64,000 nt of DNA from Diacronema lutheri. Its lineage: Eukaryota > Haptophyta > Pavlovophyceae > Pavlovales > Pavlovaceae. The DNA lies in assembly GCA_019448385.1 (NCBI GenBank), contig JAGTXO010000080.1, positions 29,271 to 93,270 on the forward strand, read 5' to 3'. This document shows, piece after piece, positions 1 to 64,000 of the stretch. Numbering within the stretch: position 1 is the stretch's first letter; each line of letters opens with the position of its first letter. The translations under genes and the position numbers were made by a program. The notes under the pieces are model-generated. The model saw only the letters and a list, made by a program, of their open reading frames with translations. It was not told where the DNA came from and did no database searches.

Positions 1-40
1 CCGCGCAAAGTCGCCAGCTGCAACGGTCGGCCGGCTCAGC

Positions 41-1825
41 GTGGGCGGCGGCCCTGGCGAATCGGCGCGCGCGCCCCCTTCGCGAAACAAGCGGCGCACA
101 TGGGCGCCGGGCGCGACGAGCGCGCGGCCGGTGGACACGTGCGCTGCGCCCGGCGTGCGCGCGCCGGACGCGCTCGGCGCGGGCGCGAGCGCCAACATGT
201 TCGCGACGCGCGCTCGGGCGCCAGGCGCGCGCGGCGCCATGGGCGCGTGCGACGACGTGCGCGGTCGTGCCGACGTGCCACCCGCCTGCTGCGAACCGAC
301 ACAGGCGGCAGGGCAGGCGGGCGCGAGGGTGGCTGCCGTCGCGGCTGGTGCGAGCGCGGCCCTGCACTCCTCCGAGCCGCACGTTGCGCTCGCCGCGAGC
401 CGCGCGCGCGCGACGGGGCAACGCGCCTCTGCATACCAGGCGAGTGGTGTGGCTGACATGCGCTTGAAACCGACGGGCGGCGATGCAAGCGATGAACGCG
501 ATGGCACTGCAGACGGCATGCCCGGCGGAGCGGCGGGTCTGGGCGCCGCGTGGGCGGGTGCAGACCCGCCGACGGGCAGCGAACGCGGCGTTGACGGCGA
601 CGGCGACGACGGCGACGGCGGCGGCGACGGCGATGGCGGCGACGGCGATGGCGGCATCCACGACGGCGGCGGTGGCGATGCGGACGACGGCGGCGACGAT
701 GACGCGCGTACCCTGCCGCGCCTCGTGCTGCACGACGCAGCGCCGCTGCCAAGAGCCGCCGGAGCGCGCCGCGCGCGCGACGGCGCGCGTGCCGCCGACC
801 CTTCGCGCGCCGGCAGGGCGACGGTGGGCGGCGTGGCGGCGGACGCGCTGAGCGCGCGCGCGCAGCTTCGCGACAATGCGTTGAGGCCGCCGGGCGCAGT
901 CGCGGCCAAGGCGCGCGCTGCCGCGCCGCGGCAGAATGGGGACCGTCCGGATGACGACGCGTTCGGACACGGCGATGGCAGGCACGGCGATGGCAGCCGT
1001 GGCAACGACGCGCCGCAGCGCGCGCGCGCGGCGTTGGCTGAGGCGGCCGCGGCGGCCGCGGCGGCCGCGGAGCGCGCGCGAGAGGCGGAGGCGATCGCGC
1101 AGCAGCTGCGCGATCTGTTCGTAATGCGCGCGCTCAGCGCGGCGGGCGACGGCAAGGGCGTGCTCGACCCGAACGGCGCCGGCACGCTCGGCGGCAGGCT
1201 GACGAGGGAGGCGGCGCTGGACGAGGTGCTGGGCACGGACAGGCGCGCCGCCGTGCGAGCGGCGCTCGCGCCGCCTCCGCCGAGCGTCGCGCAGCTCGTC
1301 GGCGTGGCGCCATCCGCGCGCTTCTCACCGCCGCTGTTGAGCGCCGTACTCGGCGCGCTTGGCAGGGCGGCTGCGCGTGGTGGCGGCGACGTCCATGAAT
1401 GGGCGCATCAGCTCGATGGCGCGCTTGCAGCGCGCGCGCCGTGGGCCGGCGCCGGCTCGCCCGGCGGCATCGGCGGCATCAACGGCACGCACTCGCGCGC
1501 GTTGGGCGACCTTTCGTCGCGCCAGCCGCCGACGCTCGCCGAGTGGCGCATGGTAGTCGCGCCGCTCGAGCCGCACCGCGCTCTGCGCTCTGTGCTCGCG
1601 CCAGTCAGTGGCGCGCCGCTCGCGCCTGCCGCGCCGCGGGACGCGGTGCTCGGCGACACGCTGCACAGCGGCGGGGTGCTGAGCTCTAGAATTGCGCGCG
1701 CCGAGCCGCAGGCGCAGTTCACTTTTGTGCGTGGCCCTCCGCCCGTGCTGACTCCGCATCGTCGGCCGCCCGCGAGACTACAAGCCGTCGAGTCGCGCAG
1801 CCCGCTCGCCGGTGTGCTGCTCTGA
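41..1825 (+). CDS. hypothetical low-complexity protein, possibly 5'-incomplete
   Basis: This is a single open frame of 594 codons. I do not recognise a family. The first half is Ala/Gly/Asp-rich, with a GGC-GAC tandem stretch near 595-700 encoding Gly-Asp repeats. An Ala-rich helix follows near 1040-1100 (AEAAAAAAAAAERAREAEA), and then a more ordinary C-terminal region of about 230 residues with alternating hydrophobic helices (for example RFSPPLLSAVLGALGRAAA). The stop is followed by a poly-C run and then the 3' end of the antiporter gene on the other strand. The frame is open almost to the window edge, so the true start or an upstream exon may be outside. High GC alone can keep such a frame open, so expression is not assured. 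Confidence 0.45.
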   Translation: MGGGPGESARAPPSRNKRRTWAPGATSARPVDTCAAPGVRAPDALGAGASANMFATRARAPGARGAMGACDDVRGRADVPPACCEPTQAAGQAGARVAAVAAGASAALHSSEPHVALAASRARATGQRASAYQASGVADMRLKPTGGDASDERDGTADGMPGGAAGLGAAWAGADPPTGSERGVDGDGDDGDGGGDGDGGDGDGGIHDGGGGDADDGGDDDARTLPRLVLHDAAPLPRAAGARRARDGARAADPSRAGRATVGGVAADALSARAQLRDNALRPPGAVAAKARAAAPRQNGDRPDDDAFGHGDGRHGDGSRGNDAPQRARAALAEAAAAAAAAAERAREAEAIAQQLRDLFVMRALSAAGDGKGVLDPNGAGTLGGRLTREAALDEVLGTDRRAAVRAALAPPPPSVAQLVGVAPSARFSPPLLSAVLGALGRAAARGGGDVHEWAHQLDGALAARAPWAGAGSPGGIGGINGTHSRALGDLSSRQPPTLAEWRMVVAPLEPHRALRSVLAPVSGAPLAPAAPRDAVLGDTLHSGGVLSSRIARAEPQAQFTFVRGPPPVLTPHRRPPARLQAVESRSPLAGVLL

Positions 1826-1916
1826 CTCAGACCATGACGGAGAGATTCATTATTTGCCCCCGTCTGTACTGCCTTGCTGGTTGTTCGCGGGATGTGGGCA
1901 AATGAATTTCACACCA

Positions 1917-1946
1917 ACCCCCCCCCCCCCCCCCCCCCCCCCCCCA
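1917..1946 (+). repeat. poly-C tract between convergent genes
   Basis: An almost pure C run of about 28 bases, followed by shorter C runs to about 1960. It lies between the stop of the upstream plus-strand ORF and the stop of the antiporter gene on the minus strand. Similar runs sit between two other convergent pairs (11,287 and 13,774). Confidence 0.9.
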
Positions 1947-1972
1947 CCCCTAACCCCCCCACAACTTGCTAG

Positions 1973-4427
1973 CTATGGGAGGAGGCGCGGGATGGTCTGC
2001 GCGCGCCTGTTCAGCCCGCTCGCCGGCCAGCTCGCTCTGCCCGCGACGCTCGCGGCCGAAAAGGACGAGACCACCGCGCCTGCCGCCGGCAGCGTCGGCC
2101 CGTCCGTGTACAGCAAGCTGACGCTCAGCGTGCGCTCGAGGCCGGGCGGCATCTCAAGTGGCACGCCTCGCTCGGACGTCGCGTCAGCGCCCGCTTGCGC
2201 GCATGGCGCGGCGTCGCAGTCGGAGCTGCGCGCCGCCGCGCCGGGCGGCGCGTGCTCGAACGTCGCGCCCTCGGACGTCACTTCGCCAGCCTGCGCGCCG
2301 GCCTGCGCCTCCGCGGTGGCGGCGATGAGGGGCGCGGTGTCGTTGTGCGAGAGCCAGCGTGCAGCGTGAGCCCAGTTGTTGAGCGCGCCCGCGGTCTCGG
2401 CCAGCCACCAGCCGCGCGCGGGGCCCGCGCCGGAGCGCGTGCCCGCGGCCTCGCGGCCCGCGCCGACGGGTGGCGCCGTGCCGCGCGTTTTGCCGCCATG
2501 TGCGCTGCGCTCGCGCGCATCGAGCGGCGGCGGCGCCCATGGCGGCGGTGGTGGTGACGTGGCCGTTTCGTGCAGGTCGGGCGCGACGGTGGCGAGGAGC
2601 CGCTCGCAGAGCAGCTCCTGCGCGACGACGCCGAGCGGCGCGAGCAGCACGACGGTACACGCCGCCGCCGCATGATAGAGCTCGCCAACGTGCGTCGAGA
2701 CGATGGCGTTTTGGAGGGGCAGGCCTCCGAGCACGCCCTGCAGCGTCGCGCGCGGCAGCGTCGCCGCGAGGTAGAAGGCCGCCTCGCGCATGCCGTGGCG
2801 CAGCGCCGCCACAGCGCTGCCGAGCCCACCGCCGCGGCCGCGCACGCCGTTGGCGTCGAGCTTGGGCGCGACGCCGCGTGTGCTCGCCGACGCCATCAAC
2901 ACGGCGAGCGCCGCGAAGGCGCGCGCGCACAGGCCGGCGGCGAGCGGGATCAGGAGCGCGCACACGCGCGGCGGGCCGGCGCCGGCGAGCGCGCCGCCGC
3001 CACCCTCGCCTGCGCCGCCCAGTTGGGCGTGGCTGCCGGACGGGCGCGAGAGTCCGGTGCGCGGCAGCGTCAGGTTCGAGCCGAGCGAGACGAAGAGGAA
3101 GAGCGCCGCGACCGTCCACACCGCGCCGACGGACTCTTCCACGCGCAGCACCGTGTGCGCGGGCCGCAGCCTGGCGAAGAAGAAGAGCGTGGCGACCACC
3201 GCGAGGTCAGCCTCGACCAGCGCCTCGGCGGGCGCGCCGTCGGGCGGCGCCGACGGGCGGAAGCGAGCGGGCATCGGCAGCATCGCGGCCATGCCGTACG
3301 CGAGCAGCGCCGCGGCGAGCATCACGACGAGCTCCTCTGTCTGCGTGCCGTTGAAGAGCTGCTTGCCCGACCGCCATTGAATACGCCGACGCGCGCCGAG
3401 AAGCAGAGCGAAGACGTGCGCGAGCCCCGCGGAGACGAGCAGCGTGCCGCACAGCCGCGCGAGCACAAGCGCCGCCTGCGCGGGCCAAGGCGGCTGCGAG
3501 CTCTCGTGCGAGGCGGCGACGGCGGACCCGTCGGTGGTGCCGGGCGATGGGCGCGCGGCGAGAAGCTCGGCGACCGTGCCGTAGAAGAAGAGGGCGGTCG
3601 TGCCTGCGAGGGGCCGGGCAGCACGGGGCGCGCGGGCGCAATGAGTGCGCAGTCAGGGGCAGTCGGACGCAGAGGGCAAGTCGCGTCAGTCAGGGACAGT
3701 CACACGCAGGCAGACGCGCGCGGCGCGCCTGGCGCGTGGCGCACGCTCGGCGCACACATTCAATCGGCGCGGCGGTCAGAACGGCCCGCGCGAGCGCCGG
3801 CTGCCCGCCGCGCGCGCGCATGCACAGATCAATCATGCGGGGAATCACGATGCCGTCGCCGAGCGCGCACACGATCGCGCCAAACGCCGCGGCCTCGAGC
3901 GGCGAGAGGGCGAAAAGGTGGGCGGCGGCGAGCGACGCGGCGAGGGCGTCGGCGGCAAACGGTAGCATGCCGAGCGCGACGGTGAAGGGCGTCAGATCGC
4001 GCGGTTGGATCTCGAGGCCCGCGCGCATGAGGATCAGGATGAAGGCCAGCTTCAGCACGTACGGGCGCGCGGCCGTCATCGCGAGGCCCTCGATGCTCCT
4101 GAAGGCGTAGCCAAATGCCATGTACCCGAGCAGAGGCGGGAGGCCAAACAGAAAGTCGGTCGCGCGTCCGGAGATCCATCCGACGAGCAGCATGCACCCG
4201 AGCGCCGAGTGAAAGGGCAGCGTGCCCGTGCTCGAGTGCCGCGGCTCATACACGAGCAGCAGCAGCGGGATGAGCACGACGGCGGCGACGCCACCGACGA
4301 CGAGCGTGCGCTCCTGCCACTGTGGGATAGGCGGCTTGCGCGGGCGCGGCGTCGGCGAGGCCGGCAGCAGCGCCTCGCCGAGCATCGCCGCTCGCAAATG
4401 ACCCGCACAGGCGACCCCCGCCCGCAC
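1973..4427 (-). CDS. NHA/CPA2-type Na+/H+ antiporter (two exons)
   Basis: A polytopic cation/proton antiporter, probably exchanging Na+ or K+ for H+. Exon 1 (about 4427-3826) carries the first membrane helices, with LPPLLGYMAFGYAFRSIEG and CALGDGIVIPRMIDL, which match the conserved helices of the NHA (SLC9B-like) branch of CPA2. Exon 2 (about 3603-1973) carries further helices (VLARLCGTLLVSAGLAHVF, AVWTVAALFLFVSLGSNL, FYLAATLPRATLQGVLGG) and ends in a long Ser/Ala-rich cytoplasmic tail. The intron is about 200 bp. Its 3' border is clear (CCTCGCAG before a frame reading TALFFYGTVAELL), but the exact donor is unsettled: GT at 3825 is out of phase, so a GC donor just downstream is likely. Start choices are Met at 4427 or 4386. 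The stop of the methyltransferase gene lies only 84 bp upstream on the same strand. Confidence 0.75.
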
Positions 4428-4511
4428 CGGCGACTCCCTGACGATTGGGGAAAATGCCAGGACTGCTGCTCATCACTGCAGTCCAAGTTGTGACTGTGAG
4501 ACCTTTTGGAC

Positions 4512-5366
4512 TCACGCCACGGCCACGCCGGCTACGTGCGGGCCGACAACCCAAAGGCCGGGCAGCGTGAGGCTGCGCGCGTCGACGTGCGCAAAGCCCG
4601 CCGCCTCGATCGCGCCGCGCGTGCGCCGCGTCACGTGGCAGCCGTCCGCGAGGAGCGACTGAAGCGGGTCGAGCGCGCGCTGTTGCAGTGCGAGGAACGG
4701 CTCGTCCTCGCTGAGCACGTGCTCGACGAAAATGAAGCGGCCGCCGGGTTTGAGCACGCGCCGTACCTCGCGCAGCACATCCTCCTGCGAACGCACCGAG
4801 CACAGCGTGAGCGTGCAAATGACCGCGTCGACCCCGCCCGCCTCGAACGGCAGAGACTCGCCGCTCGCCTCAACGAGCTCAAAGGAGGCGACGCGCGCGT
4901 CGGCGGCGGCGCGAGAGGCGTACATATGCATCGCCACGTTGGGCTCGACGCCGACGACGCGCGCATCCCGCCGCACGCGCTCGGGCAGCAACCGAAGGTT
5001 TGGGCCGGTGCCTATGCCGAGCTCGCACAGGACGCGGACGGGCGCTGACTGCGAGCGCGCGGGGTCGAGCTGGGCGAAGAGTTCAAGCTTTAGGTCACGC
5101 GCCGCGCGCTCGTACGCGCTCGAGCTCGCCATGGCGCGCGCGAACGCCGCGTTGGACCGCGCGCTCGCGGGCGGCGCTGCGCAGCACGGGCACGCGGCGA
5201 GCGCTGCCGCCCACTGGCCGAGGACGGCGCGACGCGTGCTGCGCCCAAGCCGCGGGCCGGAGGGGCGGTGCGCCGGTGCGGTCAAGCGCGCACTGCCAGC
5301 GCACGCCGCCATTGCGACGAGCGCGATGAGCGCCGCGTACGGCACACTCCGTCCAGATGCTCGCAT
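4512..5366 (-). CDS. METTL7-like class I SAM-dependent methyltransferase with thylakoid-lumen-type leader
   Basis: A single-exon methyltransferase of the Methyltransf_11 type, closest in pattern to METTL7-like proteins. Motif I is LCELGIGTGPNLRLLP, followed by VVGVEPN, the acidic motif DAVICTLTLCSV, and LREVRRVLKPGGRFIFVEHV, which is typical of the family; the substrate cannot be told. I chose the Met at 5366 rather than the upstream in-frame 5447, because it starts a classical signal peptide (MRASGRSVPYAALIALVAMA) and leaves a 43-bp gap to the divergent VIPP1 gene. After the signal peptide comes a basic stretch and then RRAVLGQWAAALAACPCCAA with an AxA site (ASA), which looks like a twin-arginine lumen signal. 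A tripartite leader to the thylakoid lumen is inferred. Confidence 0.8.
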   Translation of the reverse strand: MRASGRSVPYAALIALVAMAACAGSARLTAPAHRPSGPRLGRSTRRAVLGQWAAALAACPCCAAPPASARSNAAFARAMASSSAYERAARDLKLELFAQLDPARSQSAPVRVLCELGIGTGPNLRLLPERVRRDARVVGVEPNVAMHMYASRAAADARVASFELVEASGESLPFEAGGVDAVICTLTLCSVRSQEDVLREVRRVLKPGGRFIFVEHVLSEDEPFLALQQRALDPLQSLLADGCHVTRRTRGAIEAAGFAHVDARSLTLPGLWVVGPHVAGVAVA

Positions 5367-5409
5367 TGTGGCGGTCCCAACCTGCTGATGAGCAACCTCC
5401 CGCCACGAG
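5367..5409. promoter_or_regulatory. 43-bp divergent promoter region between methyltransferase and VIPP1
   Basis: The start codons of two divergently transcribed genes, both predicted to be plastid-targeted, are separated by only 43 bp. No TATA box is evident. The spacing suggests shared regulation, or that transcription starts inside the annotated reading frames. Confidence 0.4.
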
Positions 5410-6997
5410 ATGGCTGCGTCCGGAATGCTGTCGCGAGCGCTCCGCATCGCGCTCCTCGCCGCGAGCCTCGCGCTCGCGGGCGCGTTCTCAACGGGAGTGG
5501 CGAGGCGAAATCAATGCATCGTCGTTGGCACTCGCCATCGCGCATCGGCGCTCCTCCCCGTCCGCCACGCCGCCGCGCCGCGCGCGGCCGTGCAGGCCAA
5601 CCTCGGCGAGCGGTTCGTCCGCCTCGTGAAGGCCAACGTGAACAAGGCGCTGGCGAACGCAGAGGACCCTGAGAAGGTGCTCGACCAGGCGGTGGTTGAT
5701 ATGCAGACCGACCTCGTCAAGGTCCGCCAGTCTTACGCCGAGGTCACCGCCTCGCAGCGCCGGATGAAGGAGCAGATGCGCATGGCCGAGGACGAGGCCG
5801 CAAAATGGCGCGCGCGCGCCGCGCGACGCGCATCGCGCGTCCATCCGGCGCCGCGATACGACGCGCATGCGGCGCTCCTTTGCGCGTGCTTCACCGCCCG
5901 CCGTGCGCCCCCGCCGCCCGCCGCCCGCCCGCGCGCTGCCGTCCGCGCAGGTACAAACGCGCGCAGCTCGCGCTCGAGAAGGGCGAGGAGGACCTGGCGC
6001 GCGAGGCGCTCGAGCGGCGGCGCGGGCAGGACGACCTCGCGACGAACCTTGCGACGCAGCTCGAGCGCCAGGACTCCTCGCTCACCGGACTCTTCGACGC
6101 GATGAAGGAGCTCGAGTCGAAGATCCTCGAGGCCAAGATGAAAAAGGACCAGTGCGTGCCCAGACGGCCGCCGCGCGCGCGCCGCGGAAGCGCGCGCGGC
6201 GCGAGCGCGCCAGATTGGGACGCGCCGGCGGGCGCCACGCCAGTCGGTCAGCGTCGCTGCACCGCCCAGCCGTTGGCTCGAGGCATCCGTGGGCGGCGGC
6301 CACGGCAGGGCCGTGCGTCCGCCTGCCCGAGCTGCGGAGGGCACAGCGGCTCTCGTAGCGGTCGTTCCCCCCGAGTCCCCAAAGCTGCGGAGCGCAGCGC
6401 TCGCCGCGCGCGCGTACGCTGGCCTACGCACCTGCGCGCCCTCACGTGCGCGCCTGCGGCCCGCGTGCCCGCCCGCCCGCCTGCGCGCGCCCCGTCCGAC
6501 TGCACCACCGCCGCTCGTTTTCGAATGCGGGATGCGGGTAGGTATATTGCACGCGCACGCACAGCCAAGGCGACGAGCAAGGTGAACGACATGCTCTCGG
6601 ACGTCGGCTCGTCGTCGGCCGTCGCGGCCTTCGAGCGGATGAAGGACAAGGTCGAGGCGCTCGAGGCGGAGGCGGAGACGCAGCGCGAGCTCAAGCAGCT
6701 GCAGGGCAGTCAAGCGCCTGTTTCTATGGAGGCCAAGTTCAAGGCACGAGCCACCCATTGGCGCCTTTTCCCGCGCGCGCGCGCGTTGGCGTCTGCCAGC
6801 ATCACGCCGAGCGAGCCGGCGCCTTGTGTAACGGTATCCCCATTTGTCCTCCCCCCCCTCGCCCCGCGGCCTCTGTGGGCGTGCGCGCACAGGCGCTCGA
6901 AGGCAACTCCAAGATTGACGACGAGCTTGAGAAGCTGCGGCAGTCGCTGCCGGCTGCGAAGGCGAAAGGTGAGCTCGGGCAGGCCGACCGCGAGTGA
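5410..6997 (+). CDS. VIPP1: VIPP1/IM30 (PspA family), plastid-targeted, four exons
   Basis: A thylakoid and plastid-envelope membrane-remodelling protein of the PspA/IM30/ESCRT-III superfamily. Exons 5410-5807, 5951-6151, 6542-6743 and 6893-6997 join in frame to 301 residues. Introns 1 and 3 use GC-AG borders and intron 2 uses GT-AG. The joins restore KWYKRAQLALEKGEEDLARE, MKKDQYIARARTAKATSKV and EAKFKALEGNSKIDDELEKL, which match plant VIPP1. The N terminus is a signal peptide ending ALAGAF, with the Phe typical of red secondary plastid import, followed by a transit-like stretch. The body is a long alpha-helical coiled coil (LGERFVRLVKANVNKALANA onward). A short C-terminal tail follows, and an extended VIPP1 tail is not obvious. 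Confidence 0.92.
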
Positions 6998-7141
6998 CTC
7001 TAGGTGCCGTCAGCAGGAAAACAGACTTGCGAGGTGAGGAGCAAGCTAGACTTGAGACAGGAAGGAGCCTAGGCGCATCATGATTCATGCTTTCTGCCGC
7101 GGGCAGGCCGCCAAGCGCACCGGCAAGTGTTTTGGGCGCGC

Positions 7142-8566
7142 CTATGCCTTTCGAGAGTTGTGCAGCGATTGCGAGATCTTGGACGCTTGGCGCAGCTGCT
7201 TCGCCTCCGCCATCCGCGTGGCCATCGTCTCGCTGTCCAGATCGGTGTTGGTCCAGTTGTTCATGTAGCTGCGCGCGGAGTGGGGCGCGGATGCCACCAG
7301 CAACCTCTCGCGTGAGAAGCGATGCAGAAGCGCGGCAGAACGAGCAGTGCGCGCGCTGCACCGGGCAGCACGCGCCCGCGCGGCGCAACGCGGCCTCGGA
7401 TGCAACGCACAGGTACGTGAGGAGGACCTTGCGGATGAGAAGAACTGTCGAGAGGGCCGAGACGAGGCCGACGGCGAAGCCGTACGCGCCGAACATCCAC
7501 AGCGTCATCGCCGGCACGAAGTTGGCGATGCCGAAGATGACGGCAAAGCTCGGCTCGCCAAAGAAATCGACAAAGGTCTGAGGGTGGGGTCGGGATGGAT
7601 GGACGGGAAGGGGGGGGGAGGGGGGGGGGGGGGGGGGGGGGGGCGCTTAGTCAAGCGCGAGTATTGGCTGGAGCGGGCGGCCGCCCGATGGCGCGGGCGC
7701 TTGTCGCTGGCACGTGCGGTGCGCATGCGGCGTGGGCCAGGAGGGCAGGGCAGGCGCTCGAGAGAGGAGGGGGGGGGGGGAGGTGGGACGAAGGCAACGA
7801 CGAGGCAGCCAAAAGGCGCGGCGCGGCGCCGTACGCCGACAAAGGAGACGGCCGCTGACTCATCGAGCGGCTCAATGTACAGGAGGAGCATGGATGACAA
7901 GATGACCGCCGAGAAGCAGGGCACCATTGCCGAGTAGAGGAAGATCTGGTACCACTGGCCAAGAAGGGCGCGCGGCTCGTCGATGGGCGAGTCGACCTGC
8001 ATCATTGCAATGATGACGGTGAGCAGGAGCGCGGCCACGACCGCCATGTTGGTGAGCGCCGAGCGCATCGCGTCGCGGACCGAGACGCCCACCGAGCGCT
8101 GCTCGAGGACGTCGGTAGAAAAAGTGGAACGGTTGGCCTCGATGATAATGATCATCAGGATTAAGTAGGCCGCGCCGGGCAGCAGTACGAACAGCATCGA
8201 CTCGTCGAAGAGCAGCGCGCGAGTCGCGCCGTACGCGCCAAACTCGTGGATCGCTCCGATCACGATGCTCGGCGCGGCGAAGGCGAGGCCAACAATGATC
8301 GAGCCAAAGTTGAACTTGATGTTGGGCGGCGGGGGCATTGATAGCGGCCGCGCCTGGAACTGCTCGACCATCTCCAACAGCTTGCGCTTGTGCCCGAGCG
8401 TCAAGCCGTTTGCGAACAGGTGGGCCCAGTCATCAGCGCCAAACGCGTGGACCTCATCAAGGTGCGTCACATCCTGCGACGTGAGCAGGGCTATCGCCGC
8501 GGCGCTGAGCCCTGCCTTGGAGAGGGACTCGTTCGTAAGCGCGCCAGCCGATGCGTTCGGGGCCAT
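7142..8566 (-). CDS. SAM-like domain membrane protein, three exons
   Basis: Exons 8566-7860, 7578-7411 and 7268-7142 join in frame to 333 residues with GT-AG introns, giving the joins YIEPLDEPLSISFGEPSFAV and VLLTYLYMNNWTNTDLDSET. Residues 10-60 resemble a sterile alpha motif (AGLSAAAIALLTSQDVTHL, LGHKRKLLEMVEQF). Five or six hydrophobic helices follow, among them FNFGSIIVGLAFAAPSIVIG, MLFVLLPGAAYLILMIIII and NMAVVAALLLTVIIAMM, then FVPAMTLWMFGAYGFAVG in exon 2. The C terminus is a short charged helix. Intron 1 carries a long poly-C run (read as poly-G at 7611-7643). I do not recognise the family. SAM-like plus multiple TM resembles uncharacterised algal membrane proteins, and the function is unknown. 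The ATG at 8566 was chosen because the upstream extension overlaps the divergent RING gene. Confidence 0.75.
7611..7643 (-). repeat. intronic poly-C tract (sense strand)
   Basis: A G run of roughly 30 bases on the plus strand, which is poly-C in the transcript of the minus-strand SAM-like gene. It lies inside its first intron upstream of the 3' splice site. A second shorter run is at 7771-7782 in the same intron. Confidence 0.9.
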
Positions 8567-8755
8567 GGTCGTGCGCGGTCGCGTCCGCCAAATAGCGCGC
8601 ACAGCTGCTCGTGCGACACGCCCGCTTCGGCCGTTATTTTGGTTGGCCTCGACTTTTCCGGGTGTTGGCATGGGTTGGACGCACCCTTGCAGCCAGCAGC
8701 TGAGGCGAACGATGGGAGCCCAAAGAATCGGGTGAACAAGAGGTGCCGCCAAATC

Positions 8756-11215
8756 ATGGACGAGGCGAGCTGGGATGGGGCGATCAGCACGGGCAGCATG
8801 AACCTGACGACGCTCGTTCTGTACACGGCATTTGCCATCTGGCTAACGCGCGTTATTCGCCGTGTCCTCCTCCTTGGGGAGTGTCTCGCCGCCGTCGCAG
8901 AGCAGCGCGTCGCGCGCGCGACGGCGGTCGCCTTCAATCCGGCACTGCCGATCTTTGACATCATGAGCCGCAGCACGATCTCGCGCTTCTTGCGCGTCGC
9001 CACGCCTGGCGACGAGCCCGTCGCCATGGCCTCCTTCCTCGACCCCATCTCGGCGCTCGCCGTCGCGCTCGACCTGCCTAGCCCCCCGCGCGCCGTCGGC
9101 GCTGCACGCGACGCGAGCGGCGCGCCCGCGTCTGCGTTGGCGGACGGCATGTCGATCGACGCCGGCAGCGACGGCGAGCATGCGCCGCACCTCGCACTGC
9201 GCGTCTCATTCTGCTCGCCCGCGCGCTGCTCTGCGCGCGTGTTTGCGCGCGTGCGCCGATCGGCCCTGCTCGCCGTCGAGCAGGACAGCGCAGCTGGCGA
9301 TGGCGACGCCGCCGCGGCCGCGGCGGCACGCGCGCCTGCCGAGCCGCGCGCGGACGCGCGCATCGACGCGCTCGGCCACGTGGCCGCTGTGCCTGCCGAG
9401 CCGCGCACGCCGCCGCGCAGCAGTCCGCCAGCTGCTTGGCTCAAGCGCCTGCTGCGCCTGGTGCGCACGGCCTCGGGCAGCGTCGCGCTCGACTCGCGGC
9501 GTGGCCCGGCGTCGGACGGCGCGCGCGGCGAGCGGCGCGACCTCGAGGCGGTCGGCGCGCGGCTCGGCGAAGACGGCGGCGCGCACGACGGCTGGCGCGA
9601 CGTCGGTGCTGGTTGCGTTGCACAGGACGCCATGCTGCTCAGCGCTTCCGATTACGCTTTCTGCTCGCACGAGGTGCACGTGCCCGCGCACGAGCCCGGC
9701 CGCGTGCATGAGCTCATATTTGAAATCCCGCGCGACCTCGCGCTGCCAGCAAATGCGTCCGCGCCCGCGCTGCGCGCTCTGGCCGACGGCGATGGCGGCA
9801 CGCGCGCAGCGGGCGGCGAGGCCGGCGTGCGCGGTGTGGCGGGTGCAGCGGGGCTGTTTGCATTGCCGAACGAGGTCGCCGCGCGTGGCGGCGGGGGCGG
9901 CGGAGGCGGCGGGGCTGCGGACGGGGCCGGCGGGGTTGCGGACGGGCGTGGCGAGATTCCGTTACTTCTCGTCTTCCGATTCCCGCCACTCGCTCGTGGC
10001 GAGGCCACCGGCGCGTTTGGCGGTGTGGCCCATGGCTGTCGCCCGCCGCGCCGTGACGCACAGTGCGGCGGCGCGGCGGGCGGCGGCGCGGCGGGCGGCG
10101 GCGCGGCGGGCGGCGGCGCGGCGCGCGGCGGCGCGGCGGGCGGCGGCGCGGCGGGCGGCGGCGAGGGCGCGCGATTCTCTCGCGCGTCGCGAGCTGAGGT
10201 CCGCGGCACTGCACGTCAGCGGAACGCGGCTGGACAGGGAGCGAGTAGTGCTCTGGTGCTCGGCAGCAATGGCGGCAGCGACGACGCGCTCGCCGATTTC
10301 GCGCCGGCCAGCTCGAGCGAGCGGGACGTGCCGCTCGTCGCGGCTTCGCTCTTCGCGCTCGCGCTCGTGCCCGCGGACAACCCGCCGTCGATCGCGAACC
10401 CGCCCGCGGGGGACGTCGGCGCGGCGCCCGGCGCGAGCGCGGTGCACGTTGGCGGCGCGGCGGATGCGCCGAGTGCGCCACAGCGTGCGCGTGTGACTCG
10501 CGCCCTCGCGCCGACGGTGGCGGAGCGTTTCGTCCTCACGGCTTGCGGGCTGCACGTGTCGCAGCCTATTTTTGGCCTTGCGAGTGCGGGCGTTACGCAT
10601 GCACCGAGTGCACGCTCAGCGTCGGGCGCGCTGGGCGCGTCGGGCGATGGTGTTGGCGTGGGCGCGGAGGCGGGCACGGCCACGCCGGCTGGTGCGGGCG
10701 AGGAACAAGGCAGTGGCGCGGCGCGCGCCAAGGCCACCGGCACGGCTGGCGACGAAGTCATTGAGGTCGGCGCGGGCGCCGGCGCCGAGCCGGGCTGCGG
10801 AGGCGGGGGTGCGGCCGTGGCGGAGGGCACGGGGGGTCACGAGGGCGTGGGCGAATGCGTCATCTGCCTCTCGGAGCCAAAGGTGTGCTCAGCGCGCCCG
10901 TGCGGTTATTTTTTGGGCGCCCTTTTCTCAGCCAGGCCACCGCACTGCCCGTGCGCGCCTTGCGCGCCGCCGCGCAGAGCGTCCTGCTCCTGCCGTGCCG
11001 CCACCTGTGCTGCTGTCACGATTGTTTCACACAGGTCGACAAGGTACTCGCATTGCGCCTCCGCGCGGCCCTTTCGTGCGCTGCGCCCTGACGCCCTGAC
11101 GCCTCCCTTCCCGCCATCCTCGCCCCACGGCCTCTCTGCACGTTGGCCGCAGTGTCCGGTCTGCCGGACTGAGTTCGACTCGTTTGTCAGTGTGCACATT
11201 GGCGGCCGACAATGA
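8756..11215 (+). CDS. RING-HC E3 ubiquitin ligase with N-terminal TM helix, three exons
   Basis: Exons 8756-10882, 10978-11043 and 11153-11215 join to about 751 residues. The two short introns fall inside the RING finger. Splicing restores a continuous C3HC4 finger of the MGRN1/LOG2/MUL1 style: CVICLSEPKS, VLLLPCRHLCCCHDCFTQVDK and CPVCRTEFDSFVSVHIGGRQ. The N terminus has a hydrophobic helix (MNLTTLVLYTAFAIWLTRVI), so the protein is probably membrane-anchored. The long middle part is Ala/Gly-rich with a (GGCGCGGCG)n repeat near 10,070-10,165, and contains two ordered-looking patches (HEVHVPAHEPGRVHELIFEI; VAERFVLTACGLHVSQPIFG). The Met at 8756 was chosen because it precedes the TM helix. The substrate is unknown. 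Confidence 0.85.
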   Translation: MDEASWDGAISTGSMNLTTLVLYTAFAIWLTRVIRRVLLLGECLAAVAEQRVARATAVAFNPALPIFDIMSRSTISRFLRVATPGDEPVAMASFLDPISALAVALDLPSPPRAVGAARDASGAPASALADGMSIDAGSDGEHAPHLALRVSFCSPARCSARVFARVRRSALLAVEQDSAAGDGDAAAAAAARAPAEPRADARIDALGHVAAVPAEPRTPPRSSPPAAWLKRLLRLVRTASGSVALDSRRGPASDGARGERRDLEAVGARLGEDGGAHDGWRDVGAGCVAQDAMLLSASDYAFCSHEVHVPAHEPGRVHELIFEIPRDLALPANASAPALRALADGDGGTRAAGGEAGVRGVAGAAGLFALPNEVAARGGGGGGGGGAADGAGGVADGRGEIPLLLVFRFPPLARGEATGAFGGVAHGCRPPRRDAQCGGAAGGGAAGGGAAGGGAARGGAAGGGAAGGGEGARFSRASRAEVRGTARQRNAAGQGASSALVLGSNGGSDDALADFAPASSSERDVPLVAASLFALALVPADNPPSIANPPAGDVGAAPGASAVHVGGAADAPSAPQRARVTRALAPTVAERFVLTACGLHVSQPIFGLASAGVTHAPSARSASGALGASGDGVGVGAEAGTATPAGAGEEQGSGAARAKATGTAGDEVIEVGAGAGAEPGCGGGGAAVAEGTGGHEGVGECVICLSEPKVCSARPCGYFLGALFSARPPHCPCAPCAPPRRASCSCRAATCAAVTIVSHRSTRYSHCASARPFRALRPDALTPPFPPSSPHGLSARWPQCPVCRTEFDSFVSVHIGGRQ

Positions 11216-11286
11216 TCCGACTCGAGTGACCGACAGCCACACGATCGTGCGCCAGTGCGAGTGAGCCCCAGCAGGATCATCATTCC

Positions 11287-11321
<35 letters not shown>

Positions 11322-11322
11322 T
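11287..11322 (+). repeat. poly-C tract between convergent genes
   Basis: An almost pure C run between the stop of the RING gene (+) and the stop of the nucleotide-sugar transporter (-), comparable to those at 1917 and 13,774. Confidence 0.9.
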
Positions 11323-11332
11323 CCCCCGCGCG

Positions 11333-12370
11333 TCAGTCGAAAGACGACGGCGGGCGCAGCGGCGGCGACATGAAGCCGCCGCCGGCCGCCGCCTTGGCGC
11401 CGCCACCGCCGCCGTTGCCGCCGTCCAACAGCGGCGGTGTCACCGGCGCGGCCGGGCGCGCGTACAACACGACGGACACGCACACGAGCGCGACGCCTTG
11501 CGCGAGGCCGACGGACGGCACGAGGCCAAAGAGCGGGATGGAGACGAGGGCGGAAAGCAGGATAGAGATGACGGTTGCGAAGGTCTTTACCAGGTTGTCC
11601 GCGTACTTGACTACCGCCGCGACAAGCAGCCCGCCCGCCGCATTGAGGACGACGACGCCCATGGCGGAGGCACCAAACCCGGCGAGCGCGCCGCGCGCGC
11701 GGATCGCGGCGCCGTCCTGAACGAGCGCGGTGGCGGCGGCGGCAGGAAGGGCAAAGACGCCGAGCTGCACGTTGCGCACCCACAGCGACGCGCCGCCGCC
11801 CGACTTGAGCATCTTCTCAAAATAGACGGACGCGAAGCCGGACGACGCGGCGGCCGCGACGACGGCGGCGAGCCCGGTCGCGCTCACGCGGCGCGCGTCG
11901 GGCGAGGCGGCGGGGGGCGCGGCGCTGGGGCGCTGGACGGCAATCACGCCCGCGGAGAGAACGAGCAGCCCGAGCCACTGCGAGCGACCGAGCCGCTTGC
12001 CGAGCAGCACGACGGAGAAGAGCGCGGTGAAGAGCGTCTTGAGCTGGTAGCTCACCTGGAACGTGCCGGCGTCGAGGTGCGTGAGGGCGACGAAGAGGAG
12101 GTAGTTTTGCACGGTGTACAAGAGCGCGGGGACGGCCACGCGCAGCGTCTCGCGCCAGCGCACGAGCAGGTGCGCGCGCAGCTCGCGTGGCGCGCGCGTG
12201 CCCATCGCCGCGACGCATAGGAGCATCTTGAGCGCCTCGGCGAGCAGCACGGCGACGGACACCAGGTAGCGCTCGCCCGCGGTGGGCGACGAGCGCGAGT
12301 GGCGCATGAGTAGCACCAGCGACGAGTTCTGCGCGACGAGCAACGCGAAGACCGCGTGCTTGGTCTGCAT
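11333..12370 (-). CDS. SLC35A-type nucleotide-sugar transporter
   Basis: A single-exon, 345-residue Golgi nucleotide-sugar transporter of the UDP-galactose/CMP-sialic acid type (NST family). Diagnostic stretches are TVQNYLLFVALTHLDAGTFQ, VSYQLKTLFTALFSVVLLGK, and VKYADNLVKTFATVISILLS near the C terminus. About ten hydrophobic helices are visible, and the C terminus is a Gly/Pro-rich tail. It would exchange a cytosolic nucleotide sugar for lumenal NMP to feed Golgi glycosylation. The specific sugar cannot be deduced. It is head-to-head with the MPDU1-like gene 69 bp away, and both would act in glycan assembly if the neighbour is a true MPDU1 functional homologue. Confidence 0.88.
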   Translation of the reverse strand: MQTKHAVFALLVAQNSSLVLLMRHSRSSPTAGERYLVSVAVLLAEALKMLLCVAAMGTRAPRELRAHLLVRWRETLRVAVPALLYTVQNYLLFVALTHLDAGTFQVSYQLKTLFTALFSVVLLGKRLGRSQWLGLLVLSAGVIAVQRPSAAPPAASPDARRVSATGLAAVVAAAASSGFASVYFEKMLKSGGGASLWVRNVQLGVFALPAAAATALVQDGAAIRARGALAGFGASAMGVVVLNAAGGLLVAAVVKYADNLVKTFATVISILLSALVSIPLFGLVPSVGLAQGVALVCVSVVLYARPAAPVTPPLLDGGNGGGGGAKAAAGGGFMSPPLRPPSSFD

Positions 12371-12439
12371 CGCCGACCCTCACTCCGTCCGAGACCGGCT
12401 GCCGGTCGGCGACGCCGACGCCATCGCGCGAGACCGCGA

Positions 12440-13258
12440 ATGCGCGCGGCCACGTTGAGACTAGCGCTCGCGGCGCTCGCGCTCGGCGCGGGCGGCGCGC
12501 GCGACGCGCCCGCGTGGTCGGCGGCGGAGGCGGCGGTGCGCAAGCCGGCGTTGCGCGCGCTCGCGCCGCCGGCGCCGCGTGCGCCGGACGGTGCCGCGCC
12601 GGCGCCGGCGGCGCGAACGCTCGAGCGCGCGTGCAGCGCGCTCTTCGGCGCCGGGATGGTGCTCGGCTCTCTTGGGCTCAAGCTGCCGCAGATCGCGCTG
12701 CTGCTTCGCTCGCGCTCAACCGCTGGTCTCTCGCTCGCTGGCTGCTACGGCGAGGTGCCGATGTGCGCCTCGTTCGCGATCTACCATGCGCGGCTCGGCT
12801 ACCCGCTCGACACGTATGCCGAGAACGTCGTGATCGCCGCTCAGAACGTGGCGATCGTCCTGATCTACTGGTGGCTCGATCCGCCGCCCGTGATGCACAT
12901 GCTTGCCGTCGCGACGCTCGGCGTCAGCCTCCACCTCGGCCTGTGGGCGCTGCCCGCGCGCTACCAGCCGCTCATCGCGCACGCGCAACCCCTCGCGATG
13001 CTCTGGGGCTACGTGCCGCAGATCGCGCTCAACGCGCGGCTTGGGTGTACGGGCTCGCTGTCGTCCGTCACGACCGCGCTCCGCTTCGCCGGCTGCTCGA
13101 TACGCCTGCTCACGACGCTCCTGCGCATCGGGCAGGACAAGGCGCTGCTCGCCGCCTATGGGCTCGCCGCGGGCTGCACGGGCGCCATGCTGCTGCAGCT
13201 CGCCCTCCTGCCCGCATCCTGCGCGCCCGTCGACGCGGGCGCGTCGGGGCGTCTCTGA
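12440..13258 (+). CDS. MPDU1-like PQ-loop repeat protein
   Basis: A single-exon, 272-residue membrane protein with two PQ loops. The first is LGLKLPQIALLLRSRSTAGL; the second is MLWGYVPQIALNARLGCTGS, followed by TTALRFAGCSIRLLTTLL. This two-repeat layout, with 'STGxLS' after the second loop, matches the MPDU1 family, which in animals is needed for use of dolichol-phosphate sugars. The Met at 12,440 begins a signal-peptide-like helix (MRAATLRLALAALALG) followed by about 45 Ala/Pro/Arg-rich residues. That looks like a bipartite plastid leader, so a plastid PQ-loop protein is an alternative to an ER one. The start shares a 69-bp divergent region with the SLC35-type gene. Confidence 0.82.
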   Translation: MRAATLRLALAALALGAGGARDAPAWSAAEAAVRKPALRALAPPAPRAPDGAAPAPAARTLERACSALFGAGMVLGSLGLKLPQIALLLRSRSTAGLSLAGCYGEVPMCASFAIYHARLGYPLDTYAENVVIAAQNVAIVLIYWWLDPPPVMHMLAVATLGVSLHLGLWALPARYQPLIAHAQPLAMLWGYVPQIALNARLGCTGSLSSVTTALRFAGCSIRLLTTLLRIGQDKALLAAYGLAAGCTGAMLLQLALLPASCAPVDAGASGRL

Positions 13259-13322
13259 GAACGGGTGGGTGGTGCGAGGCGGACTGAAGTCCCACTCGTC
13301 CACTCGTGATCCCGACACTCGA

Positions 13323-13340
13323 CATAAAATATTTTAAAAG
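13323..13340 (+). promoter_or_regulatory. AT-rich TATA-like element
   Basis: An isolated AT-rich stretch (ataaaatattttaaaag) in very GC-rich surroundings, 25-40 bp upstream of the ATG of the small secreted-protein gene. It is the only obvious TATA-like block among the host genes here. Confidence 0.4.
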
Positions 13341-13362
13341 CGAACGACGGGGGAGAGGCAGC

Positions 13363-13734
13363 ATGGCGCGGAATCGAATGGCGAGCCGACTGTTGGTGCT
13401 CGTCGCCACGTTCGTCGCAACTCGGGCGCTGGCAACGCAAACACGGCTTCTTCCGCTCGCGCGCCCCTCATTTGTGGTGGGCGCGAGCGACCGCGCAGAA
13501 CTTCCTGCAAACGATCCGCGCGGCGTCACGGGCCGCTTCTCCGTGTTTGCCCCCAACGCGACGGAGGTTGTCACCGTCTGCGAGTTCCGCGCCGAGCTCA
13601 AGAAGAATCTTGGGGCTTTTCGCACGCGTGGGACGGCAGAGGAACGACACGCGCGATATCAGGCGTCGACAAACTACCTGCACGCGCTGGAAACCACAAA
13701 CGTTCCGCCCGTCTCTGACAGTACTGGGGATTGA
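13363..13734 (+). CDS. small secreted hypothetical protein
   Basis: 123 residues. The N terminus MARNRMASRLLVLVATFVAT followed by RALA is a good signal peptide with an AxA cleavage site. The mature part is about 100 residues and mostly polar, with two Cys at most (FRAELKKNLGAFRTRGTAEE; ASTNYLHALETTNVPPVSDS). No known family is recognised. A TATA-like block lies just upstream, and a poly-C region of about 45 bp follows the stop. The short length and lack of homology signal keep confidence moderate. Confidence 0.5.
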   Translation: MARNRMASRLLVLVATFVATRALATQTRLLPLARPSFVVGASDRAELPANDPRGVTGRFSVFAPNATEVVTVCEFRAELKKNLGAFRTRGTAEERHARYQASTNYLHALETTNVPPVSDSTGD

Positions 13735-13772
13735 TCTGCGACCGGTCGCCACACAGCGACCGGCCGCCAGAG

Positions 13773-13773
<1 letters not shown>

Positions 13774-13804
<31 letters not shown>

Positions 13805-13825
13805 ACCCCCCCCCCCCCTCCCCAC
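13774..13825 (+). repeat. poly-C tract between convergent genes
   Basis: Two adjoining C runs of about 30 and 15 bases separated by a single A. They lie between the stops of the small secreted-protein gene (+) and the BSD gene (-). Confidence 0.9.
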
Positions 13826-13836
13826 CCTAGGCCGTG

Positions 13837-14867
13837 CTATGCGTTCTTGAGGAAGCCATCAAGCTCAACCTCGGCGGTGGCGCGCAGCGTGGGCGGCAGG
13901 TGCGGGCTGAAGCAATCGAGCTCCTCGCGTAGCATCGCATCCCAGTCGTCATCGACGGCGGTCAGCACCGGGGACGCGGCCTCGCCCATATCTGCGTCGG
14001 CCGCTGCAGCCGCGCACGGCCGGCGTGTGGAAGAGTCGAGCGGCTTGGTGCCGTCGGCGTGCAGCTCGTCCGAGCCGGCCGCACGCGGCGGGCCAGCGTC
14101 GTGCGCACGGTGTGGCGCGGCCTTGCCGTGATCGATGAGAAGCGCGTGGCGCACGCGCAGCACGGCGCTGGCGGAGAGCGCAAAGCGTACAGCGGCGCAA
14201 TTGGCGCAAATATGAGCGAGCGAGCGCGCGCCCGCGGGCGGGGGGGCGGTGAGGGCGGGAGGGCGCGCTCGCGGGGCGGCGGCGGGGCGCGCGGGGGGGG
14301 GGAGGGGGGGGGGAAGACGGAGAGCACTCACATGAAATACGAGCGCCAAAATGCCGCCTCGCTCATGGCGGCGGGCACGAGCTTGTACCGCAGCCGTGAG
14401 AGTCGAGCGTCCTCGTTCAGCGCGGCGCGAGCCATCGGCACCATCTCCGACTCGTCGAGCGTGCGCGGCTCGTCCCCGCCCTCGCCCTTAACGGCCGCGA
14501 CGGTCGCGGCGACCGGCTGCGCGAAGCCTGCTGCCGAGAAGGCGCTCTCGTCGACCGAGATGGCGAGGATGCGCTCGCGCAGCACTGGCTCGAGGATTGA
14601 GAAGCGCTCGTACGCGATCGTCCACGGAGCCACGTCGGGCTGCGCGGCCGGGTGCGGCCGCTTGCTCGACGCAAATTCGCGGAGCGCGTCAGCCGTCTGT
14701 TGGGCGATCGGCAGCGCGCGCTTGAGCCCTTGCGCGATGCTGGTGACAACGGGTAGCAGCTTTGGCCTGTCGGGCGACGTGTCGAAGCGGACAATGGGCC
14801 CGAGCGGCCGCCGCCGCGCTTGCTCGCGGCCCATCGCCGGCGACAGGGTGTAAAACTCTGACGCCAT
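13837..14867 (-). CDS. BSD-domain protein, two exons
   Basis: Exons 14867-14332 and 14167-13837 join across a GT-AG intron (GTGAGT donor) to 288 residues. The centre carries a BSD domain signature: RLSRLRYKLVPAAMSEAAFW followed by RSYFIAVLRVRHALL, with the FW pair that defines the family. The first 120 residues are helical (PVVTSIAQGLKRALPIAQQT; ERFSILEPVLRERILAIS), in the style of synapse-associated/DOS2 BSD proteins. The tail is acidic (TAVDDDWDAMLREELDCF). BSD proteins include TFIIH p62 and membrane-trafficking factors; this one lacks visible PH or TM parts, so its role is open. The intron contains a poly-C run on the sense strand (14,291-14,312). Confidence 0.82.
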
Positions 14868-14876
14868 TGCTCTCGT

Positions 14877-15437
14877 TCAAATTTCTTTGGCGCGAATTGG
14901 GAACCGGTTGCCGTGTAGGGCACCGTCCTTGCTGCGCTCCATCTGCCCGCTCGTCGCGTCGTTCGAGCGCTCCATGCGCGACTTCGGCGCTCGCTTCATG
15001 CCGCAGAGCTTTGACCCAAGGGCCGTTGTGGCGCGCGCGCACGTGGTCGCGCTCGCGACGCTGCGCTTGTAGCCGATGATGACCAGCGTCGTGTTGCAGC
15101 CCTTCACGCTCGCGGTCAGCGCGTGCAGCGGCGTTGCCTGCACGGCTCTATCCGGTGGCTGCCCTCTGCGTGTGCAAGTTGCGGCTCGACGACGCCGACA
15201 CGTCGCTGCTCGCGAGCGGGACGCTCCCGCGCGTGCGCGCGGCCCATTGTCGATGTTGACGTTGCTCGGCCTCCAGCGCATTTGGTTTGGCGCTCGCCTT
15301 TCCGAGCTCAACGTCTTGAGCACCGCGCTCGGTTTCAAGTCGTGCTTGGCGCCAAATTGCACGTCGCAGGCGGGCTGCGCGCGCTGCGCTGCCTCACGCT
15401 CGGACATTCCGGGCTCGACGCCGCTGCACTGCCGCAC
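14877..15437 (-). CDS. uncharacterised ORF, possibly non-coding spacer
   Basis: An open frame of 186 codons between the CNG-type channel stop (15,465) and the BSD start. Two stretches look protein-like (CDVQFGAKHDLKPSAVLKTL; VKGCNTTLVIIGYKRSV), separated by Arg-rich low-complexity sequence that could be an intron. No domain is recognised. Plus-strand frames here are equally open, so this ~600-bp gap may be UTR or spacer. Confidence 0.2.
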   Translation of the reverse strand: MRQCSGVEPGMSEREAAQRAQPACDVQFGAKHDLKPSAVLKTLSSERRAPNQMRWRPSNVNIDNGPRARAGASRSRAATCRRRRAATCTRRGQPPDRAVQATPLHALTASVKGCNTTLVIIGYKRSVASATTCARATTALGSKLCGMKRAPKSRMERSNDATSGQMERSKDGALHGNRFPIRAKEI

Positions 15438-15464
15438 GGCACAGCACGCTGGCCCTTCACAACG

Positions 15465-18400
15465 TCACCGCCTCTTTGTCGTCAAAAACTTGGTCGCGGC
15501 GTTGCGAATGGGCTCGACGGACACACGTCGGCTGATCGACTGCCTGCCCCACGCCTGGCCCTCGAGCATGGCCGCAGCGCGCACGAGCCGTTCGCGCGCG
15601 TCGCGAGATGCGGCACCGAGCGCGTCACGCCGCACGCTCGCCGCGCTCGCCGCGTCAGCGCACGGTCGGCCACACGCCAGCATGCGACGTTCGTCTGCCG
15701 GGGAGCCAGCAATATCGTCGCGCCTGGCGCTCGCGCGTGTCTCCGAGCCGTTCTCCTCCACAATCTCGTCGCGGTGGACGCAGATGACGAGGTCGGCGGG
15801 GATGTCTGCCGAAGCGCGTGAGACGCACGCGCGCACGCGCACGCCCGGCGACTGAGGTGGCGGCTGCGCGCAGCACGCGGCGCTTGCGCGCCGCGCCGGG
15901 CTGCTCGGCCCGGCACGAGGCAGCAACGCGCACGGCGAAGAAACGACGAGCGCGCTGCCGCGCCGCGCGGCCGAATGCTTGCGCGCCACAATCGCGTCGT
16001 GCGCGCGCTGCTGATGGGCCTGGACGACGGGCGCTGCGACACCAGAGATCTCGGCAGCGGCGACAAAGAGCTCACGCTGCTCATTGTCGCGCTCGGCGAT
16101 CACCCCTTGCACCTACGGCAGACAGAACGGCGGGATGCACAGCGCGCGCCGTCGGCGCGCACGCACGCGCTCGTGCGTAGGACGCGCGCGTGCGCGCACG
16201 CCGAGATGGGCATCCGAGCTGTGCGGCGCCAGCAGGCGCAGCGCACCTGCCGCCGAAGGCGCGGGTTGTTGAGGAGCACCTTCTCAAACGCGTCCCTCGA
16301 GAGGACGAGCACCTCGCACGCGGTCGCCGCGCGGATCGACGCGGCGCGCTTGCCGTTGCCTAAAGCGTCTTGACAAGGAGGCCGTGAATCACGACCTCGA
16401 CTTGCCCGCTGAGCACAAAGTACATCTCCGAGCCGATCGTCCCCTGCGCACATGCGGTGGGACGTTAAGGATGAGCGTCGCGGCACCGTCACGCCTGTGC
16501 GCCATGCGGCCCGCAGCGTGCGGGCTGGCACTGCACAGCGGCGGCTGCGCGCGCGCGCGCGCCTTGTGAATGAGAAACTCGCCCTGCGGGTAGCCGCGCA
16601 CAACGAGCACACGGCCGATCTGCGCGAGCGTCGACTCGTCGCACCCCGAGAGCAGCGGCACCTTGCGCACCATCGCCGAGCCCATGTGCGCCGACACGAG
16701 CTTGCGCACGCGTGAGTCGGTCTCGCCGAGCACAGACTCCATCGAGACGCCGTGCTGCGCGTCGAGCACGTAGTCAAAGTATGCGCCAACGCGTTGGGTG
16801 AGCGCGGCGTGGATGGACGGGTCGAGCTCGCGTGGAGAATGGTCGAGCTGGCGCATCACCGCCGCACGCCGCTTGTTGTGATGCGCCTCGGTCGGGTCGA
16901 GCTCGAGCAGCAGGACGCCCACGTGCCCGATCAGATGCGCGCGCGCGACGAGGCCGATGAGAAAGACGGCGACGGTGAACATGTACTGCGCGGTTGTCGA
17001 CGGCTCGTCGCGCACGCCGAGGCCCGAGATACCCGCCAGCCCCCAGAAAAGGCAGCGCACGTACTGCTCGGCCCACGAGCTGATCGACGAGTCGCACAAC
17101 GCCGCGGGCGGCGACCAGTCACCGAGCCCGCACGTCCCGCCCTCGCGCGCGACGATGAAGTAGGCGCACGCGCAGAGGTGCGTCAGGTAGAGGAAGATGG
17201 CCGTGAGGCGGGCGAAGGTGTGCGTCGCCGACTCGAGCACCGAGCCGCGCAGCCCTTCGAAGCGCTCACGCTCGAGGTGGTAGAGCTGCGGCACGCGCAG
17301 CAGCACGGGTAGGCGGAGGAGGCGGAGCGCGCAGAAGGACTGCACGCGGCACGCGGCGCCAAACGTCGAGCCGCCGGGCGTGCCACGCGCCAGCGCGACG
17401 AGCTCGGTGAGGCCCTTAACAATGTCTGCGTACGGCAGCACAGAGAGGAGGTCGAGCTTGCCGCGGCCCGAGCGCCAGTAGCGGCGCACGATGTAGAGCG
17501 GCCGCACCTCGGTGAGGCCGTCCTCGTCCGTGAACGCGGCGCAGAACGCGTTCACGGCCATGTCGACCCACAGGAGCGCGTAGCTCATTAGGTCGAGGAA
17601 GCGCGCCATCGCACCCGAGCTCGAGCTCGCCGACGTCGCGCGCGAGAAGGCGTCGCCAAAGCCGAGCATGAAAGGCGTCGTGAGCGCGTGGTAGGCAAGC
17701 AGCGCGCACAAAAGCGACACCCACGTGCGGTGCGCGCGCGAGCGCGGCAGCACGACCGGCCAATGGAGCGTGGGCGTGCGGCGCGTGCCGGCGAGCGCGT
17801 CGATCCCGACCGCGGCACACACGGCGGGCTGCACCGTCGCCGAGGCGCGCGCGCCACGGCCGAACCGCGCGAGCAGCCAGCGCGCGAGCCGCGCGCGCGC
17901 CGCGAGCGCTCGATCGAGCAGTGGGAGCGCGAGCGGGATGCTCACGACGCCGCGGGCGTCGGCGAAGACGAAGCCAGCGGCGGTGTAAAAGACTGATCGC
18001 TGGCTGCTCGCCGCGTCGCCTGCGAGCGCCACCCATTCGAGCATGTCGGACCGCGCGTTGTGCAGCAAATGCGCAGGCTGCTGCGCGCCGCTTGTGGGCA
18101 GCCTGGCGTGCGTGGCACCGTCTGCGGCGGCGCCGCCGTCAAAGCCGCCGCGCGTCCCGAGTCGCGACGCGACTTTGCGTGGCGGCGCGGCGCGCAGCTT
18201 GACGAGCGTGGTGCGAACCTCGCGCTCGCCCACCGCCGGCAAGCCGGTGAGCGTCGTGCGCCGCGGCGGCGGCTCCCTTGCGACCGATGGCTCTGCGAAT
18301 GCCGCCAGCCCCGCCGCGACGGCGGGTGGCGGGTCGACGGAGAGTGTCTTGAGCGTGCCGCGCATCACGATGCCGCGCAGCTGGGCGTGCGGCTGCGGGT

Positions 18401-20582
18401 GCGGCGGCGGCGGCGCGCCGGGCGGTGTGGCCTTCGACTGTCGCTGCTGCGAGTGCAGCTGCGGCCGCTGCGGCCGCTGCCGCTGCTGCGGCGGCTGCTT
18501 CGCGGCCGATGCGTGGCGCGCGTCGACGAGCGGCGTGTGCGCCGCCGCATCGTCGCTCCTGCGCGCTCGGCGCTCGCCAGGCGGCTGCGGCGCTCCGTGG
18601 ATCATGCGCAGCTCGTCGCGCGCCTTGGCCGCAGCCTCCTCCAGCACGGCGGTCGTCTCGCTCGCGCCTCGGACGGCGAAAGCGGCGCACGTTGCGCTCG
18701 TGCGCAGACCGCGCTCGGCGCAGCCTCTCGCGCCCCGCCCGTCTGTGCGGCCGTCTTTCGCGCCGTCGCTGTCGTCGCCGAGCGCGCGCGCAGCGTGCGA
18801 GCGCCGCGCCGCGCTCTGCAGTCGCTCGGCAAACTCGATGGCGCGCGCCATTGCGCGCGCGTGCCGCGCCTGCTGCGCATACTCGCCCGCGCGCGTCACG
18901 GCGAACGCTGTGACGCGCGCGCGCACGCGCGGGAAGGCGCGCATGAGGAGAAGAAAGTCGGTCAAGCTCAGCTCAAAGATCTCGGCAGAGGTGACAGCGA
19001 CATGGGCGATGGGCTCGCGCGCTGCGCGCTCGAGCGTCTGTCGCGCCGTCGCTCCGGGCTGCTTTGGCGCGCCGGCGGGCGGCGCATCCATGTAGAGCGC
19101 GGCGAGCGCAACGACGATGCCAAAGTGGTCGCCGACGCTCATATCGCGAAGCACGACGCCGCGCACGCGGACCTGCACCCTGCCGCGGTGGACGAAGAAG
19201 ACGCCGCGCGGCATGGAGTTTGCATGCATCCGCTCGTCGACTGCCTCCGCCGGCATGTAGAGGCCGAGCGTGAGGCGCGACGCGAGGGTGCGGTCAAAGC
19301 CCTCGTCCGCGTTCGCGAGCCACGGCACCGGCCGCAGCGTGCTCGACGAGAGCGCGAGGAGGACGTCGATGCGCAGGCCCTCGGGCAAGCAGTGGAGCGC
19401 CTCGATGCCGTTCGCCGCGCCGCGTCGGGACGACCAGAGGAAGTCAAAGTAGGCGTTGGAGCGCGACTCGAGCGCGCCCGCGTCGCGCTGCGTACGCAAC
19501 ATCCGCTGTGTGCGCACGACGCGCCCACGGAAGGCGAGCTGCGGGCTCGCGCCCTCGGCGACGAGCGACGCGACAGAGGCAACGACGGTGCCGTACACGA
19601 ATACGCCGGCGGTCATCGTCGACAACGAGAAGACGTGCTCGTGCATTCGCTCGGGCACCTCGCCGCTCACGAGGCCGGTCATCATCCCGACGCTCCAGTA
19701 GAGGCACATGAAGTAGCGCCGCTCGAGCGGATAGCCGTGCATGGCGGCGGGGGCGGCCCACGCCGTCTCGCCAAATCCCGAGAGGAGCGAGACGAGGAAC
19801 CAACCGCACGCGCCGAGGTGGAAGAGTAGCAGCGTGAGGAGTCCGAGCCGGACGATCCGGAGAAGGTGGTCGCGCAGGCCGAGGACGGGCGCGGCAATGT
19901 CGAGGTTGGCGAGCGCACGCACGCGGAGGAGACGCGGAACGCGCGAGAGCGGCGAGGTGGGCGGGGGTAGCAACGACGAGCCAAGCCGCGCCGCGAGCCA
20001 CAGCAGCCCATCGAGCGGCAGCGCCGACGTGACGTCGAGCACGAACCACGAGCGCAGGTAACGTGCGCCGACGGCGCGCGGGTCGCTCACCTTGTTGCCG
20101 AGCACGCGCGCGCTCGTGCGGAAGTGGAGCGCAATGTCGAGCCAGAGGAGCGCGTCGAGCAGGTGCTCGACGTTGCCGAGCGTGCCGGCGGTACCCAAAT
20201 CGAATCCGACGCGCATCGGCACGAGCACCCAGTGCGCCAGCTGGACAACGCCCTGCGCAAAGGCCCACGCGCGCATTGCGCGCGTGTCGGGGTCGAGCAT
20301 GAAGCGGGGCTGAGCGCCGGCACCGGCGCCGTGGCCCTTCATCAGGCCTTGCATCTTGCTCGCGAGCATGGCGCGTTCGTTGTCCAGCCCGCCGTCGCTT
20401 GCCGTCGACACACCACGCCGGAAGAGCAGATCGCCGACGACGCTCGACTTTGTGCTCGCGCGGCGGATCCACGGCGGCGCCCAACCGCTGATAGAGCCGC
20501 GCACGCCGCCGGCCTTGGTAGAAAAGCGCCGGCCTGCGCTCGCCACCGACGTTCGGCCCCCGCTGATCTCGACGCCTGCCAT
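15465..20582 (-). CDS. tandem two-repeat CNG/HCN-type cation channel with cyclic-nucleotide-binding domains
   Basis: One large exon (20582-16563) plus 3' exons 16443 to about 16,390, about 16,360-16247, 16112-15983 and 15805-15465. The protein holds two complete channel units in one chain. Unit 1 has S1-S6 from about residue 100, a pore region around FMCLYWSVGMMTGLVSGEVP and a CNB-like domain (NSMPRGVFFVHRGRVQVRVR). Unit 2 has S1-S6 from WVSLLCALLAYHALTTPFML, a pore around RCLFWGLAGISGLGVRDEPS, a C-linker, and a CNB domain (GYPQGEFLIHK, then TIGSEMYFVLSGQVEVVIHG, then RAASIRAATACEVLVLSRDA). A 350-residue Arg/Gln/Pro-rich linker separates the units. Intron 1 (16562-16444) is GC-AG. In the second CNB domain, the segment that should hold the FGE phosphate-binding motif is absent and a TAG appears in frame at about 16,388. 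Confidence 0.78.
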
Positions 20583-20717
20583 ACCTTTCGGAACGCGGGG
20601 TTGAGGGAGCGACCGGCGGCTGGCAGGGAACGGGGGTTAGTTTGTGGTCGCCCTTCGCGTGGGGTGGCAAGGAAAAAAGATGAGTGAAAAATACACTTTT
20701 GAGCCACTTCTTGCGGT

Positions 20718-21438
20718 ATGGTTTTAGTCCTTTTATTAGCAACGGGAATGGGAACATCTGATAGCTGCGAGTCGTTGCGACCGATGGGGGGCCGGTCCGT
20801 CATCGAGGGCACGCTGTGCACACCGGCCTTCACGCGAAACAACGACCTGCGCGGGTACGAGCGATCGGAGCACAACCTGCACGTCTGCCAGCCTCCGGGT
20901 TGCGACGAGGCGTACACGCGCTCGGACCGCCTCTCCAAGCACATGCGCGCCGTGCACGTGGGCGTGCGGCCGCACCAGTGCCCCATTTGCGCGTGCGAGG
21001 TCGCCTTCTCGTGCACCGACGACCTGCGCGCGCACGTGCGCCGCGAACACAGGCTCGAGCGCCTGCCCACGTGCGAGGCACCCAGCTGCGGCCGCACGTC
21101 ATTTACGGCCGCTCTGCACGCGCTGCACGTCAAGGTCGCGCACCAGCGCGAGCGGCCGTTTGTATGCCCGCACACAAACGGCGGCCGCGCGTATAACTAC
21201 GTCGGCCAATTTGTCGTGCACGACCGCCTCGCGTACCGGCAAGAGGTTTTGTTCAAGAGCGCACACGCCGGTTGCGGCCATCGTTTCGGAGTGCACTGCG
21301 CGCTTAGCCTCCACGAGGGGCGCATGCACGCGCAGTCGGGGACCAACGGCGATGGTGGTGGCGGAGGCGAGGGCGGTGGCGGCTGCGGTGGCGGAGGCGA
21401 AGGCGGTGGCGGCTGCGGTGGCGGAGATGAAAGCGGTT

Positions 21439-21488
<50 letters not shown>

Positions 21489-24246
21489 ACCGGCGGCGGC
21501 GGCGGCGGCGGCACCGGCGGCGGCGGCAGCGGCAGCGGCGGCGGCGGCGGCGGCAGCGGCAGCGGCAGCGGCAGCGGCGGCGGCGGCAGCGGCAGTGGCA
21601 GCAGCGGCGACAGCGTCAGTGACAGCGACAGCGACAGTGACAGCGACAGTGACAGCGATTACTATGAGGCTGCGCCGCACGCCGCGCGCGCACGCGGCAG
21701 CAAAAAGGTGCGCTCAGGCGGAGACGGTGGTTATAGGCGGGGCGGTGCGCGCGGCAGCTTTCCGTGCACAGTGCGCGGCTGCGCGCGCATTTTTCCTTTC
21801 AGGCGCAATCTCGGCCGCCACGTCGCCGCTGTGCACGGCATCGCCCTCGCGGTGCGCGCCGAGCCGCTCCCGGCGGCTTGGCATCCGTGCGGCCCCCCTC
21901 CCCAGCTGCCCCCGGTGGCTGAGCATCCGTGCGTGGTGCCCCCCCAGCTGCCCCCGGTGGCTGAGCATCCGTGCGTGGTGCCCCCCCAGCTGCCCCCGGT
22001 GGCTGAGCATCCGTGCGTGGTGCCCCCCCAGCTGCCCCCGGTGGCTGAGCATCCGTGCGTGGTGCCCCCCCAGCTGCCCCAGGTGGCTGAGCATCCGTGC
22101 GTGGTGCCCCCCCAGCTGCCCGCGGCGGCTGGTCGGCATCCGTGCGCGTTGCGCGGGTGCGGCACCAGCTTGCCATCCGCATCGGGCCGGCGTGACTGCG
22201 GCAGCACGGGCTTCGATGGCAAGAAGGAGCACAGCAGTATCGAGCTGCACATTGAACCTAAGCTCAACGGCTTCGTTTGCCCATCGGCCACGCTCATTGC
22301 GCCGGCCGCGCCAGCCGCGCCAGCCGCGCCAGCCGCGCCAGCCGCGCCAGCTGCGCCGACCGCACCGTGCGCGCCGCTCGGCTCGGTAGTGCGTCGGCGG
22401 GCTGGCGCGCACGGTGCTGTCGCCGACGGTTGCGCAAACCGCACCGCTGCACCGCTGGATCGGGCGCGCAGTCCGCCCCTGTCGCCCATTACCAACAATG
22501 CTCGTCTTACAGCGCCTATGTACGACGGCGCGAGCACGGCGCGCGAGCTGGACGGCACCGGTGCGGCTGCTGCGGCCGCCAACCATTGGCCGGCGCGCGA
22601 GCTGGACGGCACCGGTGCGGCTGCTGCGGCCGCCAACCATTGGCCGGCGCGCGAGCTGGACGGCACCGGTGCGGCTGCTGCAGCCGCCAACCATTGGCCG
22701 GCGCGCGAGCTGGACGGCACCGGTGCGGCTGCTGCGGCCGCCAACCATTGGCCGGCGCGCGAGCTGGACGGCACCGGTGCGGCTGTTGCGGCCGCCAACC
22801 ATTGGCCGGCGCGCGAGCTGGACGGCACCGGTGCGGCTGCTGCGGCCGCCAACCATTGGCCGGCGCGCGAGCTGGACGGCACCGGTGCGGCTGCTGCGGC
22901 CGCCAACCATTGGCCGAGCGCGCAACCGGTGCGGCCAGCGCACTCGGGACTTCCAGCGCACTCGGGACTTCCAGCGCACTCGGGACTTCCCCTTCCTCCA
23001 GCGCACTCGGGACTTCCAGCGCACTCGGGACTTCCAGCGCACTCGGGACTTCCAGCGCACTCGGGACTTCCAGCGCACTCGGGACTTCCAGCGCATTCGG
23101 GACTTCCAGCGCACTCGGGACTTCCAGCGCACTCGGGACTTCCACTTCCAGCGCACTCGGGACTTCCAGCGCACTCGGGACTTCCAGCGCATTCGGGACT
23201 TCCAGCGCACTCGGGACTTCCAGCGCACTCGGGACTTCCAGCGCACTCGGGACTTCCATCACACTCGGGACTTATTTCCGAGCGCGCGCCGCACGCCGCC
23301 GTGCGCACGGCGCCTAGCCATGTCGCTGGCAACGGCATTGATAATGGCGCGGACGGCGCGATCGGTGGAGTCGGTGAGGACGTCGAGGTGGACGGCGGCA
23401 TGGGCCACCTCGGAGCCAAGCTTGGAGGGATCATCCCGGGCCTCGACGCCGCCATGCGCGAGCAGCTCGCCGAGTCCTTGGCCCGGCACATCAGCGACAG
23501 AGGCGCGGGTACGACGCTCGACGTGTTTCGGGAGAGGAACATCGACACGGACTGCCTCTCCGTCCTCGACATTCGCGTTCGGGCGGCGTTCGCGTATGTC
23601 CGCGCCGATGCCGACACCTCGGCACAGCGCGCCGCCGGCGCGGGCGACGCGGGCACGCCGGCGCCCAGCCCCGTGCGCGACGGGGACATGCTCGTGGGTG
23701 CGCGCGACACCGAGGCGGAGGCTGGCGCGATCGACGGGAGCGGCCAGCCCGGCGTCAACGCGCTCGCCGACTGTGAGCACACCGCAGCGCAGAGCGTTGC
23801 CCCAGCTCCGGCACGCGACGCGGCGGGCGACACACAGCCGAGCAGTGGGCTTGCCGCGCACGCCGGCGCTGCTGAGTTGGGTGCCCCGCACGATGGCTGC
23901 GGTGGGTGGTGCGACGAAGGCATCCATGATGGAGCGCGTGCCTTCAGGGCGCAGCATGCGCGGGTCTCGTGTGCTGCGCGAGAGACGCGGGCGGACGAGG
24001 GCGCGGCCGTGGGCGGTGGCGCCCAGACCGTGGCTGCGGGCTGCGCACGCTTCGTGACCCAGGCGGCACACGATGGCTGCGCAGGCAATGGCCCGGGCGC
24101 GCAGGGCATGGGCGCGGGCGCGGGCGCGTGTGGCGCCGTCGCGGAACCCGCGCTTGGAGGGGGCCACGATGGCGGATTTGCCGCCAGCCGGTGCGGGGAG
24201 AAAGGTGGCGGTGCGCGCGAGGCGCGGCGGGCGGAGAGGCCTGGAG

Positions 24247-24338
<92 letters not shown>

Positions 24339-26519
24339 GAGAAGGACGAGGCCAGCGAGGAGGAGGACGACGTCCGTGCCGACAACAAAGACCGCCATCA
24401 CGCGCGCGCGTCAACCACCGGTGCTGCCGATGACGAGATCACTCGCGCGAACGCGCAGTGCACGCCGTCGCGTGCGCTACAGTCGGAGCTCACGCCCTCG
24501 TTTCCTTCGCCCCCTTCGAGACCGGCTTGCTCCGATGCGACCTCGGACTATCGGATCGAGCCGGTCTCGAAAGTCGGAGCTCCCTCCGACGCAGCCTCCG
24601 CGCCGCGCGCTCGCGACGGCGAGGCGCGCGACGGCCAATGGGGCGTTGAGCGCGCATGCCGCGCGCGGCCGGACGGTTCGCACGCGGCAGGCGCCTGCTC
24701 GCCGCTCCTGCGCGCAGGCGTGCGCTCGGACTGCGCGCTCGTCGCTGCGTGGAGCGGGCGTGCCCTCTCAGCCTCTTGCGGCAGAGCGCCCGATGCGCTC
24801 GAGCCGAGCAACCCGCCGCTCGCCGCCAGTGCCGTCGGCGACGGTGGCACCAACGGCATTTGGGCGGCGCCGGGCGGCGCGGGTACCGGCGGCGGCGCGT
24901 CGTCGGCGGCGCCGCGGTGGGCGGGCGGCGCGGGCGGCGCGGACGGCGCGGCTGGGGCTTGGGCGACGGCTGGGGCGATGTCGTTTCGATCGGTGGCAGC
25001 CCCGTCAGAATTTCGCGCGAATCCGCCGCAGCCGCAGCAGCCGGCAGCGCAGCGGTCACAGCCGTGCGTTCGGCACGCCCCGCCGCCATTTGCGCACGGC
25101 TGCGCGGGCGCCGCGTGGAACGGTGCGGCACACGTGCCCGCGCCCGGCGCGCTGGCCAACGGCGCGGCGTTTGCGACGCTCGGCGCCGCCAGTGCGTCGC
25201 GTGCCCGTGCGCCGGGCGGGCCTGCGGGTTCGGCGGGCGGCGTGCGGGCTAGCGGAAACGGCGGCTTTGCGTACTGGTCGCAGGGCGCGGATGGCACATT
25301 CAGCTGCTGCTGCGCGCCCGCGTACGACGCACGTGCTAGCGGCCATTGTGCACAGCCGTCGCCGCATGCGTACGCGCCTCCGCCTGCTGCCAGCATGGCT
25401 GCGCCTCCGCCGTCCTGGCCGCAGCCGCAGCTGCAGCCGCAGCCGCAGCCGCAGCCGCAGCCGCAGCCGCAGCCGCAGCCGCAGCCGCAGCCGCAGCCGC
25501 AGCCGCAGCACTGCTATTGGGCTAGCTGCGTGCCTGCACAGGCGGCGCAGCCACACTGGCAGCAGGTGTGCTACGCCGCGCAAACGCAGCCGTGGGCTGC
25601 ATATGCACGCGACAATGCCACGTATCCGCAGCATGCCGCCTCGCCCAGCCGAGGGGCGCCATCGTGCCAGCAGCTGCAGCCCCCATCGCGACCCTCCCGA
25701 TCGCAACCGCGCCGCTCTCCAGCACCGCCGTGCAATTTTCGAACTCGCGCGTTCGACGCGCAGCCGCAGCTATGGCAACAGCCAGAGTCGGGGCAATGGC
25801 CGGCGCGCCGGCCGTGCGCACTGCAGTCGGCGTGCGTGCACGTGCCGCTGCCGCCGCCATGCTCACAGCCCCAATCGCTGCCGCCGCCGCAGCAGCAGCT
25901 GCCGCAGTCGCAGCCGCAGTCGCAGTCGCAGCCGCAGTCGCAGTCGCGCTGCCCGCTGCCCGTTCCCATCGACGCATGCCCGATGCGCACAGCTGAGCGC
26001 GAGACAAGCAAGGGCATGCACATCCCGCCATCCACGGCCGACGCCCCCGTGCCACGCGACAACCAGCTCACAGCGAGCGAGCGGATCTTCGCCGCATCTG
26101 AGGCGCTCGCCAACGCCATGGCGAGCAGCGACGAGGTGCGGCGCGGCGCTCGAGCGGACGGCGCCGGCGCGCTCGTCGCGTCGCCCACGGACGTGGAGCG
26201 GCTCTTGCAGTTACGCAGCGCATGCGAGGGCGCGTGGGAGGCGGCGTGGCTCCCGGCGTCCGCGAGGCTCGCTCGCGCCGACGCGCTCAAGCGCGAGACG
26301 CGGGCCGTTCGCGCGACGCACGCGGAGAACGACGTGCCCGTGCACGTGCCGCACGCCGGCAGGCCCGAGAGCTGCCGAACGGGCAGCGACGCGCCGTGTT
26401 TTCATTCGCTCCTCTCGTGCGTCGCGTGGTTCGCCGACGGTGCGGCGGTCGACGGCGCGGCGGATAGCGTGGGGGGCGATGGGCGCGACCACGACTGCGA
26501 CGGCGACCGCGAGGCCTGA
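20718..26519 (+). CDS. repeat-rich C2H2 zinc-finger protein
   Basis: A single open frame of 1,933 codons. The first 200 residues hold C2H2 fingers, the best being CQPPGCDEAYTRSDRLSKHM followed by RAVH, CPICACEVAFSCTDDLRAHV, and CEAPSCGRTSFTAALHALHV; others are degenerate. After a Gly/Ser and Ser-Asp tract another good finger follows (CTVRGCARIFPFRRNLGRHV). The rest is mostly tandem-repeat protein: 14-residue PPQLPPVAEHPCVV units, seven 18-residue units, an 18-bp PAHSGL array, poly-Asp and Gln-Pro arrays. One globular patch (IIPGLDAAMREQLAESLARH) lies between. It is probably a nuclear DNA- or RNA-binding protein. Met 20,718 is the first of several candidates (20,745 and 20,784 also possible). 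It is divergent from the CNG-type gene across 135 bp. Confidence 0.7.
21896..22127 (+). repeat. 42-bp tandem repeat, about 5.5 copies
   Basis: A coding minisatellite in the zinc-finger gene, encoding PPQLPPVAEHPCVV. Copies are almost identical at the DNA level; the last unit is diverged. Confidence 0.9.
22299..22355 (+). repeat. 9-bp GCCGCGCCA-type tandem repeat
   Basis: A short array encoding Ala-Ala-Pro repeats in the zinc-finger gene. Confidence 0.85.
22539..22916 (+). repeat. 54-bp tandem repeat, seven copies
   Basis: Seven consecutive 54-bp units, each encoding ARELDGTGAAAAAANHWP, nearly identical, with one Ala-to-Val variant unit. The uniformity implies recent expansion or active homogenisation. 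Confidence 0.95.
22937..23272 (+). repeat. 18-bp tandem repeat encoding PAHSGL
   Basis: About 18 units of gcgcactcgggacttcca, with rare single-base variants and two short CTTCCA insertions. All changes keep the frame open. Confidence 0.95.
24247..24337 (+). repeat. (GAC)n microsatellite encoding poly-Asp
   Basis: About 30 consecutive GAC/ACG triplets, giving a long poly-aspartate run followed by Glu/Lys-rich sequence in the zinc-finger protein. Confidence 0.95.
25419..25508 (+). repeat. (CAGCCG)n hexanucleotide array encoding Gln-Pro
   Basis: A perfect or near-perfect hexanucleotide array in the zinc-finger gene. A weaker (CAGTCG)n array follows near 25,900-25,945. Confidence 0.95.
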
Positions 26520-26574
26520 ATGGGGAAACAATTCGTACAATTCCCGCAAGGGCCCCGCAATGGGAAAGGAATAA

Positions 26575-28974
26575 CTAGAGGCGGATGCGTTGCGTGTCGC
26601 GTGCGCGCGCCGCGCGCGGGCGCTCGTTCAACTCGTCCTCGGCGTGCCTGCCAAAGGTACCTTGCCGCGTGATCGACTGCTGGTCGGCGAGCTTGGCGTT
26701 GATCGTGCGCACCCATGTCGCCGCCGCCTCAGGCAGCTCGGTGCGGAAGACAAGGACCTCGCCGAGCCCGTGCGCGCACAGCACGCTGAAAGTTCGCGCA
26801 ACCTCCTCCAGCCTTCCCGAAGACGCGAGCCTTTGCAACCGCGACGCCCTGGTCGGCTCGTCGCGCGCGCCGGCGCGCGCTCGCGCCGCGCTCGCGCCGC
26901 GCTGTGCGCCCGGCTTCGACACCTCGCCCAGAACTGCCACCTGCAACTGGTCCAGCGCAAGGGCGCGCACAACGGCTTCGGCGCCCGGTTTGTCGTTCTC
27001 GGCTTTCGCCATCGCCGTGACGACGAGGCCTTGTCCGGAGGAGATGACGAGCTTGACCTTAAGGGCTTTGTCGGGGAGGAGGCCACGCAGGCGGGGGAGC
27101 ACCAGCTTGCACTGCAGCGAGCGCAGCCTGGGAGTGGCGGGTGGGAAAGAGGAAGGGGGAAGGGGGGGGGGGGGGGGGAAAGGAGCAGGGTTTGGACGAA
27201 AGCATGCGCGCGGCCCGCCGGTACGCCGCGTCCGTCGCCACACCCGATTGTGCCTCCGGTCGCGTTCCCGCCCACCCCCGGCCCCTCCAAGTGCCAGCGC
27301 TCACCAGTCCGCGTCGCCCCTGACGCTTTCAGCCGTCACCCGGTCGCCGAAGAGCTTGAGTGTCTTGGGCACGCCAGGCACGCCGCTCCGGCCGCTCACG
27401 CTGATGCCCGCAGCGGCCCGCTTGGCCCGCGCGAGGGTGCGTTGCTGGTCAAGTTTCAGCATGGCGTCGTGCAGGGCTCCGGTACGCACGCGGTCTCCGG
27501 ACACCCACCCCGAGATCGAGCCGCAGAGGGGCTGCGCGCGATGGCGGTCGCCGCACATTGGCCGGGCGGCGGGCAGCCGGCGCGTGTCAGCGCGTGGCGC
27601 GCACTGGAACGAACGAGCGCCATGCTGCCGTTTCGCGCACGGCACGACAGCATGGCGCCTCTGGTCCGACCCCGCCACGCGTGCCACTTCCCACCGCGCG
27701 CGCGCGCGCGCGGCGGCGTAGCGGCGCGCGCCTCGATGTCAATGATGCCGGGAGGCAAGAGCAGCTCGAGCGGCAGGTCGCGGTGCAGCGCGCGCGCGAG
27801 GTCCTGCACGAGCTCGCGCATCAAGGCCTCGACGAGCACAAGCTTTGCGCGCTGTTCGACAGACGCGGCCGAATCGCCGCCGTCCGACCGCCCGTCACCC
27901 ACCTCGCCCGCGTCCGCGCCCTCGCCCTCGCCCCCGCCCTCGCCGGCACGGCTGCCGCCGCGGTCGGCGGGCGCGTCCTGCACGAAGACGAATGCAAACT
28001 CGCCGCCCTGTCGATGGAACGCGCGCGCGCGCACGCCCGCGGCCGCGAGCAAAGTAGACCTCCCCTCCAGGCCCGCGAGCTGGAGGGCGAAGACGTGCGG
28101 CCACTCCCAGCTGCCCACCGACGCGGGCGACGGCGCCTCGTCGCTCTGCCGGCGCGTGCGCTCGGGCCGCGCCGCCGCGTCGCTCACGCCGGGCGCGATG
28201 CCAGGCTGCACGGCGCGCGCCGCGAGCGCGAGCTGCGCGTACTCGACGCCGCTCAGCGGCTTGTCGCGCAGGCCGGTGCCTATGACGAGCAGGGCTGCGG
28301 TGGGCGGTTACACCAGTGGCGCGCAGGAGGGCGGGTGGGCGGTCCATGAGGCGAACGGCGTCGCCACCCTTCCGCACGCGCGCGAGCGCCGAGCGCGCGC
28401 GCGCCGCACCGGCTTTTTTCCAGGTGCGCTCGCTGATGGACGAGAGCACGTGCAGGTCGATGAGCGCGATTGCAAGCCTCACGTGCTCCGCCTGGATCGA
28501 GAGCTGCTCCAGGTAGAGACCGAACGCGGCGTCGTTGCACGTGAGCGTGTCCGGGTCGATCCAGACCGCGGCGGACGCGTCGGTGGGCGAGCGGACGGCG
28601 AGGGCCCACTCGACGCGGACGTGGTCGAGCGCCTCCTCGATCGTTTCGAGACGAGGCAGCAGTTTGGCCGGCGTGCCCAGGTTGAGCTCGATCCGCCGCT
28701 CGCGCACCGCGTGCCGCCACGCGTCGCCGAGCCGCTTGAGCTCGAGCATCTGCCGCGCGAGCGTGATGTCGGTTGTGATGAAGGCCTCCGACTTTGCAAG
28801 CTGCGTGATCGGCGAGTTATGCAGGTCGTGTGGGTCCACCGTCGCGTGCTCGCCAAACAGGTCGATGAAGAGCACCTCCATGCGCTGCGTGAGCGCCGTG
28901 AAGATGACATCCCACATTTTGGGATGCGCGCACTTGGACGGGAGAGTTGCGGCGGCGCATGGCGGCAGGTCCAT
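26575..28974 (-). CDS. hypothetical protein with PH-like C-terminal domain, four exons
   Basis: Exons 28974-28410, 28279-27732, 27531-27305 and 27127-26575 join in frame to 630 residues. Introns are GT-AG except the second, which uses a GC donor. The N-terminal 190 residues are helical (MWDVIFTALTQRMEVLFIDL; ALDHVRVEWALAVRSPTDAS). The middle resembles a PH fold (WEWPHVFALQLAGLEGRSTL). The C terminus has a second PH-like tail (LVFRTELPEAAATWVRTINA), with the conserved Trp in the last helix. It may be a membrane- or phosphoinositide-associated scaffold; that is inference. A poly-C tract lies in intron 3 (27,157-27,178 on the plus strand as G). The 5' end overlaps the first exon of the divergent kinase gene by a few bases if the farthest starts are used. 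Confidence 0.7.
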
Positions 28975-31787
28975 GGTGCGCTGGGTGCTGGGGGACGGAC
29001 GAACTCTCCTCGCGCTACTGCGTCGGGCAGGTGCTCGGCCGGGGCAAGTTTGGTGCCGTGCGCATGTGCTTCTCCGCGAAGACAGGTGCGCACCGCCGCT
29101 CCGCTCGTGCCGCGCTCGCCGCCGCGTCGCCGCGCGCGCGTGCGCCGACGCGCGCCGACGTGCTCTAGCGCCGGCCGGCCGCAGGCCACGGGTACGCGCT
29201 CAAGTCGATCTCCAAGGACGCGGCTGGCGCTTGCGCTACCGGTTGGGCGGAGGTGCATGCCCTCAAGGCGTTGGCGCACCCCCACATCTTGCAGGTGGCG
29301 CGCGGCGCGCGTGGCGCACGCGGCGCTGCACGGGCGCGCGGCACGCGTTTGCCGCGCCCGCGCGTGACCGCGCAGGCTCTCGCCTCGTGCGCGGGGGTGG
29401 GCGCGGTGTGACCGCACGGCCTTGCGCTCCGCCGCCAATCTCGCAGCACGCCATGTTTTCTCTTGAAGTGCTCGTGTCTCTCTCCCTTGCCCCCGTTCCT
29501 CATCCTTTACCCCCCCCCCCCCCCCCCCCCCACCCCTCCCGCGGGCGCGCGGCTCTACTCAGCTGCACGACGTGGTCGAGACGCGCCGCGAGCTGCACCT
29601 GGTCCTCACGCTCGCCACAGGCGGCGATGTTGCGACCCGCCTTCTGCATCACGGCCCATTCCCTGAAACGGACGCGGCGGACGTCGCCGCGCAGATCGGC
29701 AGCGCGTTGCGCGCGGTGCACGCGGCCGGGTTCGTGCACTGTGACGTGAAGCCGGCCAACTGCGTGTACATGCGCGCGCACAGCGGCGCACGCGCGAGCG
29801 GCGCGAGGCGCGCGCATATTGCGCTCGCTGACTTTGGGTGAGCGCAGCCGGAATCGCGCGCCCGGACTCGCCGCGCGCGACGCTGCGACTTTTAAACGAG
29901 AGCGGTGGCGGACCCGAGCGAGGCGCGCCCGAGCGAGGCGTGCCCGGGCCGCGCCTGCCCGTGCCACGCCCGTGTGTGCCGCGCGGGGCTCACGCCGAGC
30001 GTCGCGCGCCGTGCGCGCCTCTGCGCGCAGTTTTGCCGCGCGCGCGCACATCAGCGCCGGGCGTGGCCGGGAAACGGGCGCGTTTCGCTCTGGACGCGAC
30101 CTAGCCGCACCCGCACCCGCACCAACCGACGGGGCGGAGCGCGACACCTCCCCCAGGCGAGAGCCCCACAGCCCGCTCCTACCCGCGCGGCGACGCTCGC
30201 CGCGCGCGCGCCTCGCCGGCGCCGCCGGCGCCGCCGGCGCGGCCGGCGCCGAGCGCGGCGCGCGTGCGTCGGACGTGGCGGGTACCGCAGACTACCTCGC
30301 GCCCGAGTTGCTCGCATTCAGCCCGCCCACCGCCGCGTCGGACACGTGGGCGCTTGGCGCGGTTCTGTACGAGGTGCTGAGCGGCCAGCCACCATTTCGC
30401 GCGGCCAGCCTTATGGAGGTGCTGGGCCTCGTCAGCATGGCGGCAGATGTGCGGCTCGAGCCCGCAGAGCGATGGGCAAGCGTCTCGGCAGGCGCGCGCG
30501 CGGGGCGCGGCCAGCTGCGCGCGAGCTGCGCGCCAAAGCGTCCGCGCGCGCGCTCGCCTGCCGTCGTTGTGCAGTCTGCGCGCGCCCGCTCGCGCGCGCT
30601 TTCCACCCGATGCGTGCACCGACAGCACGCGGGAAGGGGAGGGGTGGGGCTGCCCGCTGCCGTGCCCGTTTCGCGTCCGCCACGTCCGACGCGCGCGCGC
30701 CACGTCTCCACGTGCACCGACGGGGTGCCGTGCCCGTCTCGTGTCCGCGCGCGCGCGCGCGCGCGCGCGTGCAGAGGCAAAAGCGGTGGTTCTTGGCGCG
30801 CTCGAGGCGGACTCCAGGCGACGGCTCTCGATCGACCAGCTGCTGAGCGGCGCGTGGGTTGCACGAGCCGCGTGCGCACCGGGTGCGTACCCGACGCCGC
30901 CCTCGCGTAGGTCGGTGGCGTGGTCGGGTCGTCCGGGCACGGACGCGGCGGTTGACGCAGCATGCGACGCGCGAGGGGGTGAGGAGCGCGGTGACCGTGA
31001 GCCTTCCATCTGGACGGTGCCGCTGGTGCTGCCCATGCCCACGGCCACGCCAATGGCGAGGCCAAAGGCAATGCCAGTGTGAAATGTGATCGCGCTCGAG
31101 CAGATTCGCGCTGATGACGCCGAGAAGGAGGCGCAATTCGAGGCATTCGTCGCGACGCTGAAGGCGGACGACGTGAGCGCGCCAGTCGCGGTCCGCGCCG
31201 ACCGCCAGGCCGAGCTAGATGCCTACCGTCGTCAGCACGATTCCAACCTCGCTGCGATGCGCGCCGCGCACGCCGAGAGCGTCCATGCGGCGCTGCTCGA
31301 GCTGCTGCCCTACGTCGCCGCGGCCAAAAGGCCGGCGGCGGCGATGACCTTGTCGAGCTGCACGGCATCAGCGAGCGCCGCGCCGACCTGCAACGCGGCG
31401 CTCCGCGCCTCGTACATCGACAGCACGCACGCGTACGCCAACGGCCACGACCTCTGGCCACAGCAGCAGCAGGCGTTGCAGCAGGCGCAGCAGGCGCAGC
31501 AGGCGCAGCAGGCGCAGCAGGCGCAGCAGGCGCAGCAGGCGCAGCAGGCGCAGCAGGCGCAGCAGGCGCAGCAGGCGCAGCAGGCGCAGCAGGCGCAGCA
31601 GCTGCACATGTCGATGCACCCGCCATTCGCCACGACCATGATGCAGATGCGTGCCAACCAGGTCGTGATGCTCCCGCCGCACGCTGGCTTCCGGACGCCG
31701 AACGCACCGCATGGCGAGCACGCCATGTTCCCTCTGTACAGCGCGTACCAACCGCAGCAGCAGCACCACTTCACGCCGTACCGCTGA
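28959..31787 (+). CDS. Ser/Thr protein kinase with C-terminal Gln-Ala repeat, about six exons
   Basis: Exons, approximately: 28959-29086, 29173-29296, 29561-29839, 30157-30492, 30771 to about 31,020, and about 31,107-31787. The joins rebuild a full kinase domain: VGQVLGRGKFGAVRMCFSAK (Gly loop), GYALKSISKDAAGA (catalytic Lys), FVHCDVKPANCVY (HCD replacing HRD), ALADFG, TADYLAPELLAF, and SDTWALGAVLYEVLSGQPPF. The order and sequence suggest the CAMK/AGC-like side of the kinome; no subfamily is assigned. The C terminus has a charged helix (IRADDAEKEAQFEAFVATLK) and a (CAGCAGGCG)n array. Exon 3 follows a poly-C intron (29,510-29,531). The last two joins are least certain: the final exon could be a separate gene. 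Confidence 0.7.
31459..31602 (+). repeat. (CAGGCGCAG)n array encoding Gln-Gln-Ala
   Basis: A near-perfect 9-bp array of about 13 units at the C terminus of the kinase gene. Confidence 0.95.
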
Positions 31788-31900
31788 GCTGTGCGCGTTT
31801 CTTGCGAGCCGGTGGACGTGCGCGGTGGCGCCCGGCGGTCGCCCGGACGAGGCCCATCGAAAAGCCCGCGGGGTCTGGCTGGAACCCCCCACAACCGTTG

Positions 31901-33411
31901 CTACAAGCCTTCAAGCGCCGTCGCGACTGCAAACAGCCTCCCACCGCCCGACCCAAAGACGTCCGTGTCCGGCCGTCCGGGCCGAGCGTCGGAGGCGAAT
32001 TGCGCCCGTCGCGCGTCGTCGGAGAGGTGCTCGGAAAGCGCGGTGCCCGCACGGCCGCAGCCGCGCGCAGAGCCACCACTCGCGGCTGCGGCCAAGGCGC
32101 GACCATCGCTCGCGCACGCGCCGCCCGCCGTTCCTTTGCGAGCAGTCGTCACGGGCGTGGCCGCGGCGGGCCGTGGCGCTCCGGGGCGGGGCTGCGCCAC
32201 ACACTGCGCCTCGGCCGGCGGCGAGCCCGCCCAGCGATGCGCGCGCGCCGTGCGCGCGCACGCGCGGGGCGAAGCGCCGCCGAGCCGAGCGCGCGCGCTT
32301 GGTGCGTGGCCGGCAGTTGTCGCCAGACTGGGTGACTGTGGCGAGCACGGCACGTGCGCGCGCGGCGGCGGCAGAGGCGCGGACGGTGGCGGCGAGCTCG
32401 GTGGCGGCAGCTTGGACGGCCGGCGTTCGCACGCCTCGCGCGCCTCGTTGTCGTCACGGAGCGCATGCGAGGCCCGCCGACGCCATGGCGCGTCGGCTTG
32501 CGCGCGCGCAGCCGACGAGGCGCAGCGATGAGCGCGGGCCTCGTGGGCGGTGGAGCCACGGTGCAGCGCGAGGGACGGCAGCCTCACCCGCGCGAGCACC
32601 GAGCGGCGCGGTGCGGACGCGCAGCGCGCGAGCTCGGCGAGGGCGAGCGAGCGCTCGCGGTTGAGCGCGGGCTGCTGTAACCGTCGAATGAGAGATTGCG
32701 CGGTGCCGGCAGCGTCCGACCGTTGGCCGGCGCGCTCGGGGGTGAATTTGCCGTCGATGGCGCGACTCGTCGGCACGTGGAACGTGCAAATCGTCCGGCG
32801 GATGTCGAAGCTGATGCACAGGGTCGTCAGGAAGATGAGTGCGGTCGTCGCGGTCGAGATGCGCGCCTCGGCATGCGCGTTCAGCCAGACAGTCACGCCC
32901 GCCGAGATGTGGACGCAGACGAGGCCAACCCAAAAATACTTCATACCCAGGAAGAAGGCGGGACGCATCTCATCGACCGCCTTGTTCATCGAGCCCGGCG
33001 GCCCGCGCAGCGCCATGTGCGGCGCGCACAGTGCGACGAGCGTCACCTTCACGACCGCCGCCACATTGAACACCATCGCGGATATGACGCTCGCGTAGAA
33101 GAGCGCCTCGGTGACCGGGTGCGCATCATCAGGAACAATCACCTGCGCGTGGCCGCGCGCACGTGCTGCAAGGTCGGGCGCGCGGCTGCGGGCGCGCCGC
33201 GCGCGCTCGCGGCGGCGCGCGCTCGCTCACGGCGGTGCGCGCGCGCAGCCCGCACCTGCACGAGCGCAGTGTACGCGAAGCCCGCAAGCAGCGCCGCGGG
33301 CGCGCTGAGCGTGAGGCAGCAGTGCGTATAGTGATCGAGCTCCTTCTGTCTGATTGCGATCAAGTCGACCTCGAGCTGCCGCTCGAGCGCGCGCTTGTCG
33401 GCGAAAAGCAT
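31901..33411 (-). CDS. 4-TM membrane protein, Orai-like topology, two exons
   Basis: Exons 33411-33256 and 33142-31901 join across a GT-AG intron in phase 0 to about 465 residues. A cytosolic helix (KRALERQLEVDLIAIRQKEL) leads to TM1 (SAPAALLAGFAYTALVQ). TM2 (EALFYASVISAMVFNVAAVV), TM3 (MKYFWVGLVCVHISAGVTVW) and TM4 (STATTALIFLTTLCISFDIR) follow. The loop LCAPHMALRGPPGSMNKAVD is the most characteristic piece. Helix order and the TM1 pattern recall Orai/CRAC channels, but the acidic selectivity residue is not evident, so this is only a topology resemblance. The C-terminal 250 residues are Arg/Ala-rich and may include further introns. The ATG at 33,411 lies about 500 bp from the putative mobile element. 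Confidence 0.6.
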
Positions 33412-33906
33412 CCTGCTGATCCAAAGGAGGCGGGAGAAATGCCGATATACCCATATTCCATAATTATTCCTTCTCGCCCCAATCGTGTCGACACCGAACC
33501 CGTATAGATGGTCAAGCCAAATCCGAGCAGGGGCACGATCGCGCCCCGAGTGCAGCGCGGGCCGTTCGGAAGGACGTCCTTGTGAGGGAGCTCTTCGCGT
33601 TTGGCGAGCGGGGGAGCACGACGCGCAGCGTTGCTGCGGCGGCGTGCGGGCGGCGAGCAGCGGTCGGGCTGCTCGCGACGAGGCCGGAGCAGACGGCGCC
33701 GTGGCCGCCGGCGCAGGTGACGCGCGCCGACGAGCCGTAGCGAGCGTCCGTGATCCGCACGGCGGTTGGAGCGGGCCGGCTGGTGCGGCGCGCTCGGCCA
33801 CGGGTGGCGGCGTGCACGGTCGTGCCGCGCGCGGCACGCGTCGCCAGCCGCGCGCGACCTGGGCAGAGCCCGCAAAGCGTCGACCGCTGCGCGGCTCGGC
33901 CGTGCG
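33412..33906. other. 495-bp spacer at the left edge of the putative element
   Basis: No convincing gene. It holds the promoter side of the 4-TM gene, with an AT-rich island at 33,437-33,478 (atatacccatattccataattatt), and the sequence immediately 3' of the Fanzor stop codon. Fanzor/TnpB guide RNAs typically come from the region overlapping and following the nuclease 3' end, so a guide RNA and the left element terminus would be expected here. I could not identify either by eye. Confidence 0.4.
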
Positions 33907-36600
33907 TCAACGCCGGCCGCGCTTCGGCCCGCGCGCGCTGCCGCCGCCGGCACTGGCGCTGGCAGCTCCGCGGGCGGGGGTGCGGGCGCGAGAGCCGCCG
34001 CCGCCACCGCCGCCGCGCCCGCCGCCGTCGTCGCCACCGCCGTCGCCGCCGCCGCCTCCCCCGCCGTCATCGTCGTCGTCGCCGCCGCCGCCTCCGTCGC
34101 CGTCGCCGTCGCCGTCGCCCTCGCCGCCGCCGCCGTCGCCGCTGCCATCGTCGTCGTCGTCGTCGTCGCCCTCGTCGTCGCCCTCGTCGTCGCCGTCGCA
34201 CTCGTCGTCGCAGTCGTCGCCCTCGCCGTGCACCATGCGCTCCTCACGCTCCCACACCTCGCCGCGCGCCCACCAGGCGAGCACGAGGGCAAAGCGCTCA
34301 GGCGTCGACGTGGTGTCGCGCCCGGCCGCGTGCGCCGCCATGTCGTGCACGTCGTAGAAGATGTTGCGCGCGGCGTTGTAGTCGCGGTGCACGGGCTTCT
34401 TGCCGCCGTTGCACGCCGGGCAGATGACGAGCGCGTGCACCGTGCGCGTGCCGCCCTTTGCCACGGGCAGGCGCGGGTTCTGCGCGAGCTCCGCGCCGCA
34501 GCGCTGCAGCCTGCCGCCCTTGGCGAGCCGCGGCATCGAGCAGTGCATCGACGTGTACGGCTCGGGCACGAAGACGGCCGCGACGCCGCGCCGCCGCAGC
34601 TCGCGCAGCAGCCCCACCTGGAAGGCGGGCGGCGCGCCCTTGGGCTGCGCGCCCTTGTGGTCGCGCAGCCACTTGCCCACGCACACGAGCAGCCGGTCGC
34701 GCGTCACGCCGTCGACACAGTGCGCCGCGATGAGCGCCTCGGCGACGCGCGCCGCGTTGGACCGCCCGCCGCTGTCGCGCCGCCAGCGCTCCTTCCGGCG
34801 CGCCGGCGCGTCGTACACGTGCTCGGCGGCGCGCTCGCGCACCCGCGCGCTCTCGCGGTGGAAGGCGTGGAACTCGCCCTCGCCGAGCACCTTGGCGCTG
34901 TGCGCCTCGCCAAGCCGCGCCTCGTCCGCCTCCACGCTGAACTCCTCGCCGCGCCCGTCCTTGCGCACGCGCCGCCGCGCCGCGTTGGTCTTGGCCGTCT
35001 CGCGCGCAAAGCCCGCGGCGCGCGCGCGCGCGCGCTGCGTGAACTGCCGCCAGACGGCCGCCCGCCCGACGTGCGCAGAGTAGGTGGTGATGTTGCCCAT
35101 GTTCGGGTCGGCCGCGACGACGACCGCCGCCTCGACGTCGATCGCCCGCCGCAGCTCGGAGCCGAGCGCGACGGCGATGCGCCCGTCCGGCCGGCGCCAG
35201 CGGTGCAGGACGCCCGAGCCGCCGGCCGGCGCCTGCGCCTTCGGCACGAGGACGGTCCCGACGGCGTGCACGGCGACGCCATCTGTCACCACCGACTTGA
35301 CGGGCTGCCGGCCCGGGAGCGGCACGCGCGGCAGCGGCGCGAGGCCAACCCACGAGCGCCGCGCGTGCCACGGCAGATCGGCCGGCGGCCGCTCGCGCCC
35401 GGCGTAGTCGAAGACGCGGTTGGAGATGTCGAAGCGCGTCGCAAAGACCGCGTACCTGACGCGCACGTCCGACATCGGCGGGGTGTTGCCGTTTGTGCCT
35501 GTCCACTTGATCGGCTCGCCATCGTGGTCGCGCAGGTCCAGCGCCTTGAGCCGCGCGCGCAGCTCCTTGCGCTCGTCATCCGAAAGCGTCACCCAGATGG
35601 CGCTCGCGGCGAGGCGCACGTTGCGCGGCACCTGCGCGCAGCGCGCGGCGCGCGAGCGCGCGGGCGCGTGACCAACCTGGCCGCGGGGCGGCGCGCACGG
35701 CGGCGGCGCGCGCGCTTGGGCGCTCGGCGGCGGCAGCGGCAGCCACGCCTCGCGCGCACATTGTGCGTGCGCAGCGGCGCCACATTGTACCGCGGCGGCC
35801 GTCCGGTCAGCTGCGTGTGGATGTGCGCGAGCCGGCAGAGCAGCGCCTGCCCCTCGGCCACGTGCTGCAGGGTGCGGATCTGCACGAGGAAGTAGCGCGT
35901 CGTGTGCCGGTCGTAGTTCCACCTTTTCGTGGGCGTGCACTTGTAGTCGATCTTGTGGAGGACCATGTCGGGCAGGTGGCGGTCGAGCGCGGCGGGGCAG
36001 CCGACGCGCGCGCCCTCCACGTCGCCGCGCAGCAGCCGCTCGCACAGCTCGCGCACGCGCGCGTTTCGCTGCATCTCGGGCAGCGCGACGAGCGCCTCGT
36101 CGCGCTCGACTGCCGCGCGGACGACGTCGCGGAGCAGCCCGTTCACGACGCGCGATGGATGCATCAGGCACGCGGTGGACACCTGCGTCGCCTCCGCCTC
36201 GAGGATCTCCGTGAGGCCCACCGCGCAGACGGGCTGGACGCCCTCGGCCATCTCGCCGACGGCGCGCGCCGTCGCCGCCTTGGTCTGCGCGGCGGCTTGC
36301 TCGGCGGGCTTGCCTCGGGGCGCTGCACCGTACGTGCTCTCGTCCTTGTGCCAGCCGATGGCCGAGAAGATCGCACGGACGGTTCCCTTGTCCATCGTGG
36401 TCGACGTGTGCACGCTGGTCGACGGGCCGCCCGACGCCGCGCCGACGGCCTGCGCGCTCGCCACCGCAGCCTCGTCGCGCACCACCTTGTTGATGACGCG
36501 GTACGCCTGTGTCGTGAGCCTGTGCACGGCCGCCGCGATGCGCCGCAGCTCCTTCCGCGCACCGGGCTGCGCCGTCACCGCCTGCGGCCCCGCGTTGAGC
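33907..36600 (-). other. domain: Fanzor (eukaryotic TnpB-like) RNA-guided nuclease
   Basis: About 850 residues over the last two exons. The N-terminal helical part (GARKELRRIAAAVHRLTTQA) and the stretch after MVLHKIDYKCTPTKRWNYD resemble Fanzor REC/WED regions. RuvC-I is AAVVVAADPNMGNITTYSAH (Asp at about 35,108). The central motif is RLLVCVGKWLRDHKG, followed by VFVPEPYTSMHCSMPR, which carries the E-x-x-TS-x-x-C signature of the family. The zinc ribbon's second half is VICPACNGGKKP, and RuvC-III is VHRDYNAARNIFY (Asp at about 34,382). The tail is acidic and Gly-rich, ending GPKRGRR, a likely NLS. Fanzors are RNA-guided DNA endonucleases; the guide was not located. Confidence 0.88.
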
Positions 36601-39600
36601 GTCGAGCGCTTGACCACGAAGCCCGGGAGCACGCTGACGCGCGTGCGCGCCGTCGCGCCGCCGGCGGCGCGCGCGCTCGGCGCAGCGGGCTCGTCCACGC
36701 GCGCGCGCTCGACGCCGCGCGCGCGGGGAACGCTCGGCGCGCGCGCGCCCGCGGCGTCGCGCGCGCTCGCGGCGGCACCCGCCGCGGCGCGCTTGCCCGC
36801 GGCGCCCGACTCGCCGTGCGCGCGAAGCGGCGCCGACGCCAATGCCGACGCCGCGCCCGCGCCGCCGCTGCCGCTGCCCGATACGCCCGCGCGCCGCTTC
36901 TGCTCGTCGCGCGTCTTGCGGAACTGGGCGACGAGGTCGCTGCTCACGTTGGCCTCAGGCTCCCACGTGTCGGCGCTCTCGTCGTAGCCCCGCCACCTGA
37001 TCCGGAACTGGAACGTCACCTTCTTGCCCGCCTTGCGGCGCTCGTCGACGACCGCCTCGACCTCGTACGTGCGCGCCTCCTCGTCGACGCTCGCGCCCGC
37101 CGCGCTCGCGCCCGTGTCCGGCCACCCAGCGACCGTGCCGCCCAGCCTCTCGGCGGCCGCGCGCAGCTGCCGCTCGCGCTGGGCGGCCGCGGCGCCTCGC
37201 GCGACCAGCGCGGGCAGCATGCCCGCGCCGCCCGCGAGGCCGTGCGCGCCGACGCTGGCGGTCATCAGCGCGTCGAGGCACGCGAACGTTGCGAGCGCAC
37301 GCGCGCCATCGTCGCCGCCGCGCGGCTGCGAGCGCACGACGGGCGATGGCCGCGGCTCCCCCTCGGCCGCGAGCAGCGGCCAGATCGCACTGGCCAGCGC
37401 GACGGCATGCGCGCCGACCGCGACGGCCACGTCCGCGTCGAGCGGCGCAAAGTCGTAGCGCACGAGCGCGGCCGGGCGCGAGTCGTCCGTCGGCCGGTCG
37501 GCGACGAGCAGCCCGACCGGGCGCGGCGGCTCGCCGGACGGCGCGGCGACGGGCACGCAGAGGAGCACGACGAGCAGGCGCGGCGTGCCGCCGAGCAGCG
37601 CGCGCGCGGCATCCGCCCCGTCGGCTCCGCCGCGCGCGGCCGCGGCGAGCAGCTCGGCCGCGCGCGTCGGGCCCAGCGCCGTGCGCGCGTCCTTGCGCGC
37701 GCGTGCGCGGGCCGTGTACGCGGCGCAGGCGTCGTCGAGCACCGCCGCGCTGGGCGCGGTGCCAGTCGTCGCCCACGCGCGCAGCGCGTCGCGCACCCGC
37801 GTGACGATCGCCTGGTCGACCGCCGCCTCGCCGGCAGCGTGCGCCGGCGCGCACGCCGGCGGTGCGGCGGCAGGCGCGAGCGCGGGCGCGCCGTCGGCGC
37901 CGTCAACGCCGACGGCGCCGTCGGCGCGCCGCCACGCGAGCTTCGCCTCGATCTGCTGCCGGACGGCGTGGCAGTGCCGGTCGATGCCGCGCGCGTCGTC
38001 GAGCGCGGCCAGCGCGTCCTCAGCGGCGGGACGGCCGCTCGCGTCCGCGACGGCCTGCAGGCAGAGCAGCGCGGCCGCACGCGCGTTGCACGCGCTCTGC
38101 GGCTCGGGCGCGAGCGCGAGCTCGAGCTCGAGCGGCGACGCGCCTCGCGCCGCGGCGATCGCGTCCATCAGCACGTCCAACCGCTGCACCAGCGCCCTGT
38201 GCGCGTCGCGCGGCGCGCCCGTCGACGGCGCGCGCGAGCGCGTCGCCAGGAGCCCGAGCGCGCGCGCCGGCGCGCCCGCCGGCGTGTGCAGCACGAGCAG
38301 CGCCGCGCCCGCCAAGCTCGCGTTGCGCGTGACGAGCGCGAAGATGCGCGTCGCCTCGTGCGCGCCCACCGACGCCCAGATCGCAGCGCGATCGGCGTCC
38401 GTCTGCGCGTCGCACAGGTCGCGCACGTCGTCCGGCGCGAGCAGCGCGCCGCCGCCGGCGGAGCGCGCGACGATCGCCCGCGCCTCCGCCACGAAGACGG
38501 CCTGCGGCAGGTCGGCGTGGCGCGCGTCGACGATGGCGCGCGTCGCGTGCACGCCGAGCTCCACGCCGCGGTAGAAGGCGCGCGCGTTGGCCGCGCGCGC
38601 GTGCGCCGGCCGTCCGTCCGCGTTGCGCCTCGCGCGCGCCTGCTTGCTCGTGCGCGCGAGGCCGTCGCGTGGCGGTGGCGGCAGCGTGGCGAGGAAGCGC
38701 GCGGCGGGCGGCGGCGCGCGCACGCCGCGCTGCCGCCGTGCGATGGCCGCGAGCCGCCGGCCCGCCGCGCTGCCGCCCGCGCCGACGTGCTGCCGGCGGC
38801 CGAGCGCCGCCGGTGGCGGCGGCGGCGGCGGCGCGGCGGCGGGCGGCGGCGCGACGGCGGGCGGCGGCGCGGCGGCGGGCGGCGGCGCGGCGGTGGGCGG
38901 CGGCGCGGCGGCGGGCGGCGGCGCGGCGGCGGGCGGCAGCGGCGGCGGCGCGGCGGCGACGGCAGCACCAGTCGGCTTGTCCGCCCACGCACCCGAGACT
39001 CTGTCCCAGACCTTGCCCCATGGCGCGCGCCCACGCGGCCGCGCGAACTGCCCCGGCTCGAGCGCCTGGCCGCGCTTGGCGGCGGCGGCGGCGGCAGGGG
39101 GCGGGCGGCCGGCGCGCCAGTCGAAGACAGGTGCAACCGTGGCGGCAGGCGCCGAGTGCCGCGCGTCGGTCACAGAGCGCGTGGTGCGCGCGGCGACCGT
39201 GGCACGCCTGGCGGGCGGGCGGTGAGCAGCGCCCGCCGGCGCGCCGGCGGGCGCGGCCGCCTCGAGCCCGGCGGAGGCGCCGCGCTTGCGCTTGCGCGTG
39301 CCGCCGCGCGTGCGCCTGCGCGCGCGCCCGCCGCGCGCCCGTTCGGCCTGCGCGTCGCCAGCCGCGTCGCCGGCCGCGTCGCCGCGCCGCACGTAGACGA
39401 CCGCGAACGCCTCCTCGCCGGTCCCGTCGACGCCGCCGCGCGCGCGGCGCAGGACCGACCGCCACTGCAGCCGCCGCGCGCGGCCGGGCTCGCACGCAAA
39501 CCAGCGCCCACCGCGCCTGACGACGGCCACAAAGTCGTCGTCGCGCCGCCCGCGCCGGCGCGTGCGCAGCAGCACGCACTGCACGTCGAGCCAGCCCTCG

Positions 39601-42600
39601 TGCCAGTCGGCCGTGCTGGGGGCGACGCGAATCGACTGCGGGAGCTCGACGCCAAAGCCGGCGAGGCGCACGATGTGCGCGACGATGACGCTCGAAATGG
39701 CGGGGGCGCTCGACGGGTCGCCCGCTGCAGCGAGCACCGCCCCGCCCCAGTGCTCACGCGTGACGCAATCCGCGTCCTCGACGTGCACGTGCGCCACGCT
39801 CGCGCCGAGCTGGTGCAGCAACGCGCAGATGTCGGCGTCGACCGTCCTCTCCTCCTCGGCCGCCTCGGCCGTGCCGCGGGCGGCGGCGTCGCCTGTCGGC
39901 TGCCCGAGGTACGCGATCGCCCGCTCGACGGCCGCGCGCTCCGCACGCGCTGCGCTGTCGATCGCCGCATTGCCGACGGGCGCGCGCAGCGCCGCGACCG
40001 CGTCTTGCAACGCCGTCGCGTCGCCCGTCGCCGCCGCCGCCGTCACCGCCGCCGCGCTCGCGGTGCCGTGCGCGACGGCGTGCAGCGCGGCGGCGCGCGC
40101 GGCGGGGATGCGCCCGTCCAGCGCGAGCACGAGCGGCGGCCCGGCCGGCGTCTGCTGCCGCCGGTGCCGCCGGCTCGCAGCCGGGTGGTCGGCGCGCGCG
40201 CGCTCGAGCCGCGCGCGCCGCTCGACGACGCGCGCCCAGAAGGCCTGCACCCTCGGCTGCGCGAATGCAAGCCAGCCGGCGCCGCGCGTCACGACGTGCA
40301 CGACGATCCGGTCCTCGTGCCTGAGGTACTGCACGTAGAGCGCTTTGCTCACGCCGAGGACGTGCATGCCGAGCTGCAGCTGATCGCGGTGCGGCTGCGG
40401 CGGCCCGTCCTCGTGCGCCGTGGCGCCCGCCTTGGTGAGCGTCTTCACCTCGACGAGGACCTGCTCGTTGTTTTCGGGGAGGATGGCGAGCCCGTCCGGC
40501 GAGAAGGCGAACGGCGCGCTCTTGTCGTGCGGGTCCGCACGCACCATCGGCAGGTTGCACACGACGGTGATGCCGTACGCGGCCGCCAGCTTGCGCAGCG
40601 CGACGGCCTCGCCGAGGATGCCCGCGGTCGTCGCCTTGGTCCGCACCTCGCGCCGCCGCCGGTGCACGTACTCGTCGGTGAGCGTCTCGTGCGCGACGCC
40701 GGCGTTGTCGTTCACGACGTCGCCAACCTTGCTGCCCGTGACCTCCTCCCATCGCTCGTCGTGCCAGCGCGGGCTGCGCTGCGCGGGCGCGCCCGCGCCG
40801 ACGGCGTCGAGCACGCGGCGCAGCGCTGTGCCGTCGGGCGCAGCAGGCACGCGCGCGCGGTCCTGGGCCTCGCGAGCGTCGAGGACGCGGCCCGTAGTGG
40901 AATCTTGGGGTAGGTCGAGCTTGCTCGCCTCGCCGTAGCGGCTCTCCAGCTGGCGCGGTGCGTCGGCAGGGCCGCCGTCCGTGCGCGCACCCGACGCGCC
41001 CGCCAGTGCACGCGGCGCAGCGTCCGAGGCGCCCGCCGCGCCCGCACCGCCGCCAATCGCGCCAGCGCACGCGCGCGCCGCGACCTGCGGACGGCCAGCC
41101 GCAGGGACCTCGTCCGCTCGGCCGGCCGCTGCGTCGGCCGTCCGCTTGGCCACCTCGCGCACGTCTCCGAGCGCGAGCGTGGCTGGCGCCGTCCAGCTCC
41201 CGTTGCGTTTGTCCCAACATTTGAGCAGCCCGCCAAGGAAGGGCGTGCCCGTCGGGCGGTCCTCGGGCACCTCCGCCAGGATCGCGTCGACGCGCAGCGC
41301 GGCCGCCACATCGCAGAACGCGCGCGCGGCGCGCGCCATCCGCTCGGCGCGCGCGCCGCCGTCGTCCGCCGCGCGGCGGATGGCGTGGCTCACGTGCGCG
41401 ACGCGGAGCGAGACGACGGCGTGCGCCGGCGCGTCGGCGCCCGTGCCGAGCGTGTGCCGCCGGATGGCCAGCTGCCCATCGCCCATGCGCGGCGGCAGCG
41501 ACGCGCACGCCGCGACGGTCGTCGTGCCGGCCGCGCTGTCGCACAGCCAGCTCGCCTCGCCGCCGCCCGCAAACTCAAAGGTCGCGAAGCCCTCGCGGCC
41601 GAAAAGCGCGACGAAGTGGTCGAGCACCGCCTTGTTGATCGCGCGCGCCGCCGGCCGCGTCGATGCGCCGCGGGCAGCGCCACCCGCCGCGCCGCGCGCA
41701 TCGCTGCACGTCGCAGGGCAGGTGCAGCCGGACGCGCGCACGCCGTCCGACCGCGTCCGCGGCAGCTCGAGCTCGCGCACCTTGGGGCAGAACCAGAGCG
41801 GGTTGGACGCCTCGAGGCACAGCACGACGAGCCGCCCGTCCGTGCCGGCCAGCGCGCGCGCGTCGCGCAGCAGCTCGACGGCGAGCTCGGACGTCGCCGC
41901 GTGCACCGCCGGCTCGCCCGTCGCGCGGTCGGGCGGGAAGAGGCCACCGCCGACGAGCGGGCTGGGGCAGCGGCCGAGCATCACGAGCAGCGGCGGCGGC
42001 GGCGTCTGCGGCGCCTGCTGCCCGACCGCAGCCGCCGTCAGCCCGGCCAGGTCGGAGCTCGTGCGGAGGGCCTTGAGCGCGACGCGCGAGCCGGTGCCCG
42101 CCTGCTCGGAAAACGTGGCGAGCATGGCGCACGTGCTCGCCCTCGCGCCGCACTGCCAGCTGACGCGCGAGGAGGCCTTCCAGCGTGTCGTTTTCGCGCG
42201 GCCGCGTGACCGCGTCGAGCGCCGCCGGGCCGAGCTGGAGGCTGCCGGGCGTGACGCACAGCACCGCCTCGTGGTAGGCGCGCAGCAGCTCCCTCGGCAG
42301 CTGCTCGGCGGGCGTCGCCGCCTGCCCGCCCACCCACCGTGCACCGTGGCCGCCGTCGCCCGCGCCCGCGAGCCGGACCGCCGGCCCGCCCGTGATCGCC
42401 GAGGTCGGTGGCGTGCCGAGCGCGTCGACGAGCGCGCGCACGGGCGCGACACGCCTGCGCGCAGCGTCCGCGCCGACGGCGAGCGCGGCGATCTGAGCGC
42501 CCTCCCATGCGCGCTCCCTCGCGTCGTCCCGCGCGGCCGCCGGCGCGGCGCCCGGCCGCGCGCCGGGCGGCACCGCGCACGCCGCCGCGACGACCTCCGC

Positions 42601-44478
42601 GCGCGCGCCGGCGGCGTCGGGCGCGTGCAGCTGCGCGAGCGCGCCAAAGAGCGCGGCGGCCGAGCGGTAGCGGCCGTGCGCCGCGACGAGCGCGTAGAGC
42701 ACGCGCAGCGCGGCCACGCCCGCCTGGTCGGGCGCGTCGCCAGCGATTTGCTCGACCTCCCACGTGCGCGTGGGCGGCGGGCTGCCGTCGGCCGGGTCCG
42801 GACGCAGCGCCCACGCGCGCTCGACGATCGCGTTGAACACGCCGCGCGCGGCGCCCTCGTCAAACTCGGCGGCGCCCGCCGCGTGCGCGCACCACCCGTG
42901 CACGCGCGACGTGGGCGCGTCCACGGCGCGCTGCACGACGAGCACCGCCGGCCGGTCGACGCAGCCGAGGCTCACCGCCGCGTGCTTGCCCTCGAGCAGC
43001 GCCGCCGCCGCAGCCTCGACCAAGGCGTCATCAGGCGCGTCGCCGACGACGACGGCACAGCCGTCGCCGTACTCGGCCTGCATCGCGGCGACGCACGACG
43101 CGACAAAGTCGCCGCCCGCGGCCGCCGCGTGTCGCGCCGCCAGCATCCGGCGCGCGATGGCAAGCCAGACGTACTCGGCCGGCGCGCGCGCGGCGCGCGC
43201 GCGAGGCGCGCCGGCCGCGCCGCGTGCGCCCGCGCGTGCGCCTCCAGCGGCCGCAACGGCCGAGGCGGCTGGAGCGGCGGTGAGCGTGCGCCGCGCGCGC
43301 TTCGCCGGCCGCGTGATGGGCGATGCACCCGCCATCGCACCGCCCGCAGCAGCCGGTGCGGCCGCCACAGCGCCCGCCGCAACGCCACTCGTCACGACGC
43401 CCGTGGCGGGCGGCGCGGCGGCGGACGTGGCCGCCTCGACGGGCGTCGCGCAACTACCGCCAGCGGTCGCGGACGCGCCCGGCGACGCGTCGGCGAGGAG
43501 GTGGCGCAGCACGCCGCGCGCGAGCGCGACTGGCACGGCGAGCGTCAGCGCGCGCAGGCGGTCGGAAGGCGAGGCGTCGCGCTCGGCGTCGGCGGACGTG
43601 GCGGCAGCAGGCGGGGCGGCGGGCGGCACGGCGGCGGGCTGGGCGGCCGCCGGCGCAACCTCGTCGGCCTTGGCCAGCCAGACGAGCCCGGCGACTGCGA
43701 GCACGACGCTGTACGCGCCGACATCGTCACCCGCAACGCGCGCCAGCCGGGCGTGGGCGTCGGCCTCGGACACGGCGACGTGGAAGAGCACGTCGTCGCG
43801 GGCAGCTTGCTCGGCAAACTGACGCAGCTGCTTGGCCATCGTCACGCCGGCGACGCACGCCTCGCCCGCCTCTGCCTCGACCTGCTCGTCCTGGCCGATG
43901 GCGGACGCGCCGGCCTCGGCGCCAGCGTCGAGTGTCCGGCGGCGCTCGAGGGCGAAGCCACGCACACAGACGCGCTGGAGGCCGCCGAGCGCGCCCGCCT
44001 TCTCGTGCAGCGCGCACGACAGCTCGACCACCGAGTCCACGCGCCTCGCGGCGGCGCCCCCCCGCTCGCCGCGCGTGGCCGCGCGCACGACGAACACCGT
44101 GAATTGCGCGCGCTTCGCCGCGCGCGCCGACGCGCACGCGTGCTTCAGGAGCCGGCAAAGCGCGGGCCTTTGCGCCGCTGCGCCCCGCGTGCACAGCAGC
44201 AGTTGGCCGCGCTCGTCGCCCAGCTCCTGCTCGACGGCGGCCTCGAGCGCGTCGTCCGTCAAATCGCCGTGCTCCGTCGAGGCGAGCGCGCGCGCAGCCG
44301 CGAGCGCCAGCTCGCCTGCGCCCGCGCGCCGCCGGCGGCGCGCACCGGCGGGCGCGTGCGGCGCCGACGCGTGTGACGACGCCGCCGCGTCCGCGCGCGC
44401 ACACGCGGCGCGCAACGCCTCACGCGCCGAGGCGGCCGCGCGCGCCCTGGGCGCGAGCTTCAAGAACGTGCGCGCGGC

Positions 44479-44545
<67 letters not shown>

Positions 44546-47500
44546 TCGCCCGCGTCGCCGGCCGGCGGCGGCGGTGGCGGCGGTGGCGGCGCGGCCACGG
44601 CGGCGGCAGCAGCGGCGGCGGCGGCGGTGGCGGCGGCGGCGGCGCCCAGCGCGGGCGGCGGCGGCGTGGCGGCGGCGGTGGCGGCGGCGGTGACGCCAGC
44701 GGCGGCCTTGGCGCCGCGCGTCTGCGGCGGCGTTTCGGCGCGATCGGGGCTGCCCCCGCCACGCACCGCGCTCGTGACCGCGCAGACGCCGCCCGGCGCA
44801 CGATCGCTGGCCGCGCCGGTCAGCGCGACGCGGAGGCGCTCGCCGACAGCGTACATGTCCGCCACGCTGAACGTGCGCGGCGCGGACGAGCAGCCCGCCG
44901 CGGCGAGCGCGTCGTTGAGCGCGCCCACTATCGCGAGGCCGCACGTCGCGCCACGCTGCGCCGCCTCGTTGAGCAGCAGCGCGCGGCGCACGCGCGAAAT
45001 GTCGAGACCCGCCGCGTGCAGCGTGGCAGTTATCGCCTTGGCGAGCATGAGCGCCTGCCTGCAGGGCGACGCGAGCGTGTCGACGAGCACCGCGTCGTAG
45101 CGATGCTCGCCCGCGCGCGCGACGCGCACAAGGCGCAACGCGGTGAAATGGCCGGAGGCGAGCTGCGCGCCGTCGTCACCGCCCGCGCCGCCGCGCTCGT
45201 CCGACGGGCTCCACACGCCGATGACAGCCTGCGTTGTCGCCTCGCTGCGCAGGCGGTGCAGCAGCGCGGCGCGCTCGGCGTCGTCCTGAAACACCGCGGG
45301 TTGCGCGGCGAGCGGCACGTGGCAGACATGCCCGCCGCCGGCCTGCCCGTGCACGCGCAGCACGACCTCGCAGCACGCGTCGACGGTTGAGGCGAGCATG
45401 TCGCCGCTGGCGATGCGCTCCACCTCTGCCTGCGGGAGGCCGGCGCTCGCGGCGGCGGCGGCCAGCCGGCGCGCAGCCGCGTCGCCCGCCCACGCAAGCA
45501 GCGCCGAGTTGGCGGGTTGGAGGGGAAGCTCAAGGGCGGCTGGTTCGGTGGCGGTAGCCTCGTTGGCAACGGGCACGTTGGCGGTGCGCGCGTTGGCGGC
45601 GGGCGCGGCGGCGATGGCTGGTGGGGCGGAAGACGCGCCCGCGGCGGCGGGCGCGGACGCGGCAGCGGCAGCGGCTAGTGGGGCGGGGAAAACGCCGTCG
45701 GTGGCAGGCGCGGAGGCGAATGCAGGAGCAACTAGTGGGGCGGGAAAATCGGCGGCAGGCGCGAAGGCGGATGCAGCAGCGGCTAGTGCGGCGGGGAAAA
45801 CACCGTCGGCGGCAGGCGCGAAGGCGGATGCAGGAGCGCCCAGCGGGGCGCAGAAAACACCGTCGGCGGCAGGCGCGAAGGCGACAGCAGCAGCGGCCAG
45901 TGGAGCGGAGGCGCAGGGCCACGCGCGCGCCAGCCGTGCAAGCCCAAGCCGCGCGCGAGCGACGCACGCGCCGATGGCCGAGGCGGCGGCGCAGGCCACG
46001 ACGTGGCCTGGCACCGGTGTGGCCAGCCGCTCGCGGGTGTGCACGTCGAGCCGCGCCCCACGCCAAGAGCGGCGGCGCGCTGAACGGAGGCGCGCGACCC
46101 CGATCGATCCGCCCGCGCACGCGCGCGCCGGCTCAGTGTGGCCAACGCGCGCCGCTATGCAAGGCGCGCGCGCGATAACGGCGGCTGTCGGCCGTGGCGT
46201 GCGCGTGGCGGCGCCGCGGCGACGGGCGCGGCACACGAGCCGCTCGGGCGCGCCGCCGCCGCGCGGCACGATGTCGAGCAGCACGGTCACGCCGCGCGCG
46301 CGCGCGACCGCCGTGCACGCGAGCCGCACGGGCAGCGGCGGCCCGTCCGGGCGCGCGAGCGCCGCCACCTCGGCGTCGGTGAGGCTGTGCAGCTCGCGGC
46401 GCGCGCGCGCGAACGCGGCGATGTCCGCGCGCAGCTCCGCGTCCGTGCCGAGCGCGGCACGCGCGTGCACGGGGAGCGACGCGCGCAGCGCGTGGAGCAC
46501 GCCGCCGCGCGCGCCGCGCGGCGCCGGCGCGCGCTCGCGCTCAGCGCGCGCGGCGCGCGTGAGCTCGCGCACCGCGCGCGCGAGATTGCGCCGCGCGGCC
46601 GCGACGGGAGGGCTAGGTGCGCGCGCGCGCCGGTTGTAGCGCGGCCGCGCCGAGTCGAGGGGCGGCGGACGCGGTGCGTACGCCGCGGCGCGGCCCGCGC
46701 GCCAAAAGGCCGGCGGCGGGCGCAGCTCCGTCGCGTCGACCGCGGCCGCGAGCGCGCCGAGCGCGGCGTCGCTGTCGCCCGCCGCGTCGGCCGCGTCGAC
46801 GAGCACGAAGAGCGCGCCGAGCGCGCGCGACGCGGCCGCCTGCGCGGCGGTGGGGCGGGCGCAGGCAGCGACGCATGCGGCCGCCATGCCGCGCGCCGCG
46901 GCGAACGCCGGTGACGTGACGGCCGCGCCGATGGCAACGGCGGCGGCGGCGACGGTGGAGGCGGCAGCGCCGGCGATGGAGGTGGCAGCGGCGGCGGCGC
47001 TTGCCATCGCGCGGCGCGCGAGACGCGAGGCGCCACCGACCGCCGCCGCCGCAGCGCGCGCTGCGCGCGCGCCGGTGGCGCGCATCGTCGCCGCGCCAGG
47101 CGCCGCCGCGCCGACGCCGCCGGCGCCCGCGCCGTCGCCGCTCTCGGCCGTGCAGGGCTCCGATGGCGAACCCGGCGTGCGCTGGCGCGTGATGCGCGCG
47201 CCGAGGCGCGCGCTCCGCGCCGCGCGGCCGGCGACGTCGAGGAAGCGCCGTGCGCGCGCCGCGCGCAGGCCACGCGCGCGCGGCGGCGCACCGACAGGCG
47301 CCGAGCGCCGCGGCGCGCACGCCGGCGCGTCGCTGTCGGGTTGCGCAGCGCGCGCGCGGGAACTCGGCGCGGCGTGTGCGGGCGGCGGGCGCGCGCCCGC
47401 GCGGCGCAGAGGCGCGAGGCGCCGGCCGCAGACGAGGCGTGTGCGCAACCAGGACGGCGAGGGCCGCAGGGCGCCGTCGACGTCGCGCATCGGCGGGCCG

Positions 47501-50500
47501 CGAGCCCGCCGCGCAGCCGTGCGGCGCGCGCGAGGCGCTCGGCGGCGCGCGCGCCGCACGGCGCGCGCGGCGGCGCGCACGCCAGCGACGGCTGCGGCCA
47601 CGCCGCGCGCCAACACGGCCGCGGCGTGCGCCATCGCACCGAGCACGGCGCGTGGCGCGCCGAGCAAGCGCAGCAAGCGCGACGCCGTCGCGCGCGCCGG
47701 CGCACCGTGTGCAGGGGCCTCGCCAGCGCCAGCACCGACGCCGCCATCGCCGCAGCCGCAGGTGGCGTCGCCGCCGCCGCAGGCGTCGCGACGGACGCCG
47801 CCGCCGCCGAAACAACCGCCGCACACGTCGCCGCCGACGTTGCCATCCCAGCCGCCGTTGCGTGCGCAGGTGGCTGCGGCGCGTGCGTGCGGGAGGCGTG
47901 CCGTGCGGCGCGCATCACACGGGCTGCGCGACGCGAGCGACGCCGCCGGGGTCCCCGCTGCGCCAGGCGCGCCGTGCGCGCCAGCCTCGCCGGCCTCGCC
48001 GGCGCGCGGTCGCGCGCTCGCCTCGACGTGGCCGCCTCCGCCGCCATCGCCGCCGTCGAACCGGGCGGCGGAGGGCTGCCGCTCGAACCGCTCGTCGGCG
48101 TCGGCCGCCACCGCCGCCTCGCGCTCCGCCGCCGCGGCGGCCGCACGGCGCGCGTGGCGGAGCGCGCGGCCGCCGTCCGCTGCGCGGCGTGGCGGCGCGG
48201 GCGCGGGCTTCGGCGCGCGCGGCCCCTCGGCGCGCTCGCGGAGCACGGCGAGCGGCGTGCCCGTGGCGACGCTCGTGCAGACGCGCCGCAAGGCGGCGCT
48301 TACGCACGCGTGGACGACGCGCGCCGTCCGCTTGTCGGCGGCGCGCGCGGCGCGGCGCGCGGCCTTGGCGGCGGCCTTTTTGGCGCGCCTCTGCTCCGCC
48401 TGCTCCGACAGCGCGCGCGCCTGGCGCTCGGCTGCGAGCGCGTCCTCGGGCGAAACGGTCGGCCTCGGCGGCCGCGCGCGCGCGCTGCGACGCTGCGCGC
48501 TGCGGCGGTCGGACGGCGGCTGCCGCGGCGGCGAGGACGGCGAGCGCGAGCTCGGCGTGGGCGACCAATCGCCGCTGACGGTTGCGAGCGGCGCAAACGG
48601 GTTGTCGTCCCCGCGACCCGCGGCGTGCGACAGTGCACGCGGCGTCGGGCGCCGGCCGACCGCTGGCGGGCCCCACTCGGACGGCGGCTCCGAGGGCGAG
48701 CGCGCCGTCGGCGCCGCGCGTTGCGCGGCCGGCGGCGCCTCCCGGTCCAGCGCCGCCTGCTCTCTCGCCGCGGCCTGCTCGTCACCCTCCGGCACGCCAC
48801 GCGGCGCGAGCACCGCGGTGGCGCAGCGCGTCGCGTTGAGCAACGCCGCCTCCATCTGCCGCACGCTGGCCTTGGCGCACGCCACACCCTCTCTCGCCCG
48901 GCGCAGCGCCTCGTGCGCGCGGCGCACATCCGCGTCGGCATCTTCGCGCATGCCAAAGTGCGCCTGTTGCAGCCGCAGGTCCGCAGGGCGCCCCTGCGCG
49001 CGAGGGGCACGGGCGCGGCGGCGCGCAGGTGACGGAGCTGGCGCGCCGTTCTGCGCTGCGCGCACGCCAATCGACGGGCGCGCGCGCGGCGGGGCGCGCG
49101 CGCGCGCGCGCGCGCGCGCTGCCTACCCAGCCGCCGGCCGGCTCGCGCGAGCGCGCCAGCTGCTCCGCCGCCTCGGCGTCGAGCACGCGCTGCTGCGCCT
49201 CCTCCTCGCCCAGTGCAGCGAGGTGCAGCCGGCGGGCTGCCTTGCGGCAGTTGCCCTCCGCCTTGCCCACGGCCTTGCGCGCCGCGTCGACGGGGTCGTC
49301 GTTGGCTCTGGCGCGCCTGCGCTTGCCCTTGTCGGCGGGCGGCGGCTTGGCGCGCTGCAGCGTGCCGAGCGCGTCGTCGGCTCCGCGCGCGGCCGCCCGC
49401 GGGCGGCGGGCCCCAAAAAGCGCACCGGTCGCCGTGCGCGCCGCGCAAGCAACGACCAGCGCTGACATGCCGGCGAAGACCGCACCGCCCAGCGCCACGG
49501 TTGCCACGATGCGCAGCGTCCCGTGCGCAAGCTGCGCTGCCTCCGCCGCTTTGGCGGCCTCGCGCGCGCGCGCATCGGCGGCTCTCATCTCGTGCAGCAG
49601 CCCGGCCGCGCCGCTCGCGCCGTCGCGGCCGCGCGCGAGCTCGCACAGCACCGCCGCCGCGCGCCGCGTGGGCTCGCGCGCGAGCAGCTGCGCGCCGCCG
49701 TCGGGGCGCAGCTTCTCAACGAACTCGACAAACGTCGCGTCGCGCCAGAGGGACATGCGGAAGGCCCTGTGCACCGCCCCCTCCTGCTCGCGCATCCGCC
49801 GTGCCGCCCGCCTGCCGTCGCGCGCGTGCGCGTGCGCGGCCGCGTCGAATCCCGCGACGCCGCGCTGCGCGTCGCGCGCGGCCGACGACGGCGCCGCCGC
49901 GCTGCCCGCCAAGGGCGCCGCAGCGGCGACGCGCGCGTGCGGAGCGACGGGATCGCCGGCGGCCGGCGGCTCGGCGCGCTGCGGCGTGCCGTTTGCTCCG
50001 CGCGCGGCCGTCCCGGGGGAGATGGCCGCGATGGCGCCGCCAGCCGCGCCGCGCGCCAGCCACGCGCATAGGCTGCCGACGAGCTCGCCGAGACCCCCGA
50101 CGGTCGCCGCGGCGGCGAGTGCGCCGGGCTTGCCGGCCGACAGCGGCTCGCGAGCGTCGTCGTCGCAGCCGCCGGCACCCGTCTTGGCGAGTGCGTCGCG
50201 CTCGCCCTCGACGCCCGCCACGACCGCCGCCCCTCCGTCGTCCGCCGCGCCGGCCGCGCGCGCGGCCGGGCGCAGAGGAGGCGTGCCGGTGCAGCCGTCG
50301 CCGCTCGTCTTCGCCGTTTCCTCCACTTTGGTCACTTCGTCGCCACCTGCGCCATCTCCGACGCCGGGGCCCTTGGTCACGCTTGCCGCCATGCGCGCCG
50401 TGCCCGCCGGCCAGCCCGCCGACTGCTCGAGCGCGGCGGCGAGCGGCGCGACGCGCGTCGACTCGGGCGCGCTCTCGTCATCGGGCTCGAGCGCGTTGTG

Positions 50501-52801
50501 CAGGCGCGCGAGCGCGCGCTCGACGGCCGCGGCGCCACTGCCGGGGGCGCGGCTCGCCGCGCGCACCGCGCGCCGCCAGGCCGGCGCGAACATGAGCGCC
50601 GGCTCGAGCGCCGCGAGCGCGCGCGCCTCGCGCGCGTCGCTCGCGCCGAGGCGCGGCGGCACGCGCGCGGCTCCGCGCGGCGCGGTGCCTCGGAAGCGTG
50701 GGCTCAGCGTGTAGGCGAGGTGCTGCGGCACGCCGCGCGCCTCCGCGCGCGCGCGTCCGTCCTCGACCTCGCGCCGCGCCTTCGCGATCGCCGGCGTGGC
50801 GCGCGCGAGCCAGTCGGGGTCGGCGGGCAGGTGGATCACGACGAGAATCGGCGCCCAGTCCAGCCGCGGGTTCTTGTGACGGTCGGGCACGACCCACACG
50901 AGCAGCACCGTGCCCTCCGCGCCGCACGCCGCCTCGTAGATCCTGGGCTGCGAGCGCCAATCGGGCCTGACGCGCAGCGCCCGCGCGTGGTCGATGGCGG
51001 CGGCGCGGTCGCCATTGAAGTGAACCGTCGTCACCTCGCCGATGACGGACCGGCCGGACCGCCAGCAGAACACCGCGTCCGCCGACCCGCCGGCGATGGC
51101 CGCGAGCGATTCGGGCGCGGCGAGCCGCGGCAAGCCCTCGAAGGCGGCAAAGTCCTCGTGCGCATTGTACACGCCGCCCCAGCCGTCGTGCGCGTACGCG
51201 CGCGCGGCCGCTCGTACCGCGCGCGGCTGGTTCTCCACGCCCGACGTCATGTGCCATGTCGTCCCCGCGAAGCCGGGCTCGCCCAGCTCGGCCCGCACGA
51301 CGGTACCGTACCCCGCGCCCTGCGTCGGGGCGGCGAGGTGGTGCATGCCCGCGCCGGTCACGCCCTCCGTGCGCTGCCGCGTGACGATCGTGCCCGTCGC
51401 GTGCGCGAAAAGCGTGTCGACCACGGCGGGCGCGCGCCCGCTGTTCGCCCGTAGCCGCGCCCTGCCCGCTTTTAGCTGCTCGGGGTCCTTGGCGTCGTAC
51501 ACGCGCGCGTCCGCGTCGCCCTCATCAGGCGCAGTGTAGACGCAGCGGCGTTCGAGCGGCGCCGAGCCACCGCCGTCCGCCGCCGCCGGCGAGGTTGGCG
51601 CCGCGCCCGCCGCCACCGCGCTCGTCGCCGCCGTGCCCGTCGCCACCGCCGCAGCCGCCGCGCCCGCGGGGTCGTCGTCCCCGTCCTCCGCGCCCTCCCC
51701 GTCGTCAGCGGTGGTGGCGTCGCCATCGTCCCCGTCGCCCTCGCCCCCGCCGAGGCTGCTGAATGGTCGGGGCCCCCACGCCGAGGCGGCGCGCCGCTGC
51801 GGCGCACGCGGCGGTGGCGCTCGCGACGGCGGCCTTGGCGCCGCCGCGCCGCGCGGCCTGGCCGCCGTCGACAGCGCGCGGCCTGCAGCGCCCGTGAGCG
51901 CGTCGAGCGCGGCCGTGCGTGCGATGCGGTCGTCGGGCGCGCGCAGCGCCGCCTCGACGGCCTGCAGCAGCCCGTCGGGCGCGGATCCGCCGACACTGGC
52001 ATCGCACGCCTCGGCGAGCCGCGCGGCCTCGGCGAGCCGCGCGGCCTCGCGGGTGAACGGGCCGAAGCGCCTGGCGCGGTCGCCGAGCAGAGCGCCGATG
52101 GCGGCGCGGAGCGTGCGCGCGCGGGTCTCCTCGTACGCGGCCGTCGTGAGGCGCGCGAGGCGCGCGTCCAAAGCCTTCTTGATGTCGACAAGGACACTCG
52201 CGCGGCGGCCGTAGAGCGTCGATGCGCTCGCCACGACCTCGGCCGCGACTGTTGCCGCGGCGAAGCAACACGCGGCCCCACTCTGCGGGGGCGCCTTGAA
52301 GGCATCGATGGGCGGCGCTGTTCTGCCGATGCGCTGCGCAAGCTTCTTGATGAGCACGCCGGCCGCCGTGGCGTACGCCGATTCGCCGTTGCCCAAGGTG
52401 CGCGAATCGGCGAGCAGGGCGAGCGCGGCGCCGGGCGGCGCGCCGCGCTGCGCGGGCGGCGCGAGGAGCAGGTACGCCGCCGTCCAGTGCACGAGGCCGC
52501 TGGACGCGCGGAGGCAGAGCGGTAGCACGACCACGAGCACCTGCCCAAACCGGTCCGCATCCGCGCATGCTTTGCGCAGGTTGCGCAGCGCCACCTTGAG
52601 CGCATGCTGCGAGCACCCCGTGTCGCCCACCCTAACCCTGCTCGTGCCGAAATCCGCGTAACGCAGCAGGGCGATGAGGCAAGTGGATGGGACCACGTGG
52701 GGGTGGGTATCTCCCGGCGACAGAATGGTGCTGAGGGCCAGCGAGAAACTGTCCGAGCCGCCCCGCCCGCCGGGCAAGGCGTCCTTCACGGAGTCCTCCA
52801 T
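33907..52801 (-). CDS. giant polyprotein: Ulp1-like protease - protease-like modules - YqaJ exonuclease - chromodomain - Fanzor
   Basis: Exons 52801-49127, 48993-42154, 42101-35760 and 35631-33907 join in frame, all in phase 0, to about 6,193 codons. Introns are 133, 52 and 128 nt with GT-AG borders. Order: C48-like protease (residues 1-185), an unknown globular region (about 500-720), a TM helix (LRIVATVALGGAVFAGMSAL, near 1110), coiled coil, a long Arg/Ala-rich region, a second cysteine-protease-like module (near 2400-2620), an inactive third one (near 3160-3340), an unknown domain (3520-3880), YqaJ exonuclease (about 3930-4140), more degenerate modules, chromodomain (near 5175-5240) and Fanzor (5340-6193). 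The frame stays open through all of it. The 52-nt intron is the weakest join: unspliced, a second protein could start at Met 42,125. Function inferred: a self-processing transposon polyprotein. Confidence 0.7.
34020..34245 (-). repeat. Gly/Asp-coding trinucleotide array
   Basis: Dense GTC/GCC/GTCGTC triplets, encoding a long Asp-Gly-Glu tail of the Fanzor module just before the terminal basic NLS. Confidence 0.85.
36895..37084 (-). other. domain: chromodomain
   Basis: A clear chromodomain: TYEVEAVVDERR, then FQFRIRWRGYDESADTWEPE, then a C-terminal helix (DLVAQFRKTRDEQKRR). The aromatic cage positions Tyr, Trp and Trp/Tyr are present. Such domains bind methylated histone tails and occur in chromovirus integrases. 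It lies about 100 residues before the Fanzor module. Confidence 0.85.
38820..38945 (-). repeat. Pro/Ala tandem repeat linker
   Basis: A GGCGGCGCGGCGGCGGGC-type array, encoding AAPPPAAAPPPTAAPPPAAA on the minus strand, in the linker between the YqaJ exonuclease and the chromodomain. Confidence 0.9.
40190..40820 (-). other. domain: YqaJ-type (PD-(D/E)XK) exonuclease
   Basis: All hallmarks of the YqaJ viral-recombinase family are in order: RSPRWHDERWEEVTGSKVGD (binding helix), ILGEAVALRKLAAAYG (GxxxE), FAFSPDGLAIL (SPDG), EQVLVEVKTLTK (catalytic ExK) and HRDQLQLGMHVLGVSKALYV (QxQxQ-like helix). The catalytic Asp, Glu and Lys are intact. Known relatives are lambda-exonuclease-like 5'-3' exonucleases, which resect ends for strand annealing. 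Confidence 0.85.
42650..43180 (-). other. domain: third protease-like module, catalytic Cys lost
   Basis: Similar architecture to the other modules, but the position of the catalytic Cys reads DAPDQAGVAALRVLYALV, where DCGVFAL-like sequence is expected. It is probably a structural pseudo-protease. Confidence 0.35.
44475..44700 (-). repeat. (GGC)n-type low-complexity array in the polyprotein gene
   Basis: A dense GCG/GGC trinucleotide region, encoding poly-Ala on the minus strand with Pro-rich patches, between protease-like module 2 and the following globular segment. Confidence 0.85.
44815..45530 (-). other. domain: second papain-fold protease-like module
   Basis: Within exon 2 of the polyprotein. 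His is in LASGHFTALRLVRV, Asp in YDAVLVDTLASP and Gln/Cys in NEAAQRGATCGLAIVGALND, giving the H-D-Q-C order of C48-like peptidases with intact catalytic residues. Confidence 0.5.
45625..45895 (-). repeat. about 66-72-bp coding repeat, four imperfect copies
   Basis: On the minus strand it encodes repeated ASAFAPAADGVFPAPLAAA-like units, with variation in unit length, upstream of the second protease-like module. Confidence 0.75.
52246..52801 (-). other. domain: N-terminal C48/Ulp1-like cysteine protease
   Basis: Residues 1-185 of the polyprotein. The expected triad plus oxyanion Gln are in order and spacing: H105 in SGLVHWTAAYLLLA, D132 in ALLADSRTLG, Q173 and C178 in PPQSGAACCFAAAT. The HW and DS pairs and the Q-x4-C arrangement are those of Ulp1/adenain-like enzymes (the usual spacing is Q-x5-C). 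A role in cutting the polyprotein or removing SUMO-like modifiers is inferred. Confidence 0.65.
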
Positions 52802-54149
52802 CTGCAGACTGTGGGCACGTCAGTGTCCGGATGGCGGCCCGGATGATACTTGGGAGAATTTACATGATGCCCTGGAGAATGCCCCGCTCTCCCACAACCA
52901 GGACCCGCCAGCGCGCCGAGCCTACTCGTTTGCCCGCGCCGCCTCTCTTTGCGCGCCCGAGCGCGGCCTCCGAGCGCGGCCAACGTCCTCCGGGGGCGTG
53001 CATCGTGGCTGCTCGGAGGGGCTGCGACGCGGCGAAAGCTCGCTGCGCGGCCGCAACGTGAGCGCGCGCGCGCGGCCGCGCGCCGGCCTGCGCTGCTCTG
53101 CACGGCCGCGCGCCGGCCTGCGCAGCCTCGTCGCGCAGCGTGAGCGCGAGCGCGCGCGAGGTGAGCTCGGCGGATGGGTGCGCGGCGGCGTTGGCGGCGG
53201 GTGCGGCGGCAGGCTGGGCGGCGGGTTTGGACGGAGAGTGTCGGGGAAGAACGGGGCGCATCCTGGCTGGGAGTTGGACGGCGCCCACCACGCGCTGGCG
53301 GATCCTGGTTGCCACCACCACCCCCCCCCCCCCCCCGGAGACGAGGACCAGGGGCATGGCCGACTCGCTGCGCCGCACAGCGCGCGGCGCGCGGCATGCT
53401 GCGCGACCTCAAGCACATCCAGCCGCGCTCCGCCCACGCAACGCGCGCAATGCCGCGTTGCACTGCAGGTGTGCACGTGCGGCTCTCACGCGCACTGTGT
53501 TGCACGAACGGCATCACGCCACCGAGCTGCGTCCGGACCACGCGCCGCGCGCAGGCGACCACACAGGGGCGCGCCGCGCCGCGCGTGCGCGCCCTCGCAA
53601 CCGTTGCAGCACGCTCTGCCTTGCACTGCGCCGAGCCGCCGCGCGCTGTGCGCGTGCATGCAGGGCGCACGCGTGCGACGAAGCGCGCGCGCGGCGAGGC
53701 GCGCGGGCGGCTCGCTGCGCGGGCGGCAACGCGCCCAGCTGCGCCCAGGCCAGGCGCGCGCCCGCGAGTGCCACCGGGACGCACTGCCCCCGCCGGGGTC
53801 GCCGCGCGCTCTGTGTGTGCGCTCGCGCGCTGCGAGCGCGGCGGAACGTTCGTGCATGGCGCGAAGAGCGCGGCACCCGAAGACGGCTGCCCCGAGCCCG
53901 CGCCGGGTGGCAGCGAGCGGCGGCACCTCCTCGGCGAGCCCGCCCCGCGCCTTCCCCTCCACGTGGCGTTTTGAGGCAGACGGACACGCGCCCACACTGC
54001 GACTGGGCACGCTGCTCGAGGCAGACACGCACCCAACGCGCGCGCACCACGCGCCCGCGTCGGCGGGCCGGTGTGAACGAGCGAGAGCTCGGTGTCGCCA
54101 ACGGGGGCACGGGCGCGACTTCGGTCCGCCTCTCGACGGACGCAGGCGA
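52802..54149. other. 1.3-kb spacer upstream of the polyprotein gene
   Basis: No gene supported. The sequence is Arg/Ala-rich in every frame. A poly-C run at 53,323-53,337 resembles the intronic plus-strand runs elsewhere, and a run of near-repeats (gcgcgccggcctgcg) lies near 53,080-53,120. The polyprotein promoter should lie in the first few hundred bases. Confidence 0.4.
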
Positions 54150-55520
54150 CGCTGCCGGGAACTTCCCCGACGCCTGCACATCCAGGGCTTCGAGGTACAG
54201 AGCTGGGCAACAGTGCCGCTCGTCACCGATGAGGCGGCCAAGCTCGCTATCCTTGCTGCCCTCGGCTCCACCAAACAGCCGGGCGACCCAACGGTTCGTG
54301 ATCGCCTGGCCGCCAGGTGCGAACCGCGCCCGTGCAAGCGCTTCACCCGCATTCTCCGCCCCGCTGCGGACGTCCGCCTGCCGGCCGCGAACACGGCCGG
54401 TGCGCGTTGCCGCCTGGCCCAACACGAAAACCCGCCCGCCCCCGAGGCCGCAGGTCCTACCTGCCCAAGCGCAGCCCAACGGCACGCAGACAGCCCGCCT
54501 TGGCAACCGACTCGTGCGCGAGCGCTCCGCCCTCCACAAGAGCCTGCCCCACGCCACCGCCGACGCGGAGCCAGCGCAGCCGACGCCCCTCCGCGACGCT
54601 CGCGCCGCAAGGCGCAAGGGCCCCGGCGAGACGGCGTCAACCAAGCCCGCCGCTGGCACAGCGCCGGCACCCGGAGCCCACCCCAAGCCCCCGCGCACGC
54701 CTCGCCCCCCCCCCCCCCCCCCCCCCCCCCCCGATCGGCGGACCGATTGCGTTTTGGTGCGCCAGGCTCAATGCGCCATCGCAGTGGCGGGCCCGCAGAC
54801 GCAGACGCTGACATGCCCAACGCTGGGCACTGAGGCCGCAGGCCGGCCCTCCTGGACCTGGCGGGCGAGCTGCCCGCGCAGCGGCCACGCGAGCCTCGCA
54901 CTGACCGTGGCGGTCGCTGCCACCGTGATAGCTGCGGGTGCGGCGGCCTTGGCCCCAACCCCATCATCCGTCTTCATCCCCGCCCTGCTCGCGCTCGCGG
55001 CCTACGTCGGCAATCCCTGCACCGGGATCCGCCCCGCGAAGTCCACACAAGACTTATCCGTGCTGCACGCCAGCCGCGCGCGCCGACGCGCGCCGCTCCC
55101 ACACGCTCACCTCCGTTTCCGCGGGCGGCCCAACGCCCCCCCCCCCCCCCCCCCCTCCCCCCCCCCCCCCCCCCCCCCCGGCAGGCGGCCATCGAGCCGC
55201 ATTAGCACACCCGCCCGGGGCCTCCCGCCGCACCCGCAGCGGCTCGGCGCCTTGAATCCTCCCGTCCCCCGGGGTGAGGCCTTCAACCCGGGCCCAGCGC
55301 GCTCCGACTGCCTCACGCGCGCCAGCGCCAACCTCGGCGGCATGGTAGACCCCGAGCGAAAAGCCGCACTTCTCGCCGTCCTCGTCAGGCGCAAGTACGT
55401 TATCCTGCTCCTACTGCCGACGCGGCTCCCGCGCGCGCGGACTACTACGCCGGGCAGATCGCCGCAGACGCACGTGAGTGCACACGTGCGGACAAGGCGC
55501 ACACGCTCGACGTCCAGTTA
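54150..55520 (+). pseudogene. possible degenerate retroelement or spliced hypothetical gene
   Basis: Protein-like fragments occur in several plus-strand frames: SWATVPLVTDEAAKLAILAA near 54,200, a hydrophobic stretch (SLALTVAVAATVIAAGAAAL) near 54,900, and SANLGGMVDPERKAALLAVL then VRRKYVILLLLPT near 55,330-55,420. The last faintly recalls the N terminus of LINE apurinic endonucleases. Long poly-C runs at 54,708-54,732 and 55,137-55,180 could mark introns of a plus-strand gene. No reverse transcriptase is present. Confidence 0.25.
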
Positions 55521-55722
55521 GCGCACGTGCACGTGCGCGCCACTGATCACATTTGAGCGTCCGTGCTCGCCCACAGCGTCGCCATCCACAAGATGCGCGC
55601 TGGAGCCATCCAAGCAGGGCTCTGCCTGCTCGGCTTCCGCAAGGCAATTTGGGCCGCGGACAGCGGACAGCGGACGGCGTGCGCGTGCGAGGTGCGAAAG
55701 GAGGAAGAAGGTAGGGAGAGTT

Positions 55723-55770
<48 letters not shown>

Positions 55771-57194
55771 CGGCCGCCGGAGACGAGGACGCACTCACCG
55801 CTGTTGGCAATGCGCGCGTCACGGAGACAACTTGGCGGGCCTCGCACGCAGCTGGGCCGATCGCCGCCGTAGAGATGTCTGCAGCAGTCTCCGCGATGCC
55901 GATCGTCGCATCTGTTGGCACCGCTGCCATCTGCCGCACCCGCGGCCAGGCTGCCGGCAAGGTCGGCGCGTCGGGCTCCGAGCTCGGCCACGCAGGCGAT
56001 GCGGCCGACGGCGGTGACGCTGAGCCCAGCGCCGGGTCCAACGGCTCCACGTCGAGCCGGCTGTGAACGAGCATGCTCGCACCACTTGCCCACGCCAGCG
56101 CGTCGGACTCAGGCACGTTGTAGATCTGCGCGGGCAACGCGCGTGCGTGCGGCAGGCGCGCGCGCGAGCTTTCAGGCCACGCGCGCGTGCCGCGCGGGAG
56201 GACGGGGCGGTCGCGGCTGCGCTCGACCGCCGGTCGCGGCACCGAGCGACCGTGCGCGCCGCCGCACGTTGTAGTCGTCGCACGGAAACCAAGCCTCGTT
56301 GCGGAGCACGATGGCGACAAGGTGCCCGCTCATCGGCCCCTCGCCCACGTGCACCACGCCGGCGACGGGGAGGTGGTCGCGCCCGCCGAGCAGCAGCCGC
56401 GGCGCGCACACGAGCGCGCGGTTGTTCTTGCACTGCGAGCCATTGCCGCGCGTCGTGCGCGGCGCCTCGACAGCAATGCTGGCTGGCGTGAGCACGCCCG
56501 AGTGGCCCGCGTTCGTGTGGCGATCCCGCGGCGGCCCAGCGGCGCCCCCCAGAGCGTGTGCAAGCGCGCGCGCCGCATCGCCGCCGACGCTGACGAGTAC
56601 GGCGATGCCCTCGCCGGCCTCTGAAGGCACGGCGATCTGCTCGAGCACTGGCCCGACGCGTGTGTCGGCTTCAAAGGCCGCAGCGAGCCCGGGCACTCGG
56701 CCGAGCAGCAACCGGAAGAACTCAGCGGCATCCTGCGGCGTCCTTCGCGCGCCACGGCCCGAGATGACGTCGATGACGGACACAAGACACAGCCGTGTCG
56801 GCGCCCTGGTGTCCTCGATCAGCGTGCCAAAGTCCCGAAAACGCGCCCTCTCGACGCTGTTGGCACGGCGCGAAGCGGAGCGAAGCATCGCACGGAGCAT
56901 GTTCAGGGCGAAGAGCGATTGCATAAGGACGGTCGTGTAGCACGCGCTGCCCTCGTTTTTCGCGCCTGCGCCGCGCCGCGCAGCGCCGGGTGTGCGGGGT
57001 GCGCACGCACGGTTTGCGGCGGGATGGAGGGAGGCTGGCTGGGCGCGCGCCGAGCCCGGCAAGCCGTGCAGGCGCTCACCACGCGGCACGCCGGGCACTC
57101 TCACCGGCCACATCGGGCCGTCAAACGCGTCTTCCACAGGCTGCCGACCGACGACGTAAAACTTGCTCAAGGCGCCGCGCCGTGCACGCGCCAT
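55518..57194 (-). CDS. C19 ubiquitin-specific protease (USP), four exons
   Basis: Exons 57194-57080, 56965-56268, 56125-55799 and 55625-55518 join in frame to 415 residues with GT-AG introns (donors GTGAGC, GTGCGG and GTGAGT). The Cys box is GAKNEGSACYTTVLMQSLFA, rebuilt across intron 1. A QDAAEFFRLLLGRVP helix follows, and the His box is VVHVGEGPMSGHLVAIVLRN, then EAWFPCDDYN and IYNVPESDALAWASGASMLV across intron 2. Catalytic Cys, His and Asp are all present. At about 400 residues it is close to a minimal catalytic domain. Intron 3 carries a poly-C run on the sense strand (55,739-55,765). It lies between the Pif1 unit and the polyprotein on the same strand, so I infer that it is cargo of the element; a captured host gene is the alternative. 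Confidence 0.82.
55739..55765 (-). repeat. intronic poly-C tract (sense strand)
   Basis: A G run of about 27 bases on the plus strand, preceded by (TG)n. It is poly-C in the third intron of the USP transcript. Confidence 0.9.
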
Positions 57195-58093
57195 GCGCGC
57201 GCTGTTGCGGGCTGCGCAGCAGGGACGACGGGGGAATTGGCGAGCGAGGGTTAGGCGCAGATCAGCGTGGTGGCGCGGCAAGACGAGCGCGCGCCGGGCG
57301 CCTGGCGCGGAGGCGCCCCGCGCGAGGACGCGAGCCGCTTCTCGCACCGGACGGGCGCCCACGCGCAAGCCGGCTTTCGAGGGCTGGTGGATGGTGGCAG
57401 ATGCCGAAACGGACACATGGAATGATGCGTCGGCGGCGCGAGCGCGGGACGATCTTGCCCGGGCAATTTTGCGCACGCTGCCAGCGCGCGTATGCGTGCG
57501 CATGCAGCGGGCGGCGCGCACGTTGCGCGTGACGGGGCGCCGAGCGGCACACCGGCGGGGACGCGCTCGCCGCTGCCGTGGCATCGTACGCTGCCTGCGT
57601 GCTGGCCCGCACGCACGTTGCCGGCGCGAGGGGACGGCGAGTGCGCCTCGGCCGAACAGGCGCGAACGTTACGCCCGAGCGCGTGGCCGGGCCCCGCCGA
57701 CTGCACGCAGCGCCGGCCCAGGCGCGCATCCGCCCGACGCGGATTTGGACGACGCATCGACCGGCACGCCGAGCGTCTGCGCCCGCCTCGCGGCCGGTCG
57801 CGCCGGCCCCTCTTCGGCCCGAGGCCGCACGTCCGCCGCGCGCCGCTTTGGCGCGCGGCGCGGCGCTCCCGGAACGCGCATGGCACACGCGCGGTGCGCG
57901 GGCACGCCCGCAACGCGCCATTCCAGCGCGAGCAGTTCGGCAAGCTTGCAGCGCGCGAGCAGCCGGGCATGTGCCGCGGAAACACAGTTCGCTGTGTGCG
58001 CCGGCCGCGACGACACGGCGTAGCGGCGCGAGGCTGGCCGCCGGGGCCACGGGCGTACTGCCGTGGCGCGACGCCATGGTATGAGCATTAAAT
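57195..58093. other. 900-bp spacer between USP and Pif1 units
   Basis: All frames are Arg/Ala-rich with no recognisable domain or codon-level order. A poly-G run follows at 58,100-58,131. I see no gene here. Confidence 0.4.
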
Positions 58094-58099
58094 TCATCG

Positions 58100-58131
58100 G
58101 GGGGTGGGGTGGGGGGGGGGGGGGGGGGGGG
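58100..58131 (-). repeat. poly-C tract (minus-strand sense) 3' of the Pif1 unit
   Basis: A G run on the plus strand, after a short AT-containing patch (gagcattaaattcatcgg), downstream of the Pif1 reading frames. Confidence 0.85.
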
Positions 58132-58493
58132 CGCGTTGTGCGCACTTGGCGCGCGAGTAGTGCGAGTGGCGGGCGAGCCTCGTCGCCCACGGAGCCCGCC
58201 CCCGGCTCGGCGGCGCGCCGCCTGCTCGCCGGGTCGCGCACCGCCGTCGCCGCCGCTGCGCACTTGCCCAGCTTGCCGGCAGGCGGCAGGCGGCGGCGAC
58301 GGCGGCGGCGGCGGCTGCGGCTGCGGCGCGAGCGCGACGCCGGGCGGCGGCAGCGCCGACGGCACGCGCGCAGCGGCGACCCACGCGGCGGCGGGCAGCG
58401 CGCCAGCGTGAGGCCCCTGCGCGCCGGCCGCATTGGCGCCGCCCTGCGCGCCCTAGAAGGGCGCGCAGGTACGCGGGCCGGTCGCGCGGCGCG

Positions 58494-58575
58494 CGGTGCT
58501 GGCGAGCACCCGACGGCTGCGCGTCGGCGCGAGCGGCGCGGCGGGCGTCGCGCCGGCGGGTGCTGGCCAGCACCG
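58494..58575. repeat. pair of palindromic GGTGCTGGCNAGCACC boxes
   Basis: Two near-identical short palindromes (ggtgctggcgagcacc and gggtgctggccagcacc) about 65 bp apart, in the 3' part of the Pif1 unit. Confidence 0.6.
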
Positions 58576-58689
58576 CGCGCCGGCGGCGCGCCCGCCGCCA
58601 GCGCGCCGCCCGCCGCCGGCGCCGCGCGCGCCGTCCGCGCCCGCCGCCACCGCGCGCCGCCGCCGCGCATTCGCGCGCGGCGGCGACGG

Positions 58690-61101
58690 CGGCCGCGGCG
58701 AGCGCCGCCGCCGCCGCCTCGCCACCGCTGACCGCGCGGAGCACCTCTTTGAAGACGACGCTGCGCGTCACGAGGTCCGGGCCGAGCGCAAAGCGGACGC
58801 GCGACGTGTGCCCGACGCGCGAAGCGGCCACGTGGAGCTGGCCGTGCGTGAAGCACGGCTCGGCGAGCCACACGCCCGCGCACCCGAGCGCTTGCCCCTG
58901 CGCCTCGTTACGCCGGCCGCACCGGGGAACTGGCGGCGCATCCGCACAAGCGCGAACGTGCCGTCGTCGGGCGAGTGGTGGTCGACACGCGCGACGAGCA
59001 CGGTGCTGTCGCGCCCGGCGGCCGCGCCGGGGCGTGCGCACTCGAGCAGCCGGCCGCCGGCGCGCACGCCGCGCACGATCAGCCGCGTGCCGCCGCACAG
59101 CCCCTCGCCGGGCGAGAGGTTGCGCGGCAGCATCACCACCATCCCGGGCTTCAGGTCGAGGACGCGGTGCGGCATCTGCGCGTGCTCGAGCGAGTCGAGG
59201 AATTCGACCGACGCCCGCGCAATCTGCTTGCCCGCCCCGTCGTCGCGCCAGCTCGTCCGCCGACGCGCACCTCGCCGCCGCGCCCGGGAAGCGGCCGATC
59301 GCCAGCCAGTTGATCCGCGCCACGTCCGTCTGCTTGGCGCAGAGCACCGCGCGGTCGCACAGCGAGCCGTCGTCGGTCCAACACGTCGCGCCGTGGACAA
59401 AGTCGTCACGAGCTCCGTCGGGTAGGCCGAGCCCACGCGGATGGGGACGCCGCCGACGGCCTCGGGCAGCTGCACGGGATCGAGCGGGAATGCGCCGGGC
59501 ATGGCCCCGGCCGCCGGCACCGCCGCGGGAACGGCGCCGTCGCCGGGGCTGCGCAGCAGCTCCGCCCACTCGCCCGCGCCGAGCGCGTCGCCCGTGTCGC
59601 GCGCCGCGCTCGAGGCGCGAACGTTCTCGACCAAGGCGTGCTGCCGATCGTGCTGCCACGGCGCCGAGTACTTGAGGCAGGAGCGCACGATCTGCGCGCG
59701 CGAGCCGCGCCGCACCACCGGCAAGCACTGGCGAAAGTCGCCGGCGAGCAGCAGCGTCTCGCCGCCGAAGCGCTCGTCGACGCCCGTCACGTCGCGCAAA
59801 CACCGATCAGGCGAGTCGAGGTGGCACCGCGTCTGCATCGGCGCCTCGTCCCACACGACCAGCCGCCGCGGCGGCCAGGGAGCGCCCGCGCTCGGAGCGC
59901 GGCACGCCATTGAACGGCTTGCCCGTCGGAGTCGGCACCGCCGGGCACCTTGAAGGTCAAGTGGAAGGTGCGGCCGTCGGGCAGCAGCGTGGCGGCGACG
60001 CCCGAGGACGCGCCCACGACGACCGCGTGCCCATCCGCGCGCACGGCGGCGATAATGGCGCGCTCGACGAACGTCTTGCCCGTTCCGCCCGGCGCGTCGC
60101 AAAGATGCAGCCGGTTGCCCACGCCGCGCAGCGCCGATTTGACGACCGCGCCGTGGAGCGCGCACTGCTGGCCGCCCTCGGCCATCGCCGCGCGCGCCGC
60201 CGCCGCGCTCGCAGCCCGCTCGGCGCGATGGTAGCCCTGCGCGCGCGCGAGCTCGCGCCCGCCCGGCCCGGCCGGCGCGCGCGCCGTGCGCAGACCGGCC
60301 ACCGCCGCGAGCGCCGCCGCGCGCTCGCGCTCGTCGGGCACGTACAGCCCCGTGGAGTCGAACGTGTCGGCCCAGGCGGGCACGCCGTACGAGGCGAAGG
60401 CGTCCGAGCCGGGCTGCGGCCGCTGCTCGGCGCGCTTCAGGAGCATGACCCCGCACACGTTCCACTTGGTGCCAAACATCGAGCCCGTGAGCCCCGTGTA
60501 GACGCGGTCGAGCTGCGTGGCGATGGCGCAGACGTCCTCGTGCCGGATCTCGTCGACCGGTTCGCGCCGCGCGTCGACGAGCGGCACGACGCGCTCGGAG
60601 CCCGCCCACGTGAACGTGCGCGTCGACATGTTCAGGCCGCGTGTGCGCGAGCGTGTCGTCCTCGTACTTGGGCTTGACGGCGGGCGAGAGCTTGCCGCGC
60701 ACCTCCTCCTTCGAGAGGCCGCGCGTGTTGAGCAGCTCCTTCTGGCGCGCGTGCACCGTCTCGACGCGCTGATCGTCGATGGCGCGCAGGGCGCCAAAGT
60801 AGGCGTCCATCTGCGCGAGCGGCGCGCCTTCAATCGGCAGCTCCTTGTCGGTCACGCCGGCCGTGTACGCCGCCTTGTCGACGTCCGTCGGCCCGTACAT
60901 GGTGCCAAAGTTGCCGTCGCCCGTGAGCTCGGGCCAGTCGACGACGCAGGGCGGCGAGACGAAGGCGAGCGCGCGGCGCGACGGCCCGTAGCTCAGCTTG
61001 TCGACCGTGCGCGCCTGCTCGCTCGGCTTGACCGGCCGCGTGCTCACGATCTCGCAGTTGACGAGCGCCGCGTCGAAGGCGCGCAGGTCGATGGCGGCCA
61101 T
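58690..61101 (-). pseudogene. Pif1-family helicase with N-terminal giant-virus-SSB-like domain, frameshifted
   Basis: It starts at Met 61,101 (MAAIDLRAFDAALVNCEIVS). The first ~220 residues, with MDAYFGALRAIDDQRVETVH then ARQKELLNTRGLSKEEVRGK, resemble the ssDNA-binding DUF5871-type proteins of large algal DNA viruses. Pif1 motifs follow: Walker A DAPGGTGKTFVERAIIAAVR (about 60,090), Walker B VVWDEAPMQ (about 59,855), GGETLLLAGDFRQCLPVVRR (about 59,735), VVMLPRNLSPGEGLCGGTRL (about 59,100) and THGQLHVAASRVGHTSRVRF (about 58,830). These lie in three reading frames, with switches near 60,645, 59,885, 59,405, 59,280 and 58,925. Known introns do not explain most of them, so I call a decayed gene; sequencing indels or unrecognised short introns remain possible. 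Confidence 0.7.
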
Positions 61102-61106
61102 GGTCG

Positions 61107-61577
61107 TTGTGCGCGGGAGATCACGCTGCAGGCGGGCTCCACAGTAGGTTCGAGAAAAAAAAAAGCTGGGCCAACGGTCAGTCGAGCGCCACAAGCAATC
61201 CTCGGGAGCCGGTGGCCCAACCCAACCCAACGATCTTCGTCGCCACCCTTCGCGCGTTTTCCGTTCGCGCCCAAGCAGACAATGAGACCACAATCTCGGT
61301 GCTGCTCGGCGCGATGATGGGCCTCAGCGGCTCGGTGGCGATCGTGCTCTACGTGCGCGCGCGACGTCGCGAGGTGCAGCACGGGCGCGTGGCGACGCCG
61401 CGCATCATCCAGCGCCAGCTCGAGCTGCAGCTGCCGTGGGGCCGGCCGGACGAGGCATCCGTCGCCTCGCGTGCCGAAACGCCGGGCGTCGAGGCCGCGT
61501 CGCGCTCGGTGCGCGACGCGGCGCCCGAGCCGGACCCGGACGAGGGCTACGTGCGCGTGGCGAGCGCGGCGTTCTGA
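61107..61577 (+). CDS. small single-TM hypothetical protein
   Basis: 156 codons from Met 61,107, or shorter from an internal Met. It has one hydrophobic helix (TISVLLGAMMGLSGSVAIVL) followed by a basic cytosolic stretch (YVRARRREVQHGRVATPRII) and an acidic tail. It is divergent from the Pif1 unit, with start codons only 6 bp apart if the first Met is used, so a later start is likely. No family is recognised. It may be a host gene flanking the element, or part of it. Confidence 0.4.
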   Translation: MCAGDHAAGGLHSRFEKKKSWANGQSSATSNPREPVAQPNPTIFVATLRAFSVRAQADNETTISVLLGAMMGLSGSVAIVLYVRARRREVQHGRVATPRIIQRQLELQLPWGRPDEASVASRAETPGVEAASRSVRDAAPEPDPDEGYVRVASAAF

Positions 61578-61680
61578 GGCGCGCACGACGTCGCCCAGCC
61601 AGAGCAGCCCGGGGCGGGGCGAGTCCGGCTGCGCGGAGGTCCGGCTCGAGCGGGCGGGCGCCATGCTCTGAGGCGCCGCC

Positions 61681-61986
61681 GCTTTCTAAAAGGGTGTAGG
61701 GTGTAGGGTGTAGGATGCAAAACAAGCCCTCCCCACATCTGGGCCCGACGTCATTCCTTCTTTCGTCACAGCGTCATTCCTTCACTCCCTGTAGGACTTT
61801 CGTAACCGTACTTATCCTACACCCTACACTATGCAAATACTTAGAGAATAGATACATCCTACACTAAGTAAAAGTACTCGTATGTGAGTAACGTCACGGC
61901 TTCGAAGAAGGAATGACGTCGGGCCCAAATGTGGGGAGGGCTTGTTTTGCATCCTACACCCTACACCCTACACCCTTTTAGAAAGC
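61681..61986. mobile_element. 306-bp MITE-like element with 82-bp terminal inverted repeats
   Basis: The left arm 61,681-61,762 and right arm 61,905-61,986 are inverted copies with a single mismatch (catc vs catt). Both begin gctttctaaaagggtgtagg and continue with three TGTAGGG-type units, then gatgcaaaacaagccc. The 142-bp centre is AT-rich compared with its surroundings and has more CCTACACC-like motifs. No coding capacity. Both flanks contain ggcgcc close to the ends, but an exact target duplication is not clear. Confidence 0.85.
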
Positions 61987-62399
61987 GGCGCCGAAGGTGG
62001 GAGGATGCCACCCGTATGCGCGCGTTTGAACGTGCGCGGACGGCCGTTGGCTTCGCGCCCTTTCGCCCACGGTTTGCGCGCCAACGGACCAGTCCTCCGC
62101 GGGCGCCGCGCATCGTCTCAGGGGCGGTCGGTGTGGTACGCCGCGCGCATCGTCAGCGCCGCGGCGTCGAGCTCGGCGAGCGAGGGCGCGTACGTGACGC
62201 CGCTCAGCACCTCGTCCGCGCCCGCCCTCGTCGCGCTCGCCGCCTCCGCAGTGCGCGCAGGGCGGCTTCGTGACGGCACGCGAGGCCACGCCGCGCGCCG
62301 CAGGTGCCTTCGCGCGCTGCATCGTCTGTCTGCCGGTCCGACGCGCTCTGCTCTGAACGAACGGACGGCACGCCCGACGAGATCTCGTCGCGTGCACGC

Positions 62400-63247
62400 T
62401 CGCACAGCATGTACCCCCCAGAACGTCTCCGAGCTGCTGCCCGACGAGATCTTCGGCGACGAGCTGCTCGTCGACCGGCACTACCGGCGTGCGCATCCTT
62501 CAGCGCGTCGCCCGCCGCCGCGATGCGGCCGAGGCCACTTTAGGCTCGACGGCGGGCCCGCCGACTCGGTCGTCGGCGCGTGCATGTGCGGCCGAATCTA
62601 CGCGCTCAAGTGCATGGGCCGGCTCGTCCGCGGCGCCCGGATCCTCGCGCTGCTGCGCAAAAATGTGGCGCTCGCCACGTGCCGCGCACACCTCATGGGC
62701 CACATGCTCCAGCGCATCGTCGGCGACAGCGTGCGTCGCGCGGCTGCTGCAGCTGGTTGCAGCTCGTTCGCGAGGATCACGACACGCTCAACGCCGAGCA
62801 CCAGGCCTTGGAAGCACAGCATGACACCGGCCAAGTCATGCGACGGCATGTGCGCGCGCGCCGACGCGCTCTCCAAGGACCTCGCACGGGCGCACGAGCA
62901 CGCTCACAAAGCTCGATGGCTATCTGGTGTGGTGCAGCGAGCGCCTCGGTGAGAGTGACTCTTTCAACGGAGCGCTCGAGAACCTGAACACGCGGTGCAG
63001 GCATGAGATGTGCTGGCTCCACGCCGAGATGTCGTCGCTCGTTGCGAGTTCGCCCGAGGCTTACGCGAACGACAGCGAGGCCACCGACTTCAAGGACCAC
63101 GGCGTGTGCGTCGAGTTCGATGTCTTCAACCGCGACGGGGTCGAGGGCGCGCCCGTGCCCGCGACCGCGCCCACGAAGGCAGAGCCGGGCATCGAGGTCC
63201 GAGTGCATCGCGCCCGCAACAGGCAGAGCCGGGCAGCGAGTCCGAAG

Positions 63248-63280
<33 letters not shown>

Positions 63281-63307
63281 GGCAGAGCGCGCACCGAGCC
63301 CAAGTGA
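62400..63307 (+). pseudogene. degenerate coiled-coil coding region
   Basis: Protein-like pieces lie in different plus-strand frames: VSELLPDEIFGDELLVDRHY (62,430), CMCGRIYALKCMGRLVRGAR (62,585), LVREDHDTLNAEHQALEAQH (62,770), ADALSKDLARAHEHAHKARW (62,860) and WCSERLGESDSFNGALENLN then EMCWLHAEMSSLVASSPEAY (62,930-63,070). The final frame ends at 63,307 in Arg-Ala repeats. It reads like a single coiled-coil protein broken by indels. A Cys-His pattern at its start is too short to name. Confidence 0.35.
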
Positions 63308-64000
63308 GCCAACGTGCCGCCGAACTCGCCCAAGCTCTCGTCGGTCGACAGTCAGGCCACCGAGTACAAGACTCCTACGCGAACTCACGTGCTCGCCACG
63401 TGCAACGCCTCGAGTTTACGCACGCGTTCGAGTCTGTGCAGGCCGAGGTACGCTTAGGCCAAAGCGCGCCAAGGTTCCGGCCACCGGCGCATCCAGCCGC
63501 TGGCTGCGCAAACACGGCGGTGCGCAACACCCGCAGCTCGGCCAACGGCAAGTAGCGCGCCGGCGCAGCGCACGGTATGCCGCGGCGAGCTCAGTCGCGA
63601 AGAGTGTCCGACTGGCCGCGCCCTCCACGGGGTGCACGCGCACATCGGCGCGGTCCGGTCAGTCAGGGGGCCTCAGCTTGCGCGATGCCAGTTGCGAGCC
63701 CCCCGGAATCCGCCATTCTATTCTACTAGGCGTAATCACCCAAGCCCTTCCGGTCGCCCGCATTCCGGGGGTCGGACCCTCCGTCGGCCCGGCTCGGGCC
63801 CTCCGTCCGCCGCGCCCGCTCGAACCCCGAATTCTAACTCCAAATCGGCCGGTCAGGAGGGTTGTCTCGGTCCTAGGCTCGTCATAAGCCTCGCCCCGAC
63901 CCCTCGAGCGCTCATTGGCTGCTTTTAACCCTTGATTGTACGACCCGGGTCGTACTCTCAGCCTTACACTGGCGGACCAGCCCGGACCGCGCCGTATTAG
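63308..64000. other. right-edge region without a recognised gene
   Basis: No convincing coding signal. GC content drops toward the end. Two similar GC-rich boxes (gggtcggaccctccg, ctcgggccctccg) lie near 63,770-63,810, and an 18-bp perfect palindrome at 63,938-63,955. Confidence 0.4.

Follow-up and report, generated by a model that had tools for sequence, protein, structure and literature searches.

A Fanzor1 nuclease as the C-terminal domain of a giant multi-enzyme frame in a roughly 200-copy, 31-kb mobile element of Diacronema lutheri

The role of Fanzor nucleases in eukaryotes is an open question. Fanzors are described as stand-alone proteins in the consulted parts of the literature, and a Fanzor within a giant fusion does not appear in those parts of PMC3627910, PMC10711439, PMC10432273, PMC11423790 and PMC6338049. 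The Fanzor of D. lutheri resembles the described ones in its RuvC domain with a rearranged glutamate, its zinc ribbon and its RD motif. Its gene likewise lies at the 3' end of a mobile element, which has no terminal inverted repeats. Unlike them, it forms the C-terminal domain within a giant frame, and the element around it measures 31 kb. A search of freely accessible papers for a link between Fanzor and YqaJ returned nothing, and the element is described neither in the consulted part of the genome paper (PMC8379373) nor in the literature that was found.

Other known systems share individual parts with this element. Members of the lambda-exonuclease/YqaJ/RecE family (phrog_434, TIGR03033) match one of its domains in sequence across the catalytic domain, but the D. 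lutheri domain sits inside a giant frame that belongs to a mobile element of a eukaryote. Chromodomain retrotransposons are a known class, in which a chromodomain likewise stands beside a DNA-cutting domain in a mobile-element protein; in D. lutheri, the chromodomain is instead joined to an RNA-guided nuclease and not to an integrase. Chromodomains occur in the polyproteins of LTR elements, according to the consulted part of PMC6338049. No reverse transcriptase was found in the element frames that were scanned. Helitron RepHel proteins, represented by P0003 and P0005 (PF14214 plus PIF1), are close to the PIF1 helicase of the element, which is joined to a ubiquitin hydrolase; no Rep/HUH domain was found in the element.

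What the DNA shows is a giant multi-enzyme frame that ends in a C-terminal Fanzor1 domain and belongs to a 31-kb element of roughly 200 copies. The explanation that we favour, with moderate confidence, goes further. Fanzor1 would be made as the C-terminal part of a giant multi-enzyme protein, and the element, which also carries a Helitron-type PIF1-UCH gene, would spread with the help of RNA-guided homing steps. The in-frame link of Fanzor to a RecE-type exonuclease and a chromodomain suggests a job in cutting, resecting and copying DNA, and this job is testable, as D. lutheri can be cultured and carries about 200 recent copies.

Copies, ends and target of the element

The scan covered the genome of D. 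lutheri NIVA-4/92 (43,492,796 bases in 103 contigs). The window, by which we mean the whole stretch of 64,000 nucleotides that was analysed, corresponds to positions 29,271-93,270 of contig C56, which ends at 93,270. The initial annotation had described the gene and missed that it sits in a mobile element of 31 kb and roughly 200 copies (Table 1).

The termini of the element read GTATAGATGGTCAAGCC on the left and GGACCGCGCC(G/C)TATATAG on the right. Exact matches to these ends occur 202 and 190 times in the genome, respectively, and the reversed patterns, used as controls, 0 times. The zinc-ribbon family of the Fanzor has at least 148 genome matches (150 of 306 candidates were scored), and among the matches listed, the majority have the same score as the window copy. 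On the left, 13 of the 14 loci L015-L028 (identity 97.4-99.9%) lose similarity at window positions 33,496-33,502, and the fourteenth, L023, begins within the element. On the right, where the comparison was made via C26, all five other copies diverge 294-301 bases past window position 63,700. The resulting boundary, at about 63,997, coincides with the end of the window's contig. For 65 of the 97 left ends that were typed, a typed right end lies at most 45 kb away, and the other 32 are without a partner. The paired copies fall into size classes, with 28 of them at 30.95-31.08 kb and 12 at 21.4-21.61 kb, and the others cluster mainly around 26.2 and 29.2 kb. The family is very large and recently spread, and on a rough estimate (about 200 ends times 21-31 kb) it may fill about a tenth of the 43-Mb genome.

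Table 1. Features of the element and its genes, in window coordinates
Feature	Position	Strand	Basis or remark
Complete mobile element	33502..63997	.	30.5 kb in the window copy; sharp homology ends
3' non-coding stretch, 405 bp	33502..33906	-	Fanzor stop to element end
Last exon, 574 codons	33907..35631	-	Fanzor WED and RuvC, acidic/Gly-rich tail to stop
RuvC-III Asp in HRDYNAARNI	34,363-34,389	-	last exon
CPAC	34,411-34,422	-	last exon
RuvC-II E-PYTSMH-C	34,540-34,566	-	last exon
RuvC-I motif DPN-M-G	35,092-35,118	-	Asp at 35,107-35,109
WED motif TDG	35,278-35,286	-	in SVVTDGVAV, 35,269-35,295
Intron 3, 128 nt, GT-AG	35632..35759	-	inside the Fanzor domain; numbered as in the initial annotation
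Exon 2, 13.2 kb	35760..48993	-	~4,412 codons in other copies; exons 2 and 3 of the initial annotation
Fanzor, N-terminal half	36,632-35,760	-	exon 2
Chromodomain	37,070-36,900	-	exon 2
RecE/YqaJ exonuclease	40,778-40,356	-	exon 2
Middle intron of the initial annotation	42102..42153	-	not an intron; coding in other copies (copy comparison)
Second Ulp1-like signature, H-D-Q-C	45,159-44,926	-	exon 2
Intron 1, 133 nt, GT-AG	48994..49126	-	GC-dinucleotide tract; flat codon periodicity
Exon 1, 1,225 codons	49127..52801	-	Met at 52,801; frame and periodicity
Possible PD-(D/E)XK stretch	51,553-50,732	-	exon 1; by eye only
First Ulp1-like signature, Q-SGAA-C	52,256-52,291	-	exon 1
First Ulp1-like signature, DS	52,397-52,417	-	exon 1
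First Ulp1-like signature, HW	52,472-52,495	-	exon 1
Second gene, PIF1-type helicase and ubiquitin C-terminal hydrolase	55521..61101	-	KFE25_009705 (P0002), 1,267 aa
Weak coding signal, small protein without family match	61888..63307	+	codon-position GC, profile scan

A terminal inverted repeat was not found, and the 300 bases at either end of the element have no 12-mer in common in inverted orientation. An asymmetric terminal inverted repeat is not clearly beyond chance, since 17 to 184 of 1,000 shuffles, depending on the length tried, gave an equal result. The left flanks carry GTATA at 23 of 24 ends, and the right flanks carry TATATA at 12 and TATATAG at 10 of 15 ends (the sixteenth row, L067, belongs to another family, B, and was excluded). 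The best reading of these flanks is that the element inserts at TATATA. The base that precedes TATATA varies between G and C on the right, whereas on the left it is nearly always G, which leaves no sign of a simple target duplication. The one flank pair that was tried gave no empty site.

The starts of C1, C5, C6, C12 and C32, the ends of C3, C8 and C14, and the end of the window all lie within a few bases of element ends. These contig edges are probably assembly breaks at the repeat. Telomere targeting, which was considered because contigs start at an element end, was set aside, as other copies sit inside contigs and repeat edges are places where contigs would tend to break. Three IMG/VR scans gave no relatives from outside the genome, and protein searches for such relatives returned only P0001, a near-identical protein of 570 aa from a metagenome contig.

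Judged by its position between the Fanzor stop and the element end, the 3' non-coding stretch is likely to be the place of a guide-RNA scaffold. A 7-bp hairpin is predicted in it about 28 nt from the element end. The folding of this stretch is not clearly better than that of shuffled sequences (z from -0.5 to -1.6 in 6 pieces), and it has no match in Rfam.

The giant gene and its domains

The initial annotation had connected four long minus-strand frames through three phase-0 GT-AG introns. The frames are present (52,819-48,782; 49,122-41,575; 42,971-35,589; 36,954-33,907), and codon-position GC, which tracks the minus-strand phases 2, 1, 0 and 1 and changes phase at about 49.05, 42.2 and 35.65 kb, marks each of them as coding in its stretch. 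Two of the three introns could be retained, as codon periodicity is lost inside introns 1 and 3, where GC by codon phase is flat (89/80/86 and 88/91/81); in the 300 exon bases upstream it is 61/85/92 and 96/45/71. Their exact splice sites are putative, since 50 and 35 frame-fitting GT-AG pairs lie in the tested ranges. The 52-nt middle intron had to be given up and is better described as a 2-bp length difference. In all five other copies that were read at this place (C9, C10, C12, C71 and C17), a CG tract at about 42,167 is 2 bp longer than in the window copy, and the two window frames form one ORF of about 4,200-4,500 codons.

The long frame is common among the copies. Of the best 150 of 203 candidates, 149 were evaluated, and in 85 of these 149 rows the exonuclease lies in a frame without interruption that has at least 4,450 codons. 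This frame continues through the chromodomain into the N-terminal half of the Fanzor, and the other half comes after one short intron. At the ORF level, this gives good support to the earlier claim that the Fanzor is the C-terminal part of a giant protein. A frame of 2,440-2,470 codons, as in the window, is found in 6 of the 149 rows. Measured at the chromodomain, the frame has 4,518 codons in C71, 4,504 in C9 and 4,506 in C12. At C11:792,339, the frame that contains the exonuclease reaches 6,136 codons, and the copy there exceeds that of the window by about 1.2 kb between the equivalents of 40.8 and 48.6 kb.

Length variants also occur inside the introns. Among four copies that were read, intron 1 is 2 bp longer in C48 and C75 and not in C9 and C10, and the extra 2 bp create a single frame over exons 1 and 2 of 5,746 and 5,733 codons, respectively. 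Intron 3 is 130 nt long in C71, again 2 bp more, and shows no length change in the other aligned copies. Because these 2-bp variants are of the same kind as the variant in the exon, they say little for the introns. The weight lies on the flat periodicity and, for intron 3, on the Fanzor alignment, and these support the two introns. The gene is thus best read as three exons of 1,225, about 4,412 and 574 codons, about 6,200 codons in total, with exon 1 joined to the remainder by what would be intron 1 alone. The frames predict a single chain of about 6,200 residues, with two Ulp1-like stretches, a RecE/YqaJ exonuclease, a chromodomain and the Fanzor in this order.

The Fanzor matches PF07282 with an E-value of 4e-6 and 27.3 bits (cut-off 26.3). 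By the motif definitions in the consulted part of PMC10711439, it has the RuvC-I aspartate (in DPN instead of DPG), the rearranged RuvC-II glutamate six residues ahead of the zinc motif (E-x6-C, at 34,540-34,563, with TS-x2-C), the CPAC motif and the RuvC-III aspartate. The zinc ribbon has four cysteines, with a stretched first knuckle. The initial annotation had listed most of these motifs as a full Fanzor, to which the TDG motif of the WED domain can be added. Judged from sequence, the C-terminal nuclease domain of the element is a genuine Fanzor1. A sequence search of solved structures with the Fanzor pair returned Cas12f1 (E 1.2e-4), and the Guillardia Fanzor1 only at E 0.63.

D. lutheri has a second Fanzor family, B, in which the RuvC-I motif is DPG. 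The two Fanzors align end to end with 29% identity, and when intron 3 is removed, a gap of 5 residues remains at the junction. Intron 3 is supported by this alignment, because its removal makes the two Fanzor halves collinear with the family B protein.

Profile searches, which the initial annotation had proposed for Fanzor, YqaJ, C48 and chromodomain, recovered the Fanzor, the chromodomain (Chromo, E 3.4e-12) and, through phrog_434 (E 1.4e-15), the exonuclease, and gave no peptidase match. TIGR03033 matches the exonuclease below its cut-off (E 1.5e-5). With Pfam YqaJ, the window copy stays under the cut-off of 22 bits (E 0.015, 16 bits), and the copy in C71, taken from the genome search, is just above it (E 5.9e-5, 22.4 bits). 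The catalytic D and ExK are present as FSPDG and VEVK. Exon 1, with its possible PD-(D/E)XK stretch, has no peptidase or nuclease HMM match.

One protein or several

The copy at C17:199,849-221,414 represents the 21.5-kb size class (12 of the 65 pairs). Its right-hand part aligns, with gaps, at 87-98% identity, and its core, which spans 45,617 to the left end, at 97.4%. The segment that includes exon 1 (window 45.6-55.8 kb) gave no similarity in C17, where about 760 different codons precede the core and give it another N-terminus (one 21.5-kb copy was read). Family B (L001-L008 and L067) has an element of an estimated 7 kb, with a single frame of up to 1,779 codons, in which repeats of about 90 residues and a Gly-rich stretch stand before the Fanzor. 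No partner domain was recognised in the family B sequence that was read. Its terminus, GGGGCGCACAGGCGCCCTATATATG, is exact in 5 of 8 loci and present as close variants in 3, with variable flanks, and its 3' end has a GGGGCGC/GCGCCC hairpin and TATATATG. In the one copy that was read at this point, in C85, 48 of the 53 bases of the 5' terminus are those of family A, and the edge reads CTATAT. Families A and B therefore seem to share an end and a target.

The different N-terminus in C17 and the small family B element, with no recognised partner of its Fanzor, both speak for an alternative in which one coding block on the DNA gives rise to several proteins, through internal promoters or starts, for example a chromodomain-Fanzor protein of about 1,000 residues. 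We regard this as a real possibility, if an unlikely one. No stop, gap or loss of periodicity occurs between exonuclease, chromodomain and Fanzor, and the strongest reason against a separate gene is that the N-terminal half of the Fanzor follows directly after the chromodomain in the giant exon. None of the 7,980 candidates scored was an annotated protein of D. lutheri with this Fanzor and a length of 558-1,776 aa. The database has at least one annotated protein of the species, and the argument is weak given that coverage of the species is perhaps partial.

The initial annotation had instead proposed that the Fanzor is released from a polyprotein by an Ulp1-like cysteine protease in the same chain. 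Two H-D-Q-C signatures, one in exon 1 and one in exon 2, the second retained in C17, favour this proposal, as does the presence of a further cysteine hydrolase (UCH) in the neighbouring gene. The pattern, which was chosen after seeing the sequence, occurred in 0 and 14 of 1,000 shuffled proteins, respectively. For the protease itself, little beyond the signatures was found: across Pfam, NCBIfam and PDB sequences, the two stretches match no peptidase and reach only unrelated proteins below threshold, among them Cse2 (E 0.054) and an FtsK chain (E 0.16). Their AlphaFold models, with pLDDT of 44 and 41, are useless, and a Foldseek search with the poor model of the second stretch (pLDDT 41) returned nothing at E up to 0.001. 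The usual substrates of Ulp1 and UCH enzymes are SUMO or ubiquitin, which would suggest roles in countering the host or in stabilising the protein itself. Cleavage of a polyprotein by its own protease is unlikely in our view.

Differences between C17 and the window bear on whether the giant frame has been maintained. Length changes sum to multiples of three (3, 3, 5+1, 21, 24, 29+4 and 18), except for the 2 bp at 42.17 kb. Upstream of 42.17 kb, where the two copies have diverged most, the dN/dS ratio is 0.65 (96 N, 58 S). It reaches 1.23 (32 N, 10 S) in the half with exonuclease and chromodomain and 1.41 (12 N, 3 S) in the last exon, both with few changes. Among the aligned copies, 61 N and 17 S changes in 35.8-40.1 kb and 38 N and 21 S changes in the last exon look unconstrained. 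The pattern would fit a source gene under selection and copies that drift, and is no proof that the window copy works. That the element is a decaying repeat, with long frames as a by-product of 75-80% GC, is highly improbable and was rejected: chance frames are many in this GC range, and the window copy and others have frame breaks, but GC varies from 45% to 98% by codon position, length changes preserve the frame, and long uninterrupted frames persist in 85 of the 149 rows.

The helicase gene, Helitrons and a possible homing cycle

The second gene matches PIF1 in two frames (E 2.5e-24 and 2.4e-14) and UCH (E 4.3e-8), and the public model KFE25_009705 joins both parts in one protein. In the window (at about 59.85 kb), as in C17, motifs I and II of PIF1 do not share a frame, and KFE25_009705 splices motif II out. 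Outside relatives of the PIF1 part, besides P0002, are P0003 and P0005, with PF14214, and P0004, without it. P0003 and P0005 are Helitron RepHel proteins. A profile of their helicase part finds the element at E 1.1e-41, whereas a profile of their Rep part finds nothing in it (best real row E 38). In the genome, PF14214 is confined to C63 (C63:35,738-36,019, E 8e-23), and this Rep could act in trans. Helitrons lack a terminal inverted repeat, have a hairpin near the 3' end and end in 5'-TC...CTRR-3'. In the element, no terminal inverted repeat was found, the hairpin near the 3' end is a prediction, and the ends are not TC/CTRR. Membership among the Helitrons was rejected; the element has a PIF1-type helicase, and no Rep/HUH domain was found in it.

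According to the favoured explanation of a giant multi-enzyme protein and RNA-guided homing, the element would insert next to TATATA, and transcription of the 3' non-coding stretch, continuing into the flank, would then yield a guide RNA. This guide would direct the Fanzor to cut empty sites, the tethered RecE-type exonuclease would resect the cut ends, and the PIF1 helicase would support the long repair synthesis for copying the 31-kb element. Pif1 is needed in break-induced replication. The chromodomain may hold the protein at chosen chromatin. A first insertion at a new site would need a recombinase, and none was recognised in the element. For TnpB-like nucleases, it has been proposed that cutting aids copying after insertion (PMC10432273, in the part consulted).

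Several observations speak against this explanation: dN/dS exceeds 1 in the young stretches, the PIF1 motifs are split by frame, RuvC-I has DPN, and the first zinc knuckle is stretched. In addition, no guide-RNA structure stands out in the 3' stretch, the single flank pair gave no empty site, and the N-terminus differs in C17. A bolder version would place this giant element, in which no transposase can be recognised, in a new class of its own. Such an element would home by RNA guidance with nuclease, exonuclease and chromatin reader in one protein, would be copied over 31 kb by PIF1-driven break-induced synthesis, and would be accompanied by family B as a Fanzor-bearing satellite of about 7 kb with the same 5' terminus. 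We consider this version distinctly doubtful.

Upstream of the helicase gene, the window contains an inverted repeat of 89 nt with 98% complementarity (61,674-61,762 and 61,905-61,993), the arms of which are 142 nt apart. It lies between the helicase gene and the weak coding signal on the opposite strand.
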